This document shows positions 1 to 64,000 of a DNA stretch of 64,000 nucleotides, piece after piece; within the stretch, counting starts at the first letter, position 1, and every line of letters begins with the position of its first letter. A program made the position numbers and the translations under genes. Below the pieces are notes generated by a model. The model was not told where the DNA came from, did no database searches, and was given only the letters and a program-made list of their open reading frames with translations. This stretch comes from Sphingobacterium thalpophilum (GTDB lineage Bacteria > Bacteroidota > Bacteroidia > Sphingobacteriales > Sphingobacteriaceae), in contig CAMCTU010000001.1 of assembly GCA_945878525.1 (NCBI GenBank), positions 18,504 to 82,503 on the forward strand. The letters run 5' to 3'.

Positions 1-299
1 CTGTTGCGAAAATCTTTTGAACGGGTTTTGTCAATAGAAATATTTCGTGCAATATTAACCATCCAGGTAAATAATCTTCCTTTGTTTGAATCATACGAAG
101 AGAATGAATTCCAGATTCTTATAAAAGTATCTTGTAAGAGATCTTCAGCTATTTCTTCATGCTGAATTATCCTGTAAATAACACCATATAGTGAGGATGA
201 ATACATCTCATATAATGCTTCAGCACCGACATTTTCCTTGTTACGGATAGCCTTTACTAATTCTTCTTCAGTCAGGAATATTTTTGTTTTAAGGCTCAA
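1..299 (-). CDS. ECF-type RNA polymerase sigma-70 factor, N-terminal part (runs off window start)
   Basis: Reverse-strand translation LSLKTKIFLTEEELVKAIRNKENVGAEALYEMYSSSLYGVIYRIIQHEEIAEDLLQDTFIRIWNSFSSYDSNKGRLFTWMVNIARNISIDKTRSKDF matches sigma-70 region 2 (AEDLLQDTFIRIW...LFTWMVNIARN). Start codon uncertain (TTG at 299). Confidence 0.8.
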   Translation of the reverse strand, partial: MSLKTKIFLTEEELVKAIRNKENVGAEALYEMYSSSLYGVIYRIIQHEEIAEDLLQDTFIRIWNSFSSYDSNKGRLFTWMVNIARNISIDKTRSKDFRN

Positions 300-400
300 G
301 GCTTAAATATGTTCATCTCAGTTTTTGAACTGATCTACAAATATATAAAAACAAAATTCCCCGCGATTATCTGGGGATTATTTGACATTTTTTTGATTAA

Positions 401-660
401 TTATTTTGATAAAGAATTAATTAAATGAATAAGGCCATTTTTTTGCTTAATTTCTGCAATAGTAACAGTAGCAATGCCTCCATTTTCATTTTTTAGTACA
501 ACATTTTATCGTTCAGCATCGCAGATATTTATCCACCACGCACATTGATGAATACTGATGTTCTATTTCCTGCCTTTATAGCTTTTATTACACCTGCTGC
601 AAGGAATTTTCCGGAAAGTACGTGTTAGGTTAGGATTTTTTGTCAATGTTGCTTTATTCC
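401..660 (-). pseudogene. Degraded fasciclin (FAS1) domain protein remnant
   Basis: Reverse-strand pieces in different frames: LTKNPNLT / HVLSGKFLAAGVIKAIKAGNRTSVFINVRGG / KNENGGIATVTIAEIKQKNGLIHLINSLSK*. Resembles the FAS1 C-terminal half (HVLSGKF..A.VIKAI, ATVTIA-I-NGVIHVI), broken by frameshifts and a stop. Confidence 0.6.
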
Positions 661-716
661 CCTATTCAAAAATATTACTGATGGTATTTCAATATCTTTA
701 ATTTTATAGTTAAATT

Positions 717-730
717 CGGGTACGTACACG
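717..730 (+). promoter_or_regulatory. Candidate LacI-family operator, site 1 (cgggtacgtacacg)
   Basis: One of eight intergenic copies of a 14-bp near-palindrome; 33 bp before the ATG at 763. Confidence 0.65.
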
Positions 731-762
731 ATTCTTATTAATTCCAACATAAATTGCAGATC

Positions 763-3258
763 ATGATTAACAGATTTTTTAAAGTTTTCCTATTCATGGT
801 ATTTCTTATGCCTGCAGTTGTTCACGGACAGCAGAAAGCTCAAAATATAGAAGCTTACATTGCATCTGTTGAACCTTTATTAAAGATATCTCTGACCGAT
901 GTTAAGAATCTGGTACCACTGGGATCGGGTATTTTTTTTATCGGTTGCCCGAATTGTAAGGGAGGTGCTCAGGAGATGGGAATATTAAACTGGGAGCCTG
1001 GAATGGGGGATCAGGTAAAATGTAAATTTTGCAGTATGACTTTCCCAAATGTAAAATACCCAAATAGTGGCGAAAAAGTAATTATTGCACCAAGTGGCGC
1101 AAAACAGGTTTACCGTTATTTTGAGGACGCCAGTGGTACTCAATATTTCTATGAGGCACATGCTTGGTTTGAACGCTGGAAATGGATTCAGCAAATGGCT
1201 GTCCAGCTGTCTCAGGTATGGTTCCAGACAAAAGATCCTGCTTATGGCGACAGGGCTGCAATCATTGCGGGTCGTTTTGCACAGCTGTTTCCTGATTATG
1301 CTATTCGGTACGATTATCCAAATGCTCCCAAGAAGTTTTTTCCTGCAAATCAAAAATGGCCTTATGAAGGTCTAGTTCCTTATCGTGGGGCCAAATGGAA
1401 TTGGTGGGCTTATGGGGATATTCCGGTACAGATTGCCTTAACATACGAAAACTTGCAGAAGGGAGCTTATGACTGGAAGAGAATGGATTCACAAATTGGA
1501 AAGGACACGGACCAAAGAATCGTAAAAGATCTGTTGATTTCGGGCTATGAGTTTACTGCGGCTAACCCTGAAGTTTATACCAATATGTCGCCCGGTATGT
1601 ACAGGGATATGGTAATGGTAGGCCGGATACTTAACAGGCCCGACATGGTTCACGATGGAGTGAATCGCTTCAGGGAATTTTTAAAACTCGGTTTTTTTGC
1701 TGATGGCTGGTGGAAAGAGGGTACTGTTTCTTATCATGATCAGACGATTGGAGGCCTGGAGAGTGTGGCGAAGGCAGCGAAGGGGTATACAGATCCTGTG
1801 GACTTGAATGGGGAGCGTTTTGAAAATCTTGATCTGAGCAATGCTATGCCTTTTTATAAAAGTGCATTAAATGTAAGCCAGCAGGCAGTATTTCCAAATG
1901 GTCACAAACTCCCTCTTAATGATACATGGGCAAACCGGGCTAAACCAGTAAAAGTGGATGGAATTGCTGTATCACGACTGTGGCCATCACTCGGGAATGC
2001 AGCTTTGGCTGCTGGTACCGGAAACGATCAAACTATGCTCAATGTAAACTGGAGTGGTAATTATGGACATTCCCACTTAGACAATGCTTCCATAATCTTA
2101 TTTGCCAATGGGGCTGAATTACTTTCGGATATTGGTTACACACATTCAAAATATCGCGGCTGGACCCTACATACAGCATCACATAATACAGTGGTTATAG
2201 ATCAGAAAGCACAGGATCTGGGCACCTTAGCAAAGCCTGTTACTGGTCGCCTGATGTTTTATGATGATCAGAACCCTCAGGTTAAAGTTATTGATCTTGA
2301 TGCCTCTCCGGCTTATTCTACAGCTGCCCAGTACAGGAGAAGGCTGATATTTGTTCATGCGGCCGAAGGCAAGGATTATGTGATTGACCGGTTTGATGTG
2401 GAAGGTGGACAGACACATGATTGGTTTTTGCATGGTATGTGCGAAGAAGAAGGAAAACTGGTGACCAGCATTTCAATGGATCGGGTGGTTAAAACGCTGG
2501 TACCCGATTGGGGAGGCACTGCTGTACCCATGAACCAGTATGATTCCGATATTATTGGAAAGAAAATTCATGCCTATTCCTATATGAGAGATATTAAGAA
2601 AGGCATAGTAAGTAAACCATGGACTGCAACTTGGAACTATCAAAATTCGGGGCTGCGCACTCATAATATACCCCAAAAAGATACAGAGGTATTTAGTTTT
2701 CGTGCCCCATCGGTTAGGCTCGCAGCCGAGGATGACAATAAACTTGACAATTTTATGCGCCTTGGAATAATGCAAAGGCATACCGGTAGCAAATCTAGTT
2801 TTGTGGCCATTCATGAACCTTTTCAAAGTAAACCATGGATTAAATCTGTTCGTGCCGACAGTGATACCTATCTAATTGATTATGAATTGAATGGTAAAAA
2901 TATTCAGGACAGGATTAACCTGAAAGGAGATGATATTAGTCTTGTTTCGAGTGCGGGTTGGAAATATTCAAAGGGAAAGACAAAGTTGGGGATTTTAAAT
3001 GGAATCAAATACTCAGGAGGAAAGCTTAATCTGGAATTGGATTCATCTCAACCTGATGTTTCCCATGTTCGTTTGGATTTTCCGGATGGATTAAGTTTGT
3101 ATTTTCCAGCCAGAAACGTTTCTGGAAATGTGATTCAATTGGATAATGATCCTGGTTTTTCTATGGATAAGGGTGGAAAACTCCGTTTCTATACCTTTCC
3201 ACATAATGAATATTCAGAACCGATACGTTATACGGTGTTCAGTAAATCCATCCAATAA
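763..3258 (+). CDS. Heparinase II/III family protein (candidate polysaccharide lyase), exported
   Basis: ORF 754..3258; likely start ATG 763 (MINRFFKVFLFMVFLMPAVVHGQ signal peptide). NYGHSHLDNASIILFANGAELLSDIGYTH is the heparinase II/III-type beta-sandwich His motif. Confidence 0.75.
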   Translation: MINRFFKVFLFMVFLMPAVVHGQQKAQNIEAYIASVEPLLKISLTDVKNLVPLGSGIFFIGCPNCKGGAQEMGILNWEPGMGDQVKCKFCSMTFPNVKYPNSGEKVIIAPSGAKQVYRYFEDASGTQYFYEAHAWFERWKWIQQMAVQLSQVWFQTKDPAYGDRAAIIAGRFAQLFPDYAIRYDYPNAPKKFFPANQKWPYEGLVPYRGAKWNWWAYGDIPVQIALTYENLQKGAYDWKRMDSQIGKDTDQRIVKDLLISGYEFTAANPEVYTNMSPGMYRDMVMVGRILNRPDMVHDGVNRFREFLKLGFFADGWWKEGTVSYHDQTIGGLESVAKAAKGYTDPVDLNGERFENLDLSNAMPFYKSALNVSQQAVFPNGHKLPLNDTWANRAKPVKVDGIAVSRLWPSLGNAALAAGTGNDQTMLNVNWSGNYGHSHLDNASIILFANGAELLSDIGYTHSKYRGWTLHTASHNTVVIDQKAQDLGTLAKPVTGRLMFYDDQNPQVKVIDLDASPAYSTAAQYRRRLIFVHAAEGKDYVIDRFDVEGGQTHDWFLHGMCEEEGKLVTSISMDRVVKTLVPDWGGTAVPMNQYDSDIIGKKIHAYSYMRDIKKGIVSKPWTATWNYQNSGLRTHNIPQKDTEVFSFRAPSVRLAAEDDNKLDNFMRLGIMQRHTGSKSSFVAIHEPFQSKPWIKSVRADSDTYLIDYELNGKNIQDRINLKGDDISLVSSAGWKYSKGKTKLGILNGIKYSGGKLNLELDSSQPDVSHVRLDFPDGLSLYFPARNVSGNVIQLDNDPGFSMDKGGKLRFYTFPHNEYSEPIRYTVFSKSIQ

Positions 3259-3364
3259 TTTTTATCGTAGATTATCAGATGTTTTTATATTTACAGAAAA
3301 ACAAATAATTCTTACAAAAGGTAAATAAATAAAATTTGGATATTTATTTATTATATCTAATTTT

Positions 3365-3378
3365 CGGGTACGTTACCG
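3365..3378 (+). promoter_or_regulatory. Candidate LacI-family operator, site 2 (cgggtacgttaccg)
   Basis: Copy of the shared 14-bp motif upstream of the dehydrogenase gene. Confidence 0.6.
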
Positions 3379-3562
3379 ATGTATAAATTTATCAATATCT
3401 GAGGTGATTTTTTTAATTAAAACGTACTCTTGTAAAGAGAAATTGTTGTTCTGAGCTTAAATCAGAATACTTAAACTAATATTATTTTAATAACAAGCTT
3501 ACTCAATCTGTTTAGGAAAGGGGATGTTAAAAATTACCATATTATACATAATCAAGCAGGGA

Positions 3563-5665
3563 ATGAAGACTAAATTCAATAGACGTTCAACCGTATTATT
3601 TATTTCATTTATTTTATTAGCAGTAAACAGCATGGCTCAGCGTTATCCAGGGCCATTAAGTCCAGAAGAGTCAATGAAGAAACTTAATGTGGCTAAGGGC
3701 TATAAGGTTTCTTTATTTGCATCAGAGCCTCATGTTTTTGACCCGGTATCGCTAGAATTTGACGAACAGGGTAATGCCTATGTGATTGAAATGCCTGATT
3801 ATCCCTATGAGGTTGAACCCGGCAAGGGCCATGGACGTATCCGTATACTGAAAGATACGGATGGTGATGGTAAAATTGATCAGTCGATCATATTTGCTGA
3901 AAATGTAACCGAAGCAACCAGTATGCTGCCATGGAAAGGTGGACTTATCGTGACTGCTGCTCCCAATATTCTTTACCTGAAGGATACCAATGGGGATGGT
4001 ATATCAGATACCAGAGAAATTTTGTTCTCAGGATTTTTTCAGAATAATTCCGAGGCTCAGGTTACCAGTTTGAAATTGGGAATCGATAACTGGATTTACG
4101 CAAATAATCGTGGTCAGAGTGGTAAAGTAGTTTTCGGTAAGACATCGGATGCTAAACCGGTTGAAGTCAGGGGTGCAGACTTTCGCTTCAGACTTGACCG
4201 CGATGTATTTGAGCTTGAGACTGGTCCGGGACAGTTTGGACAAACTATTAACGACTGGGGACATCGGTTTTTTACTGAAAACTCAATTCACTTGCAGCAG
4301 GCAGTTATTCCATGGAGATATACGCACAGGCATGCATATATGCCAAGCACTAAGTTTAACACATCAATTACCGATCATGAAGAAATTATGTTTCAGGAAA
4401 TCCCCCCCGCATATTGGAGAGCAGAACGAAGTGCGCGTAGAAACAGAGTATTCAAAGAAACAAATCTTAAACGAATAGAATGGGCAGAGGATCACTTTTC
4501 TGGGGCCGCCGGAGGAACTATTTATAATGGTGATGCCATGCCAAAGGAATTTTATGGCAACATTTTTACAACAGATGTTTCCGGTAGTTTGATCCACAGA
4601 GATATTTTAAGTCCAAGTGAAATAAGTCCGGTTTTGGTTGCAAAACGTGCAGAATCTGAAAAGAACAGAGAATTTATCTATTCAACTGATACCTGGTTCC
4701 GACCTGTAACATTTTCTGTTGGCCCTGACGGATACTTATATATATTGGATTATTACAGACAGCATATCGAAACACCGGTTTCAATTCCTGATGACCTTAA
4801 AGCTGAAATGGATTTTATGGCGGGTAGTGATATGGGCAGGATTTATCGTCTCCTACCTGAAAATGGTACTTACCAGGGAGTAAAAGTAGATCTGAAAAAT
4901 GCCAGCGGACTTCAATTGGTCGATTATTTGTCTCACAAGAACGGATGGTATCGCAGTAGCGCCCAGCGTCTGTTGCTCGAACGTCAGGATAAAACTGTTA
5001 TTCCAGATGTGATTTCATTGTTTTCAAATAGTCCGGATGCAAGAACAAGACTACACGCACTTTACGTACTTGAAGGTTTGAATGCACTTACAGAAAAGAT
5101 CGTTAAAAAGTCCTTATTGGATCCTGAACCTGGTGTTCGTGAAAATGGTATTATACTTGCTGAAAGATATCCAAAAACAACTAAGCTGTTAATTTCAATG
5201 GTTAATGACCCATCTAAACGTGTTGCTTTACAAGCTGCACTTAGTCTGGGACAGTTTAATGGAAAGAAAGTGATTGAAACTTTGGCTGAAGTAATCAGAA
5301 AATATGGACAGAATGATTGGTTCAGGAGTGCAGTAATAAGCTCTGTACCCGGTTCCTCAGTTGAAATTTTAAATTCACTGGTACAGGATAATCTATTCTT
5401 CAGTAATCAAGAAAGCTGGAAACTTAGTTTCATGCAGGATTTGTCAAATATTATTGGTGCCAGATATAATAAGGAACAGTTTTCAGCTTATTTAAATACG
5501 CTGTCGTCTGGGGCATTATCTGCAGCAGATGTCCAGCAAGCTGCCTTAAAGGGGCTTAAAGCAGGATTAAATAAAAACGAGACTACAAAAGAGCTTGCAG
5601 CCCAGTTAAATCCGGGCACAATAGAAGGAGTGAAAGAAGGATTTCAAAAACTAAGAAAAAATTAG
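3563..5665 (+). CDS. PVC-type membrane-bound dehydrogenase-like beta-propeller with C-terminal HEAT repeats, no cytochrome domain
   Basis: ORF 3524..5665; likely start at MKTKFNRRS with signal peptide. GYKVSLFASEPHVFDPVSLEFDEQGNAYVIEMPDYPYE...ILKDTDGDGKID is typical of this family. No CxxCH in the translation. Confidence 0.75.
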   Translation: MKTKFNRRSTVLFISFILLAVNSMAQRYPGPLSPEESMKKLNVAKGYKVSLFASEPHVFDPVSLEFDEQGNAYVIEMPDYPYEVEPGKGHGRIRILKDTDGDGKIDQSIIFAENVTEATSMLPWKGGLIVTAAPNILYLKDTNGDGISDTREILFSGFFQNNSEAQVTSLKLGIDNWIYANNRGQSGKVVFGKTSDAKPVEVRGADFRFRLDRDVFELETGPGQFGQTINDWGHRFFTENSIHLQQAVIPWRYTHRHAYMPSTKFNTSITDHEEIMFQEIPPAYWRAERSARRNRVFKETNLKRIEWAEDHFSGAAGGTIYNGDAMPKEFYGNIFTTDVSGSLIHRDILSPSEISPVLVAKRAESEKNREFIYSTDTWFRPVTFSVGPDGYLYILDYYRQHIETPVSIPDDLKAEMDFMAGSDMGRIYRLLPENGTYQGVKVDLKNASGLQLVDYLSHKNGWYRSSAQRLLLERQDKTVIPDVISLFSNSPDARTRLHALYVLEGLNALTEKIVKKSLLDPEPGVRENGIILAERYPKTTKLLISMVNDPSKRVALQAALSLGQFNGKKVIETLAEVIRKYGQNDWFRSAVISSVPGSSVEILNSLVQDNLFFSNQESWKLSFMQDLSNIIGARYNKEQFSAYLNTLSSGALSAADVQQAALKGLKAGLNKNETTKELAAQLNPGTIEGVKEGFQKLRKN

Positions 5666-5705
5666 AATATACTGATAAAGAAGTTGACGGGTAGAAATTA
5701 GAAAG

Positions 5706-6089
5706 ATGGAAGAACAAAAATATTCAAGAAGAAGGTTCATTGGTAAGTATGTACTTGCCGGATCACTTGCAATAGGATCAGGACTATTGATTGCAGGTAA
5801 TACAGCTAGAAGTATGGCTAATGAAGGGGACTCAAAAAAACATCCTAAAAACCATCAGCCTTTACAAAAAAATCCTTGTGATGATCTTACCGGGGTTAGT
5901 GCTGATGAAGTTGCAAAACGAAAAAAGCTTGCTTATGTAAACAAAACACCAATTCCGGATAGTCATTGCAGTAATTGTGCACTTTACCTGCCGCCTGCTA
6001 AGGATAAACCATGTGGTGGTTGTATGTTGTTTAAAGGTCCGGTTCGTGCTGAAGGGTATTGTGCTTACTGGGCGCCGGTTAATAATTAG
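5706..6089 (+). CDS. High-potential iron-sulfur protein (HiPIP) with Tat signal
   Basis: N-terminal YSRRRFIGKYVLAGSLAIGSGLLI; C-terminal CSNC...CGGCMLFKGPVRAEGYCAYWAP matches the HiPIP four-Cys pattern. Confidence 0.85.
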   Translation: MEEQKYSRRRFIGKYVLAGSLAIGSGLLIAGNTARSMANEGDSKKHPKNHQPLQKNPCDDLTGVSADEVAKRKKLAYVNKTPIPDSHCSNCALYLPPAKDKPCGGCMLFKGPVRAEGYCAYWAPVNN

Positions 6090-6245
6090 GGTAGTATTGA
6101 GTATTGAGTACTGAGACTAAATCCTGATTCATTGAAAAATGAGGATCTGGGACAATGATTAAAGAATAATTGTTATTACCTTTTTTGCAGGATATTTCTG
6201 ACATCAGACATCAGACAACTTATAACTAAAAACAGACAACTAAAT

Positions 6246-7448
6246 ATGAAAGCTCTGATCTGCATTTTTTTCTTATCTCTGGGTTTTTCCTGCTTTGCTC
6301 AGAAAGGGCAACAAATTCAATATTTAGGATCTGCGAATTTTCCGGGAGCTACGGATGCAGTAATTGTTGATGATATACCGCTTGTTCATACTACTCAATT
6401 TTTGCCTTTCGATAAATCCGGTAATATTGTTGGAACCGATGATATCAATACGCAGATCAATCAGGTTTTTTTTAATATTTCATCTTCGTTGAAACAAGCT
6501 GGCTCAAGAATAGATCAAATTGTTAAACTTAATATCTATATCAGGAACTCAAGCCTGATTCCCGCAGTTCAGGAACAGATCAATAAGCGCTTTAAGTCAG
6601 GTAAGCGTCCTGCCTTAAGTTTCGTTGCCGGGGATCTTTCTCATCCTGTTGCATTAATTTCAATGGATGCTATTGCAGTTTCAGCTATAATCAATACGAC
6701 AGGTGTTAATTATCTGATAAATAAGAATTTATCCTCAGCTTCGGATGTTGTACAATCTGCAATTTTACCCGCTGGTCCGGTTGTTTATGTTTCAGGTCAG
6801 GCGGTTATAGGTGAACTTGCAGAAGCAACACGCGGTACATTAGAGCAGCTACAAGCTACACTTGTCTCACTGGGATTGGAGAAAAAGGATATTGTTCAGA
6901 TCAAATCTTTCATCAGACCAATGTCTGACCTGAAAGTAGTAGAGAAGGAGTTTGCTAAATTCTTTAAAGGAAATACTATTCCACCGATGGTTAATGTTGA
7001 ATGGACGAGTAAAGATCCGGTAATTGAAATAGAGCTGATTGCTTCATCTCCAAATATAGGACCTCAACCAGCTCAACAGCTTGATTTTATAACTCCTGCT
7101 GGAATGAAAACTTCACCCGTTTACTGTAAGGTTACCCGGATTAATTATGGGCAAAAGATCTATATATCAGGATTATACGGACAAGTTTCCGGAAATGCTG
7201 ATTCTGAATTGGCATCTATCTTCAATCTAATGGGTGTCATTTTAAAAAACACCGGAAGTGATTTCAGACATCTTGTTAAAGCAACCTATTATGTTAGTAA
7301 TGATGTTCACAGTGCTAAATTAAATGAAATTCGTCCAAAATATTATGACCCGCTTCGTCCGCCGGCTGCCTCAAAAGCTATGGTTAAAGACGTTGGAAAG
7401 CCTGAGGCGGGAATTTCTATTGATATGATTGGGGTTGTGATCAGGTAG
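6246..7448 (+). CDS. Exported protein with three tandem RidA/YjgF-like domains
   Basis: Signal peptide MKALICIFFLSLGFSCFAQ, then three ~120-aa RidA-like units: VHTTQFLPFDKSGNIV...LISMDAIAV, VVYVSGQAVIGE...IEIELIA, KIYISGLYGQVSG...ISIDMIGVVI. Confidence 0.75.
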   Translation: MKALICIFFLSLGFSCFAQKGQQIQYLGSANFPGATDAVIVDDIPLVHTTQFLPFDKSGNIVGTDDINTQINQVFFNISSSLKQAGSRIDQIVKLNIYIRNSSLIPAVQEQINKRFKSGKRPALSFVAGDLSHPVALISMDAIAVSAIINTTGVNYLINKNLSSASDVVQSAILPAGPVVYVSGQAVIGELAEATRGTLEQLQATLVSLGLEKKDIVQIKSFIRPMSDLKVVEKEFAKFFKGNTIPPMVNVEWTSKDPVIEIELIASSPNIGPQPAQQLDFITPAGMKTSPVYCKVTRINYGQKIYISGLYGQVSGNADSELASIFNLMGVILKNTGSDFRHLVKATYYVSNDVHSAKLNEIRPKYYDPLRPPAASKAMVKDVGKPEAGISIDMIGVVIR

Positions 7449-7526
7449 ATAAATTCTATTTTGACTTACATTTATCTTGATAATTCTACCTGTAATCTAT
7501 TGTTTTAATAAAATAGTTTATATATT

Positions 7527-7540
7527 CGGGTACGTAAACG
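7527..7540 (+). promoter_or_regulatory. Candidate LacI-family operator, site 3 (cgggtacgtaaacg)
   Basis: Copy of the shared 14-bp motif about 150 bp upstream of the DegT gene. Confidence 0.65.
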
Positions 7541-7689
7541 TTAGTATATATAAAATTTTTATAATAGCAGACTCTTATTAAGCAGAAGGGTTCTCTTTAC
7601 ATATTATCTAGACTACTCTTTTAACCTGAACATTAATTAAAGCTCAAACCTTAGACCAAGGCCGATATTTGAACAGAAAAAAAATAGCC

Positions 7690-9078
7690 ATGAAAAATAA
7701 AAAAACTGATTCATCGAGACGCAAGTTTTTAAAACAGAGCTCTGTGGCTGGGGTAGGGGCTGTGCTGACGATGGGTATGACACCTTCCCTGCTTGCAGGA
7801 AATTTAAACGGTACTGCAAGTCCAGCGATTTTAGGCGGCCCTTCAGCATGGGATAAGTCCAAATGGGTCAAATGGCCTATCTGGATACCTGAAACAGATG
7901 AGAAGCGCGTTCTTGAAGTTCTCAGAAGCGGAATTTGGTCGCGGGCAGGAGTGGTCAATGAGTTTGAAGCTGCCTGGGCGAATGTCAACGGTGCTAAACG
8001 TTGTTTGGTTGTAAATAATGGAACCAATGCTTTGATCATTGCAATGAACCAATTGGATATTAAAGTGGGTGATGAAGTGCTTGTTCCGCCTTATACCTTT
8101 ATATCAACGGTGCAGGCTATTCTTATGAATGGTGCAATGCCGGTGTTTGTGGATATCGATCCTGAAACATATCAGATCGATCCAGCAAAAATTGAAGCAA
8201 AAATAACACCACGTACAAAAGCTATTTTGCCCGTACATATTTTAGGTATGCCCGCAGATATGCCAAGAATAATGGAAATTGCAAAAAAGCATAATCTGTT
8301 TGTGATTGAAGATGCCTGTCAGGCTCCATTGACTGAAGTGAACAATCAAAAAGTTGGCACGATTGGCAATGCGGGTTGTTTTAGCTTTCAAAACTCAAAA
8401 AACATACCGATTGGTGAAGGAGGAGCAATTCTGAGTAATGATGTATCTTTTATGGACCGCTGTGTTTCTTTTCAGAATCTCGGCCTGCCTTTTGGTACCG
8501 CGGTAGGAACATTCAATGCAGGAAGTATAAGGATGGGTACTAAGGTTCGTATTACTGAATATCAGGCAGCAATTGGTTTGGCGCAGTTACAAAGGCTAGA
8601 TGCACAAACCACTGTTCGTGAGGAGAATGCAAAGTATTTAAAATCGAAGATTCAGGATATTCCAGGGATTATTCCATATAAATTATATGATTGTGCAACC
8701 CGGGTTTCATTCCACTTATTTTCATTCAGATATAAAAAGGAGGAATTTAAAGGTTTGTCAAGAAATTCTTTTTTACAGGCCTTACGTGCTGAAGGAGTAC
8801 CATGTTCTGGTGGCTATACACCATTAAATAAGCAGGAATTTCTCAAGGAAGCTTTCGAATCAAAGAATTTTAAAAGGATGTATCACAAGGATATGCTCGA
8901 TTATAATAAATATATGGAGCAAAATCAATGCCCTGAGAATGACCTTTTATGTACCGAAATGGTATGGTTTACTCAAAACCTGCTTCTTGGCAGCAGGGAA
9001 GACATGGATTCAATTGCTTATGCAATCAGTAAGATACAAGCCAGTGCAGAATCTGTTAAAAAATCATTGGAAAAATAA
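7690..9078 (+). CDS. DegT/DnrJ/EryC1/StrS-family PLP aminotransferase with N-terminal Tat signal
   Basis: ORF 7669..9078; SSRRKFLKQSSVAGVGAVLTMG Tat signal. EDACQAP..., CFSFQNSKNIPIGEGGAI (Schiff-base Lys context), YTPLNKQ. Confidence 0.85.
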   Translation: MKNKKTDSSRRKFLKQSSVAGVGAVLTMGMTPSLLAGNLNGTASPAILGGPSAWDKSKWVKWPIWIPETDEKRVLEVLRSGIWSRAGVVNEFEAAWANVNGAKRCLVVNNGTNALIIAMNQLDIKVGDEVLVPPYTFISTVQAILMNGAMPVFVDIDPETYQIDPAKIEAKITPRTKAILPVHILGMPADMPRIMEIAKKHNLFVIEDACQAPLTEVNNQKVGTIGNAGCFSFQNSKNIPIGEGGAILSNDVSFMDRCVSFQNLGLPFGTAVGTFNAGSIRMGTKVRITEYQAAIGLAQLQRLDAQTTVREENAKYLKSKIQDIPGIIPYKLYDCATRVSFHLFSFRYKKEEFKGLSRNSFLQALRAEGVPCSGGYTPLNKQEFLKEAFESKNFKRMYHKDMLDYNKYMEQNQCPENDLLCTEMVWFTQNLLLGSREDMDSIAYAISKIQASAESVKKSLEK

Positions 9079-9141
9079 AAAATTAAAAAGAATTTAGGCC
9101 AATGGTATTTTTGGAAATATCTTGCTACAAAATACTACTGC

Positions 9142-10500
9142 ATGGACAAATTAGACGGAGTTGTTGAGTTGAATCAATTTAAAGCTGATACTTATATTAA
9201 TGGAATTGATGAAGTAAATCATCTTTCCGCCACCACTTATAATTCGGGATTTCAAGAAGCCCACGATACTTACAATGCACTATCAATTGCCAGTGATGGA
9301 AATATTTATTATGTATTATCATCAGACCAGATCCATGTTGGAGGTAAAATGTACTTGTTAGATCCCAAAACTGATAAGACTGAGTTTCTTGGAGATCTGA
9401 CTGAAATTTGTGGCGAAAAAGAACAGATGTTTATCCCACAGGGAAAAAGTCATGTAAGATTCTATGAAAGAAATGGAAAGCTTTATTTCTCAACTCATGT
9501 TGGTTATTATGAACTCATCAATGGAATGGATCGGCTTCCGGTTAATCCTCCACCAGGTTATAAGTTGTATCCAGGCGGTAAAATTCTTTCCTACGATCTA
9601 ATCACGAAAAAATTTGAAAACCTTGCGCAAATTCCAAATGGAGAAGGAATGGTTTCCATGACGATGGATTGTAACAGGGGGCAAATTTTTGGTATCTCTT
9701 GGCCAATAGGTAATTTCATTCATTATAATGTTGATAAAAATGAATTAAAGAATCTCGGCCAGATATCCGGAAATGGTGAGGGAGGCCAACCTGGCGATGA
9801 TTTTCGTTCATTATGTCGTTCACTGGTTGTAGACCCTTCTGATGGGATCGTCTATTTTTCAACCTCTGAGGGAGGTATATTTAGTTATAATCCTGAAGAA
9901 TCCCAGGTAAAAAATCTTGAAGATGTTAACCTTAGGCTCGATTATTTTGGCAAATACGATCCCACAAGACCAGGCAGTATGGGGTATAACTGGAGAGAAA
10001 TCTTTTGGTACAAACCTGAGAATTTAGCCTTTGGAGTACATGGAAATTCCGGTTATTTATTTAAGTTCGATCCCAAAAACTCTAAAGTAGAACTGGTTAG
10101 GAGAATTACATCAGAGCCATCAGCAAAAAGTGGAATGTTCGATCAGTTTAGCTATGGTTATCTTGGCTATCAACTGGGTCCAGATGGTAAAACCATTTAT
10201 TATTTAACTGGAGGCCCGATTTATATTAACGGAAAGCGTGTTGCTGGTCAATCTGAAATAGCTAAAGGTGCAGCAAAAGCTCTTGAGAACCTTCATTTAA
10301 TTACGTACAATATACCTGAAAATAAATATCAGGACCACGGCCCGATTTTTTATTCAAATGGAGATCGTCCTTTATATGTTAATTCGATTGCCGTTGCAGA
10401 TGGGGGCGAGGTTTATGCACTTGCAAGGATTACGGAAGAAGGACACACGAGAACTGATCTTATAAAAATTCCTAACCCTTTTAAAAAGAAATTACTGTAA
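9142..10500 (+). CDS. Beta-propeller protein, no evident signal peptide
   Basis: Repeated propeller-blade patterns (ASDGNIYYVLSS, GGKILSYDLITKKFENLAQIP, DPSDGIVYFSTSEGGIFSYNP). Confidence 0.55.
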   Translation: MDKLDGVVELNQFKADTYINGIDEVNHLSATTYNSGFQEAHDTYNALSIASDGNIYYVLSSDQIHVGGKMYLLDPKTDKTEFLGDLTEICGEKEQMFIPQGKSHVRFYERNGKLYFSTHVGYYELINGMDRLPVNPPPGYKLYPGGKILSYDLITKKFENLAQIPNGEGMVSMTMDCNRGQIFGISWPIGNFIHYNVDKNELKNLGQISGNGEGGQPGDDFRSLCRSLVVDPSDGIVYFSTSEGGIFSYNPEESQVKNLEDVNLRLDYFGKYDPTRPGSMGYNWREIFWYKPENLAFGVHGNSGYLFKFDPKNSKVELVRRITSEPSAKSGMFDQFSYGYLGYQLGPDGKTIYYLTGGPIYINGKRVAGQSEIAKGAAKALENLHLITYNIPENKYQDHGPIFYSNGDRPLYVNSIAVADGGEVYALARITEEGHTRTDLIKIPNPFKKKLL

Positions 10501-10782
10501 TTGTCATTGAACCAATTTAGAAAAAGCTTAAAAATTAAATTATGATTTTTAAAATATTTATATTTTGGTCAACCTGAACGTTTCTTAGTTTTCTTGTGTT
10601 TCAGCACCAGAAAACGTTTTTGTTTATTTGTTTCTACATTGATTAAATTTTTTATATTTTTCGCTATTCATTCTTGTAAGCTTTAAAGCAGTAACGTTTA
10701 GCTGATTTTACTTGAACTAACTCATATTAATCCACTTATTTTTTTTTTTAATAGAATAGAATTATATTTATTTTCATATTTT

Positions 10783-10796
10783 CGGGTACGCACACG
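10783..10796 (+). promoter_or_regulatory. Candidate LacI-family operator, site 4 (cgggtacgcacacg)
   Basis: Copy of the shared 14-bp motif 42 bp upstream of the SusC ORF. Confidence 0.65.
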
Positions 10797-10838
10797 ATGT
10801 GCCATATTGCCCATTTATTTACTAATTAACTATAAACT

Positions 10839-13800
10839 ATGTTAAAAATTTACATGATGAAGTTTAAAAAACAAAGTTATTATACCTCCGGAGCAGGGAT
10901 AGTAATGCTGCTTATGCTGTTGCTGAGTTTCTCAGATCAGGCTTTATCGCAGCAATTAAAAAGTATAACCGGAACAGTACTTGAAGCTGGTCAGCCACTT
11001 CCAGGCGTGACAGTTAGAGTAAAGGGAACTAATAGAGGAACAACTACATTGGCAAACGGAAAGTACAGTATTGAAGCTGCCAATAATGAAACCCTTGTTT
11101 TTGCTTTTCTAGGGATGGTAACTCAAGAAACTGTCGTTGGTAATCGTTCAACTGTTAACGTTACTCTACAAGTTTCAAGTGCTTCTTTAAGTGAAGTAGT
11201 TGTTATTGGTTATGGAACTGTAAAAAAACCAGATCTTACTGGTTCTGTGGGTGTGGTGCCGATGGATGACATGATGAAAGCTCCTGTTGGTACATTTGCT
11301 GAAGCCCTTGCTGGCCGTGTGGCTGGTGTAAAGGTTAATGCTTCTGATGGTCAGCCTGGTGGCGGTATAAACATTGTAATTAGAGGTGCTGGTTCTTTAA
11401 CCCAAAGTACAGCTCCTTTATATGTAATTGATGGTTTTCCTGTCGAAAATCCAGATCCTGCAAGTATCAATCCTGAAGAGATTGAATCAATGACCATATT
11501 GAAGGATGCATCATCTACTGCAATTTATGGATCAAGAGCAGCAAATGGAGTAATTCTTATACAAACAAAACGCGGTTCGGTAGGAAAACCAGTGGTTAAT
11601 TTTTCAAGTTCTTATGGTATTCAAGAAATGCCAAAAGCTATGGAAGTTATGAGTCCCTATGAGTTTATAAAATATCAAACGGAGTTAAATCCATTAATAG
11701 CAACAACGAGAGCGTTTTTTGCAGGTGGCAAAACTCTAGAAGATTATAAATCTGCTGCAGGTGTAAATTTCCAGGATTATGTATTACAGCAGGGTGCTAT
11801 ACAGAATTATAATCTTGCATTACGAGGTGGAACCGATCAAACTAAATATTCTATTTCTGGTTCTTTATTTGATCAGATTGGTTCAATTATAAACACTGGT
11901 TTAAATCGTTATTCAGGAAGAGCAACGCTTGATCAGAATATTAGTAATAAAATAAAGGCTGGTGTAACAGTTAATTATAGTGGAATTAAACAATACGGTC
12001 AGGTAATCAATCAGGGAGCTGTAACCCAAGGAAACCCAACAGCTTTTGCATTAGCTAGAGCATGGTTATATCGTCCAATCTCTCCTAATCCAAATGACGA
12101 TCTTCTTGCTGATGCAGTAGATGATGATGCCTTAAATGCTTCTGATTTTAGAGTAAATCCATTTATTGATCTTCAGAATCAGCATTCATTCAATATTACT
12201 AATCTTGTTGAAACTAATGGATACTTAAGCTATGAAATCAATAAAAACTTAAATATTCAGTCAAATGCTGGTATTCGTCATAATAAGTTAACGCTAGAAC
12301 GATTCTATAATTCAAAAACCGCACAGGGAGGTCCTAGTCCGAATAACGTGAATGGGGTAAATGGTTCAATTAGTAATCTTTTCTCGAATAGCTTCTCGAA
12401 TGAAACTACCTTGAACTATAAGAAAACCTTCAAGAAAGATCATACCATTACTGGATTGGGCTTATTTGCAATAAATAGTAACAATACCAATACTAAAGGA
12501 TATGCTGGAAGACTATTACCTAATGAGAATTTGGGAATGGATGGCCTGGAAGAAGGTTTGGCCTTCAATCCTGTATCTTCTTCAAGTGTTAATACAATGG
12601 CTTCCTATGCTGGAAGGTTAGATTATAATTATAAATCTAAGTATATAGTAACAGGTACATTTAGAGCAGATGGTTCCTCAAAGTTCAGAGACCATTGGGG
12701 ATATTTCCCTGGTGCTGCCTTAGCATGGAATATGCATAAAGAAGGATTCTTTGCCAAGTTATTACCTGGTGTTTCTACCTCCAAAATTAGATCCAGTTAT
12801 GGTAGTAATGGTAACAATAGGGTTGGTGATTTTGATACCTATGCGCGTTTATTACAGAGTGTGAATGGTTATTCATTTAATAATGGAACACCAATAGCTT
12901 CTAATTCTGTTTCTTCAATAGGCAATCCTGATCTAGCATGGGAAAAGGTTACTACAATTGATTTAGGTTATGAGATTGGTATTTTGAAAGACAGGGTTGT
13001 TCTTGAAATGGATCTGTACAGAAAAACTACTGAAAATCTATTATTGAATGCAATTCTACCTTCTTCTACTGGATTTGGTTCTGCTGTAAAGAATATTGGT
13101 AAATTAAGAAATGATGGTCTTGAATTCACTTTGAATACTGTTAATGTACAGACCAAAGACTTTTCATGGGAAAGTAACCTGAATATTAGTTTCAATAAAA
13201 ATAAGGTTATGGAGCTTACACGTGGGCAACGTGCTTTAACTTCTAATTCAGACTATGTTTCTCAATTTAATAAGCCTTTATATGTAGCTGAAATTGGAAA
13301 ACCTGCTGGAATGATGATTGGATTTATATGGGAAGGTAATTATCAGTATTCAGATTTTGATAATCCTTCGCCCGGTGTTTATATCTTGAAACCTTCTGTG
13401 CCTACTAATGGAGCTGTTCGAAATACTATTTTGCCAGGCGATATCAAATACAAAGACATCAATGGAGACGGTATTATGAATGATGCAGATTTAACTTTTA
13501 TTGGTAATGGACAGCCAATTCATACTGGTGGTTTTTCAAATAATTTCAACTATAAGGCATTTAGTTTAAATGTATTCTTTCAATGGTCTTATGGTAATGA
13601 TATCTATAATGCTAATAGGTTGATCATGGAAGGAAATAGTAATGGTTGGGCTAATATCAATCAGTTTGCTAGTTATTCTAATCGTTGGACTCCTGAAAAC
13701 CCGACCAATGCTAATTATCGCACACGTGGACAAGGGCCAATTGGTTTTCACTCTTCTAGAGTGGTAGAAGATGGTTCATTTATTCGTATGAAAACTGTTT

Positions 13801-14015
13801 CTTTAAACTATAACTTACCTGCTAAACTAATTAAGACTGCCTATTTGAGTAATTTAAGCCTGAATGTTTCTGCACAGAATCTTATAACATGGACAAATTA
13901 CTCAGGTATGGACCCTGAAGTTTCTACCCGTAATAACACCTTGACTCCAGGTTTTGACTATTCGTCCTATCCAAAGTCACCAACAATTGCCTTTGGAATT
14001 AAAGCAGGATTTTAA
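10839..14015 (+). CDS. SusC/RagA-family TonB-linked outer membrane protein
   Basis: Carboxypeptidase-like N-domain (ITGTVLEAGQPLPGVTVRVKGTNRGTTT), plug SEVVVIGYGTVKKPDLTGSV, DGFPVENPDPASINPEEIESMTILKDASSTAIYGSRAANGVILIQTKRG. Confidence 0.95.
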   Translation: MLKIYMMKFKKQSYYTSGAGIVMLLMLLLSFSDQALSQQLKSITGTVLEAGQPLPGVTVRVKGTNRGTTTLANGKYSIEAANNETLVFAFLGMVTQETVVGNRSTVNVTLQVSSASLSEVVVIGYGTVKKPDLTGSVGVVPMDDMMKAPVGTFAEALAGRVAGVKVNASDGQPGGGINIVIRGAGSLTQSTAPLYVIDGFPVENPDPASINPEEIESMTILKDASSTAIYGSRAANGVILIQTKRGSVGKPVVNFSSSYGIQEMPKAMEVMSPYEFIKYQTELNPLIATTRAFFAGGKTLEDYKSAAGVNFQDYVLQQGAIQNYNLALRGGTDQTKYSISGSLFDQIGSIINTGLNRYSGRATLDQNISNKIKAGVTVNYSGIKQYGQVINQGAVTQGNPTAFALARAWLYRPISPNPNDDLLADAVDDDALNASDFRVNPFIDLQNQHSFNITNLVETNGYLSYEINKNLNIQSNAGIRHNKLTLERFYNSKTAQGGPSPNNVNGVNGSISNLFSNSFSNETTLNYKKTFKKDHTITGLGLFAINSNNTNTKGYAGRLLPNENLGMDGLEEGLAFNPVSSSSVNTMASYAGRLDYNYKSKYIVTGTFRADGSSKFRDHWGYFPGAALAWNMHKEGFFAKLLPGVSTSKIRSSYGSNGNNRVGDFDTYARLLQSVNGYSFNNGTPIASNSVSSIGNPDLAWEKVTTIDLGYEIGILKDRVVLEMDLYRKTTENLLLNAILPSSTGFGSAVKNIGKLRNDGLEFTLNTVNVQTKDFSWESNLNISFNKNKVMELTRGQRALTSNSDYVSQFNKPLYVAEIGKPAGMMIGFIWEGNYQYSDFDNPSPGVYILKPSVPTNGAVRNTILPGDIKYKDINGDGIMNDADLTFIGNGQPIHTGGFSNNFNYKAFSLNVFFQWSYGNDIYNANRLIMEGNSNGWANINQFASYSNRWTPENPTNANYRTRGQGPIGFHSSRVVEDGSFIRMKTVSLNYNLPAKLIKTAYLSNLSLNVSAQNLITWTNYSGMDPEVSTRNNTLTPGFDYSSYPKSPTIAFGIKAGF

Positions 14016-14034
14016 TTAAATTAATCTTAAGAAA

Positions 14035-15849
14035 ATGAAAGTAAAATATTTATTAATCGCAATACTTTTCTTAACGAGTTTAGGCTCTTGTAAGAAATAT
14101 CTGGAAACAGAACCAACTGATTTCCTTAATCCGAAAAACTATTATGAAACTGAAGCACAGTTGCAATTTGCGCGTGCTGGGGTTTATCATCATCTAGGTG
14201 CAGGTAACCTTCATGGTACTTATGCTAGTTATCTTCTTGCATGGCATGGTGATGAAGGCTATATGAACAGGGCTACATTGACTACTGGTCCTTGGAATTA
14301 TTTCTATTCTTCTGCAGATCAGTATAATAATGGTTTATGGTCTAACCTTTGGCAAGGAATAAATAAAGCCAATGTTTTGATTGCCAATGTGGATAAAAAT
14401 CCAGCTATTGCCCAGTCTAAGCGCGATGCAATCAGGGGTGAAATGCTATTCCTTAGAGGTTATTATTACTTCACTCTTGTTCAATATTATGGTGGTGTTC
14501 CATTGAAACTTACTCCTACAACATCAGTTATTGATGTTGAATCTACTAGAGCGCCCGCAAAGGATGTTTATTTGCAAATCTTAAAAGATATGGAAGCAGC
14601 TGAAAAATTAGTCCCAAGTATTAAAACTTTAGGCTATGGAGGCGCTATCAGTAAGTCGGCAGTTCGTGGGCTATTAGCGCGTGTGAACCTGCACATGGCT
14701 GGTGCACCCATTAAGGATGCTACTAGATATGCAGAAGCTAGCAAATGGGCAAAAATGGTAATAGATGATGCAGAGGCTGGTCATTCACTTAATCCAAGCT
14801 ACTCACAAATATTCATTAATCTGGCTGCCGATAAATACGATATCAAAGAAAGTATCTGGGAGGTTGAATTTTATGGAAATGGTCTTGATCAATATGTGGA
14901 AACCGGAAATATAGGATGGATTAATGGTCCTGCGGCTGCTGTTTCGTCGCCAACTGGAAGGGCTGATGCCTACATGAACATCACATCTGAACTCTATAAT
15001 GCATTTGAACCTGGTGATAATAGAAAATGGTTCAGTATTGCTCATTTTACTTATACTGGTACAGGCGCCAAAACAATGAGTTTATTGCCTGTTTCAGAAG
15101 ATGCAAAAAACAATTTAAAGCCAGCAAAATGGAGAAGAGAGTATGAAACTTTATTGCCGAAAAGTCCAACAAATACTCCTATAAACATGGTCCTTCTTAG
15201 ATATTCAGATATTCTTTTAATGTACGCTGAAGCACAAAATGAAATAAATGGTCCAACTGCTGAAGCTGTAGCAGCATTTAATCAAGTAAAAAGAAGAGGG
15301 TGGTCAACAGGAATTAAAGCCATCAGCATTACTAACGGCGGTGCTGGATATACTACTGCTCCAACTGTAACTTTTAGTGGTACCGGAGGTGCTACAGCAA
15401 CTGCTACTGTAACCGCTGGAAAGGTTACAGAAATAACTTTGGATCGTGATCCTGCTGCAATTACCTTTTTCAATGAGGGTAAATATACTACTGTTCCTAC
15501 AATTACGCTTAGCGGTGGAGGAGGTTCTGGAGCAACAGCAACAGCAACAATCTGGAAATCAACTGATGGAGATATAAATCCTACATCCAAAACAGCCTTC
15601 TTGGAAGCCATTCAAGTTGAAAGAATGAGAGAGTTCAACTTTGAAAATACAAGAAAAGCTGATTTACTTCGCTGGGGAATATTCTTAAAAGTACATCAGG
15701 ACATGGGTAATAAATTACAGCAGCAAAGTCCAGGTCAATATTTTGTTAAGTATTATTCAAATGTTAGTGCTAGAGATCTTTTGATGCCAATTCCTATCAA
15801 TGAAATGTCTTCAAACTCAAAAATGACACAAAATCCTGGTTGGGAATAA
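14035..15849 (+). CDS. RagB/SusD-family nutrient-uptake lipoprotein with an internal Gly/Thr-rich beta-repeat insertion
   Basis: Lipoprotein signal ...LGSCKKYLETEPTDF; SusD features LFLRGYYYFTLVQYYGGVPL, RYSDILLMYAEAQNE, VERMREFNFENTRKADLLRWG. Confidence 0.93.
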   Translation: MKVKYLLIAILFLTSLGSCKKYLETEPTDFLNPKNYYETEAQLQFARAGVYHHLGAGNLHGTYASYLLAWHGDEGYMNRATLTTGPWNYFYSSADQYNNGLWSNLWQGINKANVLIANVDKNPAIAQSKRDAIRGEMLFLRGYYYFTLVQYYGGVPLKLTPTTSVIDVESTRAPAKDVYLQILKDMEAAEKLVPSIKTLGYGGAISKSAVRGLLARVNLHMAGAPIKDATRYAEASKWAKMVIDDAEAGHSLNPSYSQIFINLAADKYDIKESIWEVEFYGNGLDQYVETGNIGWINGPAAAVSSPTGRADAYMNITSELYNAFEPGDNRKWFSIAHFTYTGTGAKTMSLLPVSEDAKNNLKPAKWRREYETLLPKSPTNTPINMVLLRYSDILLMYAEAQNEINGPTAEAVAAFNQVKRRGWSTGIKAISITNGGAGYTTAPTVTFSGTGGATATATVTAGKVTEITLDRDPAAITFFNEGKYTTVPTITLSGGGGSGATATATIWKSTDGDINPTSKTAFLEAIQVERMREFNFENTRKADLLRWGIFLKVHQDMGNKLQQQSPGQYFVKYYSNVSARDLLMPIPINEMSSNSKMTQNPGWE

Positions 15850-15870
15850 CATTAATTCAAATTAGAAATT

Positions 15871-16944
15871 ATGAAAATTAAATTATATAGCATTGTAGCA
15901 GCGGCCTTATTGATGGCTTCCTGCGAAAAGCCCACTATTGAAGCAGAGGCTCCGGTTTTTGATGTTAATACTGAAAAAGCGACCTATAAAGTAGGAGAGA
16001 CCATTAAATTCATGATTATTGGTGGTGAAACACAGAATATTTCTTTTTATTCTGGAGAGTTACTTAAGGATTATTATTCAAGAACTGGACGTGTGGTTGA
16101 TGTTGTGGGTGCTGGAGCAAATCTTACCTTCAGCAGTAGCGTTCAGTTAGGAACACAGGCTGATCAAGTAACACTTTTGGCATCAACTAATTTTTCTGGT
16201 GATTATTCTAGCCTTGCTAAAGTAAAAGCGGCTACATGGGTAGATATTACCAGCAGATTTAAATTAGGTACAAGTGCAACCTTACTTACTTCGGGTACAG
16301 TTAATATTTCTGACTTATTACTTGCCGGAAAACCAATCTATTTTGCTTTCCGTTACAATACAAAGTCTCAAGCTGTCAGTGGTGTTAATCGTCAATGGTT
16401 TATTCAGTCGTTCACTGTTAATAGCCTTAAATTACTTAATAATACGCTAGCTCTAACTATTGCAGATCAGGCTAGTGCGGGCTTTAGAATTGTAGATGAT
16501 TTAAAAGATAAAGCTCCTGCATTGTCTTCAGTTACTGCAACTAGATTAACGCTTCAGGGCAATACTTATCTGACTGCAGGCCTACCTCAGTTTAATCCTG
16601 CTAATCCAATTTTTGATCCTAAGAATGTAATATATAATCCACAGGATCCGGCATATCAGCCTTCAGCTGTTTATAAGCCATTTGTTGCTTTTGATCCAGC
16701 TAGTCCATTCAATGATCCTATATCTGAGCATTGGGCTATAAGTAAAGGGATATCTATTGACAAGGTAGATTTAGGACCAGATTGGTCATTAGCTATTAAA
16801 GGATTAACAAATCCCGTATTACCAGAATACCGTTATTCGTATCCTGTTGCAGGTACTTTTAAAGCCGTTTTTGTTGCCTCAAATGGTAATATTGATCAAA
16901 GTCGTGAAGTTACTAAAGAGATTACTCTTACAATAACTCCTTAA
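15871..16944 (+). CDS. DUF5017-like SusE-position surface lipoprotein
   Basis: Lipoprotein signal LLMASCEKP; FDVNTEKATYKVGETIKFMIIGGETQNISFYSGE; directly follows SusD. Confidence 0.75.
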   Translation: MKIKLYSIVAAALLMASCEKPTIEAEAPVFDVNTEKATYKVGETIKFMIIGGETQNISFYSGELLKDYYSRTGRVVDVVGAGANLTFSSSVQLGTQADQVTLLASTNFSGDYSSLAKVKAATWVDITSRFKLGTSATLLTSGTVNISDLLLAGKPIYFAFRYNTKSQAVSGVNRQWFIQSFTVNSLKLLNNTLALTIADQASAGFRIVDDLKDKAPALSSVTATRLTLQGNTYLTAGLPQFNPANPIFDPKNVIYNPQDPAYQPSAVYKPFVAFDPASPFNDPISEHWAISKGISIDKVDLGPDWSLAIKGLTNPVLPEYRYSYPVAGTFKAVFVASNGNIDQSREVTKEITLTITP

Positions 16945-16961
16945 TTTAATTTGTTTGTTTG

Positions 16962-16997
16962 AAAAGGATTAATCCATTCTTGGATTAATCCTTTTTT
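16962..16997 (+). terminator. Rho-independent terminator after the SusC/D/DUF5017 genes
   Basis: aaaaggattaatcca-ttct-tggattaatcctttttt: 13-15 bp perfect stem with T-tract. Confidence 0.85.
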
Positions 16998-17007
16998 ATT
17001 AGAAATT

Positions 17008-18123
17008 TTGCCAAATCTCCTTAAAATGATTATTTCGGGTAAATTGAAGATTCTGTTTATTTGCCTTTTGATCATCTTTCCTCATATAAATTTTGCTCAA
17101 ACTGAACTGGCCGATCAGAAATATAGTAAGAACGCTATTTTTTTAAATCATAAGCGTGAAAGGTTGAGAATTCTTACTAATATGGAGAAGGTAATGGGCA
17201 AATTACCTAGACGTAATAAAAACCTTCCATTCGATTTACAAATTACTGATAGTATCATTGAAGATAATTTTACTCGCTATAACCTTACTTTAAATGTGAC
17301 AGATAAAGAGCGTTTACCTGTTTACCTGTATATACCTAAACAAATTGGAATTCCAAAAAAACTCCCGGCCATGCTTGTGCTTCACGGCACTCATGCATTA
17401 GGTAAGGGTGTTGTTGATGGACAAGGAGATAAACCTAACCGCGCTCATGCCAGAGAACTAGCAGAACGTGGCTATGTTGTTATTGCCCCTGATTACCCTA
17501 GTTTTGGTGATATGAATGATCATAATTTTGATACCGACAGATATGAATCAGCCACTATGCAGGCTATATATAATCATATGCGTTGTGTTGATCTGCTTCA
17601 GAGCAGAACTGATGTTGATCCTGAAAATATTGGTGTGCTTGGTCACTCACTTGGGGGACATAACGCAATGTTTGTTGCCGCATTTGATACCCGTTTAAAG
17701 GTTGCTGTTTCAAGCAGCGGATGGACCCAGTTTGAATTTTATAATATAGGTGATGAAGCATCTAAAAAATATGGTGGCAGACTTGGTCCCTGGGCTCAAA
17801 CAAGGTATATGCCGCTGATACGCACAAAATATAAGCTTGATGCGAAACTGATTCCCTTCAATTTTGATGATATTATAACAGCTATTGCTCCACGAGCATT
17901 TTTCTCTGTGTCACCTCTCAAGGATGCAAACTTTGATGTGAATGGTGTAAGAGAAGGTATCCTACTAGCTGCAAAAGCTTACAATAATTTGGGAGCATCG
18001 GATATGCTTCAGATCCGATATCCGGATGCTGGCCATGATTTTCCGGTTGAAAATCGCAAAGAGGTTTATGGCTTTTTGGATAGAATACTTGGACACACAG
18101 CATTATATGCACCGGTAAAGTAA
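17008..18123 (+). CDS. Exported alpha/beta hydrolase (dienelactone hydrolase/acetyl-xylan-esterase-like), copy 1
   Basis: Signal peptide, MLVLHGTHALGKG, nucleophile elbow GHSLGGHN, YPDAGHDFP His motif. Confidence 0.8.
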   Translation: MPNLLKMIISGKLKILFICLLIIFPHINFAQTELADQKYSKNAIFLNHKRERLRILTNMEKVMGKLPRRNKNLPFDLQITDSIIEDNFTRYNLTLNVTDKERLPVYLYIPKQIGIPKKLPAMLVLHGTHALGKGVVDGQGDKPNRAHARELAERGYVVIAPDYPSFGDMNDHNFDTDRYESATMQAIYNHMRCVDLLQSRTDVDPENIGVLGHSLGGHNAMFVAAFDTRLKVAVSSSGWTQFEFYNIGDEASKKYGGRLGPWAQTRYMPLIRTKYKLDAKLIPFNFDDIITAIAPRAFFSVSPLKDANFDVNGVREGILLAAKAYNNLGASDMLQIRYPDAGHDFPVENRKEVYGFLDRILGHTALYAPVK

Positions 18124-18171
18124 TTCGTTTCTAATTTTTGATTATATATTTATTAAAACTAATTACATCCT

Positions 18172-19257
18172 ATGACAAAATCGACAAGCCGTCAGATTGC
18201 AGTTATCAAACAAATTTTTATCACTCTCTTTTTAGTATTTCCTGCATGGGCCATTGCCCAGGAAAATATTGTTTCAGAAAATCATCAAAATTATAGAAAA
18301 GTAGTCCTGCAAAATATGCAAAAGGTAATGGGTGATTTACCTGAGAGAGCCGCTATAAAGCGTTCTGATATTCACGTGATTGATAGTGTAAAAGAATCGA
18401 GTTTTATTCGTTATAATATACTTTTTACAGTCGAAAAAAATGAGATCATTCCATTGTATCTGTATATTCCGGTACAAACCCTTACTCCCCAAAAATTACC
18501 TGCCATGCTGGTTTTACATGAGACTGACCCTTTAGGTAGAAAGGCAGTGGATGGACAGGGAAATAAGGCTAACCGTTCGCATGCCCGGGAATTGGCTCAA
18601 CGGGGATATATTGTAATTGCTCCTGATTTCCCCAGCTTTGGAGAAACTGAAGATTATAATTTCGAAACAGATCGTTATAAATCAGGTACCATGAAAGGTG
18701 TTTTTAACCATATGCGTTGTATTGATTTGCTTCAAAGCCGGGCTGATGTGGATGCCGAAAATATTGGTGTAATAGGACATTCCCTTGGTGGACATAATTC
18801 TATTTTCCTTGCAGCAATGGATGAGCGCATAAAAGTCGCTGTTAGCAGTTGCGGATGGACACAATTAGATTTTTACAATATTGGAGCCGATGCCGAAAAG
18901 AAGTATGGGGGGAGACTTGGTCCCTGGGCTCAAACCCGCTACATGCCATTATTGAGAACAAAGTATAATCTGGAAAATAAGAAGGTTCCTTTTGACTTTA
19001 ATCTTATGATTGCAGCAATTGCTCCAAGAGCATTCTTTTCAGTTTCTCCAACGAGGGATGGCAACTTTGATTATAAGGGAGTTCAGGCAGGAATTGCCTT
19101 GATAGAACCGATATACCGGAACCTCAATTCATTAGATAAACTGCAGGTTCGCTATCCTGACGATGAACACGATTTTCCTCTCGAAAACCGTAAAGAAGCC
19201 TATGCTTTTATTGATAAAATACTAGGCCATACACCCAGAAATACTGAATTCAAATAA
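18172..19257 (+). CDS. Exported alpha/beta hydrolase, copy 2 (tandem paralog)
   Basis: Co-linear with the previous ORF: GHSLGGHNSIFLAAMDERIKVAVSSCGWTQLDFYNIGADAEKKYGGRLGPWAQTRYMPLLRTKY. Confidence 0.8.
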   Translation: MTKSTSRQIAVIKQIFITLFLVFPAWAIAQENIVSENHQNYRKVVLQNMQKVMGDLPERAAIKRSDIHVIDSVKESSFIRYNILFTVEKNEIIPLYLYIPVQTLTPQKLPAMLVLHETDPLGRKAVDGQGNKANRSHARELAQRGYIVIAPDFPSFGETEDYNFETDRYKSGTMKGVFNHMRCIDLLQSRADVDAENIGVIGHSLGGHNSIFLAAMDERIKVAVSSCGWTQLDFYNIGADAEKKYGGRLGPWAQTRYMPLLRTKYNLENKKVPFDFNLMIAAIAPRAFFSVSPTRDGNFDYKGVQAGIALIEPIYRNLNSLDKLQVRYPDDEHDFPLENRKEAYAFIDKILGHTPRNTEFK

Positions 19258-19274
19258 TATAATCAGCTTTCGGA

Positions 19275-20273
19275 ATGCTCAAAAAAGAATACTCAAGACG
19301 TGAATTTATAATTAAAAATTCATTTGCAGGACTCGGTGCTGCTCTATCGATGGGATTTGTTCCCAACCTGATTGCAAATACTTTGGATCAGAATGCTTTG
19401 TTGGATCGTAGAAATGCTGCCGAACCCATTATTGATATACATCAGCATACAGATTATAGCGGAAGATCAAATGATCTGCTGATACCTCATCAGCGTGCAA
19501 TGGGAGTGACTAAAACAATTTTATTGCCTGCAGGTCGTCCGCTGAGTTATGGCTCTACCTATTATGGCTATAGCAATGGACTGCAGGCGCAAGCCACAGG
19601 TAATGAAGTATGTTTTCAATTTGCAAAAGCCCATTCTGATGAATTTATTTTTGGGGCAAATGAAGTTCCGGATATGCCGGGTGCAGTACGGGAAATTGAA
19701 AAATATCTAAAGCTCGGTGCTCCTGTTATTGGGGAGCTCAAATTCGGACTTGATTGTGACTCCCCGGCAATGCAGCGTATTTATGAACTGGCAACTTCTT
19801 ATAATGTTCCTGTTTTGATGCATTGGCAACACAATATGTATAACAGAGGTATAGAACGCTTCCACATAATGCTGAAGAAATACCCAAAAGTGAATTTTAT
19901 TGGTCATGCACAAACCTGGTGGGCAGATATTGATAAGAATCATATTGATCAGAATATTCTTTATCCTAAGGGTAATGTGAGCAGGGGAGGACTAACAGAT
20001 CGTCTGCTTACTGAATATCCGAATATGTTTGGTGATTTCTCAGCAGGTTCCGGATTGGGCTCACTGACCAGAGATGAGGATCATGCCCGCGGATTTTTAG
20101 AACGTCACCAGGATAAATTGCTTTTTGGTAGTGATTGCTCTGATTTTCTGGGTGCCGGGAAGTCCTGCCTTGGGGCTAATATCATACCTGCCATCCGTAA
20201 ATTAGCTCCAAATAAGGCTGTCGAGCGGAAAATACTGTATGAGAATGCCCAAAAACTATTCAAACTTTCATAA
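19275..20273 (+). CDS. Amidohydrolase-family (TIM-barrel metal hydrolase) protein with Tat signal
   Basis: KKEYSRREFIIKNSFAGLGAALSMG; PIIDIHQHTDYSG; VLMHWQHN; GHAQ; LLFGSDCSD. Confidence 0.8.
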   Translation: MLKKEYSRREFIIKNSFAGLGAALSMGFVPNLIANTLDQNALLDRRNAAEPIIDIHQHTDYSGRSNDLLIPHQRAMGVTKTILLPAGRPLSYGSTYYGYSNGLQAQATGNEVCFQFAKAHSDEFIFGANEVPDMPGAVREIEKYLKLGAPVIGELKFGLDCDSPAMQRIYELATSYNVPVLMHWQHNMYNRGIERFHIMLKKYPKVNFIGHAQTWWADIDKNHIDQNILYPKGNVSRGGLTDRLLTEYPNMFGDFSAGSGLGSLTRDEDHARGFLERHQDKLLFGSDCSDFLGAGKSCLGANIIPAIRKLAPNKAVERKILYENAQKLFKLS

Positions 20274-20316
20274 ATGTCCAAAATTTATTCAAAATAAATA
20301 TATTATAACCTTCAAA

Positions 20317-21687
20317 ATGAAAATTTTAATCATTAATCTGCTAATAGTTCTAGTCACATTCCTAATTCCGGTTCAGGCACAAAATACCGCTAACCTTGAA
20401 TGGAAAGCCGGTGTTAGTAAAGCCGATATTACCCCAAAGATGGCCATGCCTATGGCAGGTTTTGCTGCCCGTACTCACTCATCAGATGGCACTTTGCATC
20501 GCATCTGGGCAAAGGCTTTGGCTATCGAAGATTCAAAGGGAAATAAAGCTGTAATGGTCAGTTCTGATCTTTTGGGCTTCCCTAAAGATGTATCCGACCG
20601 GATCAGAGATCGGGTAAAATCGAACTATGGATTAGATCGTGCTCAGATTTTGCTCAATAGTTCCCATACCCATTCCGGACCTGTAATTGGGGACGCCCTG
20701 ATGGATATTTACGTTCTTGACAATCAGCAAATTGAAAGTATTAAGCAATACACCAAAATTCTCGAGGATCAGATTGTAAATATGGTTGGAGAGGCTCTTA
20801 AGGATATGGAGCCGGCAGGACTATTTGCTCAAAATGGAGTTACACGATTTCAGGTGAACCGCCGGAATAATGCAGCAAATTTACTTACCCAGTTAACAGA
20901 GCTTCAGGGTCCAAATGATTATGCAGTTCCGGTAATCAAGGTTATGAATGCAAAAGGAGATATTAAAGCAATTGCTTTTGGATATGCCTGTCATCCAACA
21001 GTTTTAAGTGGCTATGACTGGTCTGGTGATTATCCAGGATTTACACAGATTGAGCTTGAAAATACATATCCTGGCGCCACCGCATTATTTTTTCAAAGTG
21101 CAGGTGCTGATCAAAATCCCTTACCAAGACATACCGTACCTTTGGCTAAGCAATATGGAAAGGAACTTGCTGCAGCAGTTGAGCGGGTACTGGAAGAAGA
21201 TATGCGCAAATTGCCTTCAGGTTTGATGACAAGCTACTCAGAATTGGATCTTCCACTGGCAACTCCACCAACTGAAGCAGAATATACAAAATTCATAGGT
21301 ACAAGTACTGTTCCTTATCAAAAGAGATGGGCCGAACGTATGAGGGGGAAGATCAGATCAGGTGAAAAATTAATTACTTCTTACCCATATCCTGTTCAGG
21401 TATGGTCGATCGGCGATCAGCCTATTGTGAGCCTTGGTGGTGAGCTTTTAATTGAATATGCTATAAAAATAAAACAAATGCTGGGTGCTGATGCATTTGT
21501 ATATGGATATTCAAATGATGTTATGGCCTATGTTCCTTCATCCCTTGTGCTAAAAGAAGGCTCTTATGAAGGGGAATCACATACTGTTTATGGTCTCCCT
21601 TCCAAATGGCAGGTAGGAATCGAAACAAGGATACTGAATGAGGTAATTAAACTATCAGAGAAGAACGGTCTCATTAAAAATAAATAA
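20317..21687 (+). CDS. Neutral/alkaline non-lysosomal ceramidase-like protein, exported
   Basis: ORF 20239..21687; likely start ATG 20317 (MKILIINLLIVLVTFLIPVQAQ). AGVSKADITPKMAMPMAGFAAR, NSSHTHSGPV, FGYACHPTVL. Confidence 0.8.
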   Translation: MKILIINLLIVLVTFLIPVQAQNTANLEWKAGVSKADITPKMAMPMAGFAARTHSSDGTLHRIWAKALAIEDSKGNKAVMVSSDLLGFPKDVSDRIRDRVKSNYGLDRAQILLNSSHTHSGPVIGDALMDIYVLDNQQIESIKQYTKILEDQIVNMVGEALKDMEPAGLFAQNGVTRFQVNRRNNAANLLTQLTELQGPNDYAVPVIKVMNAKGDIKAIAFGYACHPTVLSGYDWSGDYPGFTQIELENTYPGATALFFQSAGADQNPLPRHTVPLAKQYGKELAAAVERVLEEDMRKLPSGLMTSYSELDLPLATPPTEAEYTKFIGTSTVPYQKRWAERMRGKIRSGEKLITSYPYPVQVWSIGDQPIVSLGGELLIEYAIKIKQMLGADAFVYGYSNDVMAYVPSSLVLKEGSYEGESHTVYGLPSKWQVGIETRILNEVIKLSEKNGLIKNK

Positions 21688-21695
21688 TCCTGCCT

Positions 21696-21730
21696 AGATT
21701 TCATCCTGATTAAAATTCAGGATGAAATCT
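21696..21730 (+). terminator. Perfect hairpin downstream of the ceramidase-like gene (possible terminator)
   Basis: agatttcatcctga-ttaaaat-tcaggatgaaatct, 14-bp perfect stem; no clean T-tract follows. Confidence 0.5.
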
Positions 21731-21740
21731 CATATATTTA

Positions 21741-21754
21741 CGTGTACGTAAACG
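21741..21754 (+). promoter_or_regulatory. Candidate LacI-family operator, site 5 (cgtgtacgtaaacg)
   Basis: Copy of the shared motif, close to a perfect GTNTACGTANAC palindrome; 9 bp before the next ATG. Confidence 0.65.
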
Positions 21755-21763
21755 GAAAATGTA

Positions 21764-22447
21764 ATGAAACGAGTCTTCTTGCTTTTAACCCTTATTTTTG
21801 TTATTCATACTTCAAAAGCTAATCCCGGGAAAGGATGGATCAGTCTTTTTGATGGAAAAAGTTTGGATGGCTGGCATCACTTTAACAGTACCAAAGAAAT
21901 TAAAAGCTGGAAGATAGAAAATGGCTCGCTGGTATGTTTGGGAGCTAAAGGTCCGAGTGGATCAGGAGATCTTATCAGTAATCGTTCATTCCGGAATTTT
22001 GAATTAAGATGGGAATGGAAAGTTGATAAAGGAAGCAATAGTGGTGTTTTCTATCATATTGTTGAGGATCCAAAGTACAAAAGGGCAATTGAGACCTCGC
22101 CTGAATATCAGATTATTGATGACGTAAACTTTCCTGCTAAACTAGAAGATTCACAAAAGGCCGGTGCCGATTATTCAATGTATTCTCCAGTTGAAAATAA
22201 GATACTTAAACCGATAGGGGAATGGAATAATTCCCGGATTATCTTCAATAATGGGCGTGTAGAACATTGGCTCAATGGTGTTCGTATTGTTAAATTTAAA
22301 GCATGGACCAAGGCCTGGTATAAGCTTAGATCTGAGGGTAAATGGAAAGAATACCCGGATTATGGATTATCTCCAGATGGTAAGATTGGACTTCAGGATC
22401 ATGGCAATAAGGCCTATTTTAAGAATATTCAAATAAGGGAATTATAA
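21764..22447 (+). CDS. DUF1080 (3-keto-disaccharide hydrolase-like) protein, exported
   Basis: WISLFDGKSLDGWHHFNS...SWKIENGSLVC...LRWEWKVDKGSNSGVFYHI is the DUF1080 signature. Confidence 0.88.
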   Translation: MKRVFLLLTLIFVIHTSKANPGKGWISLFDGKSLDGWHHFNSTKEIKSWKIENGSLVCLGAKGPSGSGDLISNRSFRNFELRWEWKVDKGSNSGVFYHIVEDPKYKRAIETSPEYQIIDDVNFPAKLEDSQKAGADYSMYSPVENKILKPIGEWNNSRIIFNNGRVEHWLNGVRIVKFKAWTKAWYKLRSEGKWKEYPDYGLSPDGKIGLQDHGNKAYFKNIQIREL

Positions 22448-22452
22448 AAACA

Positions 22453-23877
22453 ATGAACATTAAAGTTCGATTTATGAAGAATAAACAGACATTTCTATGC
22501 GCCAGAAATACATTCCTGATACTTGGAACAGCTTTGTTGCTCATAGGTAGCAGTTGTGGCAATAAAGAGCTTAAGAGTGATATGAAAGATGAGAAAATTC
22601 GAATTATCACGCTTGACCCAGGTCATTTTCATGCAGCCTTACTACAAAAATCAATGTATGATGAGATCGATTCAGTGGTTCATATCTATGCTCCAGAGGG
22701 ATTAGAATTAGATAATCACATGAAACTGGTGGATAGTTATAATTCAAGGGAGGAGAATCCGACATCATGGAAACATGAAATTTACCGTGGTACTGATTAC
22801 CTCGAAAAAATGTTCAGTGATAAGGCGGGTAATGTGGTTATTATTTCAGGTAACAATAAATTAAAGACGAATTATATTAGTCGAGCTATTGATTCTGGAA
22901 TGAATGTGCTTGCTGATAAGCCACTGGCAATTAATGAGGATGGGTTCAGGTCGCTAGAAAATGCCTTTGCAAAAGCAAAAGAGAAAAATGTTGTTTTGTA
23001 CGATATCATGACAGAAAGATATAATATTTACTATGTGCTTCAGCGTGCATTAAGTCAGGATACCTCATTTTTTGGCTCTTTGGAAAAGGGGACTCCAGAT
23101 AATCCGGCAGTGATGCAGGAAAGTGTTCATCATTTCTATAAGAATGTATCAGGTAAGCCTCTGGTAAGACCAGCATGGTTTTTTGATGTGGAGCAGGAGG
23201 GTCGCGGACTGGTTGATATTACAACTCACATGGTGGATCTTATTCAATGGGAATGTTTTCCTGATGTGGTCATTGATTATAAAAAGGATATCACTATGCT
23301 TTCAGCAAAAGAATGGGCTACTCAGCTCAACCTGGAACAGTTTCAGAAATCGACTAATAAGGACCAGTTTCCGGAATACCTTCATAAATACCTCAAAAAT
23401 GGAATATTGAAGGTAATGTCAAATGGTGAAATGAATTATACAATTAAAGGGGTTCATGCACGTGTTGGGATAAAATGGAATTATGAAGCACCTGAAGGAT
23501 CTGGAGACACACATTTTGCCAAAATGAGAGGAACTAAAGCCAATATTTTAATTAGGCAGGGTAAAGAGCAAAACTATAAGCCGGTGGTTTATCTTGAATT
23601 ACTTAATTCAGAACCAACTTCTGCAAAACAATTAATGGATGCAATAGGAAAGTTGCAGGCTTTATATCCTGGTCTTGCTGTGAAGAAAGCTGCTAATGAA
23701 TGGGAGTTGATCATACCTGAGAAGCTTAAAGTGCCTCATGAAGAACATTTTGCTGAAGTTGTAAAAAAATATCTGACTTATTTAAAAGGAGCAGAGCTTC
23801 CAGGCTGGGAGGTTCCAAACATGCTTGCTAAGTATTACACAACTATAAAAGCAGCAGAAATGGCCTCAAAGAAGTAA
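22453..23877 (+). CDS. Gfo/Idh/MocA-type oxidoreductase, lipoprotein
   Basis: Lipoprotein signal LLLIGSSCGNKE; VVIISGNNKLKTNYISRAIDSGMNVLADKPLAIN (Rossmann and EKP-like DKP motif). Confidence 0.75.
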   Translation: MNIKVRFMKNKQTFLCARNTFLILGTALLLIGSSCGNKELKSDMKDEKIRIITLDPGHFHAALLQKSMYDEIDSVVHIYAPEGLELDNHMKLVDSYNSREENPTSWKHEIYRGTDYLEKMFSDKAGNVVIISGNNKLKTNYISRAIDSGMNVLADKPLAINEDGFRSLENAFAKAKEKNVVLYDIMTERYNIYYVLQRALSQDTSFFGSLEKGTPDNPAVMQESVHHFYKNVSGKPLVRPAWFFDVEQEGRGLVDITTHMVDLIQWECFPDVVIDYKKDITMLSAKEWATQLNLEQFQKSTNKDQFPEYLHKYLKNGILKVMSNGEMNYTIKGVHARVGIKWNYEAPEGSGDTHFAKMRGTKANILIRQGKEQNYKPVVYLELLNSEPTSAKQLMDAIGKLQALYPGLAVKKAANEWELIIPEKLKVPHEEHFAEVVKKYLTYLKGAELPGWEVPNMLAKYYTTIKAAEMASKK

Positions 23878-24044
23878 ATTTAAAATAATAACTGAGTTAA
23901 ATTGAGCTGCAGGGCTCTGCTCAGATAGAATATAGGTTACAAGAATAGTTTTGTATTTTTCAGCATTAACTAGAGCATAGACTTTTGTTACCTGATTGTC
24001 ATCCTGTAAGATGATCATGTTATTGAATTGTTATATAATTAAGA

Positions 24045-25067
24045 TTGAAAATGACTGATTTAGAAGTATTAGAACAAGAATTATTAAAGCCGACAGATGC
24101 CTTAATCAACGATATTACAAAGATTGAAGGGGACCTAATTCTGTTGGGTGTTGGTGGGAAAATGGGGCCGAGTATGGCAAAATTGGCTCGAAGGGCCATC
24201 ACTCAGGCGGGAATCAACAAAAAAGTCATTGGAATTTCTCGTTTTTCGGAAGCAGGTACTCGTGAAGAACTCGAAGCAGATGGTATTGAAACGATTTCTG
24301 CTGATCTGCTGAATGAAAAAGAACTTGCCGCTTTACCTGATGCTCCAAACATTATTTATCTGGCCGGTACCAAGTTTGGAACCACAGGGAAAGAGCCTTT
24401 TACATGGGCGATGAATTCGTATCTGCCGGGTCGAGTCGCTGAGCGTTACAAAAACTCACGAATTGTGGCCTTTTCAACGGGGAATGTTTATCCCTTCACA
24501 CCAATTGGCTCTGGTGGTCTTTCTGAAGATCATGTTCCAGCGCCTGTAGGTGAATATGGTCAGTCATGTTTAGGCAGAGAACGTATTTTTCAGTATTTCT
24601 CTGAAAGATACCAGATTCCGACTTTGATTTACCGACTAAATTACGCGATTGACCTTCGTTACGGCGTCTTGCTTGAGATTGCAAAATCTGTAAATGAAGG
24701 AAGAGCCATTGATCTCACCACTGGCAGTGTGAATGTGATCTGGCAAGGTGATGCGAATGAGATCGCAATTCGTTCATTGCTGCATTGCGAAGTTCCAGCT
24801 AATATTCTGAATGTAACTGGTCCGGAGACTTTATCAGTTAAATGGCTTGCAGAGCAGTTTGGACTTTTAATGAATAAGGAGCCATTGTTTATTAATGATC
24901 CTCAGGCCAATGCATTATTGAATAATGCCTCCAAAGCACATAAGTTATTTGGCTATCCGAGAGTAACAGTCCGTGATATGATTGAAATGACTGTCGCATG
25001 GATTCAGGGTGGTGGTAAAATGATTAATAAGCCAACTCATTTTCAGGAAAGAAAAGGTCAGTTTTAA
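24045..25067 (+). CDS. NAD-dependent epimerase/SDR-like protein, cytosolic, with atypical YxxxC
   Basis: GDLILLGVGGKMGPSMAKLARR nucleotide-binding motif; VAFSTGNVYP; EYGQSCLGRERIFQYFSERY. Confidence 0.8.
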   Translation: MKMTDLEVLEQELLKPTDALINDITKIEGDLILLGVGGKMGPSMAKLARRAITQAGINKKVIGISRFSEAGTREELEADGIETISADLLNEKELAALPDAPNIIYLAGTKFGTTGKEPFTWAMNSYLPGRVAERYKNSRIVAFSTGNVYPFTPIGSGGLSEDHVPAPVGEYGQSCLGRERIFQYFSERYQIPTLIYRLNYAIDLRYGVLLEIAKSVNEGRAIDLTTGSVNVIWQGDANEIAIRSLLHCEVPANILNVTGPETLSVKWLAEQFGLLMNKEPLFINDPQANALLNNASKAHKLFGYPRVTVRDMIEMTVAWIQGGGKMINKPTHFQERKGQF

Positions 25068-25085
25068 CTAAATATTGAAGATAAA

Positions 25086-26171
25086 TTGTTTAGAAGTATG
25101 TCAACCAAAACCTTAGATCCGGCGCTTAAAAGTTTACTGCAAAGTGGAACTGTTCTACCCGCAATTCCATTGGCTTTAAACTCTTCCCGACAGTTTGATG
25201 AGGCTCGTCAGAGAGGACTTGCGAGATATTATGTAGCCACAGGTGCAGGTGGTCTGGCTGTTGCGGTGCATTCAACGCAGTTTGAGATCAGAAATCCGGA
25301 AATTAACTTATTTGAAACAGTTTTGAGAGTTGTCTCAGAAGAGATAGATAATTCAAATCCGGATAGACCATTTATTAAGATTGCGGGAATTTGCGGACCA
25401 ACTACACAAGCAGTTAAGGAAGCTGAAACTGCATTGAAATATGGATTTGATCTTGGGCTGCTTAGTATGGGCGGACTACAATCCTGGACTGAAAAAGCCA
25501 TTCTTCAGCGGGTACGAGATGTTGCTGAAATAATGCCTTTAATTGGATTTTACCTGCAGCCATCAGTTGGAGGGAGAATTTTCAGTTATGAATTTTGGCA
25601 GGAATTTGCAGAAATTAAGAATATTGAAGCAATTAAAGTTGCTGCATTCAACCGTTATCAGACTCTTGATGTAGTCAGAGCCGTGTGCGCATCGTCAAGA
25701 TCCAATGAAATTGATTTATACACTGGTAATGATGATAATATCATACCTGATCTGTTGACTAAATATAGTTTCGCAGTCAATGGTAACAGGGTTGAAAAGG
25801 AGTTTGTTGGTGGCTTGCTTGGTCATTGGGCTGTATGGACAAGAGCAGCTGTTAAATTACTTGATGAAATAAAAGCTTGTAAAGCTAATGGTAATAAGGG
25901 AATAGCGGAATTACTGACGAAAGGAATTGAGGTAACGGATATGAATGCTGCGATCTTTGATCCTGCAAATAATTTCCATGGATGTATTCCGGGTATTCAT
26001 GAGGTTTTACGTAGACAGGGTTTATTGGAAGGTCGCTGGTGTCTGAATCCTCAGGAAGAATTATCACCAGGACAGATGGAAGAAATTGATCGCGTGTGTA
26101 AAGCCTATCCTCATCTTATTGATGATCAGTTTGTTAAAGAGCTATTGCTTGCGGAATTTCAGTCTAAATAG
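25086..26171 (+). CDS. Dihydrodipicolinate synthase (DapA/NanA)-family aldolase
   Basis: TIM-barrel features: GTVLPAIPLALN, YYVATGAGGLAVAVHSTQF, IAGICGPTTQAVKEAETALKYGFDLGLLS, IEAIKVAAFNRYQ (Schiff-base Lys context). Confidence 0.75.
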   Translation: MFRSMSTKTLDPALKSLLQSGTVLPAIPLALNSSRQFDEARQRGLARYYVATGAGGLAVAVHSTQFEIRNPEINLFETVLRVVSEEIDNSNPDRPFIKIAGICGPTTQAVKEAETALKYGFDLGLLSMGGLQSWTEKAILQRVRDVAEIMPLIGFYLQPSVGGRIFSYEFWQEFAEIKNIEAIKVAAFNRYQTLDVVRAVCASSRSNEIDLYTGNDDNIIPDLLTKYSFAVNGNRVEKEFVGGLLGHWAVWTRAAVKLLDEIKACKANGNKGIAELLTKGIEVTDMNAAIFDPANNFHGCIPGIHEVLRRQGLLEGRWCLNPQEELSPGQMEEIDRVCKAYPHLIDDQFVKELLLAEFQSK

Positions 26172-26205
26172 CTACCATGTTTTACTAATTGTTATAAATT
26201 ACAAT

Positions 26206-27579
26206 ATGGACAGAAGAAGATTTGTTAAAAGCGCCGGAATTTTGGCTGCATTAAGTACTATGGATCCCTCTCATCTTAGTGGCGCTGACTCTGCTGCCTT
26301 GAAGATGATAAAGATTATCCGGACCCAGTCGTATTTTGAACGCGAGAAGCTTATTCGTCCATTCGGATTTAAGGGTGGATTCCTGACCGAGTTATGGCAG
26401 GTTGCTTCCAAAATGCATTCTGATTCAGGAATATCCAGGATAGGGTTAAGTACACAAAGTGTACTCTACGGAGATGCTGATTTATTTTCCCACCACTCAG
26501 AATCAGATGGAAATGCGATGATGTTTGATTTGGTCAATAAATCACTCGAGCATGTTAAGAATACGCCATTTAGAACACCTGTTGAGTTATTGGATAAAAT
26601 TCTTCCAGCTGTTATTCAGGATGGAAAAAGTATTACGGGAAAGCAAGATCTGAATACCAATTTTGTTTTTAATGCTTTAGTAGGAGTTGATAATGCTGCC
26701 TGGCTTACCTATGCTGCTGAAAATAAGTTCAGCAGCTTTGAAGAAATGATTCCTGAGCAATATAAAAAGGCTTTATCACACAGGAATAAAAAAATTGCTA
26801 TCATGTACCAGATTCCGTACGGCATGCCTATGGAGGATTTAAAAAATGCTGTCAAACAAGGATATTTCGTCTTTAAAATTAAAACTGGTGCTCCAGGTTC
26901 TCAATCTGAGATGATTCAAGCTGACATAGAAAGACTCAGTCTTATCCATGAAACCCTTAAAGAATATCGCACCGAACAAACCGATAACGGAAAATTGATT
27001 TATACGATGGATGCCAATGCCCGTTATGAGAAGAAAGAAACTCTCTTGAGATATCTTGATCATGCCCGTAAAATCGGTGCCATTGATCAAATTCTACTGA
27101 TTGAAGAACCTTTGAATGAAAAAAATGAAGAAAGTGTGGCAGATATTGACATTAGAATCGGTGCAGATGAAAGCGTTCATGATGAGCAATCTGCAATAAA
27201 TCGTTTGGATCTTGGATATAAAGTCATGGTATTGAAAGGCATCGCAAAAACACTTAGTATGTCGGTAAAAATTGCCAAACTTGCCGCAGAAAGAAATGTT
27301 CCTTGTATGTGTGCGGATCTTACTGTAAATCCTATTTTGATTGACTGGAATAAAAATCTGGCAGCCCATCTTGCACCATTTCCTGTTATAAATATGGGTA
27401 TGATGGAAACAAACGGGGATATGAACTATGTCAACTGGAAAAACATGGTTAATTACCATCCTGCTGCACACGCTTCCTGGATGATTCCAAACAAAGGGGT
27501 TTTTGAATTGAGTCCAGATTTTTATGAGAGAAGTGGTGGGATTTTTGACACTTCAACTCATTATCAGTCAATGTTTTAA
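26206..27579 (+). CDS. Enolase-superfamily (mandelate racemase/muconate lactonizing-like) protein with Tat-like signal
   Basis: ORF 26086..27579; likely start MDRRRFVKSAGILAALS at 26206. FKIKTG (KxK), MDANARYEK, LLIEEPL, GADESVH metal-ligand motifs. Confidence 0.75.
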   Translation: MDRRRFVKSAGILAALSTMDPSHLSGADSAALKMIKIIRTQSYFEREKLIRPFGFKGGFLTELWQVASKMHSDSGISRIGLSTQSVLYGDADLFSHHSESDGNAMMFDLVNKSLEHVKNTPFRTPVELLDKILPAVIQDGKSITGKQDLNTNFVFNALVGVDNAAWLTYAAENKFSSFEEMIPEQYKKALSHRNKKIAIMYQIPYGMPMEDLKNAVKQGYFVFKIKTGAPGSQSEMIQADIERLSLIHETLKEYRTEQTDNGKLIYTMDANARYEKKETLLRYLDHARKIGAIDQILLIEEPLNEKNEESVADIDIRIGADESVHDEQSAINRLDLGYKVMVLKGIAKTLSMSVKIAKLAAERNVPCMCADLTVNPILIDWNKNLAAHLAPFPVINMGMMETNGDMNYVNWKNMVNYHPAAHASWMIPNKGVFELSPDFYERSGGIFDTSTHYQSMF

Positions 27580-27607
27580 CTATATAATCTATTATTATAA
27601 AAATTTG

Positions 27608-28756
27608 ATGAGGCAGTATAAAAAGATATTTTCCTTAATACTGATCTTTCTGTCGATCGGGCATGCGTTTGCACAAAATAATGATACAGTTAGAACAATA
27701 AAAATAGATGTGCTAGTTGGCCTGCAGTTTGATCTGGTCAGATTTAATGTCAAACCCGGTGAAAATTTGAAACTAATTTTCAGCAACAGTGATGATATGA
27801 GTCATAATCTGCTCATTACTAAACCCGGAGCAAGGCTTGAAGTTTTAAATGAGGCAATTAAATTAGGTCAAAAAGGTCCGGAATTAGACTATATTCCAGT
27901 TTCCTCTTCTGTTTTGTGGTCAATCCCTGTTGTCAATCCCAATCAGTCCAAAACGCTGACTTTTACTGCACCCAAACAGGAAGGTGTATATCCTTATTTA
28001 TGTACGCTTCCAGGACATGGCTTTATTATGTTTGGTGCAATGTATGTTAGCTCTGAGGCCAGAATGCCCGAACTAAAAGATGATCCCAATATTCCCCAAA
28101 ACCGAAGAACCGGGGATAATTCTATATCGGGTACTGAACATATTAATCATTCGGGTAAGGTTAAGGATCAGGGTGTAAAAATCAAAACCTTACATCCTTA
28201 CAACCCTATATCGCCATATATTTATCGGGTTTTTATCGATGGGGCGAGTCCTGCGGCAATTGCAGTTAGTCTTCCTGGTGATTTATCTTACTGTTGGGAT
28301 GCCGGTACCTGTAAGTTGCGTTTTGCATGGAGTGGCGGCTTCCTCGATAATTCTGAGCTTTGGAAAGGTAAAGGCGATGTATCAGCAAAAGTTGTTGGAA
28401 ATGTCTTTTTTAAGGATAAAACTCATTTTCCTTTATCATTTAGTTCGGATAACAAAGCGGAAAAATTAGATTACAGAGGATATAAACTCATTAACCGCTA
28501 TCCTGAATTTCACTATACAATAAACGGAATTGATGTTTATGAACTGATTCTACCAAAAGCTAATGGCAATGGTCTGAACAGGATCTTCAGAATCCCTGAT
28601 GTTAAAAACACAGTCTGGTTTAATACCGATTCGTTTGATGGGATACAATATGAGGCTTCAAAGGGAGTATGGAAAGGGAATAGATTAAAATTAACCCCCA
28701 AAGAGGCCGAAAAATTTAGCATTACAATGACTATGAAGGAAGGGGGCCTGTTATGA
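27608..28756 (+). CDS. Exported protein with N-terminal cupredoxin (azurin/plastocyanin-like) domain
   Basis: ORF 27524..28756; likely start MRQYKKIFSLILIFLSIGHAFAQ. KPGENLKLIFSNSDDMSHNLLITKPGA...YPYLCTLPGHGFIMFGAMYV supplies the His-Cys-His-Met pattern. Confidence 0.8.
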   Translation: MRQYKKIFSLILIFLSIGHAFAQNNDTVRTIKIDVLVGLQFDLVRFNVKPGENLKLIFSNSDDMSHNLLITKPGARLEVLNEAIKLGQKGPELDYIPVSSSVLWSIPVVNPNQSKTLTFTAPKQEGVYPYLCTLPGHGFIMFGAMYVSSEARMPELKDDPNIPQNRRTGDNSISGTEHINHSGKVKDQGVKIKTLHPYNPISPYIYRVFIDGASPAAIAVSLPGDLSYCWDAGTCKLRFAWSGGFLDNSELWKGKGDVSAKVVGNVFFKDKTHFPLSFSSDNKAEKLDYRGYKLINRYPEFHYTINGIDVYELILPKANGNGLNRIFRIPDVKNTVWFNTDSFDGIQYEASKGVWKGNRLKLTPKEAEKFSITMTMKEGGLL

Positions 28757-30255
28757 ACTATAAAGTGATTTCCTTTTACATAACAGGATTACTGGTTTTT
28801 ACCTTCATTGACTCTATTCTTGCCCAGAAAATAAATGATTCCTATAGGGTTGAAACCATCAAAATGCCTGAAGGACTAACAAGTGAGACTGGCGCTGTTG
28901 AATTCTTACCCGATGGCCGCCTTGTTGCATGCTTTACCAGAGGAGAGGTAATGACCTACAATACCTTAACTAAAGAGTGGAAATTGTTCGCTGAAGGCCT
29001 GCATGATCCATTAGGGATTCTTGTGGTAAGTAATTCTGAATTATTAATCATGCAACGTCCTGAATTAACAAGGGTTAAAGATACAGATGGGGATGGGATT
29101 GCGGATCTTTATGAAAAAGTTACGGATGAATTCGGGCTTTCAGGTAATTACCATGAATTTAATTACGGCCCTGTTAAAGATAAGGATGGAAATATTTTTA
29201 TTGCTCTCAATTCCTCTTCTGGTGGTGGTGATATCAGATCTGAAGTCCGGGGTGAAATTAATCCCCTTGGTCGTGAGAGTGGCAGCAAAGGCCAGATGTT
29301 TTCGAATTTACCATATCGCGGATGGATGATGAAATTAGGCAAAGATGGTATTTTGCGGCCTTTTGCATCTGGTTTTCGATCTCCAAATGGAATTGGTTTT
29401 GATCTTGAAGGTAATTTGTTTTCAACTGATAACCAGGGCGACTGGATTGGTACCAGTCCGCTGCATCACGTAAAGGAAGGAAAGTTTTATGGTCATCCAG
29501 GAAGTCTGGTTTGGCAAAAGGGATGGAACAGAGGTAATCCATTTTTACTATCAATACCGGTCTTGGATAGCATGCGAACCAGAGGAGCTGTCTTATTTCC
29601 GCATGGTATTATTGCAAACTCGCCAACCCAGCCTGTCTGCGATAACACCTCAGGTAAATTTGGACCTTTCTCGGGACAGTTGATCATCGGTGAGATGAAT
29701 AAGGAAAAGATTGTTAGAGTAATGCTAGAGCGGATTGGTGGTGAGTTACAAGGAGCTTGTATTCCCTTTCTCGAAGGAAACGGTCTACGAAAGGGGAATA
29801 ACAGATTAGTATTTGCTCCGGATGGCAGTTTATGGATTGGTCAGAACGCTCATGGATGGCTGGGAGATCTGGGTATTCAAAGAATCGTTTTCACAGGTAA
29901 GCAACCTGCGGATATTTATAGTATGAATCTGACTGAAAAAGGCTTTGAACTGACTTTCACTGAGCCCATGGAAGAGTCTGCTGCTACAAATCCTGAAAAT
30001 TTTAAATTCAGACACTACTATTATAAGTACCAAAGCAAATATGGTTCCGATCAGTTTGATATTCAAAATGTTCCTGTTACCGAAATCAAAATTTCTAATG
30101 ACCGCAAGAAAGTATCACTGACTCTGGCAAACTTGAAGCCCGGTTATGTTTATGAATTGAATTTGGGAGATATTAAAACTTCAACCGGTGATTCAGTGAA
30201 CAATAAACTGATATGTTATACCCTGAATAAATTAAAATCTTCCTCTGTTAATTGA
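28753..30255 (+). CDS. Exported beta-propeller dehydrogenase-like protein (sorbosone dehydrogenase/PVC-type family)
   Basis: MPEGLTSETGAVEFLPDGRLVACFTRGEVMTYN, VKDTDGDGIADLYEKV, GFRSPNGIGFDLEGNLFSTDNQGDWIGTSPLHHVKEGKFYGHP; start overlaps previous stop (ATGA). Confidence 0.75.
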   Translation: MNYKVISFYITGLLVFTFIDSILAQKINDSYRVETIKMPEGLTSETGAVEFLPDGRLVACFTRGEVMTYNTLTKEWKLFAEGLHDPLGILVVSNSELLIMQRPELTRVKDTDGDGIADLYEKVTDEFGLSGNYHEFNYGPVKDKDGNIFIALNSSSGGGDIRSEVRGEINPLGRESGSKGQMFSNLPYRGWMMKLGKDGILRPFASGFRSPNGIGFDLEGNLFSTDNQGDWIGTSPLHHVKEGKFYGHPGSLVWQKGWNRGNPFLLSIPVLDSMRTRGAVLFPHGIIANSPTQPVCDNTSGKFGPFSGQLIIGEMNKEKIVRVMLERIGGELQGACIPFLEGNGLRKGNNRLVFAPDGSLWIGQNAHGWLGDLGIQRIVFTGKQPADIYSMNLTEKGFELTFTEPMEESAATNPENFKFRHYYYKYQSKYGSDQFDIQNVPVTEIKISNDRKKVSLTLANLKPGYVYELNLGDIKTSTGDSVNNKLICYTLNKLKSSSVN

Positions 30256-30307
30256 GAAATTACGCAGTAAAAACGCCTGATAATAGTAATACTTATTGAA
30301 TTTTAAG

Positions 30308-31570
30308 ATGAGAAACAAAATTGCTGTTTTTTTATTGTTCGGAATATCCCTATTTATCTCTGCACCAAATAGTTCAGCTGCTGAATTGACTCCGAATAAT
30401 ATACCGAATAAGTCCCATACTCAGCCTTCTGATACACTGAAAAGCAGATTAAAATATATCAGTACAAATTTTGAAAACGCTTCACAACTTGATTGGGAAA
30501 TTGATTCCTTGGGTATTGTTAATGTGAGTCTTATTTATGACCATGAGCGCGCATCCCCAAATCGAGCGAATGGGCACTGGTTTTTTAAACTTGAGGCAGA
30601 TTCCGGTTCAGAAGTAACTGTAATCCTGGAAAATTTTGAGAATGTTTGGAATGGTATCAAGGGCGTTCCTGTTTCTGAAAAAACCAATTGTTTGATTTCA
30701 AAGGACGGTAAAAACTGGTCAGTTATTCCAACCGACTTTATATCAGGAAATCGATTAAAGTTCAAAGTTCCAATGTATAATGATCAAATGTATTTGGCCA
30801 GTGTCGAGCCATATAGAATCAGTGATCTTGATCAACTATTAATTGAAATCAAGGGAAAACCACAAGTGAATATTATGAAGGTGGGTAACACAACTGAAGG
30901 GCGTCCTCTTGAAATAATCAGAATTGGAAACTCTGATGCTCCATTTAGTGTATTTCTAAGGGCAAGGGCTCATTCCTGGGAACCCGGAGGAAACTGGGTA
31001 GTACAGGGTTTGATTCGTACTCTGCTCGAGAAAGAATCTGCACATTTTTTGAGGCGTTATTGTGTTTATATCATGCCAATGACCAATAAAGATGGTGTAG
31101 CTCGCGGCAGAACTCGTTTCAATACCAATGGTAAGGACCTTAACAGGGAGTGGGACCGTCCGTCAGATCGGATTCTAACTCCTGAGAAATATGCTTTTGA
31201 AAACTGGCTGGAAATGATGATTAGTAAAGGTAAGAAGCCCCAATTAGCAATTGATCTGCATAATGACCAGGGCGGCAATATTCATGTTAACCTTCCTTCT
31301 GCAGTTAATAGCCAGTATGTATCGAATATGAAAAGAATTGAAACGCTATTATACAAACATACCTGGTTTACGGAAGGTCCATCTCATGTAAAAAATCCGG
31401 GCTCATTTGGTGAGGGACTTGCTAAACGCTATGGAATTGATGCTTTTGTATATGAACTGAACTATGAATGGATAGCCGGTTTGAAAAAAGCACCCATGGG
31501 TAAGCATTGGGAACTCCTTGGAAAACAGCTGGCCGAGGTCTTCTATCTTTATTTTGATAAGAAAGACTAG
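30308..31570 (+). CDS. M14-family zinc carboxypeptidase-like protein, exported
   Basis: ORF 30296..31570; RARAHSWEPGGNWVVQGLI (HxxE), IMPMTNKDGVARGRTRFNTNGKDLNREWD, LAIDLHND. Confidence 0.8.
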   Translation: MRNKIAVFLLFGISLFISAPNSSAAELTPNNIPNKSHTQPSDTLKSRLKYISTNFENASQLDWEIDSLGIVNVSLIYDHERASPNRANGHWFFKLEADSGSEVTVILENFENVWNGIKGVPVSEKTNCLISKDGKNWSVIPTDFISGNRLKFKVPMYNDQMYLASVEPYRISDLDQLLIEIKGKPQVNIMKVGNTTEGRPLEIIRIGNSDAPFSVFLRARAHSWEPGGNWVVQGLIRTLLEKESAHFLRRYCVYIMPMTNKDGVARGRTRFNTNGKDLNREWDRPSDRILTPEKYAFENWLEMMISKGKKPQLAIDLHNDQGGNIHVNLPSAVNSQYVSNMKRIETLLYKHTWFTEGPSHVKNPGSFGEGLAKRYGIDAFVYELNYEWIAGLKKAPMGKHWELLGKQLAEVFYLYFDKKD

Positions 31571-31619
31571 GTTGCTACAACTAAGATTATTAGTGTAATA
31601 TCTTAAATATCATTTTGTT

Positions 31620-34600
31620 ATGTTCAAATTAAGGATGTTGAATTATTTTATCCGGGGAATTATATTATTCATTTTCTGTTATTTTAATACAGAATTATTT
31701 GGTAAGGAATCACAATCTATTCATTTATCTGATTCCTCAAATTTAAAATCGATTGCTCCAAGGAATCTACAAAGGTCCACAAGTCTGAATGATGTTAAAA
31801 TTATTGTGCCTGAAGAACAGGCATGGAAGGACCTTGCTGATGACATGCAAGGTTTTATTAAACAGAAGACAGGAAAAACCCCGGAAATCGGGCATCCAGA
31901 TCCCCTTAAGTTTGTTAATGGATGGTCAGGTAATATAATCCTGCTGGGAAATCTTGGTAACAATAAGCAAATGGCTCGACTATATGGTCTTCGTTTATCT
32001 TATGCAGATGCAATTTATCCTGGTAAGGCCGGTTACCAGTTACTTACCTTAATCAATCCTTTTGGCTTAGGGGGAAACACAATTCTGGTATCCTCATCGG
32101 ATATTGAAGGCGCTAAACGTGGTCTGGATCGTTTAAAGGTAATTTTACAATCGGGCAATAATGCACAGATACCCTGGCTTTTTGAATCTGAATTGCCTGA
32201 AGAAACAATTTCTTATTTCAGACCCAATATTAAATCTGTGAATGAAATTCTTTCTAAAATGAAGCCTGTTGTAAATAATGAACTTACTGTAGATGCCTTG
32301 TTAAATGTTTTAGCCGGAATAAAGTTATATGGAGAATACTTTCAACTCACTGCGAATCCCAAGTATGGTGAAGTTTACGCTGATTTATTGAAGGGCTTTG
32401 CCCAATTTGTGAATCAACATCCATCTGAAGCAATTTATCAGTTGAACGAGCGAAAGAATATGTGGATACAGGGTGAAAAAATATTCCAGAACTGGACTGT
32501 TCTTGAAGCTTCCCAATTTTTCTCAGATTCAGACCGTACACAGATCCTTTCAGCACTTTACCTGGTGTGTAAGGCGAATTACATGGATAATTATTTGGTA
32601 AAGGCTCCTGAATCAGGCCCTCGCTGGAACCACGAGATATTTCCTGCGCTATCATTGGTTGGTTCCTGCCAGTATTTTCAAAAATATTATAGCTTGCCTG
32701 AAATTGTTCAATGGATCAATAGAGGAGAACGGATTTTTTCAGGAAATACTTCCTTTATTAGTTTGGACGAAGGTTCCGATTATCTTGCGCATCTTCCGGT
32801 TGCTAATATCGATTATGCGATGCTTTCAGGTGATCTGAAATTTATTAATCTAAGTCTTAGACCAAGTGCAGATCTGCATTCGATGATGGTTGATAACCTG
32901 GGAACATTGTCAGGTGGGGGTGATACCTATCCATTTGGGATGAGCAGTGCATATTCTTGGGGGCACTCCCAATTATTGAATGCTGCATCCTGGTATTATA
33001 ACGAACCTGTATATAATTTTCTGTTGGAAAGAACCCGTACCGGTCCGTTTACCGGACAGAAGATGCCTGATCTCATTTATCCAATTCACCGCTACATCGT
33101 AACTCTGAATAACCCGGGGCAACCCGATGGTACTTTATATGCTAAAGTTCAGGCGCAGGAGATTGAGAAGGGAGTTTATGATGATTTGATAAATCAGATG
33201 GATAATAATGTTCCTGAATTTCAAAAAGATCCTGATGATGAGGATCAAAAAAGTAAAAAGCAGGATAGGATTAATATCGACCAAAATGACTCTTTTCATA
33301 AATTAACATTCAGATCGGGATTCGGATTAAATGATAATTACCTTATCCTGGATGGTTTTTCTGCCGGGAAACATGGACATCAGGATGGAAACGCAATTTT
33401 GAACTACAGTTCAAAAGGGAGATTGTTTCTGAATGACCGTGATTATATCCAGAATACTCCTGAATATCACTCGGGTTTGGTCATAGTGAAGGATGGGAAA
33501 CAAGGGAAAAAGCCCCCATTGGCAAAACTGGATTGGGTTGCTGACATTGAAGGAACTGCAATTAGCAGTAGTATTGTACCTGCCTACAATGGCGCGGACT
33601 GGAAACGTACAATTATCAGTCCGGAAGGGAAATTCTTCATCATTTTTGATGATCTGAAGTTTAATGAAGCCGGAAGTTTTCTGCTTAAAAATCACTGGCA
33701 ATCACTGGGTAATCCTAAAATAGAGAAGAACAGATTTCTGGTCGAGCAAAAAGGAATTAGCATGCAGCTTCAGAGTTTAAGTCCGGCAGATCTAAGACTT
33801 AAAGACATATACGGGCACTTTATTAAATACTGGAAAACTGTTTATTCTTATCCTTATGCCGATCATGAAACTGTTTTAACCGAAGTGATCAATGAAAAAG
33901 AGTATATAAAAGGTGATCAGGTCGGTTTTATTAACGTTTTGTCGAGCCATTCTTCAGATGCCGAGTTTGTTCGTTCTGCTAATATTGGGAAAAATACAAT
34001 TGAAATAAATTCCGGAAATCAGAAATGGATTGCAGTTAAGGATGAATTAAATAGTACGGTATTTTCCAGCAATGGAAAATTTCATCTTATTGGGGATAAA
34101 GAACTTATTGCAGCTTCGGTGACAAAAATTAGGATCGGAAATCTGGATATTAATTTTAAAGAAGCAGTTTTTTTTAAATGGGATAGAAAAAGTGGTGAAT
34201 GGAAAGCATTTGATTTATTGAAGGACAAGATTAAATACAAACAATCAGGCGAAACCTTGAGACAGTCCGCGATTGATTCAGGAAAAATTGATTGGAAAGC
34301 TGATCTGAAAAACCAGATCTTGAAACAAATTATTCCTGTTCCGGATAAAAGGCAATTAATGAGTCAAAATCAAATCAAATCTTTGCCGGTCAATAGTTCT
34401 GACAGGGTATACTCCATGAAAGAGCGTATTAGTAGCTCGTTTTCTTCAGATTTGAATGGCGATAATATTGAGGATATTTTATTGGGTGGAATAAACGGAA
34501 CTGTGAATGCGATAGATTCCAAGGGAAATAAACTTTGGGCATTTTCAGCAAATGGCAGAGTCAATGAAGTTAGTCTTCAGTATGCCGGTAACAAAGCGCT

Positions 34601-35468
34601 TATTTTTATTGCCACTGAGAACTGGAATGTACATACACTAGACATCAATGGAAAAGAATTGTGGAACTATAAATTTCCGGACGATCAGCCGCATCGTGAA
34701 TATAAGGGCAATTTGATAGGAATAACAAATGTCAGGATTGCACACAAAAATGGCAAAGACCAACAACCTGTAATCATGGTTGGTACTCAGTACAGGTATA
34801 TTTATGAACTGGATCTGGATGGAAAATTTAAAAACGAAACGGTCTTATATTACTATGGTATCGAGGATATGGAATATGCTGATCTGGATGCTGATGGCAT
34901 GGAGGAGGGGATTTTTGCACTTGAATATTACTATTATACACTGGTAAAGGATAATGAACTGATCACAGGGAAAACCGGTGGACCGGGATGGAAAATTGCC
35001 GATGTATTGAATAAAGGTTCTCAAACTTTTAAGCCAACAGTGCTATTAGGGACAAAGCAAAGTGAGATCAGAATGATTGGTTTTGATAAAAAAATTAAGG
35101 AATACTGGAACAGTAATGTAGGTGGGGAGGTAAATGATATCCGCCACGGCGATTTTAATAATGATGGAAAGCTTGAAATTCTTGTCGGGACTGAAGGTTT
35201 CCAGTTTTATGTGCTGGATGATAAAGGAAATACAATTTTTAGAAAAACATTGTATGACAGGGTTTTGAAAGTTGAGGGATACCAAATCCAGAATAAGTCA
35301 AAATATCTTGCTGCAACGGCAGGGGGGCATTTGTTTAATTTTTCGAATTTGGGAAGTACAGAAGAATCAATTCAGTTTCCAGATGAAATTTCAAATATTT
35401 TCACTGAAAAAGGCTCGGCAAAATCTCTAATAGTCTTAGTGAACGGGGATGTATACCGATTAATGTAA
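31620..35468 (+). CDS. Large exported protein: heparinase II/III-like region plus C-terminal FG-GAP/VCBS-type propeller
   Basis: GFSAGKHGHQDGNAILNYSSKGRLFLNDRDY (heparinase-like); C-terminal SDLNGDNIEDILLGGINGTVNAID, ADLDADGMEEGIF, GDFNNDGKLEILVGTE repeats. Confidence 0.7.
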   Translation: MFKLRMLNYFIRGIILFIFCYFNTELFGKESQSIHLSDSSNLKSIAPRNLQRSTSLNDVKIIVPEEQAWKDLADDMQGFIKQKTGKTPEIGHPDPLKFVNGWSGNIILLGNLGNNKQMARLYGLRLSYADAIYPGKAGYQLLTLINPFGLGGNTILVSSSDIEGAKRGLDRLKVILQSGNNAQIPWLFESELPEETISYFRPNIKSVNEILSKMKPVVNNELTVDALLNVLAGIKLYGEYFQLTANPKYGEVYADLLKGFAQFVNQHPSEAIYQLNERKNMWIQGEKIFQNWTVLEASQFFSDSDRTQILSALYLVCKANYMDNYLVKAPESGPRWNHEIFPALSLVGSCQYFQKYYSLPEIVQWINRGERIFSGNTSFISLDEGSDYLAHLPVANIDYAMLSGDLKFINLSLRPSADLHSMMVDNLGTLSGGGDTYPFGMSSAYSWGHSQLLNAASWYYNEPVYNFLLERTRTGPFTGQKMPDLIYPIHRYIVTLNNPGQPDGTLYAKVQAQEIEKGVYDDLINQMDNNVPEFQKDPDDEDQKSKKQDRINIDQNDSFHKLTFRSGFGLNDNYLILDGFSAGKHGHQDGNAILNYSSKGRLFLNDRDYIQNTPEYHSGLVIVKDGKQGKKPPLAKLDWVADIEGTAISSSIVPAYNGADWKRTIISPEGKFFIIFDDLKFNEAGSFLLKNHWQSLGNPKIEKNRFLVEQKGISMQLQSLSPADLRLKDIYGHFIKYWKTVYSYPYADHETVLTEVINEKEYIKGDQVGFINVLSSHSSDAEFVRSANIGKNTIEINSGNQKWIAVKDELNSTVFSSNGKFHLIGDKELIAASVTKIRIGNLDINFKEAVFFKWDRKSGEWKAFDLLKDKIKYKQSGETLRQSAIDSGKIDWKADLKNQILKQIIPVPDKRQLMSQNQIKSLPVNSSDRVYSMKERISSSFSSDLNGDNIEDILLGGINGTVNAIDSKGNKLWAFSANGRVNEVSLQYAGNKALIFIATENWNVHTLDINGKELWNYKFPDDQPHREYKGNLIGITNVRIAHKNGKDQQPVIMVGTQYRYIYELDLDGKFKNETVLYYYGIEDMEYADLDADGMEEGIFALEYYYYTLVKDNELITGKTGGPGWKIADVLNKGSQTFKPTVLLGTKQSEIRMIGFDKKIKEYWNSNVGGEVNDIRHGDFNNDGKLEILVGTEGFQFYVLDDKGNTIFRKTLYDRVLKVEGYQIQNKSKYLAATAGGHLFNFSNLGSTEESIQFPDEISNIFTEKGSAKSLIVLVNGDVYRLM

Positions 35469-35495
35469 TTTTAGATTTAAATTACCTGTTTAATC

Positions 35496-36314
35496 TTATT
35501 TCCCAATCTGGTTGAAATAATCCAATGCTTTACTCACACTGCCCTGTTCTATAAGCAATTGTTTAGCTTCGGTGTATACTGTGATTCCAGTATTTTTCAT
35601 AAGCATTTTCACTGCTCTGTCAACAATTTTATCATTGATCAGCTTTACATTAACCATCTGATTATCAAGTACTCTGCCAAGTTTGATCATGGTAGTCGTG
35701 CTGATCATATCAAAGATCATTTTTTGTGCAGTCCCACATTTCATTCGGGTACTTCCGGTAACAAATTCGGGTCCCGTGATCACTTCAACGGGAATATCAG
35801 CCTGTTGCGCAATTGGAGATCCAGGATTACTTACAATGCAGGCGGTGGTGATTCCCTGTTTTTTGCATTCTTTTAATGCTGACAAAACAAATGGGGTAGT
35901 ACCACTGGCCGAAATACCAATCACAATATCTTTTGTTGATACTTTTTCGTTTTGCAGCATCTGCCAAGCAGCATTAACATCATCTTCCTTTTCTTCCAAA
36001 GCTTCAATCAGATGCTCCTTTCCTCCGGCAAGAATTACATTGAAAAGCCCGGTAGAAACCCCAAAAGTTGTTGGCAATTCAATTATGTCAAGAACGGACA
36101 ATCGTCCTCCACTACCTGCTCCAACATAAAATAATCTTCCACCTTGTTCAATCTTAGATACAATTGTACTAATCAAGATATTCAGTTCGGGCAAAGCCCT
36201 TTCAATGGCCAGTGCAACTATTTTATCTTCTTTATTCAGATTTGATGTAAGTTCTTCCACAGACATTTTCTCCAAATGCCTGTACTTTGATGATTCTTCA
36301 GTAATTCTTGTCAT
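35496..36314 (-). CDS. murQ: N-acetylmuramic acid 6-phosphate etherase
   Basis: MTRITEESSKYRHLEKMSVEELTSNLNKEDK...GRLFYVGAGSGGRLSVLDIIELPTTFG...GISASGTTPFVLSALKECK...TGSTRMKCGTAQKMIFDMIST. Confidence 0.92.
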   Translation of the reverse strand: MTRITEESSKYRHLEKMSVEELTSNLNKEDKIVALAIERALPELNILISTIVSKIEQGGRLFYVGAGSGGRLSVLDIIELPTTFGVSTGLFNVILAGGKEHLIEALEEKEDDVNAAWQMLQNEKVSTKDIVIGISASGTTPFVLSALKECKKQGITTACIVSNPGSPIAQQADIPVEVITGPEFVTGSTRMKCGTAQKMIFDMISTTTMIKLGRVLDNQMVNVKLINDKIVDRAVKMLMKNTGITVYTEAKQLLIEQGSVSKALDYFNQIGK

Positions 36315-36524
36315 ATTTATTTTAAGGATGTTTCAATATCCCTTTTTTGTATTTGATTATCGTTTATAATTCAATAATACGAATATTTCAGTCAACATCA
36401 TTTAGCATTTAAATTGCTTTATTCATTATACAATTCTTTCTCAAACCTTAAATTTAGTGATTTTATATAGTGCTGATGGGATACTATTCAATGAAATTTA
36501 ATTAATGCAAAAAGAAGGTTTACC

Positions 36525-36538
36525 CGTGTAAGTACCCG
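36525..36538 (-). promoter_or_regulatory. Candidate LacI-family operator, site 6 (minus-strand cgggtacttacacg), inside an 11-bp direct repeat
   Basis: tacccgtgtaa-g-tacccgtgtaa between divergent murQ and the amidohydrolase gene; reverse complement fits the 14-bp motif. Confidence 0.6.
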
Positions 36539-36589
36539 TGTAAAAGTCTTAACTTGGATTTTTGAATTGAATTCCCGTAAAAATTATTT

Positions 36590-37543
36590 ATGTCAGAATA
36601 TATTAACCGCAGAAAATTTGTTAGCAGAACTGCACTATCTGCCGCCGGACTCCTGGTATCTGAACATGTTATGGGCATATCCCGGTCTGGTAGCTCAGAG
36701 GGCGCCACGAGTTTTGAAACTCCGGGCTCAACTTACAATCTGATGAAGGATGTGATGAAATACCGAAAACTAGACTCACACGTGCATGCACACCTATTTG
36801 ATGGGGGACCAGAAGGAAATGTTTCCTTTGCCGACCGTTTGGGGATAGATAAGATGTATATTTCTTTACCGGCATACAGTAGTGAAGGAACGCCCAAAGA
36901 ATTCAGGTCCTACAATGATTTAATGCTTAAATGCATGAAGCAATATCCGGACCGCTTGATCGGACAGTTTACTCTGAACGCGATTTTTCAAAAAGATTCA
37001 TTGGAAGAAATAAAACGCTGTGTAGATCTGGGTATGGTAGGATTAAAAGTATATACCCAGTTAAAAATCAACGATCCATTGTTCTACCCGATCATAGAAA
37101 AGATGATTGATTTAAAGATGATCATTCATATGCATGCTTATGCCCAACTTGGCCTGGGTGGCTATAGGATGAAGTATAATATTGGGATCAGACCACAAAC
37201 ATCAATACCTGAAGATTTTGTAGAAATCGCTCAGAAGTACCCAGAAGCTATGTTCCAGTATGCACATATTGGAGGAGGGGGTGACTGGGAATATGCCTGT
37301 AAAATGTTTGCTAAATACCCCAATATTTATGTGGATACCTCAGGGAGTAATAATGCCGAGAACATGATCGATTTTGCGGTGAAATGCCTGGGAGAAGATC
37401 GCCTTTTCTTTGGATCAGATAATTGCTATTACCAGAGCGTTGGAAAGATACTGGCTTCAAATCTCAGTGAAAATCAGAAGAAAAAGGTCTTTTTTGATAA
37501 TTACAATACTATTTTAAAAAAATCAGGAAGAAATGTTGATTGA
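36590..37543 (+). CDS. Amidohydrolase-family protein with Tat signal
   Basis: INRRKFVSRTALSAAGLLV; LDSHVHAHLFDGG; MIIHMHAYAQ; YAHIGGGG; RLFFGSDNCY. Confidence 0.8.
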   Translation: MSEYINRRKFVSRTALSAAGLLVSEHVMGISRSGSSEGATSFETPGSTYNLMKDVMKYRKLDSHVHAHLFDGGPEGNVSFADRLGIDKMYISLPAYSSEGTPKEFRSYNDLMLKCMKQYPDRLIGQFTLNAIFQKDSLEEIKRCVDLGMVGLKVYTQLKINDPLFYPIIEKMIDLKMIIHMHAYAQLGLGGYRMKYNIGIRPQTSIPEDFVEIAQKYPEAMFQYAHIGGGGDWEYACKMFAKYPNIYVDTSGSNNAENMIDFAVKCLGEDRLFFGSDNCYYQSVGKILASNLSENQKKKVFFDNYNTILKKSGRNVD

Positions 37544-38339
37544 TATTAATGCATATGTCGGTCACTGGCCATTTATGCAGCTTAAGTATAATACCTGTGA
37601 TGCCCTTCTTGAACGAATGAGCAAATTTGGAGTGGATATTTCGGTAATCAGTAACCTGAATGGAATTTTTTATAAAAATACACAGTCGGCAAACGAAGAA
37701 TTGTTCGAAGAGATCAAATCAAAAGCAAAATTTCGTGATCGCTTTATTCCATTTGCAGTCATCAACCCAATTTATGCCGGCTGGCGTGATGATCTGGATG
37801 TATGTATTAACAAATATGGGTTTAAAGGAGTTAGAATCTATCCAAAATACCATGATTTCGAAATTCTGGACACGGCATGTATTGAACTGGTAAAGCGGGT
37901 TCGCGATTATGCATTACCAGTTGCTTTTAATTTCAGGATGGTCGATAGCCGGCAACGTTCTTGGATCGACACTTCTTATGTTAAGGATAATGTAATCAGG
38001 GAATGGAATCTCAAGAATATTCTGCCAATAATAAAAGCTGTTCCAGATGCGAAATACATGGTTCTGAACTTTGCCAATGCAGCAACACTTAATGCTGAGG
38101 AGTTGGCACTGATTAAGAACACAGATTTGTTATTTGATACTTCTGGCAGGACGATAACAAATATGTCTGATTTTTTGAAAAACTATGGATATGATAAGTT
38201 TGCATTTGGTACCCATTCCCCAATTCTGGATTATCTTACCGGATTATTGCGAATAGAATCATTAAGTCCTGGAGAAGCTGATGAACTAATGAAAGAAATG
38301 CTAAGATCTGGAAATGCTAAAAAATTATTATCTATTTAA
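37533..38339 (+). CDS. Amidohydrolase-family protein without signal peptide
   Basis: MLIDINAYVGHWPF, FKGVRIYPKYHDFE, LLFDTSGRTI, KFAFGTHSP; overlaps upstream gene by 11 bp. Confidence 0.75.
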   Translation: MLIDINAYVGHWPFMQLKYNTCDALLERMSKFGVDISVISNLNGIFYKNTQSANEELFEEIKSKAKFRDRFIPFAVINPIYAGWRDDLDVCINKYGFKGVRIYPKYHDFEILDTACIELVKRVRDYALPVAFNFRMVDSRQRSWIDTSYVKDNVIREWNLKNILPIIKAVPDAKYMVLNFANAATLNAEELALIKNTDLLFDTSGRTITNMSDFLKNYGYDKFAFGTHSPILDYLTGLLRIESLSPGEADELMKEMLRSGNAKKLLSI

Positions 38340-38412
38340 TTGTTAATCAATTATTTATATTACTTAAATAGATTAGTTATTTTATAATTTCCTCTTTTAA
38401 AATTAAAGTATT

Positions 38413-39417
38413 ATGAGACTTTTTTATTTATTGATGTTCTTTTCCTCTGTTCATATAAGTTCATTTGGGCAGGTACAGGAAAGGATTGCAGACTGGGTTC
38501 TTGAAACTCCAAATGCCACATGGCAGGCCAGGGATTCACAGGGTGAGCTGGTTTACAAAAACAAACTATGGATATTTGGAGGCTGGTTCAATTCACATGA
38601 AGCACCACCGCGAGACGTATGGAGCTCCTCTGATGGTAAAATCTGGAAAAATCATACGAATTCTGCACCATGGATACATAGCGACCTGTCGATGTCAATT
38701 ACATTCAAAAATAAAATGTTTATGATGGGAGGCTGGTACAATGGACGTCTTAAGGGCCATTCAGCAAGTAATAAGGTATGGACCTCCAAAAATGGGATTA
38801 ACTGGAAGCTTGAAACCAATCAGGCAGCCTGGTCACCGAGAATAGCCGCTGCTATAGTAGAATTTAAGGGAAAAATTTGGTTGCTTGGTGGTACTGAGAA
38901 CTACTATTTTGGAGATCAAACCAGTCTTAAGAATGATATCTGGTACACTTCAAATGGTCGGGACTGGAATTTAGCTACTGCTGATGCAGGCTGGTCGCCC
39001 AGGGCATATCATCAGGCTGCTGTTTTGAACGGAAAAATTTATGTCTTTGGGGGCGGGAATTACGTTCCAGACTATCATGCTAAAAATGATGTTTGGAGCT
39101 CTGATGATGGTATTCACTGGACCAAACTGACCAGTGCTGCACCCTGGCATGAGCGATTATGGTTTTCGTCGGTTGTCTATCGCGAGCGGATATGGGTCAT
39201 AGCAGGATGGTCAAATAATCCATATAAAAATCATTCAGATGTTTGGAGTAGCAAAGATGGAATTACCTGGGAAGAGTTTAAATCAGAAAAAGTATGGAAA
39301 GGCCGTCATGAACAATCAGCCTTTATATTTCAGGATAAAATATGGATAGCAGGAGGTATGACTCCACCATTGGTTAATGATGTTTGGTCATTGAAACTTC
39401 CGCAGGACTGGAGGTAA
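38413..39417 (+). CDS. Exported Kelch/galactose-oxidase-like beta-propeller
   Basis: Repeated W-W-P-R and GGW/GGT blades: KNKLWIFGGWFNS, KNKMFMMGGWYNG, KGKIWLLGGTEN, NGKIYVFGGGNY, RERIWVIAGWSN. Confidence 0.85.
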   Translation: MRLFYLLMFFSSVHISSFGQVQERIADWVLETPNATWQARDSQGELVYKNKLWIFGGWFNSHEAPPRDVWSSSDGKIWKNHTNSAPWIHSDLSMSITFKNKMFMMGGWYNGRLKGHSASNKVWTSKNGINWKLETNQAAWSPRIAAAIVEFKGKIWLLGGTENYYFGDQTSLKNDIWYTSNGRDWNLATADAGWSPRAYHQAAVLNGKIYVFGGGNYVPDYHAKNDVWSSDDGIHWTKLTSAAPWHERLWFSSVVYRERIWVIAGWSNNPYKNHSDVWSSKDGITWEEFKSEKVWKGRHEQSAFIFQDKIWIAGGMTPPLVNDVWSLKLPQDWR

Positions 39418-39483
39418 AAGCGCATTAAGCTAAATGTAGAAAGCTCAAAGCCAATATCGAAACATAGAGTACGATGATAATCT

Positions 39484-39592
39484 GATTTTCAATGCACCAA
39501 TATATTACTGGCAACAGGAAATACTCTGACTCAGCAATGGATATGTGATTTTCAATGAACCATTATATTGCTGACAGCAGATAACTGGCAAC
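39484..39592. repeat. Imperfect direct repeat in intergenic DNA
   Basis: gattttcaatgcaccaatatattactggcaacagg and gattttcaatgaaccattatattgctgacagcag, start-to-start spacing 63 bp. Confidence 0.65.
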
Positions 39593-39599
39593 TAAATAA

Positions 39600-40517
39600 T
39601 TAAGCTTTTCTGGAAAATCCGCTTGTTATTTCATTTGAAGTCACTGTGTACTGACCATACATTTCAAAAAAGAGCAGAGCTCCATTAGTTTGCAGTAAAC
39701 CTGCCTGAGTCTCTCTCGATTCCATACCTGTTGTACAATCGCGAATTACACTTACCTGATATCCCCGATAATTCATTTGTAATACACCGTAATCTCTGGT
39801 GATCATACAAGCATTTGTATTAAATCCAGCAAAGAACAGGAAAAGTATACCTTTTTGTTTACAATACTGGTGCAATTCCTCTCCGTATGCAACAACTGCT
39901 TCATTTTTCAGGGGTAAAACCTTAGGGTGAAAAGTCAGTGGTGCAAGTGCATTACGTTCAGCCTCTTTTGGTGTAAAAGGTCGTCTATAAGCATTATATG
40001 GACCACTTAAATTACGAAATTCTTTAGGTGGCCAGCTATCAGGAACTGGTTTTAGTTCGGTCTCTGTCATCAGTTTAACCCAGTTTGGATGTGTTTTTGC
40101 GACTGGGGGTGATGGACAGTGGATTACTTCCATTCCGTATTCTCTACAACTTTTTAATAAAGGAACATATTTTTCATTAATAATCTTTTCTGCCCTTTCT
40201 TCGGGTTCCTTCAGATAATGACGCTGCCATACATCAAGTAAAACAAGCGCACATTGAGAAACCGGAATATTCCAGTCGAGGCTTGCCTGTTTGGTATTAA
40301 GTTCAAGCCATTCTTCACCTTGATCCACAATCCAGTTATGAAATCTGGGTTTTATATGAAGCTTTTCATTACTGATTGAATGTTCGAGTGAATTCAGACT
40401 ATCTTCTGTAATTGCAGGAATCGTCATTCCAATTCCTAATGCGGTCCCGAGTCCTCCCAATGAGCTTTTTTTAATAAAATCGCGTCTTGATGTATCTTTT
40501 GCAGCCATAATTATCAA
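39600..40517 (-). CDS. Isochorismatase-like cysteine hydrolase with Tat signal
   Basis: KDTSRRDFIKKSSLGGLGTALGIGM; CALVLLDVWQRHY, LFFAGFNTNACMITRDYGVLQMNYRGYQVSVIRDCTTGM. Confidence 0.85.
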   Translation of the reverse strand: MIIMAAKDTSRRDFIKKSSLGGLGTALGIGMTIPAITEDSLNSLEHSISNEKLHIKPRFHNWIVDQGEEWLELNTKQASLDWNIPVSQCALVLLDVWQRHYLKEPEERAEKIINEKYVPLLKSCREYGMEVIHCPSPPVAKTHPNWVKLMTETELKPVPDSWPPKEFRNLSGPYNAYRRPFTPKEAERNALAPLTFHPKVLPLKNEAVVAYGEELHQYCKQKGILFLFFAGFNTNACMITRDYGVLQMNYRGYQVSVIRDCTTGMESRETQAGLLQTNGALLFFEMYGQYTVTSNEITSGFSRKA

Positions 40518-40565
40518 CGATAAAATTGAATTTAATAAATTTCTGGATTAATAGTTATTCCTGCC

Positions 40566-42128
40566 TTATTTAGAAGCTGATGAAATCGCTTTCATTTTGC
40601 GTTCCCACCTTAATAATTCTGCTGTAAATGCAAGATTTTCTTTAGCCCTGTTCAAATAGGTCTTACGGATTTCATAATACACTTCCGGATTATAAGCCGC
40701 CAATTCCAGCCATCCATGAAGAATAGGGAAGTATGCCCCATGGTCGCCACCTTTTCCATCAACAGCCCTTCGAATCCCGCTTCTGTCTGGAAGAATCACA
40801 TTCCTTAACAAGGTATTTGAAAATCTGAGGGCATCCTCTTTAGTAAATACTATTCCGGCGCGGTTGGCAGCAGTTACCATCGCGATATCAAGCACTCCAT
40901 GTGAGCTGTCTTCAACATTTGGAGAGCCTTTGTAAATCATAACATTTGAAGAAAGCATATCCTCAGGTTTCCATCCTATGGTAGTCATAGGTTCATACCA
41001 ATAGGTCCATACATATAGATTTGACTCCTGATTATACTGCAAACGATTTTTTAACAGTCTTGCCATCTTTTCAGAGCGTTCCAGATATTCCTTTTTGCCG
41101 GTTAAACGATATAATGCAAGTTGAGAACTTGTATGCATACCTAGAAAATTGATAGGTTGGCCTACATTGTCAGCTGGAAATGATTCACCTCGTTCGCAGG
41201 TTAAATAATAACCCTCACCCTGATTTGGTCCATTTCGCCATAAGCGGGCTGATGCATCAAGATAAGATTCTTCAGCCGCTTTTATAAAGCGTTCAGCAGC
41301 TGGCCTTAGCTCTGTTAATTCACTTTTTTGTTTTACGATTTCGGCCAATCTGAGAAGTGGGTGATAGATGATACCCAGATAACCTGAATAAGCAAGTGTA
41401 ATAGGCTCTAAGCTTATACTTTGTGCAATAGGTATAGTAGATCCTGTGACTTTAACTCTGATCAGATTTGATTTAGTATCAGCATAATCTCCCGAACGGG
41501 TCGAATAAGGCGATAATGGATCATTAACTATTTTTTCAATGAATCTTTCATCATTAGGATTTAGACTCAGATTAAAAAAAGTCTCATTTCTTTTCCAAAA
41601 ACTGTTGGTTATCTTAAGATTACAAAGACCAGTTTTTGAATCCGGGATCAGTTCAACAATGGTCAGGTTATTGTTTGCATAAGTTGTGGAGCGAATATCT
41701 ACTGCAATCTTGCCACTTGCATTTAGCAATTTACCTTTTGCAACAACATATTTTAATCCCATGCTCCATGCTGGTCTGATTTTTCCAGAACCATCGCTTA
41801 CACCCAGTATATCATCACGATGGGTCAGCATACGATCACCCCGTCGTGCAACCTCCTTCAGATAAGTCGGATCATCTGTAGCTTCATACATATCTACAAG
41901 TGTTTCAAGTGTAGCAGCTTCGCCCCATGCCAAAGCACTGCCATCCGGTCTGGCATCCCATGGATCTGATTCAGGAAGCTTAGAGATTAGCAAATCTACT
42001 CTGGCTCGTGATATTTCTATCGAATCTACCCAAAAATCTGGGTGTATTTTTATTTCTGAATTTATCTCATATCCTGAAGCTCGAAATGATATAGTTATCA
42101 ACAGAGAAATAAGGAATATGTTTTTCAT
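40566..42128 (-). CDS. Exported alpha/alpha-barrel-type carbohydrate-active-like protein, function unassigned
   Basis: Signal peptide MKNIFLISLLITISFRASG; helical repeats with LVDMYEATDDPTYLKEVARRGDRMLTHRDD and LALYRLTGKKEYLERSEKMARLL. Confidence 0.55.
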   Translation of the reverse strand: MKNIFLISLLITISFRASGYEINSEIKIHPDFWVDSIEISRARVDLLISKLPESDPWDARPDGSALAWGEAATLETLVDMYEATDDPTYLKEVARRGDRMLTHRDDILGVSDGSGKIRPAWSMGLKYVVAKGKLLNASGKIAVDIRSTTYANNNLTIVELIPDSKTGLCNLKITNSFWKRNETFFNLSLNPNDERFIEKIVNDPLSPYSTRSGDYADTKSNLIRVKVTGSTIPIAQSISLEPITLAYSGYLGIIYHPLLRLAEIVKQKSELTELRPAAERFIKAAEESYLDASARLWRNGPNQGEGYYLTCERGESFPADNVGQPINFLGMHTSSQLALYRLTGKKEYLERSEKMARLLKNRLQYNQESNLYVWTYWYEPMTTIGWKPEDMLSSNVMIYKGSPNVEDSSHGVLDIAMVTAANRAGIVFTKEDALRFSNTLLRNVILPDRSGIRRAVDGKGGDHGAYFPILHGWLELAAYNPEVYYEIRKTYLNRAKENLAFTAELLRWERKMKAISSASK

Positions 42129-42177
42129 ATCGGCTAAATTTTGTTTTTGATTGCTAATTTCTTAAATATCTGATAAA

Positions 42178-42191
42178 CGGGTACATTAACG
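42178..42191 (+). promoter_or_regulatory. Candidate LacI-family operator, site 7 (cgggtacattaacg)
   Basis: Shared 14-bp motif in the divergent intergenic region between 40566..42128(-) and the LacI gene itself. Confidence 0.65.
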
Positions 42192-42297
42192 AATGTATTA
42201 AAAAAATGAAATGTTTACAATAATTTGATTTGAAAAGCCAGGGATAAAGATTACTATTGTGCAAATAGGTCTCCACAAAGTATTTTTGAAATTTGTC

Positions 42298-43359
42298 ATG
42301 AAAAAGCGAGTTAATGAACTTACGGGAGTAAAAGAAATTGCCAGAAGGGCTAATGTTTCAATTGCTACCGTTGACCGCGTGCTTCATAACAGAAAAGGGG
42401 TTTCCAAACAAACCAAGGAAAAGATTCTCGGTATAATTGAGGAATTAAATTACGAGCCTAACCTGCTTGCACAAAGGCTTGCCTCCAGAAAAATCCTTCG
42501 TTTAGCTACCCTGATACCTGGAATTTCAAAGGAAACCAGTTTCTGGGATGCCCCATTGAAAGGCATAGAGCAGGCTGATAAAGAAATCAAGCAGTTTGGA
42601 ATTATTATTGATAAATATTTCTACGATCAGAATAAAATTGAATCTTTTGTTGATCAAACAAAGATTATTCTTGAAAGTAACCCTGATGGAATTTTACTTG
42701 CACCTTCTTTTGTTGAAGAGTCCGTCAGGTTTACAGATAAATGTAGGGAATTGAATATTCCATATGTTCTGATTGATTCAGATCTGCCCAATGGCGACAG
42801 CCTGAGTTATATCGGGCCAAATCTGTATCATAGCGGCTATCTTGCTGCGCATTTGGTAAGTTACCTTGCTACAAACAATGAGAAAATACTTATAGTAAAT
42901 ATTTCTAGGGAGATCGACAATCATCACCATATTTTGAAAAAAGAAGAGGGATTTAGGGCCTATTTTGACAAGCATAAAAAGCCAGATAGTATTTTGAAAA
43001 TTGATATCAAAGATACTGATCCTAAATCAATTGAAAAGTATTTGAGCAATACCTTTGCTGAGCATAAGGATATCAGGATTGTTTTTGTAACTAATTCAAG
43101 AGTGTCCAAGGTCGCGCATTTTATTGATAACTTTAAAAAGGATGTAATTCTGATAGGGTATGATTTTCTGAAAGAGAATATTGAGTACATGGATAGAGGA
43201 GTTATCGACTTTTTAGTTTGTCAGAAGCCGAAACAGCAGGGTTACATGGGACTAATGTCACTTTATCAGCACCTCGCTTTCTCTTCTCCAATAGAGAAGA
43301 TTTATTTTATGCCTATAGATATTCTGACCAAAGAGAACAGTGCATTCTATAGAAATTAG
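42298..43359 (+). CDS. LacI/PurR-family transcriptional regulator
   Basis: ORF 42259..43359; HTH GVKEIARRANVSIATVDRVLHNRKGVSKQTKEKILGIIEELNYEPNLLAQRLASRK plus periplasmic-binding-like domain. Confidence 0.93.
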   Translation: MKKRVNELTGVKEIARRANVSIATVDRVLHNRKGVSKQTKEKILGIIEELNYEPNLLAQRLASRKILRLATLIPGISKETSFWDAPLKGIEQADKEIKQFGIIIDKYFYDQNKIESFVDQTKIILESNPDGILLAPSFVEESVRFTDKCRELNIPYVLIDSDLPNGDSLSYIGPNLYHSGYLAAHLVSYLATNNEKILIVNISREIDNHHHILKKEEGFRAYFDKHKKPDSILKIDIKDTDPKSIEKYLSNTFAEHKDIRIVFVTNSRVSKVAHFIDNFKKDVILIGYDFLKENIEYMDRGVIDFLVCQKPKQQGYMGLMSLYQHLAFSSPIEKIYFMPIDILTKENSAFYRN

Positions 43360-43385
43360 ATTCCCTTCATCTCTGTAAGTTTTAA

Positions 43386-43413
43386 ACCTGCGGGAATAAA
43401 CTCCCTTGCAGGT
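43386..43413 (+). terminator. Possible imperfect hairpin terminator after the LacI gene
   Basis: acctgc-ggga-ataaac-tccc-tt-gcaggt with small bulge. Confidence 0.35.
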
Positions 43414-43472
43414 ATATTCATTTAACAACTACCTTTTTTTAAGAAAAATTGATATAAAAAACAGATTAAACC

Positions 43473-44873
43473 ATGAGAATTATCTTAAGATCCGTATGTA
43501 CTTTTCTTTTTTGTTTCAGCATTTTTTTATTTAATAATAACCTTGGTGTTCTTGCATCAGATTTATATCCAAATACTGTTCAGGGTCAATTGAAACTTGC
43601 AGCATTTGATGTAGATGCAACTCCACCGGTTGGCAGCAGTTTAACATATGATCCGATGATCAATAGCTGGGATTTGGGTTTGAGGGCAAAAGGTATTGTG
43701 ATCTTAGGTGCCGGCGAACCAATTGTAATGTGCTCAGTAGATTGGATTGGTATTGCAAATGATAGTCAGGATGAATTTAAACGCATCATGGCTGAAGCGG
43801 CAGGTACTATTCCTTCGAGAGTGGTAGTACATGCTATTCACCAGCATGATGCACCGACTTCTGATTTTGGTGCAGAGAATATGCTCAAAACAGCTGGTTT
43901 AAGTACACTGGCATTTGATGGGAGCTATGCAAGAGATTTGATTCAACGTATTGGGCAGGCTATTCGTAAATCGATTACTAACGCTGTACCTTTTACACAT
44001 ATTGGAACCGGTCAGGCTGAGGTTTATAAGGTAGCCTCAAATCGCAGGATTCTTGGTCCAGATGGAAAAGTTAAGTATACCCGAACCTCAGCAACAAAAG
44101 ACTCTGTTATTCGAGCAGCTCCTGAAGGACTAATTGACCCAATGGTTTCTCTGATCAGCTTTTGGAATAATGACAAACCATTGGCAGTACTTAGTTATTA
44201 TGCGTCTCATCCACAAAGTTATTACCGCACTGGTATTTCCAATCCGGATTTCCCCGGGATTGCGCGATTTATGCGTCAGCTGGCAGTTCCTGAAGCTTTG
44301 CACATTCACTTTAATGGGGCCGGAGGTAATTTAACAGCCGGAAAATATAATGACGGTGCTAAAGAAAACAGGCTGATCCTAGCAGAGCGACTGGCGGACG
44401 GAATGAAGCGCGCCTGGGATAATACCAAACGTGTTCCGGTAAGTCCGGCTTCTGTGAAATGGAGTGTTGAACCTATAACCTTAAAGCCAGCGGAAGGTAT
44501 ACATAACCTCGAAGCAGCGATGAAAACTCAGACTTCTGTATTTTTATCTAACAATCTATCCAAGCTAGTCTGGTTAAAACGCTTGGAAGCAGGTAAAAAG
44601 ATTGATATTTCTTTGCTTAGTATCGGAAATACACGAATTCTGCATCTTCCGGGTGAGCCTTTTGTGGAGTATCAACTTGCTGCAAAAGCCGCGCGGCCGG
44701 ATCTGTTCCTGGCTGTTGCTGGATATGGCGACTATGCTGTTGGTTATATTGGCACTGCCATAGCTTATTCGCAGGGAGGTTATGAAACCGGTCAGGCTTC
44801 TGGGGTAACTGCCGAGGCTGAAGGAGTCTTAATGAAAGCAATAAATAAACTGTTAACTGGAAAATCCAAATAA
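43473..44873 (+). CDS. Neutral ceramidase-like protein, exported (second, divergent copy)
   Basis: LAAFDVDATPPVGSSLTYDPMI..., VVVHAIHQHDAPTSDFG, LSYYASHPQSYY, FNGAGGNLTAGKYND. Confidence 0.7.
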   Translation: MRIILRSVCTFLFCFSIFLFNNNLGVLASDLYPNTVQGQLKLAAFDVDATPPVGSSLTYDPMINSWDLGLRAKGIVILGAGEPIVMCSVDWIGIANDSQDEFKRIMAEAAGTIPSRVVVHAIHQHDAPTSDFGAENMLKTAGLSTLAFDGSYARDLIQRIGQAIRKSITNAVPFTHIGTGQAEVYKVASNRRILGPDGKVKYTRTSATKDSVIRAAPEGLIDPMVSLISFWNNDKPLAVLSYYASHPQSYYRTGISNPDFPGIARFMRQLAVPEALHIHFNGAGGNLTAGKYNDGAKENRLILAERLADGMKRAWDNTKRVPVSPASVKWSVEPITLKPAEGIHNLEAAMKTQTSVFLSNNLSKLVWLKRLEAGKKIDISLLSIGNTRILHLPGEPFVEYQLAAKAARPDLFLAVAGYGDYAVGYIGTAIAYSQGGYETGQASGVTAEAEGVLMKAINKLLTGKSK

Positions 44874-44916
44874 GTTCTGATACTTTTTGTTTTATTGTCT
44901 AATTTGTAAATAATTT

Positions 44917-44930
44917 CGGTAACGTACACG
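44917..44930 (+). promoter_or_regulatory. Candidate LacI-family operator, site 8 (cggtaacgtacacg)
   Basis: Shared 14-bp motif about 105 bp upstream of the second DegT gene. Confidence 0.65.
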
Positions 44931-45034
44931 CATATTTTTATCTTAGAATATATTTTTTAACTCAATAGCTGTTTTGAGTTGAAGAATGGATCTGAATTTA
45001 CATTCATCCCAGAAATCTGGATAAACATAACTTA

Positions 45035-46384
45035 ATGAAATTTAATGACCTAAATAGACGTGATTTTATTACTGCAGTTACTGCAACTACCGTTTCAACT
45101 GCTTTTTCCAATGTGATTCCTGCGTTTGGAAATAGCTCGCAAAACGGGAAACTAGCGATACATGGTGGTACACCGGTAAGAGTAAAGGTTTGGCCTAAAT
45201 GGCCTGCAATGATAGCAGATGAGAAACTAATTGACTCAGTTGTTAAAACAACCAAAAGCGGTATCTGGAGCCGCATTCAATCGCCAACAGGAACCGTAGC
45301 AACATTTGAGAAGGAATATGCCCGTTTAATGGGTACGCAACTTTGTATTGGAACAGGATCTGGAACTCAGGCACTCGCAACTTCCGTTGAGGCCCTGGAT
45401 TTTGGACCCGGTGATGAGATCATTACTTCACCATATAGTGATTTCGGGACTGTTTCTGCTATTTTAACGAGCCGAGCCTTACCAGTATTGGTAGATCTGG
45501 ACAGAGATTCATTCCAGCTTGATCCTGATGAGATAGAAAAGAATATTAATAAGAACACAAAAGCCATTATACCTGTTCATATTATGGGTATGCCATGTAA
45601 TATGGAGCGTATAATGGCTATTGCCAGGAAACACAATCTGAAAGTAATTGAGGATGCTTGTCAGGCAAACTTTTCAAAATATCAGGGAAAGCAATTGGGA
45701 ACAATTGGAGATTTAGGATGTTTTAGTTTTCAGGCAAGTAAGCAGATCTCCTGTGGAGAAGGTGGTGCGATCATTGGAAATGATGAGGTTCTGATGGACA
45801 GATGTTTTACTGTCCAGAATCATGGCACCAACCGAAAAGGTTTTAATGTGACAATAGGACCTAAATACCGTATGAATGAATTCGAAGGTGCAGTGCTGAT
45901 GGGGCAAATTACCGGTGCCAGAGAGCGTTTTGAAAAACGTAATTCGAATGCAGCTTATCTGGATGCAAAGCTTAAGGGTTTTCCCGGACTGGTTCCTCAA
46001 AAAAAGTATGCTGGAACCGAAAGTTCCGGCTATTATAAATATGCGATGAGCTATCGGAAAGAGCATTTTAACAATGCCAACAGGAGTAAATTTCTGAAAG
46101 CTCTTTCGGCAGAAGGGATTAATCTGAGCCCATATATTGCCAGAGGTTTTCATGTGGAGCCATGGGTTGACGAAATTATTGGTTTAAGAGAATACAAGGC
46201 GTTGTATTCAGCAAATCGACTTAAGCGGTACAAAGAAGAAATGCAAATGCCAATTTGTGATTTGGTCTGTAATGAAGAAATGGTGGTCCTTGAAGGGGTT
46301 GGATCATTACTGGGTAGCACTCAGGATATGGATGATGTTGTCAATGCGATCATGAAAGTTTATGAGAACAGAGATAAACTTTAA
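45035..46384 (+). CDS. DegT/DnrJ/EryC1/StrS-family PLP aminotransferase with Tat-like signal (second copy)
   Basis: LNRRDFITAVTATTVSTAFSNV; EDACQANFSKYQGKQLGTIGDLGCFSFQASKQISCGEGGAI. Confidence 0.85.
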   Translation: MKFNDLNRRDFITAVTATTVSTAFSNVIPAFGNSSQNGKLAIHGGTPVRVKVWPKWPAMIADEKLIDSVVKTTKSGIWSRIQSPTGTVATFEKEYARLMGTQLCIGTGSGTQALATSVEALDFGPGDEIITSPYSDFGTVSAILTSRALPVLVDLDRDSFQLDPDEIEKNINKNTKAIIPVHIMGMPCNMERIMAIARKHNLKVIEDACQANFSKYQGKQLGTIGDLGCFSFQASKQISCGEGGAIIGNDEVLMDRCFTVQNHGTNRKGFNVTIGPKYRMNEFEGAVLMGQITGARERFEKRNSNAAYLDAKLKGFPGLVPQKKYAGTESSGYYKYAMSYRKEHFNNANRSKFLKALSAEGINLSPYIARGFHVEPWVDEIIGLREYKALYSANRLKRYKEEMQMPICDLVCNEEMVVLEGVGSLLGSTQDMDDVVNAIMKVYENRDKL

Positions 46385-46438
46385 TTTACTTTCTTGCTTT
46401 TAATCCATTATTTTAAAAACAAAATTAGGATGTATTTT

Positions 46439-47471
46439 ATGAGTAGTTACAATCGGAGAAATTTTATAAAGATATCTGCTCTGGCTGGTACAGGTTTAAG
46501 TATTTATGGAAAATAAAGGTTCAGTAATTGCTAAATCTGCTGATTTAGCCGGGAAAAGGGTGGGTATTATTGGCTTAGATACCTCACATTCAGTAGCATT
46601 TACCAAGACATTAAATGCTTCAGATGCTTCTGCCGTTTACAGAGGCTATAAAATAGTTGCAGCCTATCCAAAAGGAAGTAATGATATAATAACAAGCGTT
46701 GAAAGAATCTCAGGATATACTGAAGAAGTGAAAAAGATGGGGGTAGAAATAGTTCTCTCCATTGCCGACCTGTTAAAGAAAGTAGATATGGTTTTATTGG
46801 AAACCAATGATGGCCGTTTACATCTTGAACAAGCTTTGCAGGTACTAAAAGCACGTAAGCCGGTGTTTATTGACAAACCAATTGCAGCATCTTTGGCGGA
46901 TGCAAAGGCAATATTTGAAGAGGCAAGAAAATATAAAACACCTGTATTTTCTTCTTCATCTTTAAGATTTATTACAGGTATTAATGATGTTAAGACGGGT
47001 AAAATTGGCAAAGTTATAGGTGCCGAAACCTTTAGTCCGGCAATTATAGAAAAAACGCATCCCGATCTTTTTTGGTACGGTGTGCATGGAGTGGAGTTAT
47101 TATTTGCCATAATGGGTGTGGGATGTAAAAAGCTAACCCGAATTCATACCAAAGACACTGATGTAGTAGTAGGTGTTTGGGAGGATGGAAGACTTGGAAC
47201 TTTTAGGGGTACACGAAATGGCAATTATAATTATGGCGGCAAAATCGCTGCAAGTGATTTTGGAGGAACCGTTTTTGGCGAAAAGGCAAACCTTAGTTTA
47301 GGCGAATTTAAGGGTTACGACCCTTTACTGGAACAAATTATCCAATTTTTTGAAACTGGAATAGCGCCTGTAAATCAGGAAGAAACCTTAGAAATAATCG
47401 CTTTTATGGAAGCGGCTGATGAAAGTAAGAATAAAGGAGGGTATCCGGTTAGTTTAAAAGTCTCTAATTAA
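46439..47471 (+). CDS. Gfo/Idh/MocA oxidoreductase; Tat leader and body lie in different frames
   Basis: Body ORF 46506..47471: KRVGIIGLDTSHSVAFTKTLN...KPVFIDKPIAASLADAKAIFEEA. Leader ORF 46439: MSSYNRRNFIKISALAGTGLSIYGK* one frame off. Confidence 0.75.
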
Positions 47472-47618
47472 GTGGATTCAATCACTCATATAGCTTTTGG
47501 TGCTTGCATGGGTGAAGCTTTTTCAGGTAAACAATTAGGGAAAAAGGCACTGCTTTGGGGCGTAATGGCTCAGAGCATCCCTGACATTGAGTTCATAGCA
47601 GCAGAGAGTGTAAAATAA
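47472..47618 (+). pseudogene. Truncated N-terminal fragment of a DUF457-like (YdjM-type) membrane metal-dependent hydrolase
   Basis: VDSITHIAFGACMGEAFSGKQLGKKALLWGVMAQSIPDIEFIAAESVK* matches only the N-terminus of that family and stops at 48 aa. Confidence 0.65.
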
Positions 47619-47685
47619 TCTGTTTTACTAAGTTAATATTCTAAATTGTGACACAGTTTATTTTACATTCTCCTCTTTCCTGAAA

Positions 47686-49644
47686 TTAAGTAGATACCTT
47701 TTGAGTTTTATTTCTATAAATTTTCCTTAGTTGATAAATAAGCAATGTTAAATCAATTGGTTTTGTTAGAAATTCGTTCATTCCGACTTTTATACATGCT
47801 TCCCTATCTTCATTAGCCGAATTTGCAGTTAAGGCAATGATAGCTGGCTTTTTTCCAAATATTTTTCTAATCATTCTGGCACTTTCAAGACCATCTAAAT
47901 TTGGCATTTGAACATCCATGAGAATCAAATCATAATTATGATGTTTCATCATAGTTAATGCATCCATTCCATCATTTGCAAGATCAGGAGCATAACCAAG
48001 ATTTTTCAATAGATTGAGTATTACTCTTTGATTCATTTGATTATCCTCCGCTACAAGAATTTTAAATGGATGTTTTTCGGCAAAACTTTTGCTGATAATT
48101 TTATCACCTTCAAAAGATATGTGCTTGTTAGTAACAACCAAATTGTCAATTTCCTCTAAATACCCCGTTTTATAATCTATGCTAAAATTGACTTTTGTTC
48201 CGTTTCCAGGACTACTTTCAATCTGAATAGAACCGCCCATCATTTTAACAAGTCGCTGACAAATTACTAATCCTAATCCGGTTCCCCCATGTTGTCTTGT
48301 ATTGGATGAATCTAATTGATGAAAAGCTTTAAACAAATTATTATGTTGGTCTTCCGATATACCAATGCCGGTATCAATGATCGAAAAAACAAGTTGAGTT
48401 TTATTTTCGGTTTCAGAACTATGCTCATTTACCTTAAGAATTATCTCTCCCGTAAAAGTAAACTTAACAGCATTCCCCAAAAGATTTATAAGAATTTGTC
48501 GTAAACGTAAACGATCACCTATTATGTTTTTAGGAGTATTTTCACTCATTTCAAATCGCATGAGCAATTTCTTTTCTTTGATACTTGGTTGAAAAATTAT
48601 CAAAACATCCTCAAAACATTTTTGAAGAGAAAAATTATGTTCCTGCAGCTCAATACTGCCTGATTCAATCTTTGAAAAATCAATCACGTCATTAATTATA
48701 CTTAATAAGGATTCACCGCTTTGTTTTATTGCCCTGGTAAATTCTAATTGCTCTTGATTTAGACTTGTTTCAGACAATAGTTTGGCCATACCAAGAACTC
48801 CATTAATTGGGGTATTTATTTCATGACTAATTGCAGCAAGAAAGGTGCTTTTGGCACGATTTGCCCTTTCAGCTTCTTTTTTCATATCCTCGGCCAGAAC
48901 TTTGGCATTATGTTCCTGAGTTTTATGCTGAAGTAGAACCTCTGATTGTTTTCGGATTTCCAAGTTTAGATTCTCTAGGTCGCTTGCTTGCTTTGATAAT
49001 TCAGATGTTCGTTCATAAACAAGTTTTTCCAGAGCTTTTTTCTGTTTTTGAACGATACGCATGTTGAACCAGAATAACAAATAGATTAATCCGATTAATA
49101 ACAGTAACAATATTATCCTAAACCACCATGTCAGCCAGAATGGAGGCTTTATGATGATCCTTAATCTTACTCCATCCTTGTTCCAAACATTATTATTGTT
49201 CGATGCTATTACTCGGAAGATAGATGTCCCAGGATCCAGATTGGTATAGGTTACTTTGCGCTCGTTTCCAACATAATTCCAATCCTTATCAAATCCCTCA
49301 AGTTTATAAGCATAAATATTATTCTCCGGCACTGAATTTTTTGTCCCTGACCAAAGATTTCCATCTTTATCTTCAGTGATGCTTCCAATATAGTTTGATG
49401 ATAAGGAAGTGCTTTTATTTTTTGAATGTTTGTAAACTTCAAATTTAAATCCATCGTAGCGATTCAAACCACCCTGTGTTCCAAACCACATTAAACCGAA
49501 TTTATCTTTATGATTACTTAGAATAGTATGCTTTGAAATTTCATTGCTACTGTTTATACTACTCAGATTGAAATTCAGTTTTTGAGAAAAAACCGGAATT
49601 ATCGAGAGGATAACTAAAAAGCAGTATAAAAATAATTTCTTCAT
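47686..49644 (-). CDS. Hybrid sensor histidine kinase with receiver domain; two-component-regulator propeller almost entirely missing
   Basis: N-terminal blade DKFGLMWFGTQGGLNRYDGFKFEVYKH then directly the Y_Y_Y domain (NIYAYKLEGFDKDWNYVGNERKVTYTNLDPG), TM, HisKA (FLAAISHEINTPINGVLGMAKLL), HATPase, REC (LVAEDNQMNQRVILNLLKNLGY). No AraC HTH. Confidence 0.85.
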   Translation of the reverse strand: MKKLFLYCFLVILSIIPVFSQKLNFNLSSINSSNEISKHTILSNHKDKFGLMWFGTQGGLNRYDGFKFEVYKHSKNKSTSLSSNYIGSITEDKDGNLWSGTKNSVPENNIYAYKLEGFDKDWNYVGNERKVTYTNLDPGTSIFRVIASNNNNVWNKDGVRLRIIIKPPFWLTWWFRIILLLLLIGLIYLLFWFNMRIVQKQKKALEKLVYERTSELSKQASDLENLNLEIRKQSEVLLQHKTQEHNAKVLAEDMKKEAERANRAKSTFLAAISHEINTPINGVLGMAKLLSETSLNQEQLEFTRAIKQSGESLLSIINDVIDFSKIESGSIELQEHNFSLQKCFEDVLIIFQPSIKEKKLLMRFEMSENTPKNIIGDRLRLRQILINLLGNAVKFTFTGEIILKVNEHSSETENKTQLVFSIIDTGIGISEDQHNNLFKAFHQLDSSNTRQHGGTGLGLVICQRLVKMMGGSIQIESSPGNGTKVNFSIDYKTGYLEEIDNLVVTNKHISFEGDKIISKSFAEKHPFKILVAEDNQMNQRVILNLLKNLGYAPDLANDGMDALTMMKHHNYDLILMDVQMPNLDGLESARMIRKIFGKKPAIIALTANSANEDREACIKVGMNEFLTKPIDLTLLIYQLRKIYRNKTQKVST

Positions 49645-50009
49645 TCGAAAAAAAAATATTCTACTTCAATAGTTATGCCCTAGTTACCTGCTACTTAGTT
49701 CATTTGATATGCAGGCAGCATTTTAACCTTTTCTTAGTATTATTTTGTATTTAAAAGGTTAATTTTAATATGAATTTTAGAAGCAATACTTTCATTTATT
49801 CTTTTTTTCTGGTATAAACTGTGCAATAAATTCTACATTATGTGTATTAAAGTACTCTTTTTTAGGAATATATTCAATAATTTAAAACAATAAAGGACAT
49901 TGAACCATTCAATTATATCAAGCCATATGCTAACGATGGATAATGTCATGTATTTAAAGAAGGATTGATTAACTTCAAACCATAATCAATTTATCTAAAA
50001 TCCAGATCA

Positions 50010-50479
50010 ATAGTGGTTCAATATTGCTCAGCCGAACATGCGGTCAAAGAAATAAAAAGTGGGCAGCCGGTTTTTGTACATGGAAGTGCCTCAACACCTA
50101 TGGCCCTTTTAAGGGCAATTTCAAAAGAAGCGATGAATTAAAAAAAAATGAACTGATAAATATCATTACCCTGGGGAATGATTTATTTTTAATGCCTGAT
50201 TTTGGGAAAAGTTTTTTTATAAATTCACTTTTTGTTTCTCAAAATGTGCGCGAAATTGTCAATAGACCTTCTGGAGATTATATTCCCATATTTTTAAGTG
50301 AAATACCTATCTTATTTTGGAAAGGAATACTTCCAATTGATTAGGCCTTCATCCATGTTTCACCGCCTGATAAGCATGGCTACGTCGTGACAGAATATAG
50401 TGCAGCCTATTTATTAGGTAAGAATTTAAAACAACGAGCTATGGCACTCATTACGATTTCACATCCCACGCATAGATAA
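50010..50479 (+). pseudogene. Acetyl-CoA hydrolase/4-hydroxybutyrate CoA-transferase pseudogene with internal deletion
   Basis: YCSAEHAVKEIKSGQPVFVHGSASTPMALLRAIS (frame 1), frameshift, ELKKNELINIITLGNDLF...NVREIVNRPSGDYIPIFLSEIPILFWKGILPID*AFIHVSPPDKHGY fused to C-terminal motif VVTEYSAAYLLGKNLKQRAMALITISHPTHR*. Confidence 0.85.
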
Positions 50480-50656
50480 TGTCTTGGTAATAAAATGATT
50501 ATCTAGATTTATTTGATCCTGAAACATATAAGAGATGTGTAAAATTATTATTAAAATGCTTTGTGTGCCTCATAAATAGTAAGATTAGATTGTAGTATTC
50601 ATTTGTATTACTATATTGGGGGTAAAATTAAATGCTTATAACTGTGAGGGTTTATT

Positions 50657-52981
50657 ATGAATAAAAGATTTATTTTTTCTCTTGTTGTCCTGGCAACTGT
50701 TTTATATGCTTTACAAGCCTGTAATTTTAATTCCGAAACAGCAAAATCTTCTGAGCATGTCCCGGATAAAATCAGTTATAATTTTGATATCAGACCAATT
50801 TTATCCGACAAATGTTTTAGCTGTCATGGCCCTGATGGAAACAAGAGAGAATCTGGTTTAAGGCTTGATATTGAAGAAAATGCTTTTGCGGCCTTGAAAG
50901 AAAATCCCGGAGCTCATGCCCTTGTTGCTGGCAAACCCAATTTGTCTGAAGCTTTCCTAAGGATTTCTACCAAGGATACAGTGTTGATGATGCCACCACC
51001 ATCATCCAACTTGAAGTTAACTTCCCATGAAATCAAGTTAATTGAAAAATGGATCAAACAAGGAGCAAAATACGAAACCCATTGGTCATTTTTACAACCT
51101 AAAAAGGCAAAACTTCCCGAACCGGAAGATCCGGAATGGGTAAAAAATGAAATTGACTATTTCATTTTAAGTAAAATGGAACAAAAAGGACTTAGTCCGA
51201 ACCCGGAAGCAAACAAAGAGTTTTTATTAAAACGGTTAAGTCTTGATTTGACAGGTTTGCCACCAGGTTTAGAATTAATGGATGCTTTTCTTGCTGACAA
51301 CAGTGCCACAGCATATGAAAAGGTTGTTGATAAACTCTTGAAAAGTCCGGCTTACGGCGAAAAAATGGCTCTTCATTGGCTTGATGTTGCACGATATGCT
51401 GATTCACATGGTTTTCAGGATGATAGCTACCGATCTCAATGGCCCTGGAGGGATTGGGTTATTCATTCATTCAACAAGAATCTACCTTATGATAAATTCA
51501 TTACTTATCAACTTGCGGGTGACCTAATTCCAAATGCTAGTAAGGAACAGATACTGGCTACCGGTTTTAATCGTAATCACAAAATAACCGAGGAAGGTGG
51601 TGTTGTTGATGAGGAGTATCGTGTTTCTTATGTTGTTGACCGTACCAATACCTTTTCGAAGTCCCTGATAGGGGTAACATTGGAATGCGCGCAATGCCAT
51701 GATCATAAATACGATCCGTTCTCACAGAAAAATTATTATCAATTATATTCATTCTTTAATAACGTTAAAGAAGTAGGAATTGAATCTACTGTTGCCGGTC
51801 CGGAAACTTATGCCAAGAAGCCTTTTATTGAAATTACTGATGATGAGATCAATAAGATTCTAAAGTTTATCAACAAAACTGACAGCAATAAGTTAATTGT
51901 ATCGGTTATGGGCGATCGGGATACTTTAAGAAAAACATTTATACTCGATCGGGGAGCTTATGATGCCCCTGGTGTTGAGGTATCTGCAGGAACACCGGAA
52001 TCAATTCTATCTTTTGATCCTAAATATCCAAAAAATAGACTGGGACTTTCACAATGGTTATTTGACAAACGAAATCCACTTACATCAAGGGTATTTGTAA
52101 ATCAACTTTGGAACGAGATCTTTGGACGTGGAATAGTAAAAACCGCAGGGGATTTTGGGATGCAGGGAGAGTTACCGACCCATCCTGAGCTGCTTGACTG
52201 GCTGGCTGTTGACTTTATGAATAATGGCTGGAATATGAAACGTCTTGTAAAACAAATGGTTATGTCTGCAACTTACAGGCAATCGGCAGTGATCAATTCT
52301 GATAAATTGAAGAAAGATCCTGAAAACGTATTTCTTTCAAGAGCACCAAGATACAGGATCAAAGCTGAACTTGTCCGCGATTTGGTATTGTCAAGCAGTG
52401 GATTATTGGTTAAAACAATCGGTGGTCCGAGTGTAAAACCCTATCAGCCTGAAGGTCTTTGGGAAAATGCCAGTTCGGGTCGTGGGATTTTAAGAAACTA
52501 TAAACAGGATCATGGCAATGATCTGTACAGAAGAGGAATGTATACTTTTATTAAACGAACAGTTCCTCCGCCTGTGATGGGTATTTTCGATGCCAGTAAT
52601 AGGGATCAATGTGAAGTAAACCGCTTGAAAACAAATACACCGCTTCAGGCATTGATCATGATGAATGATCCAACAGTATTGGAAGCATCAAGAGTTTTGG
52701 CAACAAAAATTGAGCAGCAGCCGTTACAAATGAAGGAAAAGCTGATTAAAACCTTCCGTTTAATTGTTTGTAGAAAACCAACCATAAAGGAGATTGAAGT
52801 TTTGAACTCTTATTATTCGGATCAGCTTGGGGTCTTCAAAAATCAGAAAAAGCGTGCTGAAAGTCTTTTATCAATAGGAGAGTATCCATTACCTCAAAAT
52901 TTGAATAAAAGTTCCGTTGCTGCATGGATGCAGGTGATTTCGGCTTTATATAATCTTGAAGAAACTATTACAAAAACTTAA
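50657..52981 (+). CDS. DUF1549/DUF1553 protein with N-terminal PSCyt1 cytochrome domain, lipoprotein
   Basis: YALQACNFNS lipobox; DIRPILSDKCFSCHGPDGN heme motif; LSLDLTGLPP; ARYADSHGFQDD; ECAQCHDHKYDPFSQKNYYQLYSFFNNV; NQLWNEIFGRGIV...GDFGMQGELPTHPELLDWLA. Confidence 0.9.
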   Translation: MNKRFIFSLVVLATVLYALQACNFNSETAKSSEHVPDKISYNFDIRPILSDKCFSCHGPDGNKRESGLRLDIEENAFAALKENPGAHALVAGKPNLSEAFLRISTKDTVLMMPPPSSNLKLTSHEIKLIEKWIKQGAKYETHWSFLQPKKAKLPEPEDPEWVKNEIDYFILSKMEQKGLSPNPEANKEFLLKRLSLDLTGLPPGLELMDAFLADNSATAYEKVVDKLLKSPAYGEKMALHWLDVARYADSHGFQDDSYRSQWPWRDWVIHSFNKNLPYDKFITYQLAGDLIPNASKEQILATGFNRNHKITEEGGVVDEEYRVSYVVDRTNTFSKSLIGVTLECAQCHDHKYDPFSQKNYYQLYSFFNNVKEVGIESTVAGPETYAKKPFIEITDDEINKILKFINKTDSNKLIVSVMGDRDTLRKTFILDRGAYDAPGVEVSAGTPESILSFDPKYPKNRLGLSQWLFDKRNPLTSRVFVNQLWNEIFGRGIVKTAGDFGMQGELPTHPELLDWLAVDFMNNGWNMKRLVKQMVMSATYRQSAVINSDKLKKDPENVFLSRAPRYRIKAELVRDLVLSSSGLLVKTIGGPSVKPYQPEGLWENASSGRGILRNYKQDHGNDLYRRGMYTFIKRTVPPPVMGIFDASNRDQCEVNRLKTNTPLQALIMMNDPTVLEASRVLATKIEQQPLQMKEKLIKTFRLIVCRKPTIKEIEVLNSYYSDQLGVFKNQKKRAESLLSIGEYPLPQNLNKSSVAAWMQVISALYNLEETITKT

Positions 52982-52983
52982 TC

Positions 52984-54435
52984 ATGCAAAAAGATTTTTT
53001 GGAACATGGATTAACATCTAATCGGCGTCGCTTCCTGTCAAGACTTAGTCTGGGACTTGGAAGTGCTGCTTTAGGTTCACTGCTGGTACCGGATTTATTT
53101 AATGGCGGCTCTGCAGATTCCGGACTTGCCCAGGGTATACCTCATTTCGCACCAAAAGCTAAAAGGGTAATTTATTTATTCCAGAATGGAGCACCCTCGC
53201 AACTTGAGCTATTTGATTATAAGCCTAAATTGAGAGAATTAGTTGGGCAGGACCTTCCAGCTTCGGTAAGGGGTACTCAAAGGCTTACCGGAATGACCGC
53301 AAACCAAAAGGCTTTTCCTATGGTTGGTTCATATGCGAATTTTAAGCAGTATGGTGAATCACGAAATTGGATTAGTGATATACTGCCTTATACAGCAAAA
53401 GTAGCAGATGATATTTGTATAATCAGATCGATGCATACGGAGGCCATCAATCATGATCCTGCATTAACCTTTTTTCAAACTGGTGCACAGCAGGGCAATC
53501 GACCAAGTATGGGTTCATGGTTGAGTTACGGACTTGGAAGTGAGAATAAAAATCTCCCTTCATTTACAGTATTACTTTCAAGAGGTAAAGGCAATAGTCA
53601 GGGTGTTTATTCTAAATTATGGGCCAGTGGTTTTCTTGACTCAATACATCAGGGAGTTCAATTCAGTAGTGGAGACGATCCGGTACTTTATTTAAATGAT
53701 CCTGATGGGATGAATAAATTTGAGCGAAGAAAATTTCTAGATCAGATATCTAAAATAAACCAGCTTTCTTATGAAGAATTTGGTGATCCGGAGATCAGTA
53801 CTAAAATTCAACAATACGAAATGGCTTACCGGATGCAAACTGCTGTTCCGGAAATTATGGATATATCAAAAGAGCCGGATGATATAATCAAATTATACGG
53901 TACAGATGCAATGACTCCCGGAACTTTTGCTGCTAATTGTTTACTTGCACGTAAGTTATCGGAAAATGGTGTTCGTTTTGTTCAACTCTATCATCAGGGC
54001 TGGGATCATCATGGTAATCTACCTACAGAAATAGCTTCACAAGCCAAAGATGTAGATCAGGCATCAGCTGCATTGATTACTGATTTGAAGCAAAGAGGAT
54101 TATTAGATGAAACATTGGTTATTTGGGGTGGAGAATTTGGTCGTACAAATTATAGTCAGGGAAACTGGACAGCAGAAAACTATGGTCGCGATCATCACCC
54201 AAGATGTTTCAGTATCTGGATGGCCGGTGGAGGTATTAAACCGGGCATTACATATGGTGAAACCGATGATTTAGGTTATAATATTGTTAAAGATCCGGTT
54301 CATATACATGATTTTCAGGCTACAGTTTTAAATCAGCTTGGTCTGGATCATGAAAAACTGATTTTTAAACATTTGGGAAGAAGATATCGCTTGACAGATG
54401 TTTCTGGTAAAGTAATCAGAGACATTTTAGCTTAA
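52984..54435 (+). CDS. DUF1501 family protein with Tat signal
   Basis: SNRRRFLSRLSLGLGSAALGSLL; KRVIYLFQNGAPSQLELFDYKPKL; LVIWGGEFGRTNYSQG..GRDHHPRCFSIWMAGGGIKPGITYGETDDLGY. Confidence 0.92.
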   Translation: MQKDFLEHGLTSNRRRFLSRLSLGLGSAALGSLLVPDLFNGGSADSGLAQGIPHFAPKAKRVIYLFQNGAPSQLELFDYKPKLRELVGQDLPASVRGTQRLTGMTANQKAFPMVGSYANFKQYGESRNWISDILPYTAKVADDICIIRSMHTEAINHDPALTFFQTGAQQGNRPSMGSWLSYGLGSENKNLPSFTVLLSRGKGNSQGVYSKLWASGFLDSIHQGVQFSSGDDPVLYLNDPDGMNKFERRKFLDQISKINQLSYEEFGDPEISTKIQQYEMAYRMQTAVPEIMDISKEPDDIIKLYGTDAMTPGTFAANCLLARKLSENGVRFVQLYHQGWDHHGNLPTEIASQAKDVDQASAALITDLKQRGLLDETLVIWGGEFGRTNYSQGNWTAENYGRDHHPRCFSIWMAGGGIKPGITYGETDDLGYNIVKDPVHIHDFQATVLNQLGLDHEKLIFKHLGRRYRLTDVSGKVIRDILA

Positions 54436-54443
54436 TTAATTTT

Positions 54444-55484
54444 GTGAATCAATTTATGAATAGAAGGAAATTTGTTCAGAATTCAGCAGCCGTTACTGCG
54501 GGTCTTTTGATAACTAAAGATTTATTTTCAAGGGATAAAGGTCCTGTTTATGGCCATAATGGTATGCAATATACCCTTGATACAACATGGGGTCAATTGG
54601 ATTCTTCGAAATATCCTGTGAAAGATTGCCATGAAATGGTTCAGGATAAAAAAGGCAGGATCATCCTTCTTACCAATGAAACTAAAAATAATATATTAAT
54701 TTACAATAAATCAGGTAAACTTCTTGAATCCTGGGGAAATGAATTTCCGGGTGGACATGGGCTTACATTGGCAGATGAAAATGGTACACAGTATTTATAT
54801 GTCACGGATACCGATAAGCACCAGGTATATAAAACTACCATGAGTGGAAAGATCTTAATGACCATTGATGTACCAATGGAAGCTGGAATTTATAAAAATG
54901 CAAAGGAATTTGTTCCCACAGAGGTTGCTGTTGATACAAACGGTGATTTTTTTATTGCCGATGGATATGGTGCACAATATGTTTTACATTATGATGCTTC
55001 AGGCAAACTCAAAGGTTATTTTGGGGGACGAGGTTCCAGTGATGAAAATTTAGATAATGCACATGGAATTGTGATCGATAGACGTCAGGCACAACCTTCT
55101 TTATTGGTGACTGATCGTACAAAGAATTGTTTTAAAAGATTCACTTTGGACGGTAAACTTCAGGAAATTATTAAGTTACCCGGAGCATGTGTATGTCGTC
55201 CGGTAATAAAAAATGATAACTTATACGCAGCAGTTTTGCGTTCTCCAAGTTTGTCGAATGCCGGTTCAGGTTTTGTGACGATTCTGAATAAAGAGAATAA
55301 AGTCGTTTCTAACATTGGTGGCACTGAACCAATTTACAACAAGGATTCTGAGTTGCAGACTATGACCCAGGCTGAAAAGATTTTTGTTCATCCTCATGAT
55401 GTATGTGTTGATGACGATGAAAATCTTTATGTTGCACAATGGGCCTCAGGTAAAGTTTATCCTTATAAATTTAAACGCGTATAA
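54444..55484 (+). CDS. NHL/6-bladed beta-propeller protein with Tat signal
   Basis: MNRRKFVQNSAAVTAGLLI; KDCHEMVQDKKGRIILLTNETKNNILIYNKSGKLLESWGNEFPGGHGL; HPHDVCVDDDENLYVAQW. Confidence 0.8.
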   Translation: MNQFMNRRKFVQNSAAVTAGLLITKDLFSRDKGPVYGHNGMQYTLDTTWGQLDSSKYPVKDCHEMVQDKKGRIILLTNETKNNILIYNKSGKLLESWGNEFPGGHGLTLADENGTQYLYVTDTDKHQVYKTTMSGKILMTIDVPMEAGIYKNAKEFVPTEVAVDTNGDFFIADGYGAQYVLHYDASGKLKGYFGGRGSSDENLDNAHGIVIDRRQAQPSLLVTDRTKNCFKRFTLDGKLQEIIKLPGACVCRPVIKNDNLYAAVLRSPSLSNAGSGFVTILNKENKVVSNIGGTEPIYNKDSELQTMTQAEKIFVHPHDVCVDDDENLYVAQWASGKVYPYKFKRV

Positions 55485-55502
55485 ATTCAATAAATAAATT
55501 CT

Positions 55503-57659
55503 ATGAAGATCAATCTGAAAGCGTATTCAGGTAATATTCTGTTTTTCCTTAACACACTGATTATCTTTTTATTGGTTTTCGAAAATGAATTGCTTATTCC
55601 TGAATGGCTTCAGCCTCTGGGAAGAATGCACCCATTATTACTGCATTTTCCAATAGTACTTTTACTCGTTTCTTTAGTTATGGAATTGTTCCGGACTAAT
55701 ATTAAAGATGAAAATCAGGATTTTTTTCAACTCATAACAAGCAGGATTATGCTGTCGGGAATCGTTCTTGCAGCTTTAACAGTTATAATGGGTATTTTTC
55801 TTTCAGTTGAAGACTCATATGAAGGTGGAAATGTATTAAGTTGGCACAAATGGTCTGGGGTTAGTATCGTCTTTCTTGCTTCTTTAATTTATATATCAAA
55901 GGGTTATACTTGGTACAAGGATATCATCGCAAAAGTCGGAGCAATTGTACTTGCTTTTACAATTGTACTTGCCGGTCATTTTGGTTCTGTTCTTACACAT
56001 GGTGAAAATTTCGTTTTGGAGCCAATTACAAAGGAACCCGTTGTGCCAATTGAACAGGCTATGGTTTATGATCATGTCATTCAACCAATTTTCCAGGAGA
56101 AATGTGTAAGCTGCCATAGTGCTGAGAAGCTAAAAGGGAATTTAAATCTGAGCGATTCAATTTCAGTAATGAAGGGTGGAAAGTCAGGAAAACTGTATGT
56201 TGCAGGAGATCCAAAGGTCAGTTTGATTTTGGAAAGAATTCACATGCCAATGACTGAGAAGAAGCATATGCCACCTTCCGGAAAGCCCCAGCTTAGTCCG
56301 GAAGATATAAGAATACTCTTTCAGTGGATTAAAAATCGCCCGGATTTCAAAAAAAGATTACTGGATCTGCCTCTTGATGATTCATTACGAATTATAGCTG
56401 CATCACGCTTCAAATCTTCAGAAAATATTGAGCAAGAATATGAATTTAATGCCGCAGATGATGAAACAGTAGAAAGCCTGAATACCTTTTATAGGATGGT
56501 TAGACCACTTTCAGTTGAGTCTCCTGCTCTTGCAGTGAGTTTTTTCAGTAGAAACGACTATAGTTCTAAATCGCTTGAAGAATTGGGAGACATAAAAAAT
56601 CAGATAGTCTCACTCCGACTTAGCAGAATGCCGGTTAAAGATGCTGATCTGAATTTTATCTCTAAACTCAAAGAGTTGCAAAAATTAGATTTGAATTTTA
56701 CTGATATTACTGGTAGCGGACTTGATGCTTTAAGTTCATTAGAGAAACTGCAGGTTTTATCAATTTCCGGGACTAAAGTAAAAATACATCAGCTATTGCC
56801 ACTAATGTCCAATAAAAACCTTCGTGAATTATCCATATGGAATACAGCCATTTCTGAAAAGGATGTTTTAAAGTTAAAAGCAGCCAACAAATCGCTGAAC
56901 ATTATTACTGGATTCAAGGATGATGGATCAACTTTAATTCAGTTATCTAAACCAACTTTAAAAAATAGTTCCAGGGTATTCACAAGTGGTGCTAATGTGG
57001 AAATCATTCATCCTATAAAAGATGTCTTTATTCGTTATACACTTGATGGATCCGACCCTGATAGTCTTAAGTCTCCTGTATTCAAAAATCAGATTCCTAT
57101 TACTAAAAATTCAACTATAAAAACAAAAGCATATAAATCTGGATGGAAGAGTAGTGAAATAAGCACTTTTACTTTTTCGAAATCAACATTCAAACCAGAT
57201 GATATCACTTTATTGAGTATAGCTGATATAAGTTTTAAAGGACATGGCACAAGGACATTGATCGACGGACAATTGGCAGATGCAGATATAAATCACACTA
57301 ATTGGCAGGGTTTCAAGGAAAAAGACATGATAGTGCTTCTTAATTTTAAAAAGTCGGTTCAGGTTAGTTCAACAGTATTAAATTCAATCGTGAATGTTAA
57401 TTCACCAGCTTTTCCCCCATCACGAATTGAAGTTTATGGTGGAACAGATCTTAATAATTTGAAGTTGTTAAATGCTTATGATCCTAAAATGCCGGGACAA
57501 AAAGATCCTCAGGAATTTAAGAAATATGAGATTAAATTTAAACCTACTTCAGTATCATATTTGAAAATTATTGCAAAACCTCTTAAAAAATTGCCTTCAT
57601 GGCATTCCGGGAAAGGGAAACCTGCTCTAATCCTTTTTGATGAGATACTTATTAACTAG
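55503..57659 (+). CDS. Multi-domain membrane protein: DUF2231, PSCyt1 cytochrome c, LRR-like, chitobiase C-terminal-like domains
   Basis: LGRMHPLLLHFPIVLLLVSLVMELF (DUF2231); IQPIFQEKCVSCHSAEKLKGNLNLS; LKELQKLDLNFTDITGSGLDALSSLEKLQVLSISGTKV; VFIRYTLDGSDPDSLKSPVF. Confidence 0.8.
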   Translation: MKINLKAYSGNILFFLNTLIIFLLVFENELLIPEWLQPLGRMHPLLLHFPIVLLLVSLVMELFRTNIKDENQDFFQLITSRIMLSGIVLAALTVIMGIFLSVEDSYEGGNVLSWHKWSGVSIVFLASLIYISKGYTWYKDIIAKVGAIVLAFTIVLAGHFGSVLTHGENFVLEPITKEPVVPIEQAMVYDHVIQPIFQEKCVSCHSAEKLKGNLNLSDSISVMKGGKSGKLYVAGDPKVSLILERIHMPMTEKKHMPPSGKPQLSPEDIRILFQWIKNRPDFKKRLLDLPLDDSLRIIAASRFKSSENIEQEYEFNAADDETVESLNTFYRMVRPLSVESPALAVSFFSRNDYSSKSLEELGDIKNQIVSLRLSRMPVKDADLNFISKLKELQKLDLNFTDITGSGLDALSSLEKLQVLSISGTKVKIHQLLPLMSNKNLRELSIWNTAISEKDVLKLKAANKSLNIITGFKDDGSTLIQLSKPTLKNSSRVFTSGANVEIIHPIKDVFIRYTLDGSDPDSLKSPVFKNQIPITKNSTIKTKAYKSGWKSSEISTFTFSKSTFKPDDITLLSIADISFKGHGTRTLIDGQLADADINHTNWQGFKEKDMIVLLNFKKSVQVSSTVLNSIVNVNSPAFPPSRIEVYGGTDLNNLKLLNAYDPKMPGQKDPQEFKKYEIKFKPTSVSYLKIIAKPLKKLPSWHSGKGKPALILFDEILIN

Positions 57660-57762
57660 TTTATACTTTTTATTAGGGAAATTATCCGCAAGGCTTGTTA
57701 GATTCTTTTTTAATAAGAGATAACCACGAATTAATCTGTTCCCGATTAATTGAAACTATTTT

Positions 57763-59214
57763 ATGTACAGTTATTCGACATACTTTCTTAAGCTTATTTT
57801 GACCAGTTTAGTTTTTTGCTTACTGCATGAAATAAGCTATGCAGTTAATGTAAGAGATTTTGGAGCCAAGGGTGATGGTAAAACAGATGATACAGGTTCG
57901 ATCGTAGCTGCCATATCCGGTTCAACTGATGGCTTAGTTGAATTTCCAAGAGGCTTTTATAGGATAACAAAAACTATTGACATTGATCTTTCAATTCACG
58001 GAACTCTTGGTCTTTCAGGGAAAGGAGCAAGTGCTAGCATCATTATGGCCGGAGAGGGTCCGGCATTCCGTTTTATTGGTTCCCATGATAAAGGTTCAGC
58101 TCAGCCTTCTTCAGTAAAGCCAATAACCTGGGAAAAAGAGCGGATGCCATTGATAGATGCCTTAGAAATAATTGGGGAGCATTTCAATGCGGATGGCATA
58201 GAGCTAAAAAATACCCTGATGCCTACTTTGAGGACATTATTAATCAGAAATGTGCGTAATGGGATTCATTTGACTTCCCGTAACCGGAATGTCTTGATTG
58301 ATGGATGTCACATATATAATAACAGCGGAATAGGAATCTATTTGGACAATGTAAATATCCACCAGTTTATAATTAGTGATAGCCATATTAGTTATTGTAA
58401 AAAAGGTGGAATTAGCGTACTAAACAGTGAGGTTCGCAATTTTCAAATTACAGGAAACGATATAGAATATAATTTTGATCCACTCGAAGGTTCTGCTGCA
58501 GATATTCTGGTAGATTGCTCAAAGGGTGGAAGTGTTCGTGAAGGAACCATATCAGGTAATACCATTCAGGCAATTCCAAGTCCGGGCGGTGCAAATATTC
58601 GATTTTTAGGCTTACCATCTAATCCAGATAAAATTGGGTTATGGAGCATTACCGGTAATCATATCAGTAATCAGGAACTTAATATTCATCTTGAATATAC
58701 ACGAGGTATAAGTATCACTGGAAATACCTTTATTCGTGGCTATAATCGTCATCTGCTTATCAATAATTCCAGTAATCTGATCATAAATGGGAATGTTTTT
58801 GATCATAATAAGGATTATTTTCCTTCGGTGCCTATTGCATATGGTGGTATTTTACTTAATAAGGGGGAGAATGTTATAATTAACGACAACATCATGGATG
58901 GTTCTGGAAATGGGGGTGAGGACAATGGAGGAGCAATGGTAATAAAAGATAGCCGGGAAGTTAGCATCATTGCTTGCCATATTAAAAATCCAATTTTCAA
59001 TGGAATTCAGTTCGAAAGTAGCACGAATTCACAGATAATTAATTGTGTGATCAGTGAAGGTGAAAAGAATAATGGGATGCTAAGAGGCCTCTTTTTGAAA
59101 GGACTTTGTAATGGAACTCTGGTAAAAGATAACAGTATATCTATTGGGAAAATAGCTGGAATTAGCAATGAAGCAAAGGATATTTTTCTTAAAGAAAATG
59201 TTTCTATTGATTAA
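57763..59214 (+). CDS. Right-handed parallel beta-helix protein (pectate-lyase-like fold), exported
   Basis: VNVRDFGAKGDGKTDDTGSIVAAI; repeated ITGNDI, ISGNTI, ITGNHIS, ITGNTFIRGYN, INGNVFDHN rungs. Confidence 0.85.
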   Translation: MYSYSTYFLKLILTSLVFCLLHEISYAVNVRDFGAKGDGKTDDTGSIVAAISGSTDGLVEFPRGFYRITKTIDIDLSIHGTLGLSGKGASASIIMAGEGPAFRFIGSHDKGSAQPSSVKPITWEKERMPLIDALEIIGEHFNADGIELKNTLMPTLRTLLIRNVRNGIHLTSRNRNVLIDGCHIYNNSGIGIYLDNVNIHQFIISDSHISYCKKGGISVLNSEVRNFQITGNDIEYNFDPLEGSAADILVDCSKGGSVREGTISGNTIQAIPSPGGANIRFLGLPSNPDKIGLWSITGNHISNQELNIHLEYTRGISITGNTFIRGYNRHLLINNSSNLIINGNVFDHNKDYFPSVPIAYGGILLNKGENVIINDNIMDGSGNGGEDNGGAMVIKDSREVSIIACHIKNPIFNGIQFESSTNSQIINCVISEGEKNNGMLRGLFLKGLCNGTLVKDNSISIGKIAGISNEAKDIFLKENVSID

Positions 59215-59234
59215 AATTTAACACCTAAACGGGG

Positions 59235-62200
59235 ATGAATCATAAAATTAAGCTCTTTTTGTCAGTTCTAATCTTGATTAACGGGCTGTATGCATGTAAT
59301 AACAATCAGGAAGGCCAAGCACCTGCAATAGAAGATATAGCCGCCAATGATGACGTTGCCCGATATATGGAAGCATTCAAAGGTCTTGGTGCACTAACTG
59401 ATTCAACAAAGCCCACTCAGCCTCAAAAAGCACTCAATGATTTCCGAATTCCCGATGATCTTAGCATAGATCTGGTCTTATCAGAGCCTGATATTGTTCA
59501 GCCTGTTGAGCTTAGTTTTGATCATCGCGGTAGGCTTTGGGTGGTTCAATATCATCAATATCCATACCCTTTGGGCTTAAAAGTCACCAGTGTAGATAAC
59601 TTTTTACGTGTACGATTTGATAAAGTGCCAGTTGCTCCTCCTGGGGGAATTAGTGGAGCAGACAAGATCAGTATTTTTGAAGATACAGACGGAAATGGTA
59701 CCTATGATAAATCAACCGTTGCTATTGATGGTTTAAATATTGCAACCAGTGTAATAACAGGACGAGGTAAAATCTGGGTATTAAATCCTCCATACCTACT
59801 TTCATATGATGATCCTGATGCAGATGGTTTGCCAGACGGATTGCCAAAAGTTCATTTAAGCGGGTTTGGACTCGAAGATACTCACGCTGTGGCTAACAGT
59901 TTGCGATGGGGGCCGGATGGTTGGTTGTATGGTGCACAAGGTAGTACCACGACTGCAAATATTAACTCTTCGGTATCGAAAAATATTACTTTTTCAGGCC
60001 AGGTGATCTGGAGATACAACATAGATACTAAAATTTTTGAAGTTTTTGCAGAAGGTGGTGGTAACACTTTTAATGTTGAATTCGATAGTAAAGGAAGACT
60101 TTATTCCGGGAATAATGGTTCAGACCGTGGTCCTTATTATAAGCAGGGAGGATATTATCCACGAAGTTTAGGAAAACATGGAACATATACAAATCCATAT
60201 ACTTTTGGTAATCTGGATAACATGGAACTTAAAGGAGAAAAAGTACGCTTCACCCATTCACTGATTAGGTATGAGGGTGGCAAATTACCTTCGGCTTATG
60301 AAGGTAAGATGATTGCAGTGAACCCTTTACTTAATTATGTTCAGTTAAGTCGTTTTGAAGCCAATGGATCCTCATTTAAGAATATTGATGAAAGAAAGAT
60401 AATAGAGACAAATGATCATTGGTTCAGACCCGTAAATATCAAAGCAGGTCCGGATGGCGCAGTTTATATTGCCGACTGGTATGATAGCAGGCTTTCACAT
60501 GTAGATCCTAGAGATACCTGGCACAAAAGTTCTGGTCGGATTTACCGCTTGCGTTCCAAAGGTGCCAGCGCCACACTTCCAAATTTTGATTTAAGTAAAT
60601 TAACAAACGCAGAGCTAATCAAAAAGCTGGGTGACAGAAACAAATGGTTCAGGCAGCAAGCTTTATTACAGTTTGCTAACAGAAAAGATAGATCAATAGT
60701 TCCCAGGTTAACAGCTATTTTAAAGGGTAATAACCCTGATCTTTCCCTGGAAGCATTATGGGCGATTAATCTGAGTGGTGGATTTAATGATAATCTTGCA
60801 AGCATTGGTCTTGAACATCCGGATCAATATGTGCGGGAATGGACTGTGCGTTTGATTAGCGATAAAAGAAAAATTTCATCTGCAATAGCCCAAAAACTAG
60901 CTATTATGGCAGAAAAGGAAAGCAGTTCATTAGTCCGAAGTCAGTTGGCAGCAAGTGCAAAAAGATTGTCCGGGATTTATGCAATTCCAATCGTAAAGAA
61001 CCTGATTAAATTTCATGATGATTCAAATGATCCAGATATTCCATTACTTATCTGGTGGGTTATAGAATCAAAATCTGAGTCTGATAGAGATCGCATACTA
61101 ACTATTTTTGAGGACAAAGCACTATGGCAGAAAAAGTTAGTTCAGAATTTCTTGATTAAGCGCTTAATGCAACGTTATATCTTATCTGCAGGAGAGGCAA
61201 ACTACAATGCTGCATCAAAATTAATTAGACTTTCTCCAGACAAACAAAATGCTAAAATCTTAATAAGTGGACTCCGTGAGGGACTTAGAGGTAAGGATGT
61301 AATTGGCTTATCAGCAGAACTTACCAAAGCAATTAAACCTTATCAATCGGAGCTTTTTGGCGCTCCACTGGCATTATCTATCAGGCAGGGAAACCAAAAT
61401 TCCGTAAATAAAGCACTTGATATAATCTCGGATGAAAAGGCTGATTTTGATCAGCGTTTATCCTATATAATAATTATGGGGCAAACAAATCAACCCAAAT
61501 CAGTACCCGTATTATTAGAAATAGTTGAAAGTAGTAAATCAACAGCTGCTATGAAAGAGGCTGCCCTTCAGGCTCTTCAACGCTACAATTTAGATGAAAT
61601 TGGGTTGAGAGTAGTTAAAGCATATCCACAGTTCAGAGGTGATATAGGCCTGAGGAATGCTGCTATGGACTTATTCGTCTCAAGGTCAACTTGGGCAAAT
61701 CAATTATTTATTGCTATTATGGAAACCAAAAGGATAAGCAAGGATGATGTTTCCGATCAGGTGGCTAGAAGATTAAAACTTCTTGATTATACTAAAATTA
61801 CTGCTTTGGCAGATCAATTATGGCCAAATGTGAAAATTTCAAGTTCAGCAGAAAAGAACGCAGCACTTGCTAAATATTCCAGAATAATTAAATCAGGTTC
61901 CGGGAATTTAAATAATGGCAGAACACTTTATTTAGCAAATTGTGGTTATTGCCATAAACTATTTAATGAGGGCGGTAACGTTGGTCCGGAACTAACCGGA
62001 TATGAACGTACTAATACGAATTACTTTTTATTGAATATTATTGATCCAAATGCAGATATCAGAGAAGGGTACGGTTTACACAGACTGGTAACAACGGATG
62101 GACGAACATTAGAGGGAAAAATTACCTCGACTAATGGAGATACTCATACCATTCAAACCCAAGCTGGTAAAGAGATTATACTTTCAATGAGACAAATCAA

Positions 62201-62306
62201 AGAAATGAAGGCATTGCCGGTATCCATAATGCCTGAGCGCCTTTTAGATCGATTAAATGATCAGGAAGTAAGGGATATTTTTGCATATATCATGAAAAAG
62301 AATTGA
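59235..62306 (+). CDS. PVC-type dehydrogenase propeller with HEAT repeats and C-terminal cytochrome c, lipoprotein
   Basis: INGLYACNNNQ lipobox; DDLSIDLVLSEPDIVQPVELSFDHRGRLWVVQYHQYPYP; C-terminal YLANCGYCHKLFNEGGNVGPELTGYERTNTNYFLLNIIDPNADIREGY. Confidence 0.9.
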   Translation: MNHKIKLFLSVLILINGLYACNNNQEGQAPAIEDIAANDDVARYMEAFKGLGALTDSTKPTQPQKALNDFRIPDDLSIDLVLSEPDIVQPVELSFDHRGRLWVVQYHQYPYPLGLKVTSVDNFLRVRFDKVPVAPPGGISGADKISIFEDTDGNGTYDKSTVAIDGLNIATSVITGRGKIWVLNPPYLLSYDDPDADGLPDGLPKVHLSGFGLEDTHAVANSLRWGPDGWLYGAQGSTTTANINSSVSKNITFSGQVIWRYNIDTKIFEVFAEGGGNTFNVEFDSKGRLYSGNNGSDRGPYYKQGGYYPRSLGKHGTYTNPYTFGNLDNMELKGEKVRFTHSLIRYEGGKLPSAYEGKMIAVNPLLNYVQLSRFEANGSSFKNIDERKIIETNDHWFRPVNIKAGPDGAVYIADWYDSRLSHVDPRDTWHKSSGRIYRLRSKGASATLPNFDLSKLTNAELIKKLGDRNKWFRQQALLQFANRKDRSIVPRLTAILKGNNPDLSLEALWAINLSGGFNDNLASIGLEHPDQYVREWTVRLISDKRKISSAIAQKLAIMAEKESSSLVRSQLAASAKRLSGIYAIPIVKNLIKFHDDSNDPDIPLLIWWVIESKSESDRDRILTIFEDKALWQKKLVQNFLIKRLMQRYILSAGEANYNAASKLIRLSPDKQNAKILISGLREGLRGKDVIGLSAELTKAIKPYQSELFGAPLALSIRQGNQNSVNKALDIISDEKADFDQRLSYIIIMGQTNQPKSVPVLLEIVESSKSTAAMKEAALQALQRYNLDEIGLRVVKAYPQFRGDIGLRNAAMDLFVSRSTWANQLFIAIMETKRISKDDVSDQVARRLKLLDYTKITALADQLWPNVKISSSAEKNAALAKYSRIIKSGSGNLNNGRTLYLANCGYCHKLFNEGGNVGPELTGYERTNTNYFLLNIIDPNADIREGYGLHRLVTTDGRTLEGKITSTNGDTHTIQTQAGKEIILSMRQIKEMKALPVSIMPERLLDRLNDQEVRDIFAYIMKKN

Positions 62307-62646
62307 TTTTTTGAAATCATAAAATTATCAAGAGTAAAGATTTTGCACAAATTAGAAAGAGTGCTACTGTTGAGGTGCAAAATTCAACTCAATGGTTAAG
62401 CGTTTAATGAATTGTAATGCAGGTTCAATAAAATCTCTTATTAATCCAATATATTAGTAGAGTGGAAGGGGCAAGGGAATTTTAAGATCACTTTCAATTT
62501 TGGTTAAAATATGATCATAGTGACTAATTTCAATTAACATAATGAAAATTAGCAAATTTGGAGCATCAAAAATGCTTGTGAAACTGACGAATTCTATATT
62601 TATTTGTGAAAATGACAAAAATTTCGTTAATTTTGTTTGATTAGAA

Positions 62647-62997
62647 ATGAAAAAATCAAAGAAAACATACAGTATTTATCTATCAGTATTTTTATTGATA
62701 GGTTTGTTTGCTGTCATTTTTCCGCTCGATTTTTTTCATAACCACGAATCATTCTCTACTTATTCTGAAACAACTTCTAAGCAGTTTAATTCCAGTAGTA
62801 AGGAAGACTTAAATTCTAAAAATACCGCCGATTACTGCTGGGTTTGTGCTGTACATTTCGATAAAACATTTACCAAAGCAAATTTCATTGAAAAATTAAG
62901 ACTTTCTCCTGCAATGTCTTTATTTCTAAATAATGAAGTTACTAGTCATATTGCTGAATTACTTCTTTCAACTTTAAGAGGTCCCCCTTCAGAATAA
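62647..62997 (+). CDS. Small exported/membrane-anchored CxxC protein upstream of a TonB-dependent receptor
   Basis: N-terminal hydrophobic segment, FFHNHESF, DYCWVCAVHFDKTF, terminal LRGPPSE. Confidence 0.5.
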   Translation: MKKSKKTYSIYLSVFLLIGLFAVIFPLDFFHNHESFSTYSETTSKQFNSSSKEDLNSKNTADYCWVCAVHFDKTFTKANFIEKLRLSPAMSLFLNNEVTSHIAELLLSTLRGPPSE

Positions 62998-63147
62998 ATT
63001 TTTATTTCTTTTGTGATACGCTCATTTCTGAGTGCTAATCTTAAATAATCCAATTTCGAGTATTTTATTAATCTATAAAGCATCTAATGCAGTTGTTTTA
63101 TAATTAAGTTTTCTTGACGAGAATTAATTTATAGTTATTTAAACTAT

Positions 63148-64000
63148 ATGAAAAACCTTTTAAAGGCTATTAAAATCAGTATTTTTTGTTTGATTGCTTT
63201 ATTCATTTTTGAAGATGAGGCAATTGCACAGGATTGTAATTTTCGTTTAAGTGGTATTGTTTACGATGGTACAAATCAACAAATCTTGTCAGGTGCCACT
63301 GTTTCTATTTTGGGTACTGATAAAATAGCTATAACGAATAAATCTGGATTATATCGTTTTAGTAAACTTTGTTCAGGAACTTATCGTATAAAAATAACAC
63401 ATGTAGGTTGTATTCCTTTAGAAGCCAGTTTGGTCGTTAATTCTGATGACCTAACAAATCAGAATTTTAACTTATTACATTCTTCCGAGCAGCTCAGTGA
63501 AGTACTGGTAAGTTCTAAATATGATTCGGATGTTAATTCAATCAAATCAAGCTTAACTGTTGAAGAAATGCAGAAACTTAAAGGTGGAACTTTAGGTGAA
63601 ATGTTGAAGCAATTGAGTGGAGTATCAGTTTTACAAACGGGAAGTACTGTTTTTAAACCTGTTATACACGGATTACACGGTCAAAGGGTGTTAATTTTAA
63701 ATAATGGTGTCAGACAAGAAGGGCAGCAATGGGGTGCAGAACATGCTCCTGAAATAGATCCTTTGGTAGCTTCTCGTTTAACAGTTATCAAGGGTGCCGG
63801 TGCACTTAGATACGGTTCTGATGCTATTGGGGGGGCTGTTCTGGTGGAACCCCGTAGTTTAGATATAGATACAGGCCTTCGTGTTGAACTTAATTCAATT
63901 TATTCCTCTAATCACAGAATGGGCCTTTTTAATTCTATTGTTGAGCAAGGAATTAAATCAAAAAATAGTGCATGGGCCTGGCGTTCACATCTAACTTTTA
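63148..64000 (+). CDS. TonB-dependent receptor (N-terminal part, runs off window end)
   Basis: Open frame from ATG 63148: signal peptide, carboxypeptidase-like domain (LSGIVYDGTNQQILSGATVSILGTDKIAITNKSGLYRFSKL), plug LGEMLKQLSGVSVLQTGSTVFKPVIHGLHGQRVLILNNGVRQEGQQWGAEHAPEIDP. Confidence 0.9.
   Translation, partial: MKNLLKAIKISIFCLIALFIFEDEAIAQDCNFRLSGIVYDGTNQQILSGATVSILGTDKIAITNKSGLYRFSKLCSGTYRIKITHVGCIPLEASLVVNSDDLTNQNFNLLHSSEQLSEVLVSSKYDSDVNSIKSSLTVEEMQKLKGGTLGEMLKQLSGVSVLQTGSTVFKPVIHGLHGQRVLILNNGVRQEGQQWGAEHAPEIDPLVASRLTVIKGAGALRYGSDAIGGAVLVEPRSLDIDTGLRVELNSIYSSNHRMGLFNSIVEQGIKSKNSAWAWRSHLTF

Follow-up and report, generated by a model that had tools for sequence, protein, structure and literature searches.

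In-frame excision of most of a periplasmic propeller from a Sphingobacteriaceae hybrid histidine kinase whose kinase half remains under selection

Architecture of the kinase

The stretch of DNA analyzed here (64 kb; hereafter the window) encodes a hybrid histidine kinase from which nearly all of the periplasmic propeller is missing (table 1). HisKA, HATPase_c, and a receiver lie in one chain, which makes the protein a hybrid histidine kinase, and a Y_Y_Y domain precedes the transmembrane helix, as in HTCS-type sensor kinases. A multi-blade propeller is absent, with one Reg_prop in the window protein versus seven in its orthologue. Pfam places Y_Y_Y directly against the single Reg_prop and then finds HisKA, HATPase_c, and Response_reg. 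At the junction, the blade end GNLWSGT is followed by two codons (AAA AAT) and then by the Y_Y_Y segment SVPENNIYAYKLEGFDKDWNYVG. The ORF, its orientation, and the junction agree with a preliminary description, which had placed the junction at 49310-49350 and had recognized that only the first blade or blades were left before Y_Y_Y; Pfam detects one Reg_prop, at aa 80-103.

Table 1. Features of the kinase gene and its immediate surroundings, in window coordinates
Feature	Position	Strand	Basis and remarks
Propeller-excised hybrid histidine kinase, 652 aa	47686..49644	-	ORF call and Pfam
Putative signal-peptide region, aa 1-20	49585..49644	-	Predicted N-terminal helix, aa 2-19
Remnant of first propeller blade(s), ~aa 41-103	49336..49524	-	Pfam; homology to reference aa <=110
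Reg_prop, aa 80-103, the only one in the kinase	within 49336..49524	-	Pfam
Excision junction, codons T101-K102-N103-S104	49333..49344	-	~627 reference codons absent
Y_Y_Y domain, aa 104-166	49147..49335	-	Pfam, E 1.2e-15; constrained; family tyrosine altered (Y141S)
Transmembrane helix region, ~aa 173-193	49066..49128	-	Predicted helix, aa 173-216; sequence WWFRIILLLLLIGLIYLLFW
HisKA, aa 264-329, with H274 in SHEINTP	48658..48855	-	Pfam
HATPase_c, aa 376-491	48172..48519	-	Pfam
Response_reg receiver, aa 529-636	47737..48060	-	Pfam; no DNA-binding output domain after it
5' remnant (68 codons) of a 340-aa membrane-protein gene	47472..47675	+	Comparison with relatives
Acetyl-CoA hydrolase/transferase pseudogene (426-aa gene)	50010..50500	+	Residues 1-37, frameshift, 38-125, deletion, 381-420

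The phospho-acceptor residues are conserved. In an alignment of 32 sequences, H274 (region 48823-48825) is invariant and D577 is near-invariant. The H-box, SHEINTP, has an asparagine at H+3, a position that is R or K in all 110 homologues examined, and this residue may mean that the activity of the kinase is altered. An AlphaFold model (pLDDT 78, pTM 0.43) confirmed the kinase fold and no more, as did a fold search; Y_Y_Y was modelled as a beta domain with moderate confidence. A single receiver is present in L066, L067, L068, and the window kinase, whereas the homologue consensus suggests two in tandem.

By sequence, the kinase belongs to the same family as the BT4663-type propeller-Y_Y_Y HTCS of Bacteroidota (PDB 4a2l/4a2m; 3v9f; 3ott/3va6). 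The nearest solved structures are 4a2l/4a2m (BT4663) and 3v9f, and the best periplasmic match in the PDB is 4a2l, at E 1.5e-41 for the window protein and 9.2e-107 for a full-length orthologue. The order Y_Y_Y, transmembrane helix, HisKA, HATPase, and REC is retained, but ~627 propeller residues are gone and Pfam finds no C-terminal AraC-type DNA-binding domain, which is also absent from the full-length orthologues. A scissor-like movement has been reported for BT4663 (PMC8534201). Sensor kinases without extracytoplasmic sensor domains, which rely on membrane or intramembrane sensing, have been reviewed (PMC8534201), and like them the window kinase would operate without a large periplasmic ligand-binding domain. 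They are established sensory designs, however, whereas the window kinase is the product of excision of a large sensor, with remnants of blade and Y_Y_Y still in place. In the literature searched, HTCS kinases that naturally lack a propeller are not described.

Size of the excision and its occurrence in relatives

Syntenic orthologues were compared in four genomes of the same genus as the window, Daejeonella (Sphingobacteriaceae): G019 (NZ_JAUXXZ010000076.1), G009 (NCHA01000001.1), G004, and G007, encoding proteins of 1288, 1288, 1285, and 604 aa, respectively. The assemblies are all drafts, those of the named relatives being MAGs; the window genome (G000) is a draft of 3.07 Mb in 242 contigs. 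From Y_Y_Y to the C terminus, the G019 and G009 orthologues are 71% and 67% identical to the window kinase, and both share its single receiver. Unlike the window kinase, that of G019 (L066) has seven Reg_prop stretches that each pass on their own, with Y_Y_Y at aa 737-800. Alignment to the G019, G009, and G004 proteins shows that reference residues ~111-737 are absent from the window kinase, an in-frame loss of ~627 residues or ~1.9 kb that none of these full-length syntenic orthologues shares, and blocks upstream of the kinase gene show partial conservation with the intact orthologues. The preliminary description had put the deletion at probably well over 1 kb, with the frame kept and kinase, ATPase, and receiver apparently intact; the size is right, and the in-frame excision with intact domains is supported, as is selective retention of the kinase (see below).

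That description had proposed alignment to full-length paralogs. The excision is visible in such an alignment, but the comparators are orthologues: G000 has no full-length paralogue and no second protein similar to the Y_Y_Y part, and at E <= 1e-8 a Y_Y_Y search of this genome matches the window protein alone. Apart from the retained blade, nothing in G000 matches the excised segment, and propeller fragments elsewhere in G000 or G007 amount to weak single-blade matches.

Apart from the window and G007 proteins, no propeller-less Y_Y_Y kinase came up in the sets surveyed. Named genomes supplied 50 complete homologous Y_Y_Y kinases, of which that of G007 is the only truncated one. Three further early Y_Y_Y matches sit in proteins of 1269-1390 aa and are read as spurious, and three short Y_Y_Y frames, considered as propeller-less relatives among the matches listed in a family survey of 61 genomes, proved to be split genes or to lie at a contig end. 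No homologue with the window's junction was found among the 50 complete kinases or the matches listed in the survey. A propeller-less family sharing the junction, which had been raised as an alternative in the preliminary description, thus did not emerge, yet one orthologue has lost its propeller at a different junction.

Selection on the kinase and on the sensor remnants

To estimate selection, we fitted an MG94-type branch model for codons to five sequences; synonymous sites are near saturation, and branch omega values are therefore approximate. From the kinase to the C terminus, a single omega of 0.114 suffices. The window-branch kinase (omega 0.125) does not differ from the others (2 x dlnL 0.14), and omega = 1 is rejected on it (2 x dlnL 22.3, a cost of 11.1 log units); omega = 1 is likewise rejected for the G007 kinase (omega ~0.155, cost 10.4 log units). 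Pairwise NG86 estimates agree with the branch model. The kinase half of the window protein is under purifying selection, and it violates 9 of 92 near-invariant sites versus 7 of 92 in full-length orthologues. Raw protein branch lengths hinted at faster kinase evolution in the truncated copies, but normalized omega is unchanged and the idea was dropped.

The sensor remnants differ between the two truncated proteins. In G007, omega of the remnant is ~0.86 versus 0.128 elsewhere (gain of 11.5 log units, 2 x dlnL 22.9), a value not different from 1, and Y_Y_Y violates 10 of 17 near-invariant sites. In the window protein, the combined remnant has an omega indistinguishable from background. Its first blade shows an elevated omega (2 x dlnL 5.9 between nested models; gain of 2.9 log units once G007 is freed) and looks relaxed, at least partly, which suggests that the deletion is not brand new. 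Window-branch Y_Y_Y, at omega ~0.04, is constrained as much as the kinase or more; this fits a residual role and could equally mean that the deletion is recent. Were the ORF purely neutral, a stop would be expected to arise within ~2.5% of the window branch; with no stop in 652 codons, any neutral phase can have taken up no more than that. Neither neutral evolution nor a broken frame, the marks of a pseudogene, is seen, since the frame is open and omega = 1 is rejected for the kinase. Judged from these patterns, a long-standing pseudogene is excluded, and very recent inactivation, within at most ~2.5% of the branch, is possible.

A second propeller-less orthologue

The G007 orthologue (L068, Daejeonella sp. 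C8 bin.119) lies in the same neighbourhood and, like the window kinase, has lost its propeller in frame and keeps a constrained kinase. Its N-terminal part ends near YDG (reference ~aa 77) and the chain resumes inside Y_Y_Y near KDWNY, so both breakpoints differ from those in the window, and the stretch lost in G007 encloses the one lost in the window. In contrast to the window protein, Y_Y_Y is cut and neutral and the H-box is the canonical SHEIRTP. The broken, neutral Y_Y_Y argues that the G007 kinase may work without any periplasmic input.

The second excision is most likely independent of the first. The closest relative of G007 is G019, a full-length genome (rpoB identity 96.0% versus 92.8% to the window genome), and the kinase DNA tree places G007 with G019 and G009 (support 92/93). 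In AU tests, holding the window and G007 together gave p 0.046 for kinase DNA, p 0.02 for three linked genes, and p 0.0004 for those genes plus the kinase. The trees join G007 to a genome with a full-length gene and not to the window, favouring two independent excisions. Alternatively, the window and G007 may have inherited a single ancestral excision, which G007 would later have trimmed further, while recombination would have restored a full-length gene in the G019/G009 lineage. The nesting of one deletion in the other is in line with this, the mosaic synonymous divergence along the window implies that recombination occurs, and by AU tests on kinase protein alone the grouping is acceptable (p 0.107-0.167). 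Nevertheless, the tests on kinase DNA and on the kinase plus three linked genes count against a shared excision, which also requires an extra restoration event, and we consider it improbable.

Decay around the kinase

The window is otherwise colinear with relatives, and it is around the kinase that material has been lost. Between the remnant of the 340-aa gene and the kinase, ~6 kb is absent, including the mlaE/F/D-like genes of relatives and, relative to G019 and G009, a TonB-dependent receptor gene; the rest of the 340-aa gene is also missing. The pseudogene at 50010-50500, upstream of the kinase, has an internal deletion of ~255 codons and has no other copy in the genome. The locus is, by comparison with relatives, an apparent deletion hotspot.

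Co-loss of the TonB receptor with the propeller was considered and rejected. Only in G019 and G009 is the kinase directly followed by the receptor gene. Both truncated genomes are without it, but so is G004 (in the sense of having no 91%-type orthologue), in which the kinase is full length; the G019/G009 lineage may have acquired the receptor.

Synonymous divergence to G009/G019 mostly rises from ~0.4-0.7 to 1.3-2.3 in two blocks, 10839-16944 and 47686-62306, the second of which starts exactly at the deletion boundary. These blocks suggest mosaic ancestry. Within the second, at 50657-57659, planctomycete-type DUF1549/DUF1553 genes with PSCyt1, and DUF1501 genes, occur in a Bacteroidota genome and are conserved in relatives.

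Origin and function of the truncated kinase

The explanation we favour, with a probability of roughly 0.6, is that one clean in-frame deletion of ~1.9 kb removed the propeller from blade 2 onward and that the kinase was kept, unlinked from the propeller ligand. What is left is a putative signal peptide, part of a blade, Y_Y_Y, the transmembrane helix, HisKA, HATPase, and the receiver. The truncated protein would stay a membrane-anchored dimeric hybrid kinase that is no longer gated by a propeller ligand and whose kinase/phosphatase set point is fixed, although Y_Y_Y or the membrane may modulate it. Phosphoryl groups would pass via its own receiver to an unlinked phosphotransfer partner. The set point may be either high (constitutive) or low (phosphatase-biased), between which sequence cannot distinguish; the preliminary description had suggested a signal-blind or constitutive kinase, or one that senses through Y_Y_Y only. 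Retention would follow if basal phospho-flow is useful once the original ligand response has become dispensable. Against this explanation stand the decaying neighbourhood, the asparagine at H+3, and a constraint on Y_Y_Y that fits a recent deletion as well.

The gene losses around the kinase make decay in a deletion-prone locus, an alternative not raised in the preliminary description, a serious rival, and the main one, for the window copy alone. Here the deletion would have been in frame by chance (one in three), with the ORF unbroken so far and the protein inert. The adjoining pseudogene, the truncated 340-aa gene, the missing mlaEFD-like genes, the unusual H-box residue, and a genome of 3.07 Mb versus 4.1-4.3 Mb in close relatives are consistent with early decay. 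We regard it as rather unlikely, given purifying selection on the window-branch kinase with little room for neutral drift, relaxation of the blade remnant and not of the kinase, and, in G007, neutral evolution of the sensor next to constraint on the kinase. It is doubtful, too, that the protein has become a sensor through Y_Y_Y and the transmembrane helix, responding to the membrane, a periplasmic partner, or a mechanical or oligomeric state. The low omega of Y_Y_Y and its predicted beta fold would suit such a role, but a recent deletion would leave equal constraint, and G007 keeps its kinase despite a broken, neutral Y_Y_Y. Moreover, Y_Y_Y connects propellers to the membrane in solved relatives, and we know of no Y_Y_Y that binds a ligand. 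Finally, a repetitive propeller could have been collapsed during short-read assembly; blades are repeats, G000 is fragmented, and its named relatives are MAGs. This is very improbable, as the blade and Y_Y_Y sequences at the breakpoints share <=5 bp in intact orthologues and no k-mer in common, no leftover propeller contig exists, and the remnants have diverged, neutrally in G007, which a collapse cannot yield. The preliminary description had named such a collapse as an alternative.

Implications

In the usual view, sensor kinases acquire new sensors, exchange them, or vanish together with their stimulus. The two truncated orthologues raise the possibility, to which we give somewhat less than even odds, of repeated, selected sensor shedding, in which a propeller hybrid kinase became sensor-less twice independently in one genus and was kept in a ligand-blind form. 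If so, the kinase/phosphatase core would contribute to fitness in its own right, apart from the signal it evolved to read. As syntenic in-frame excisions that both spare a constrained kinase, the two would amount to a natural experiment on the behaviour of a large-propeller hybrid kinase deprived of its ligand, and would supply ready-made minimal constructs for asking if kinase activity is stimulated or held back by the propeller.
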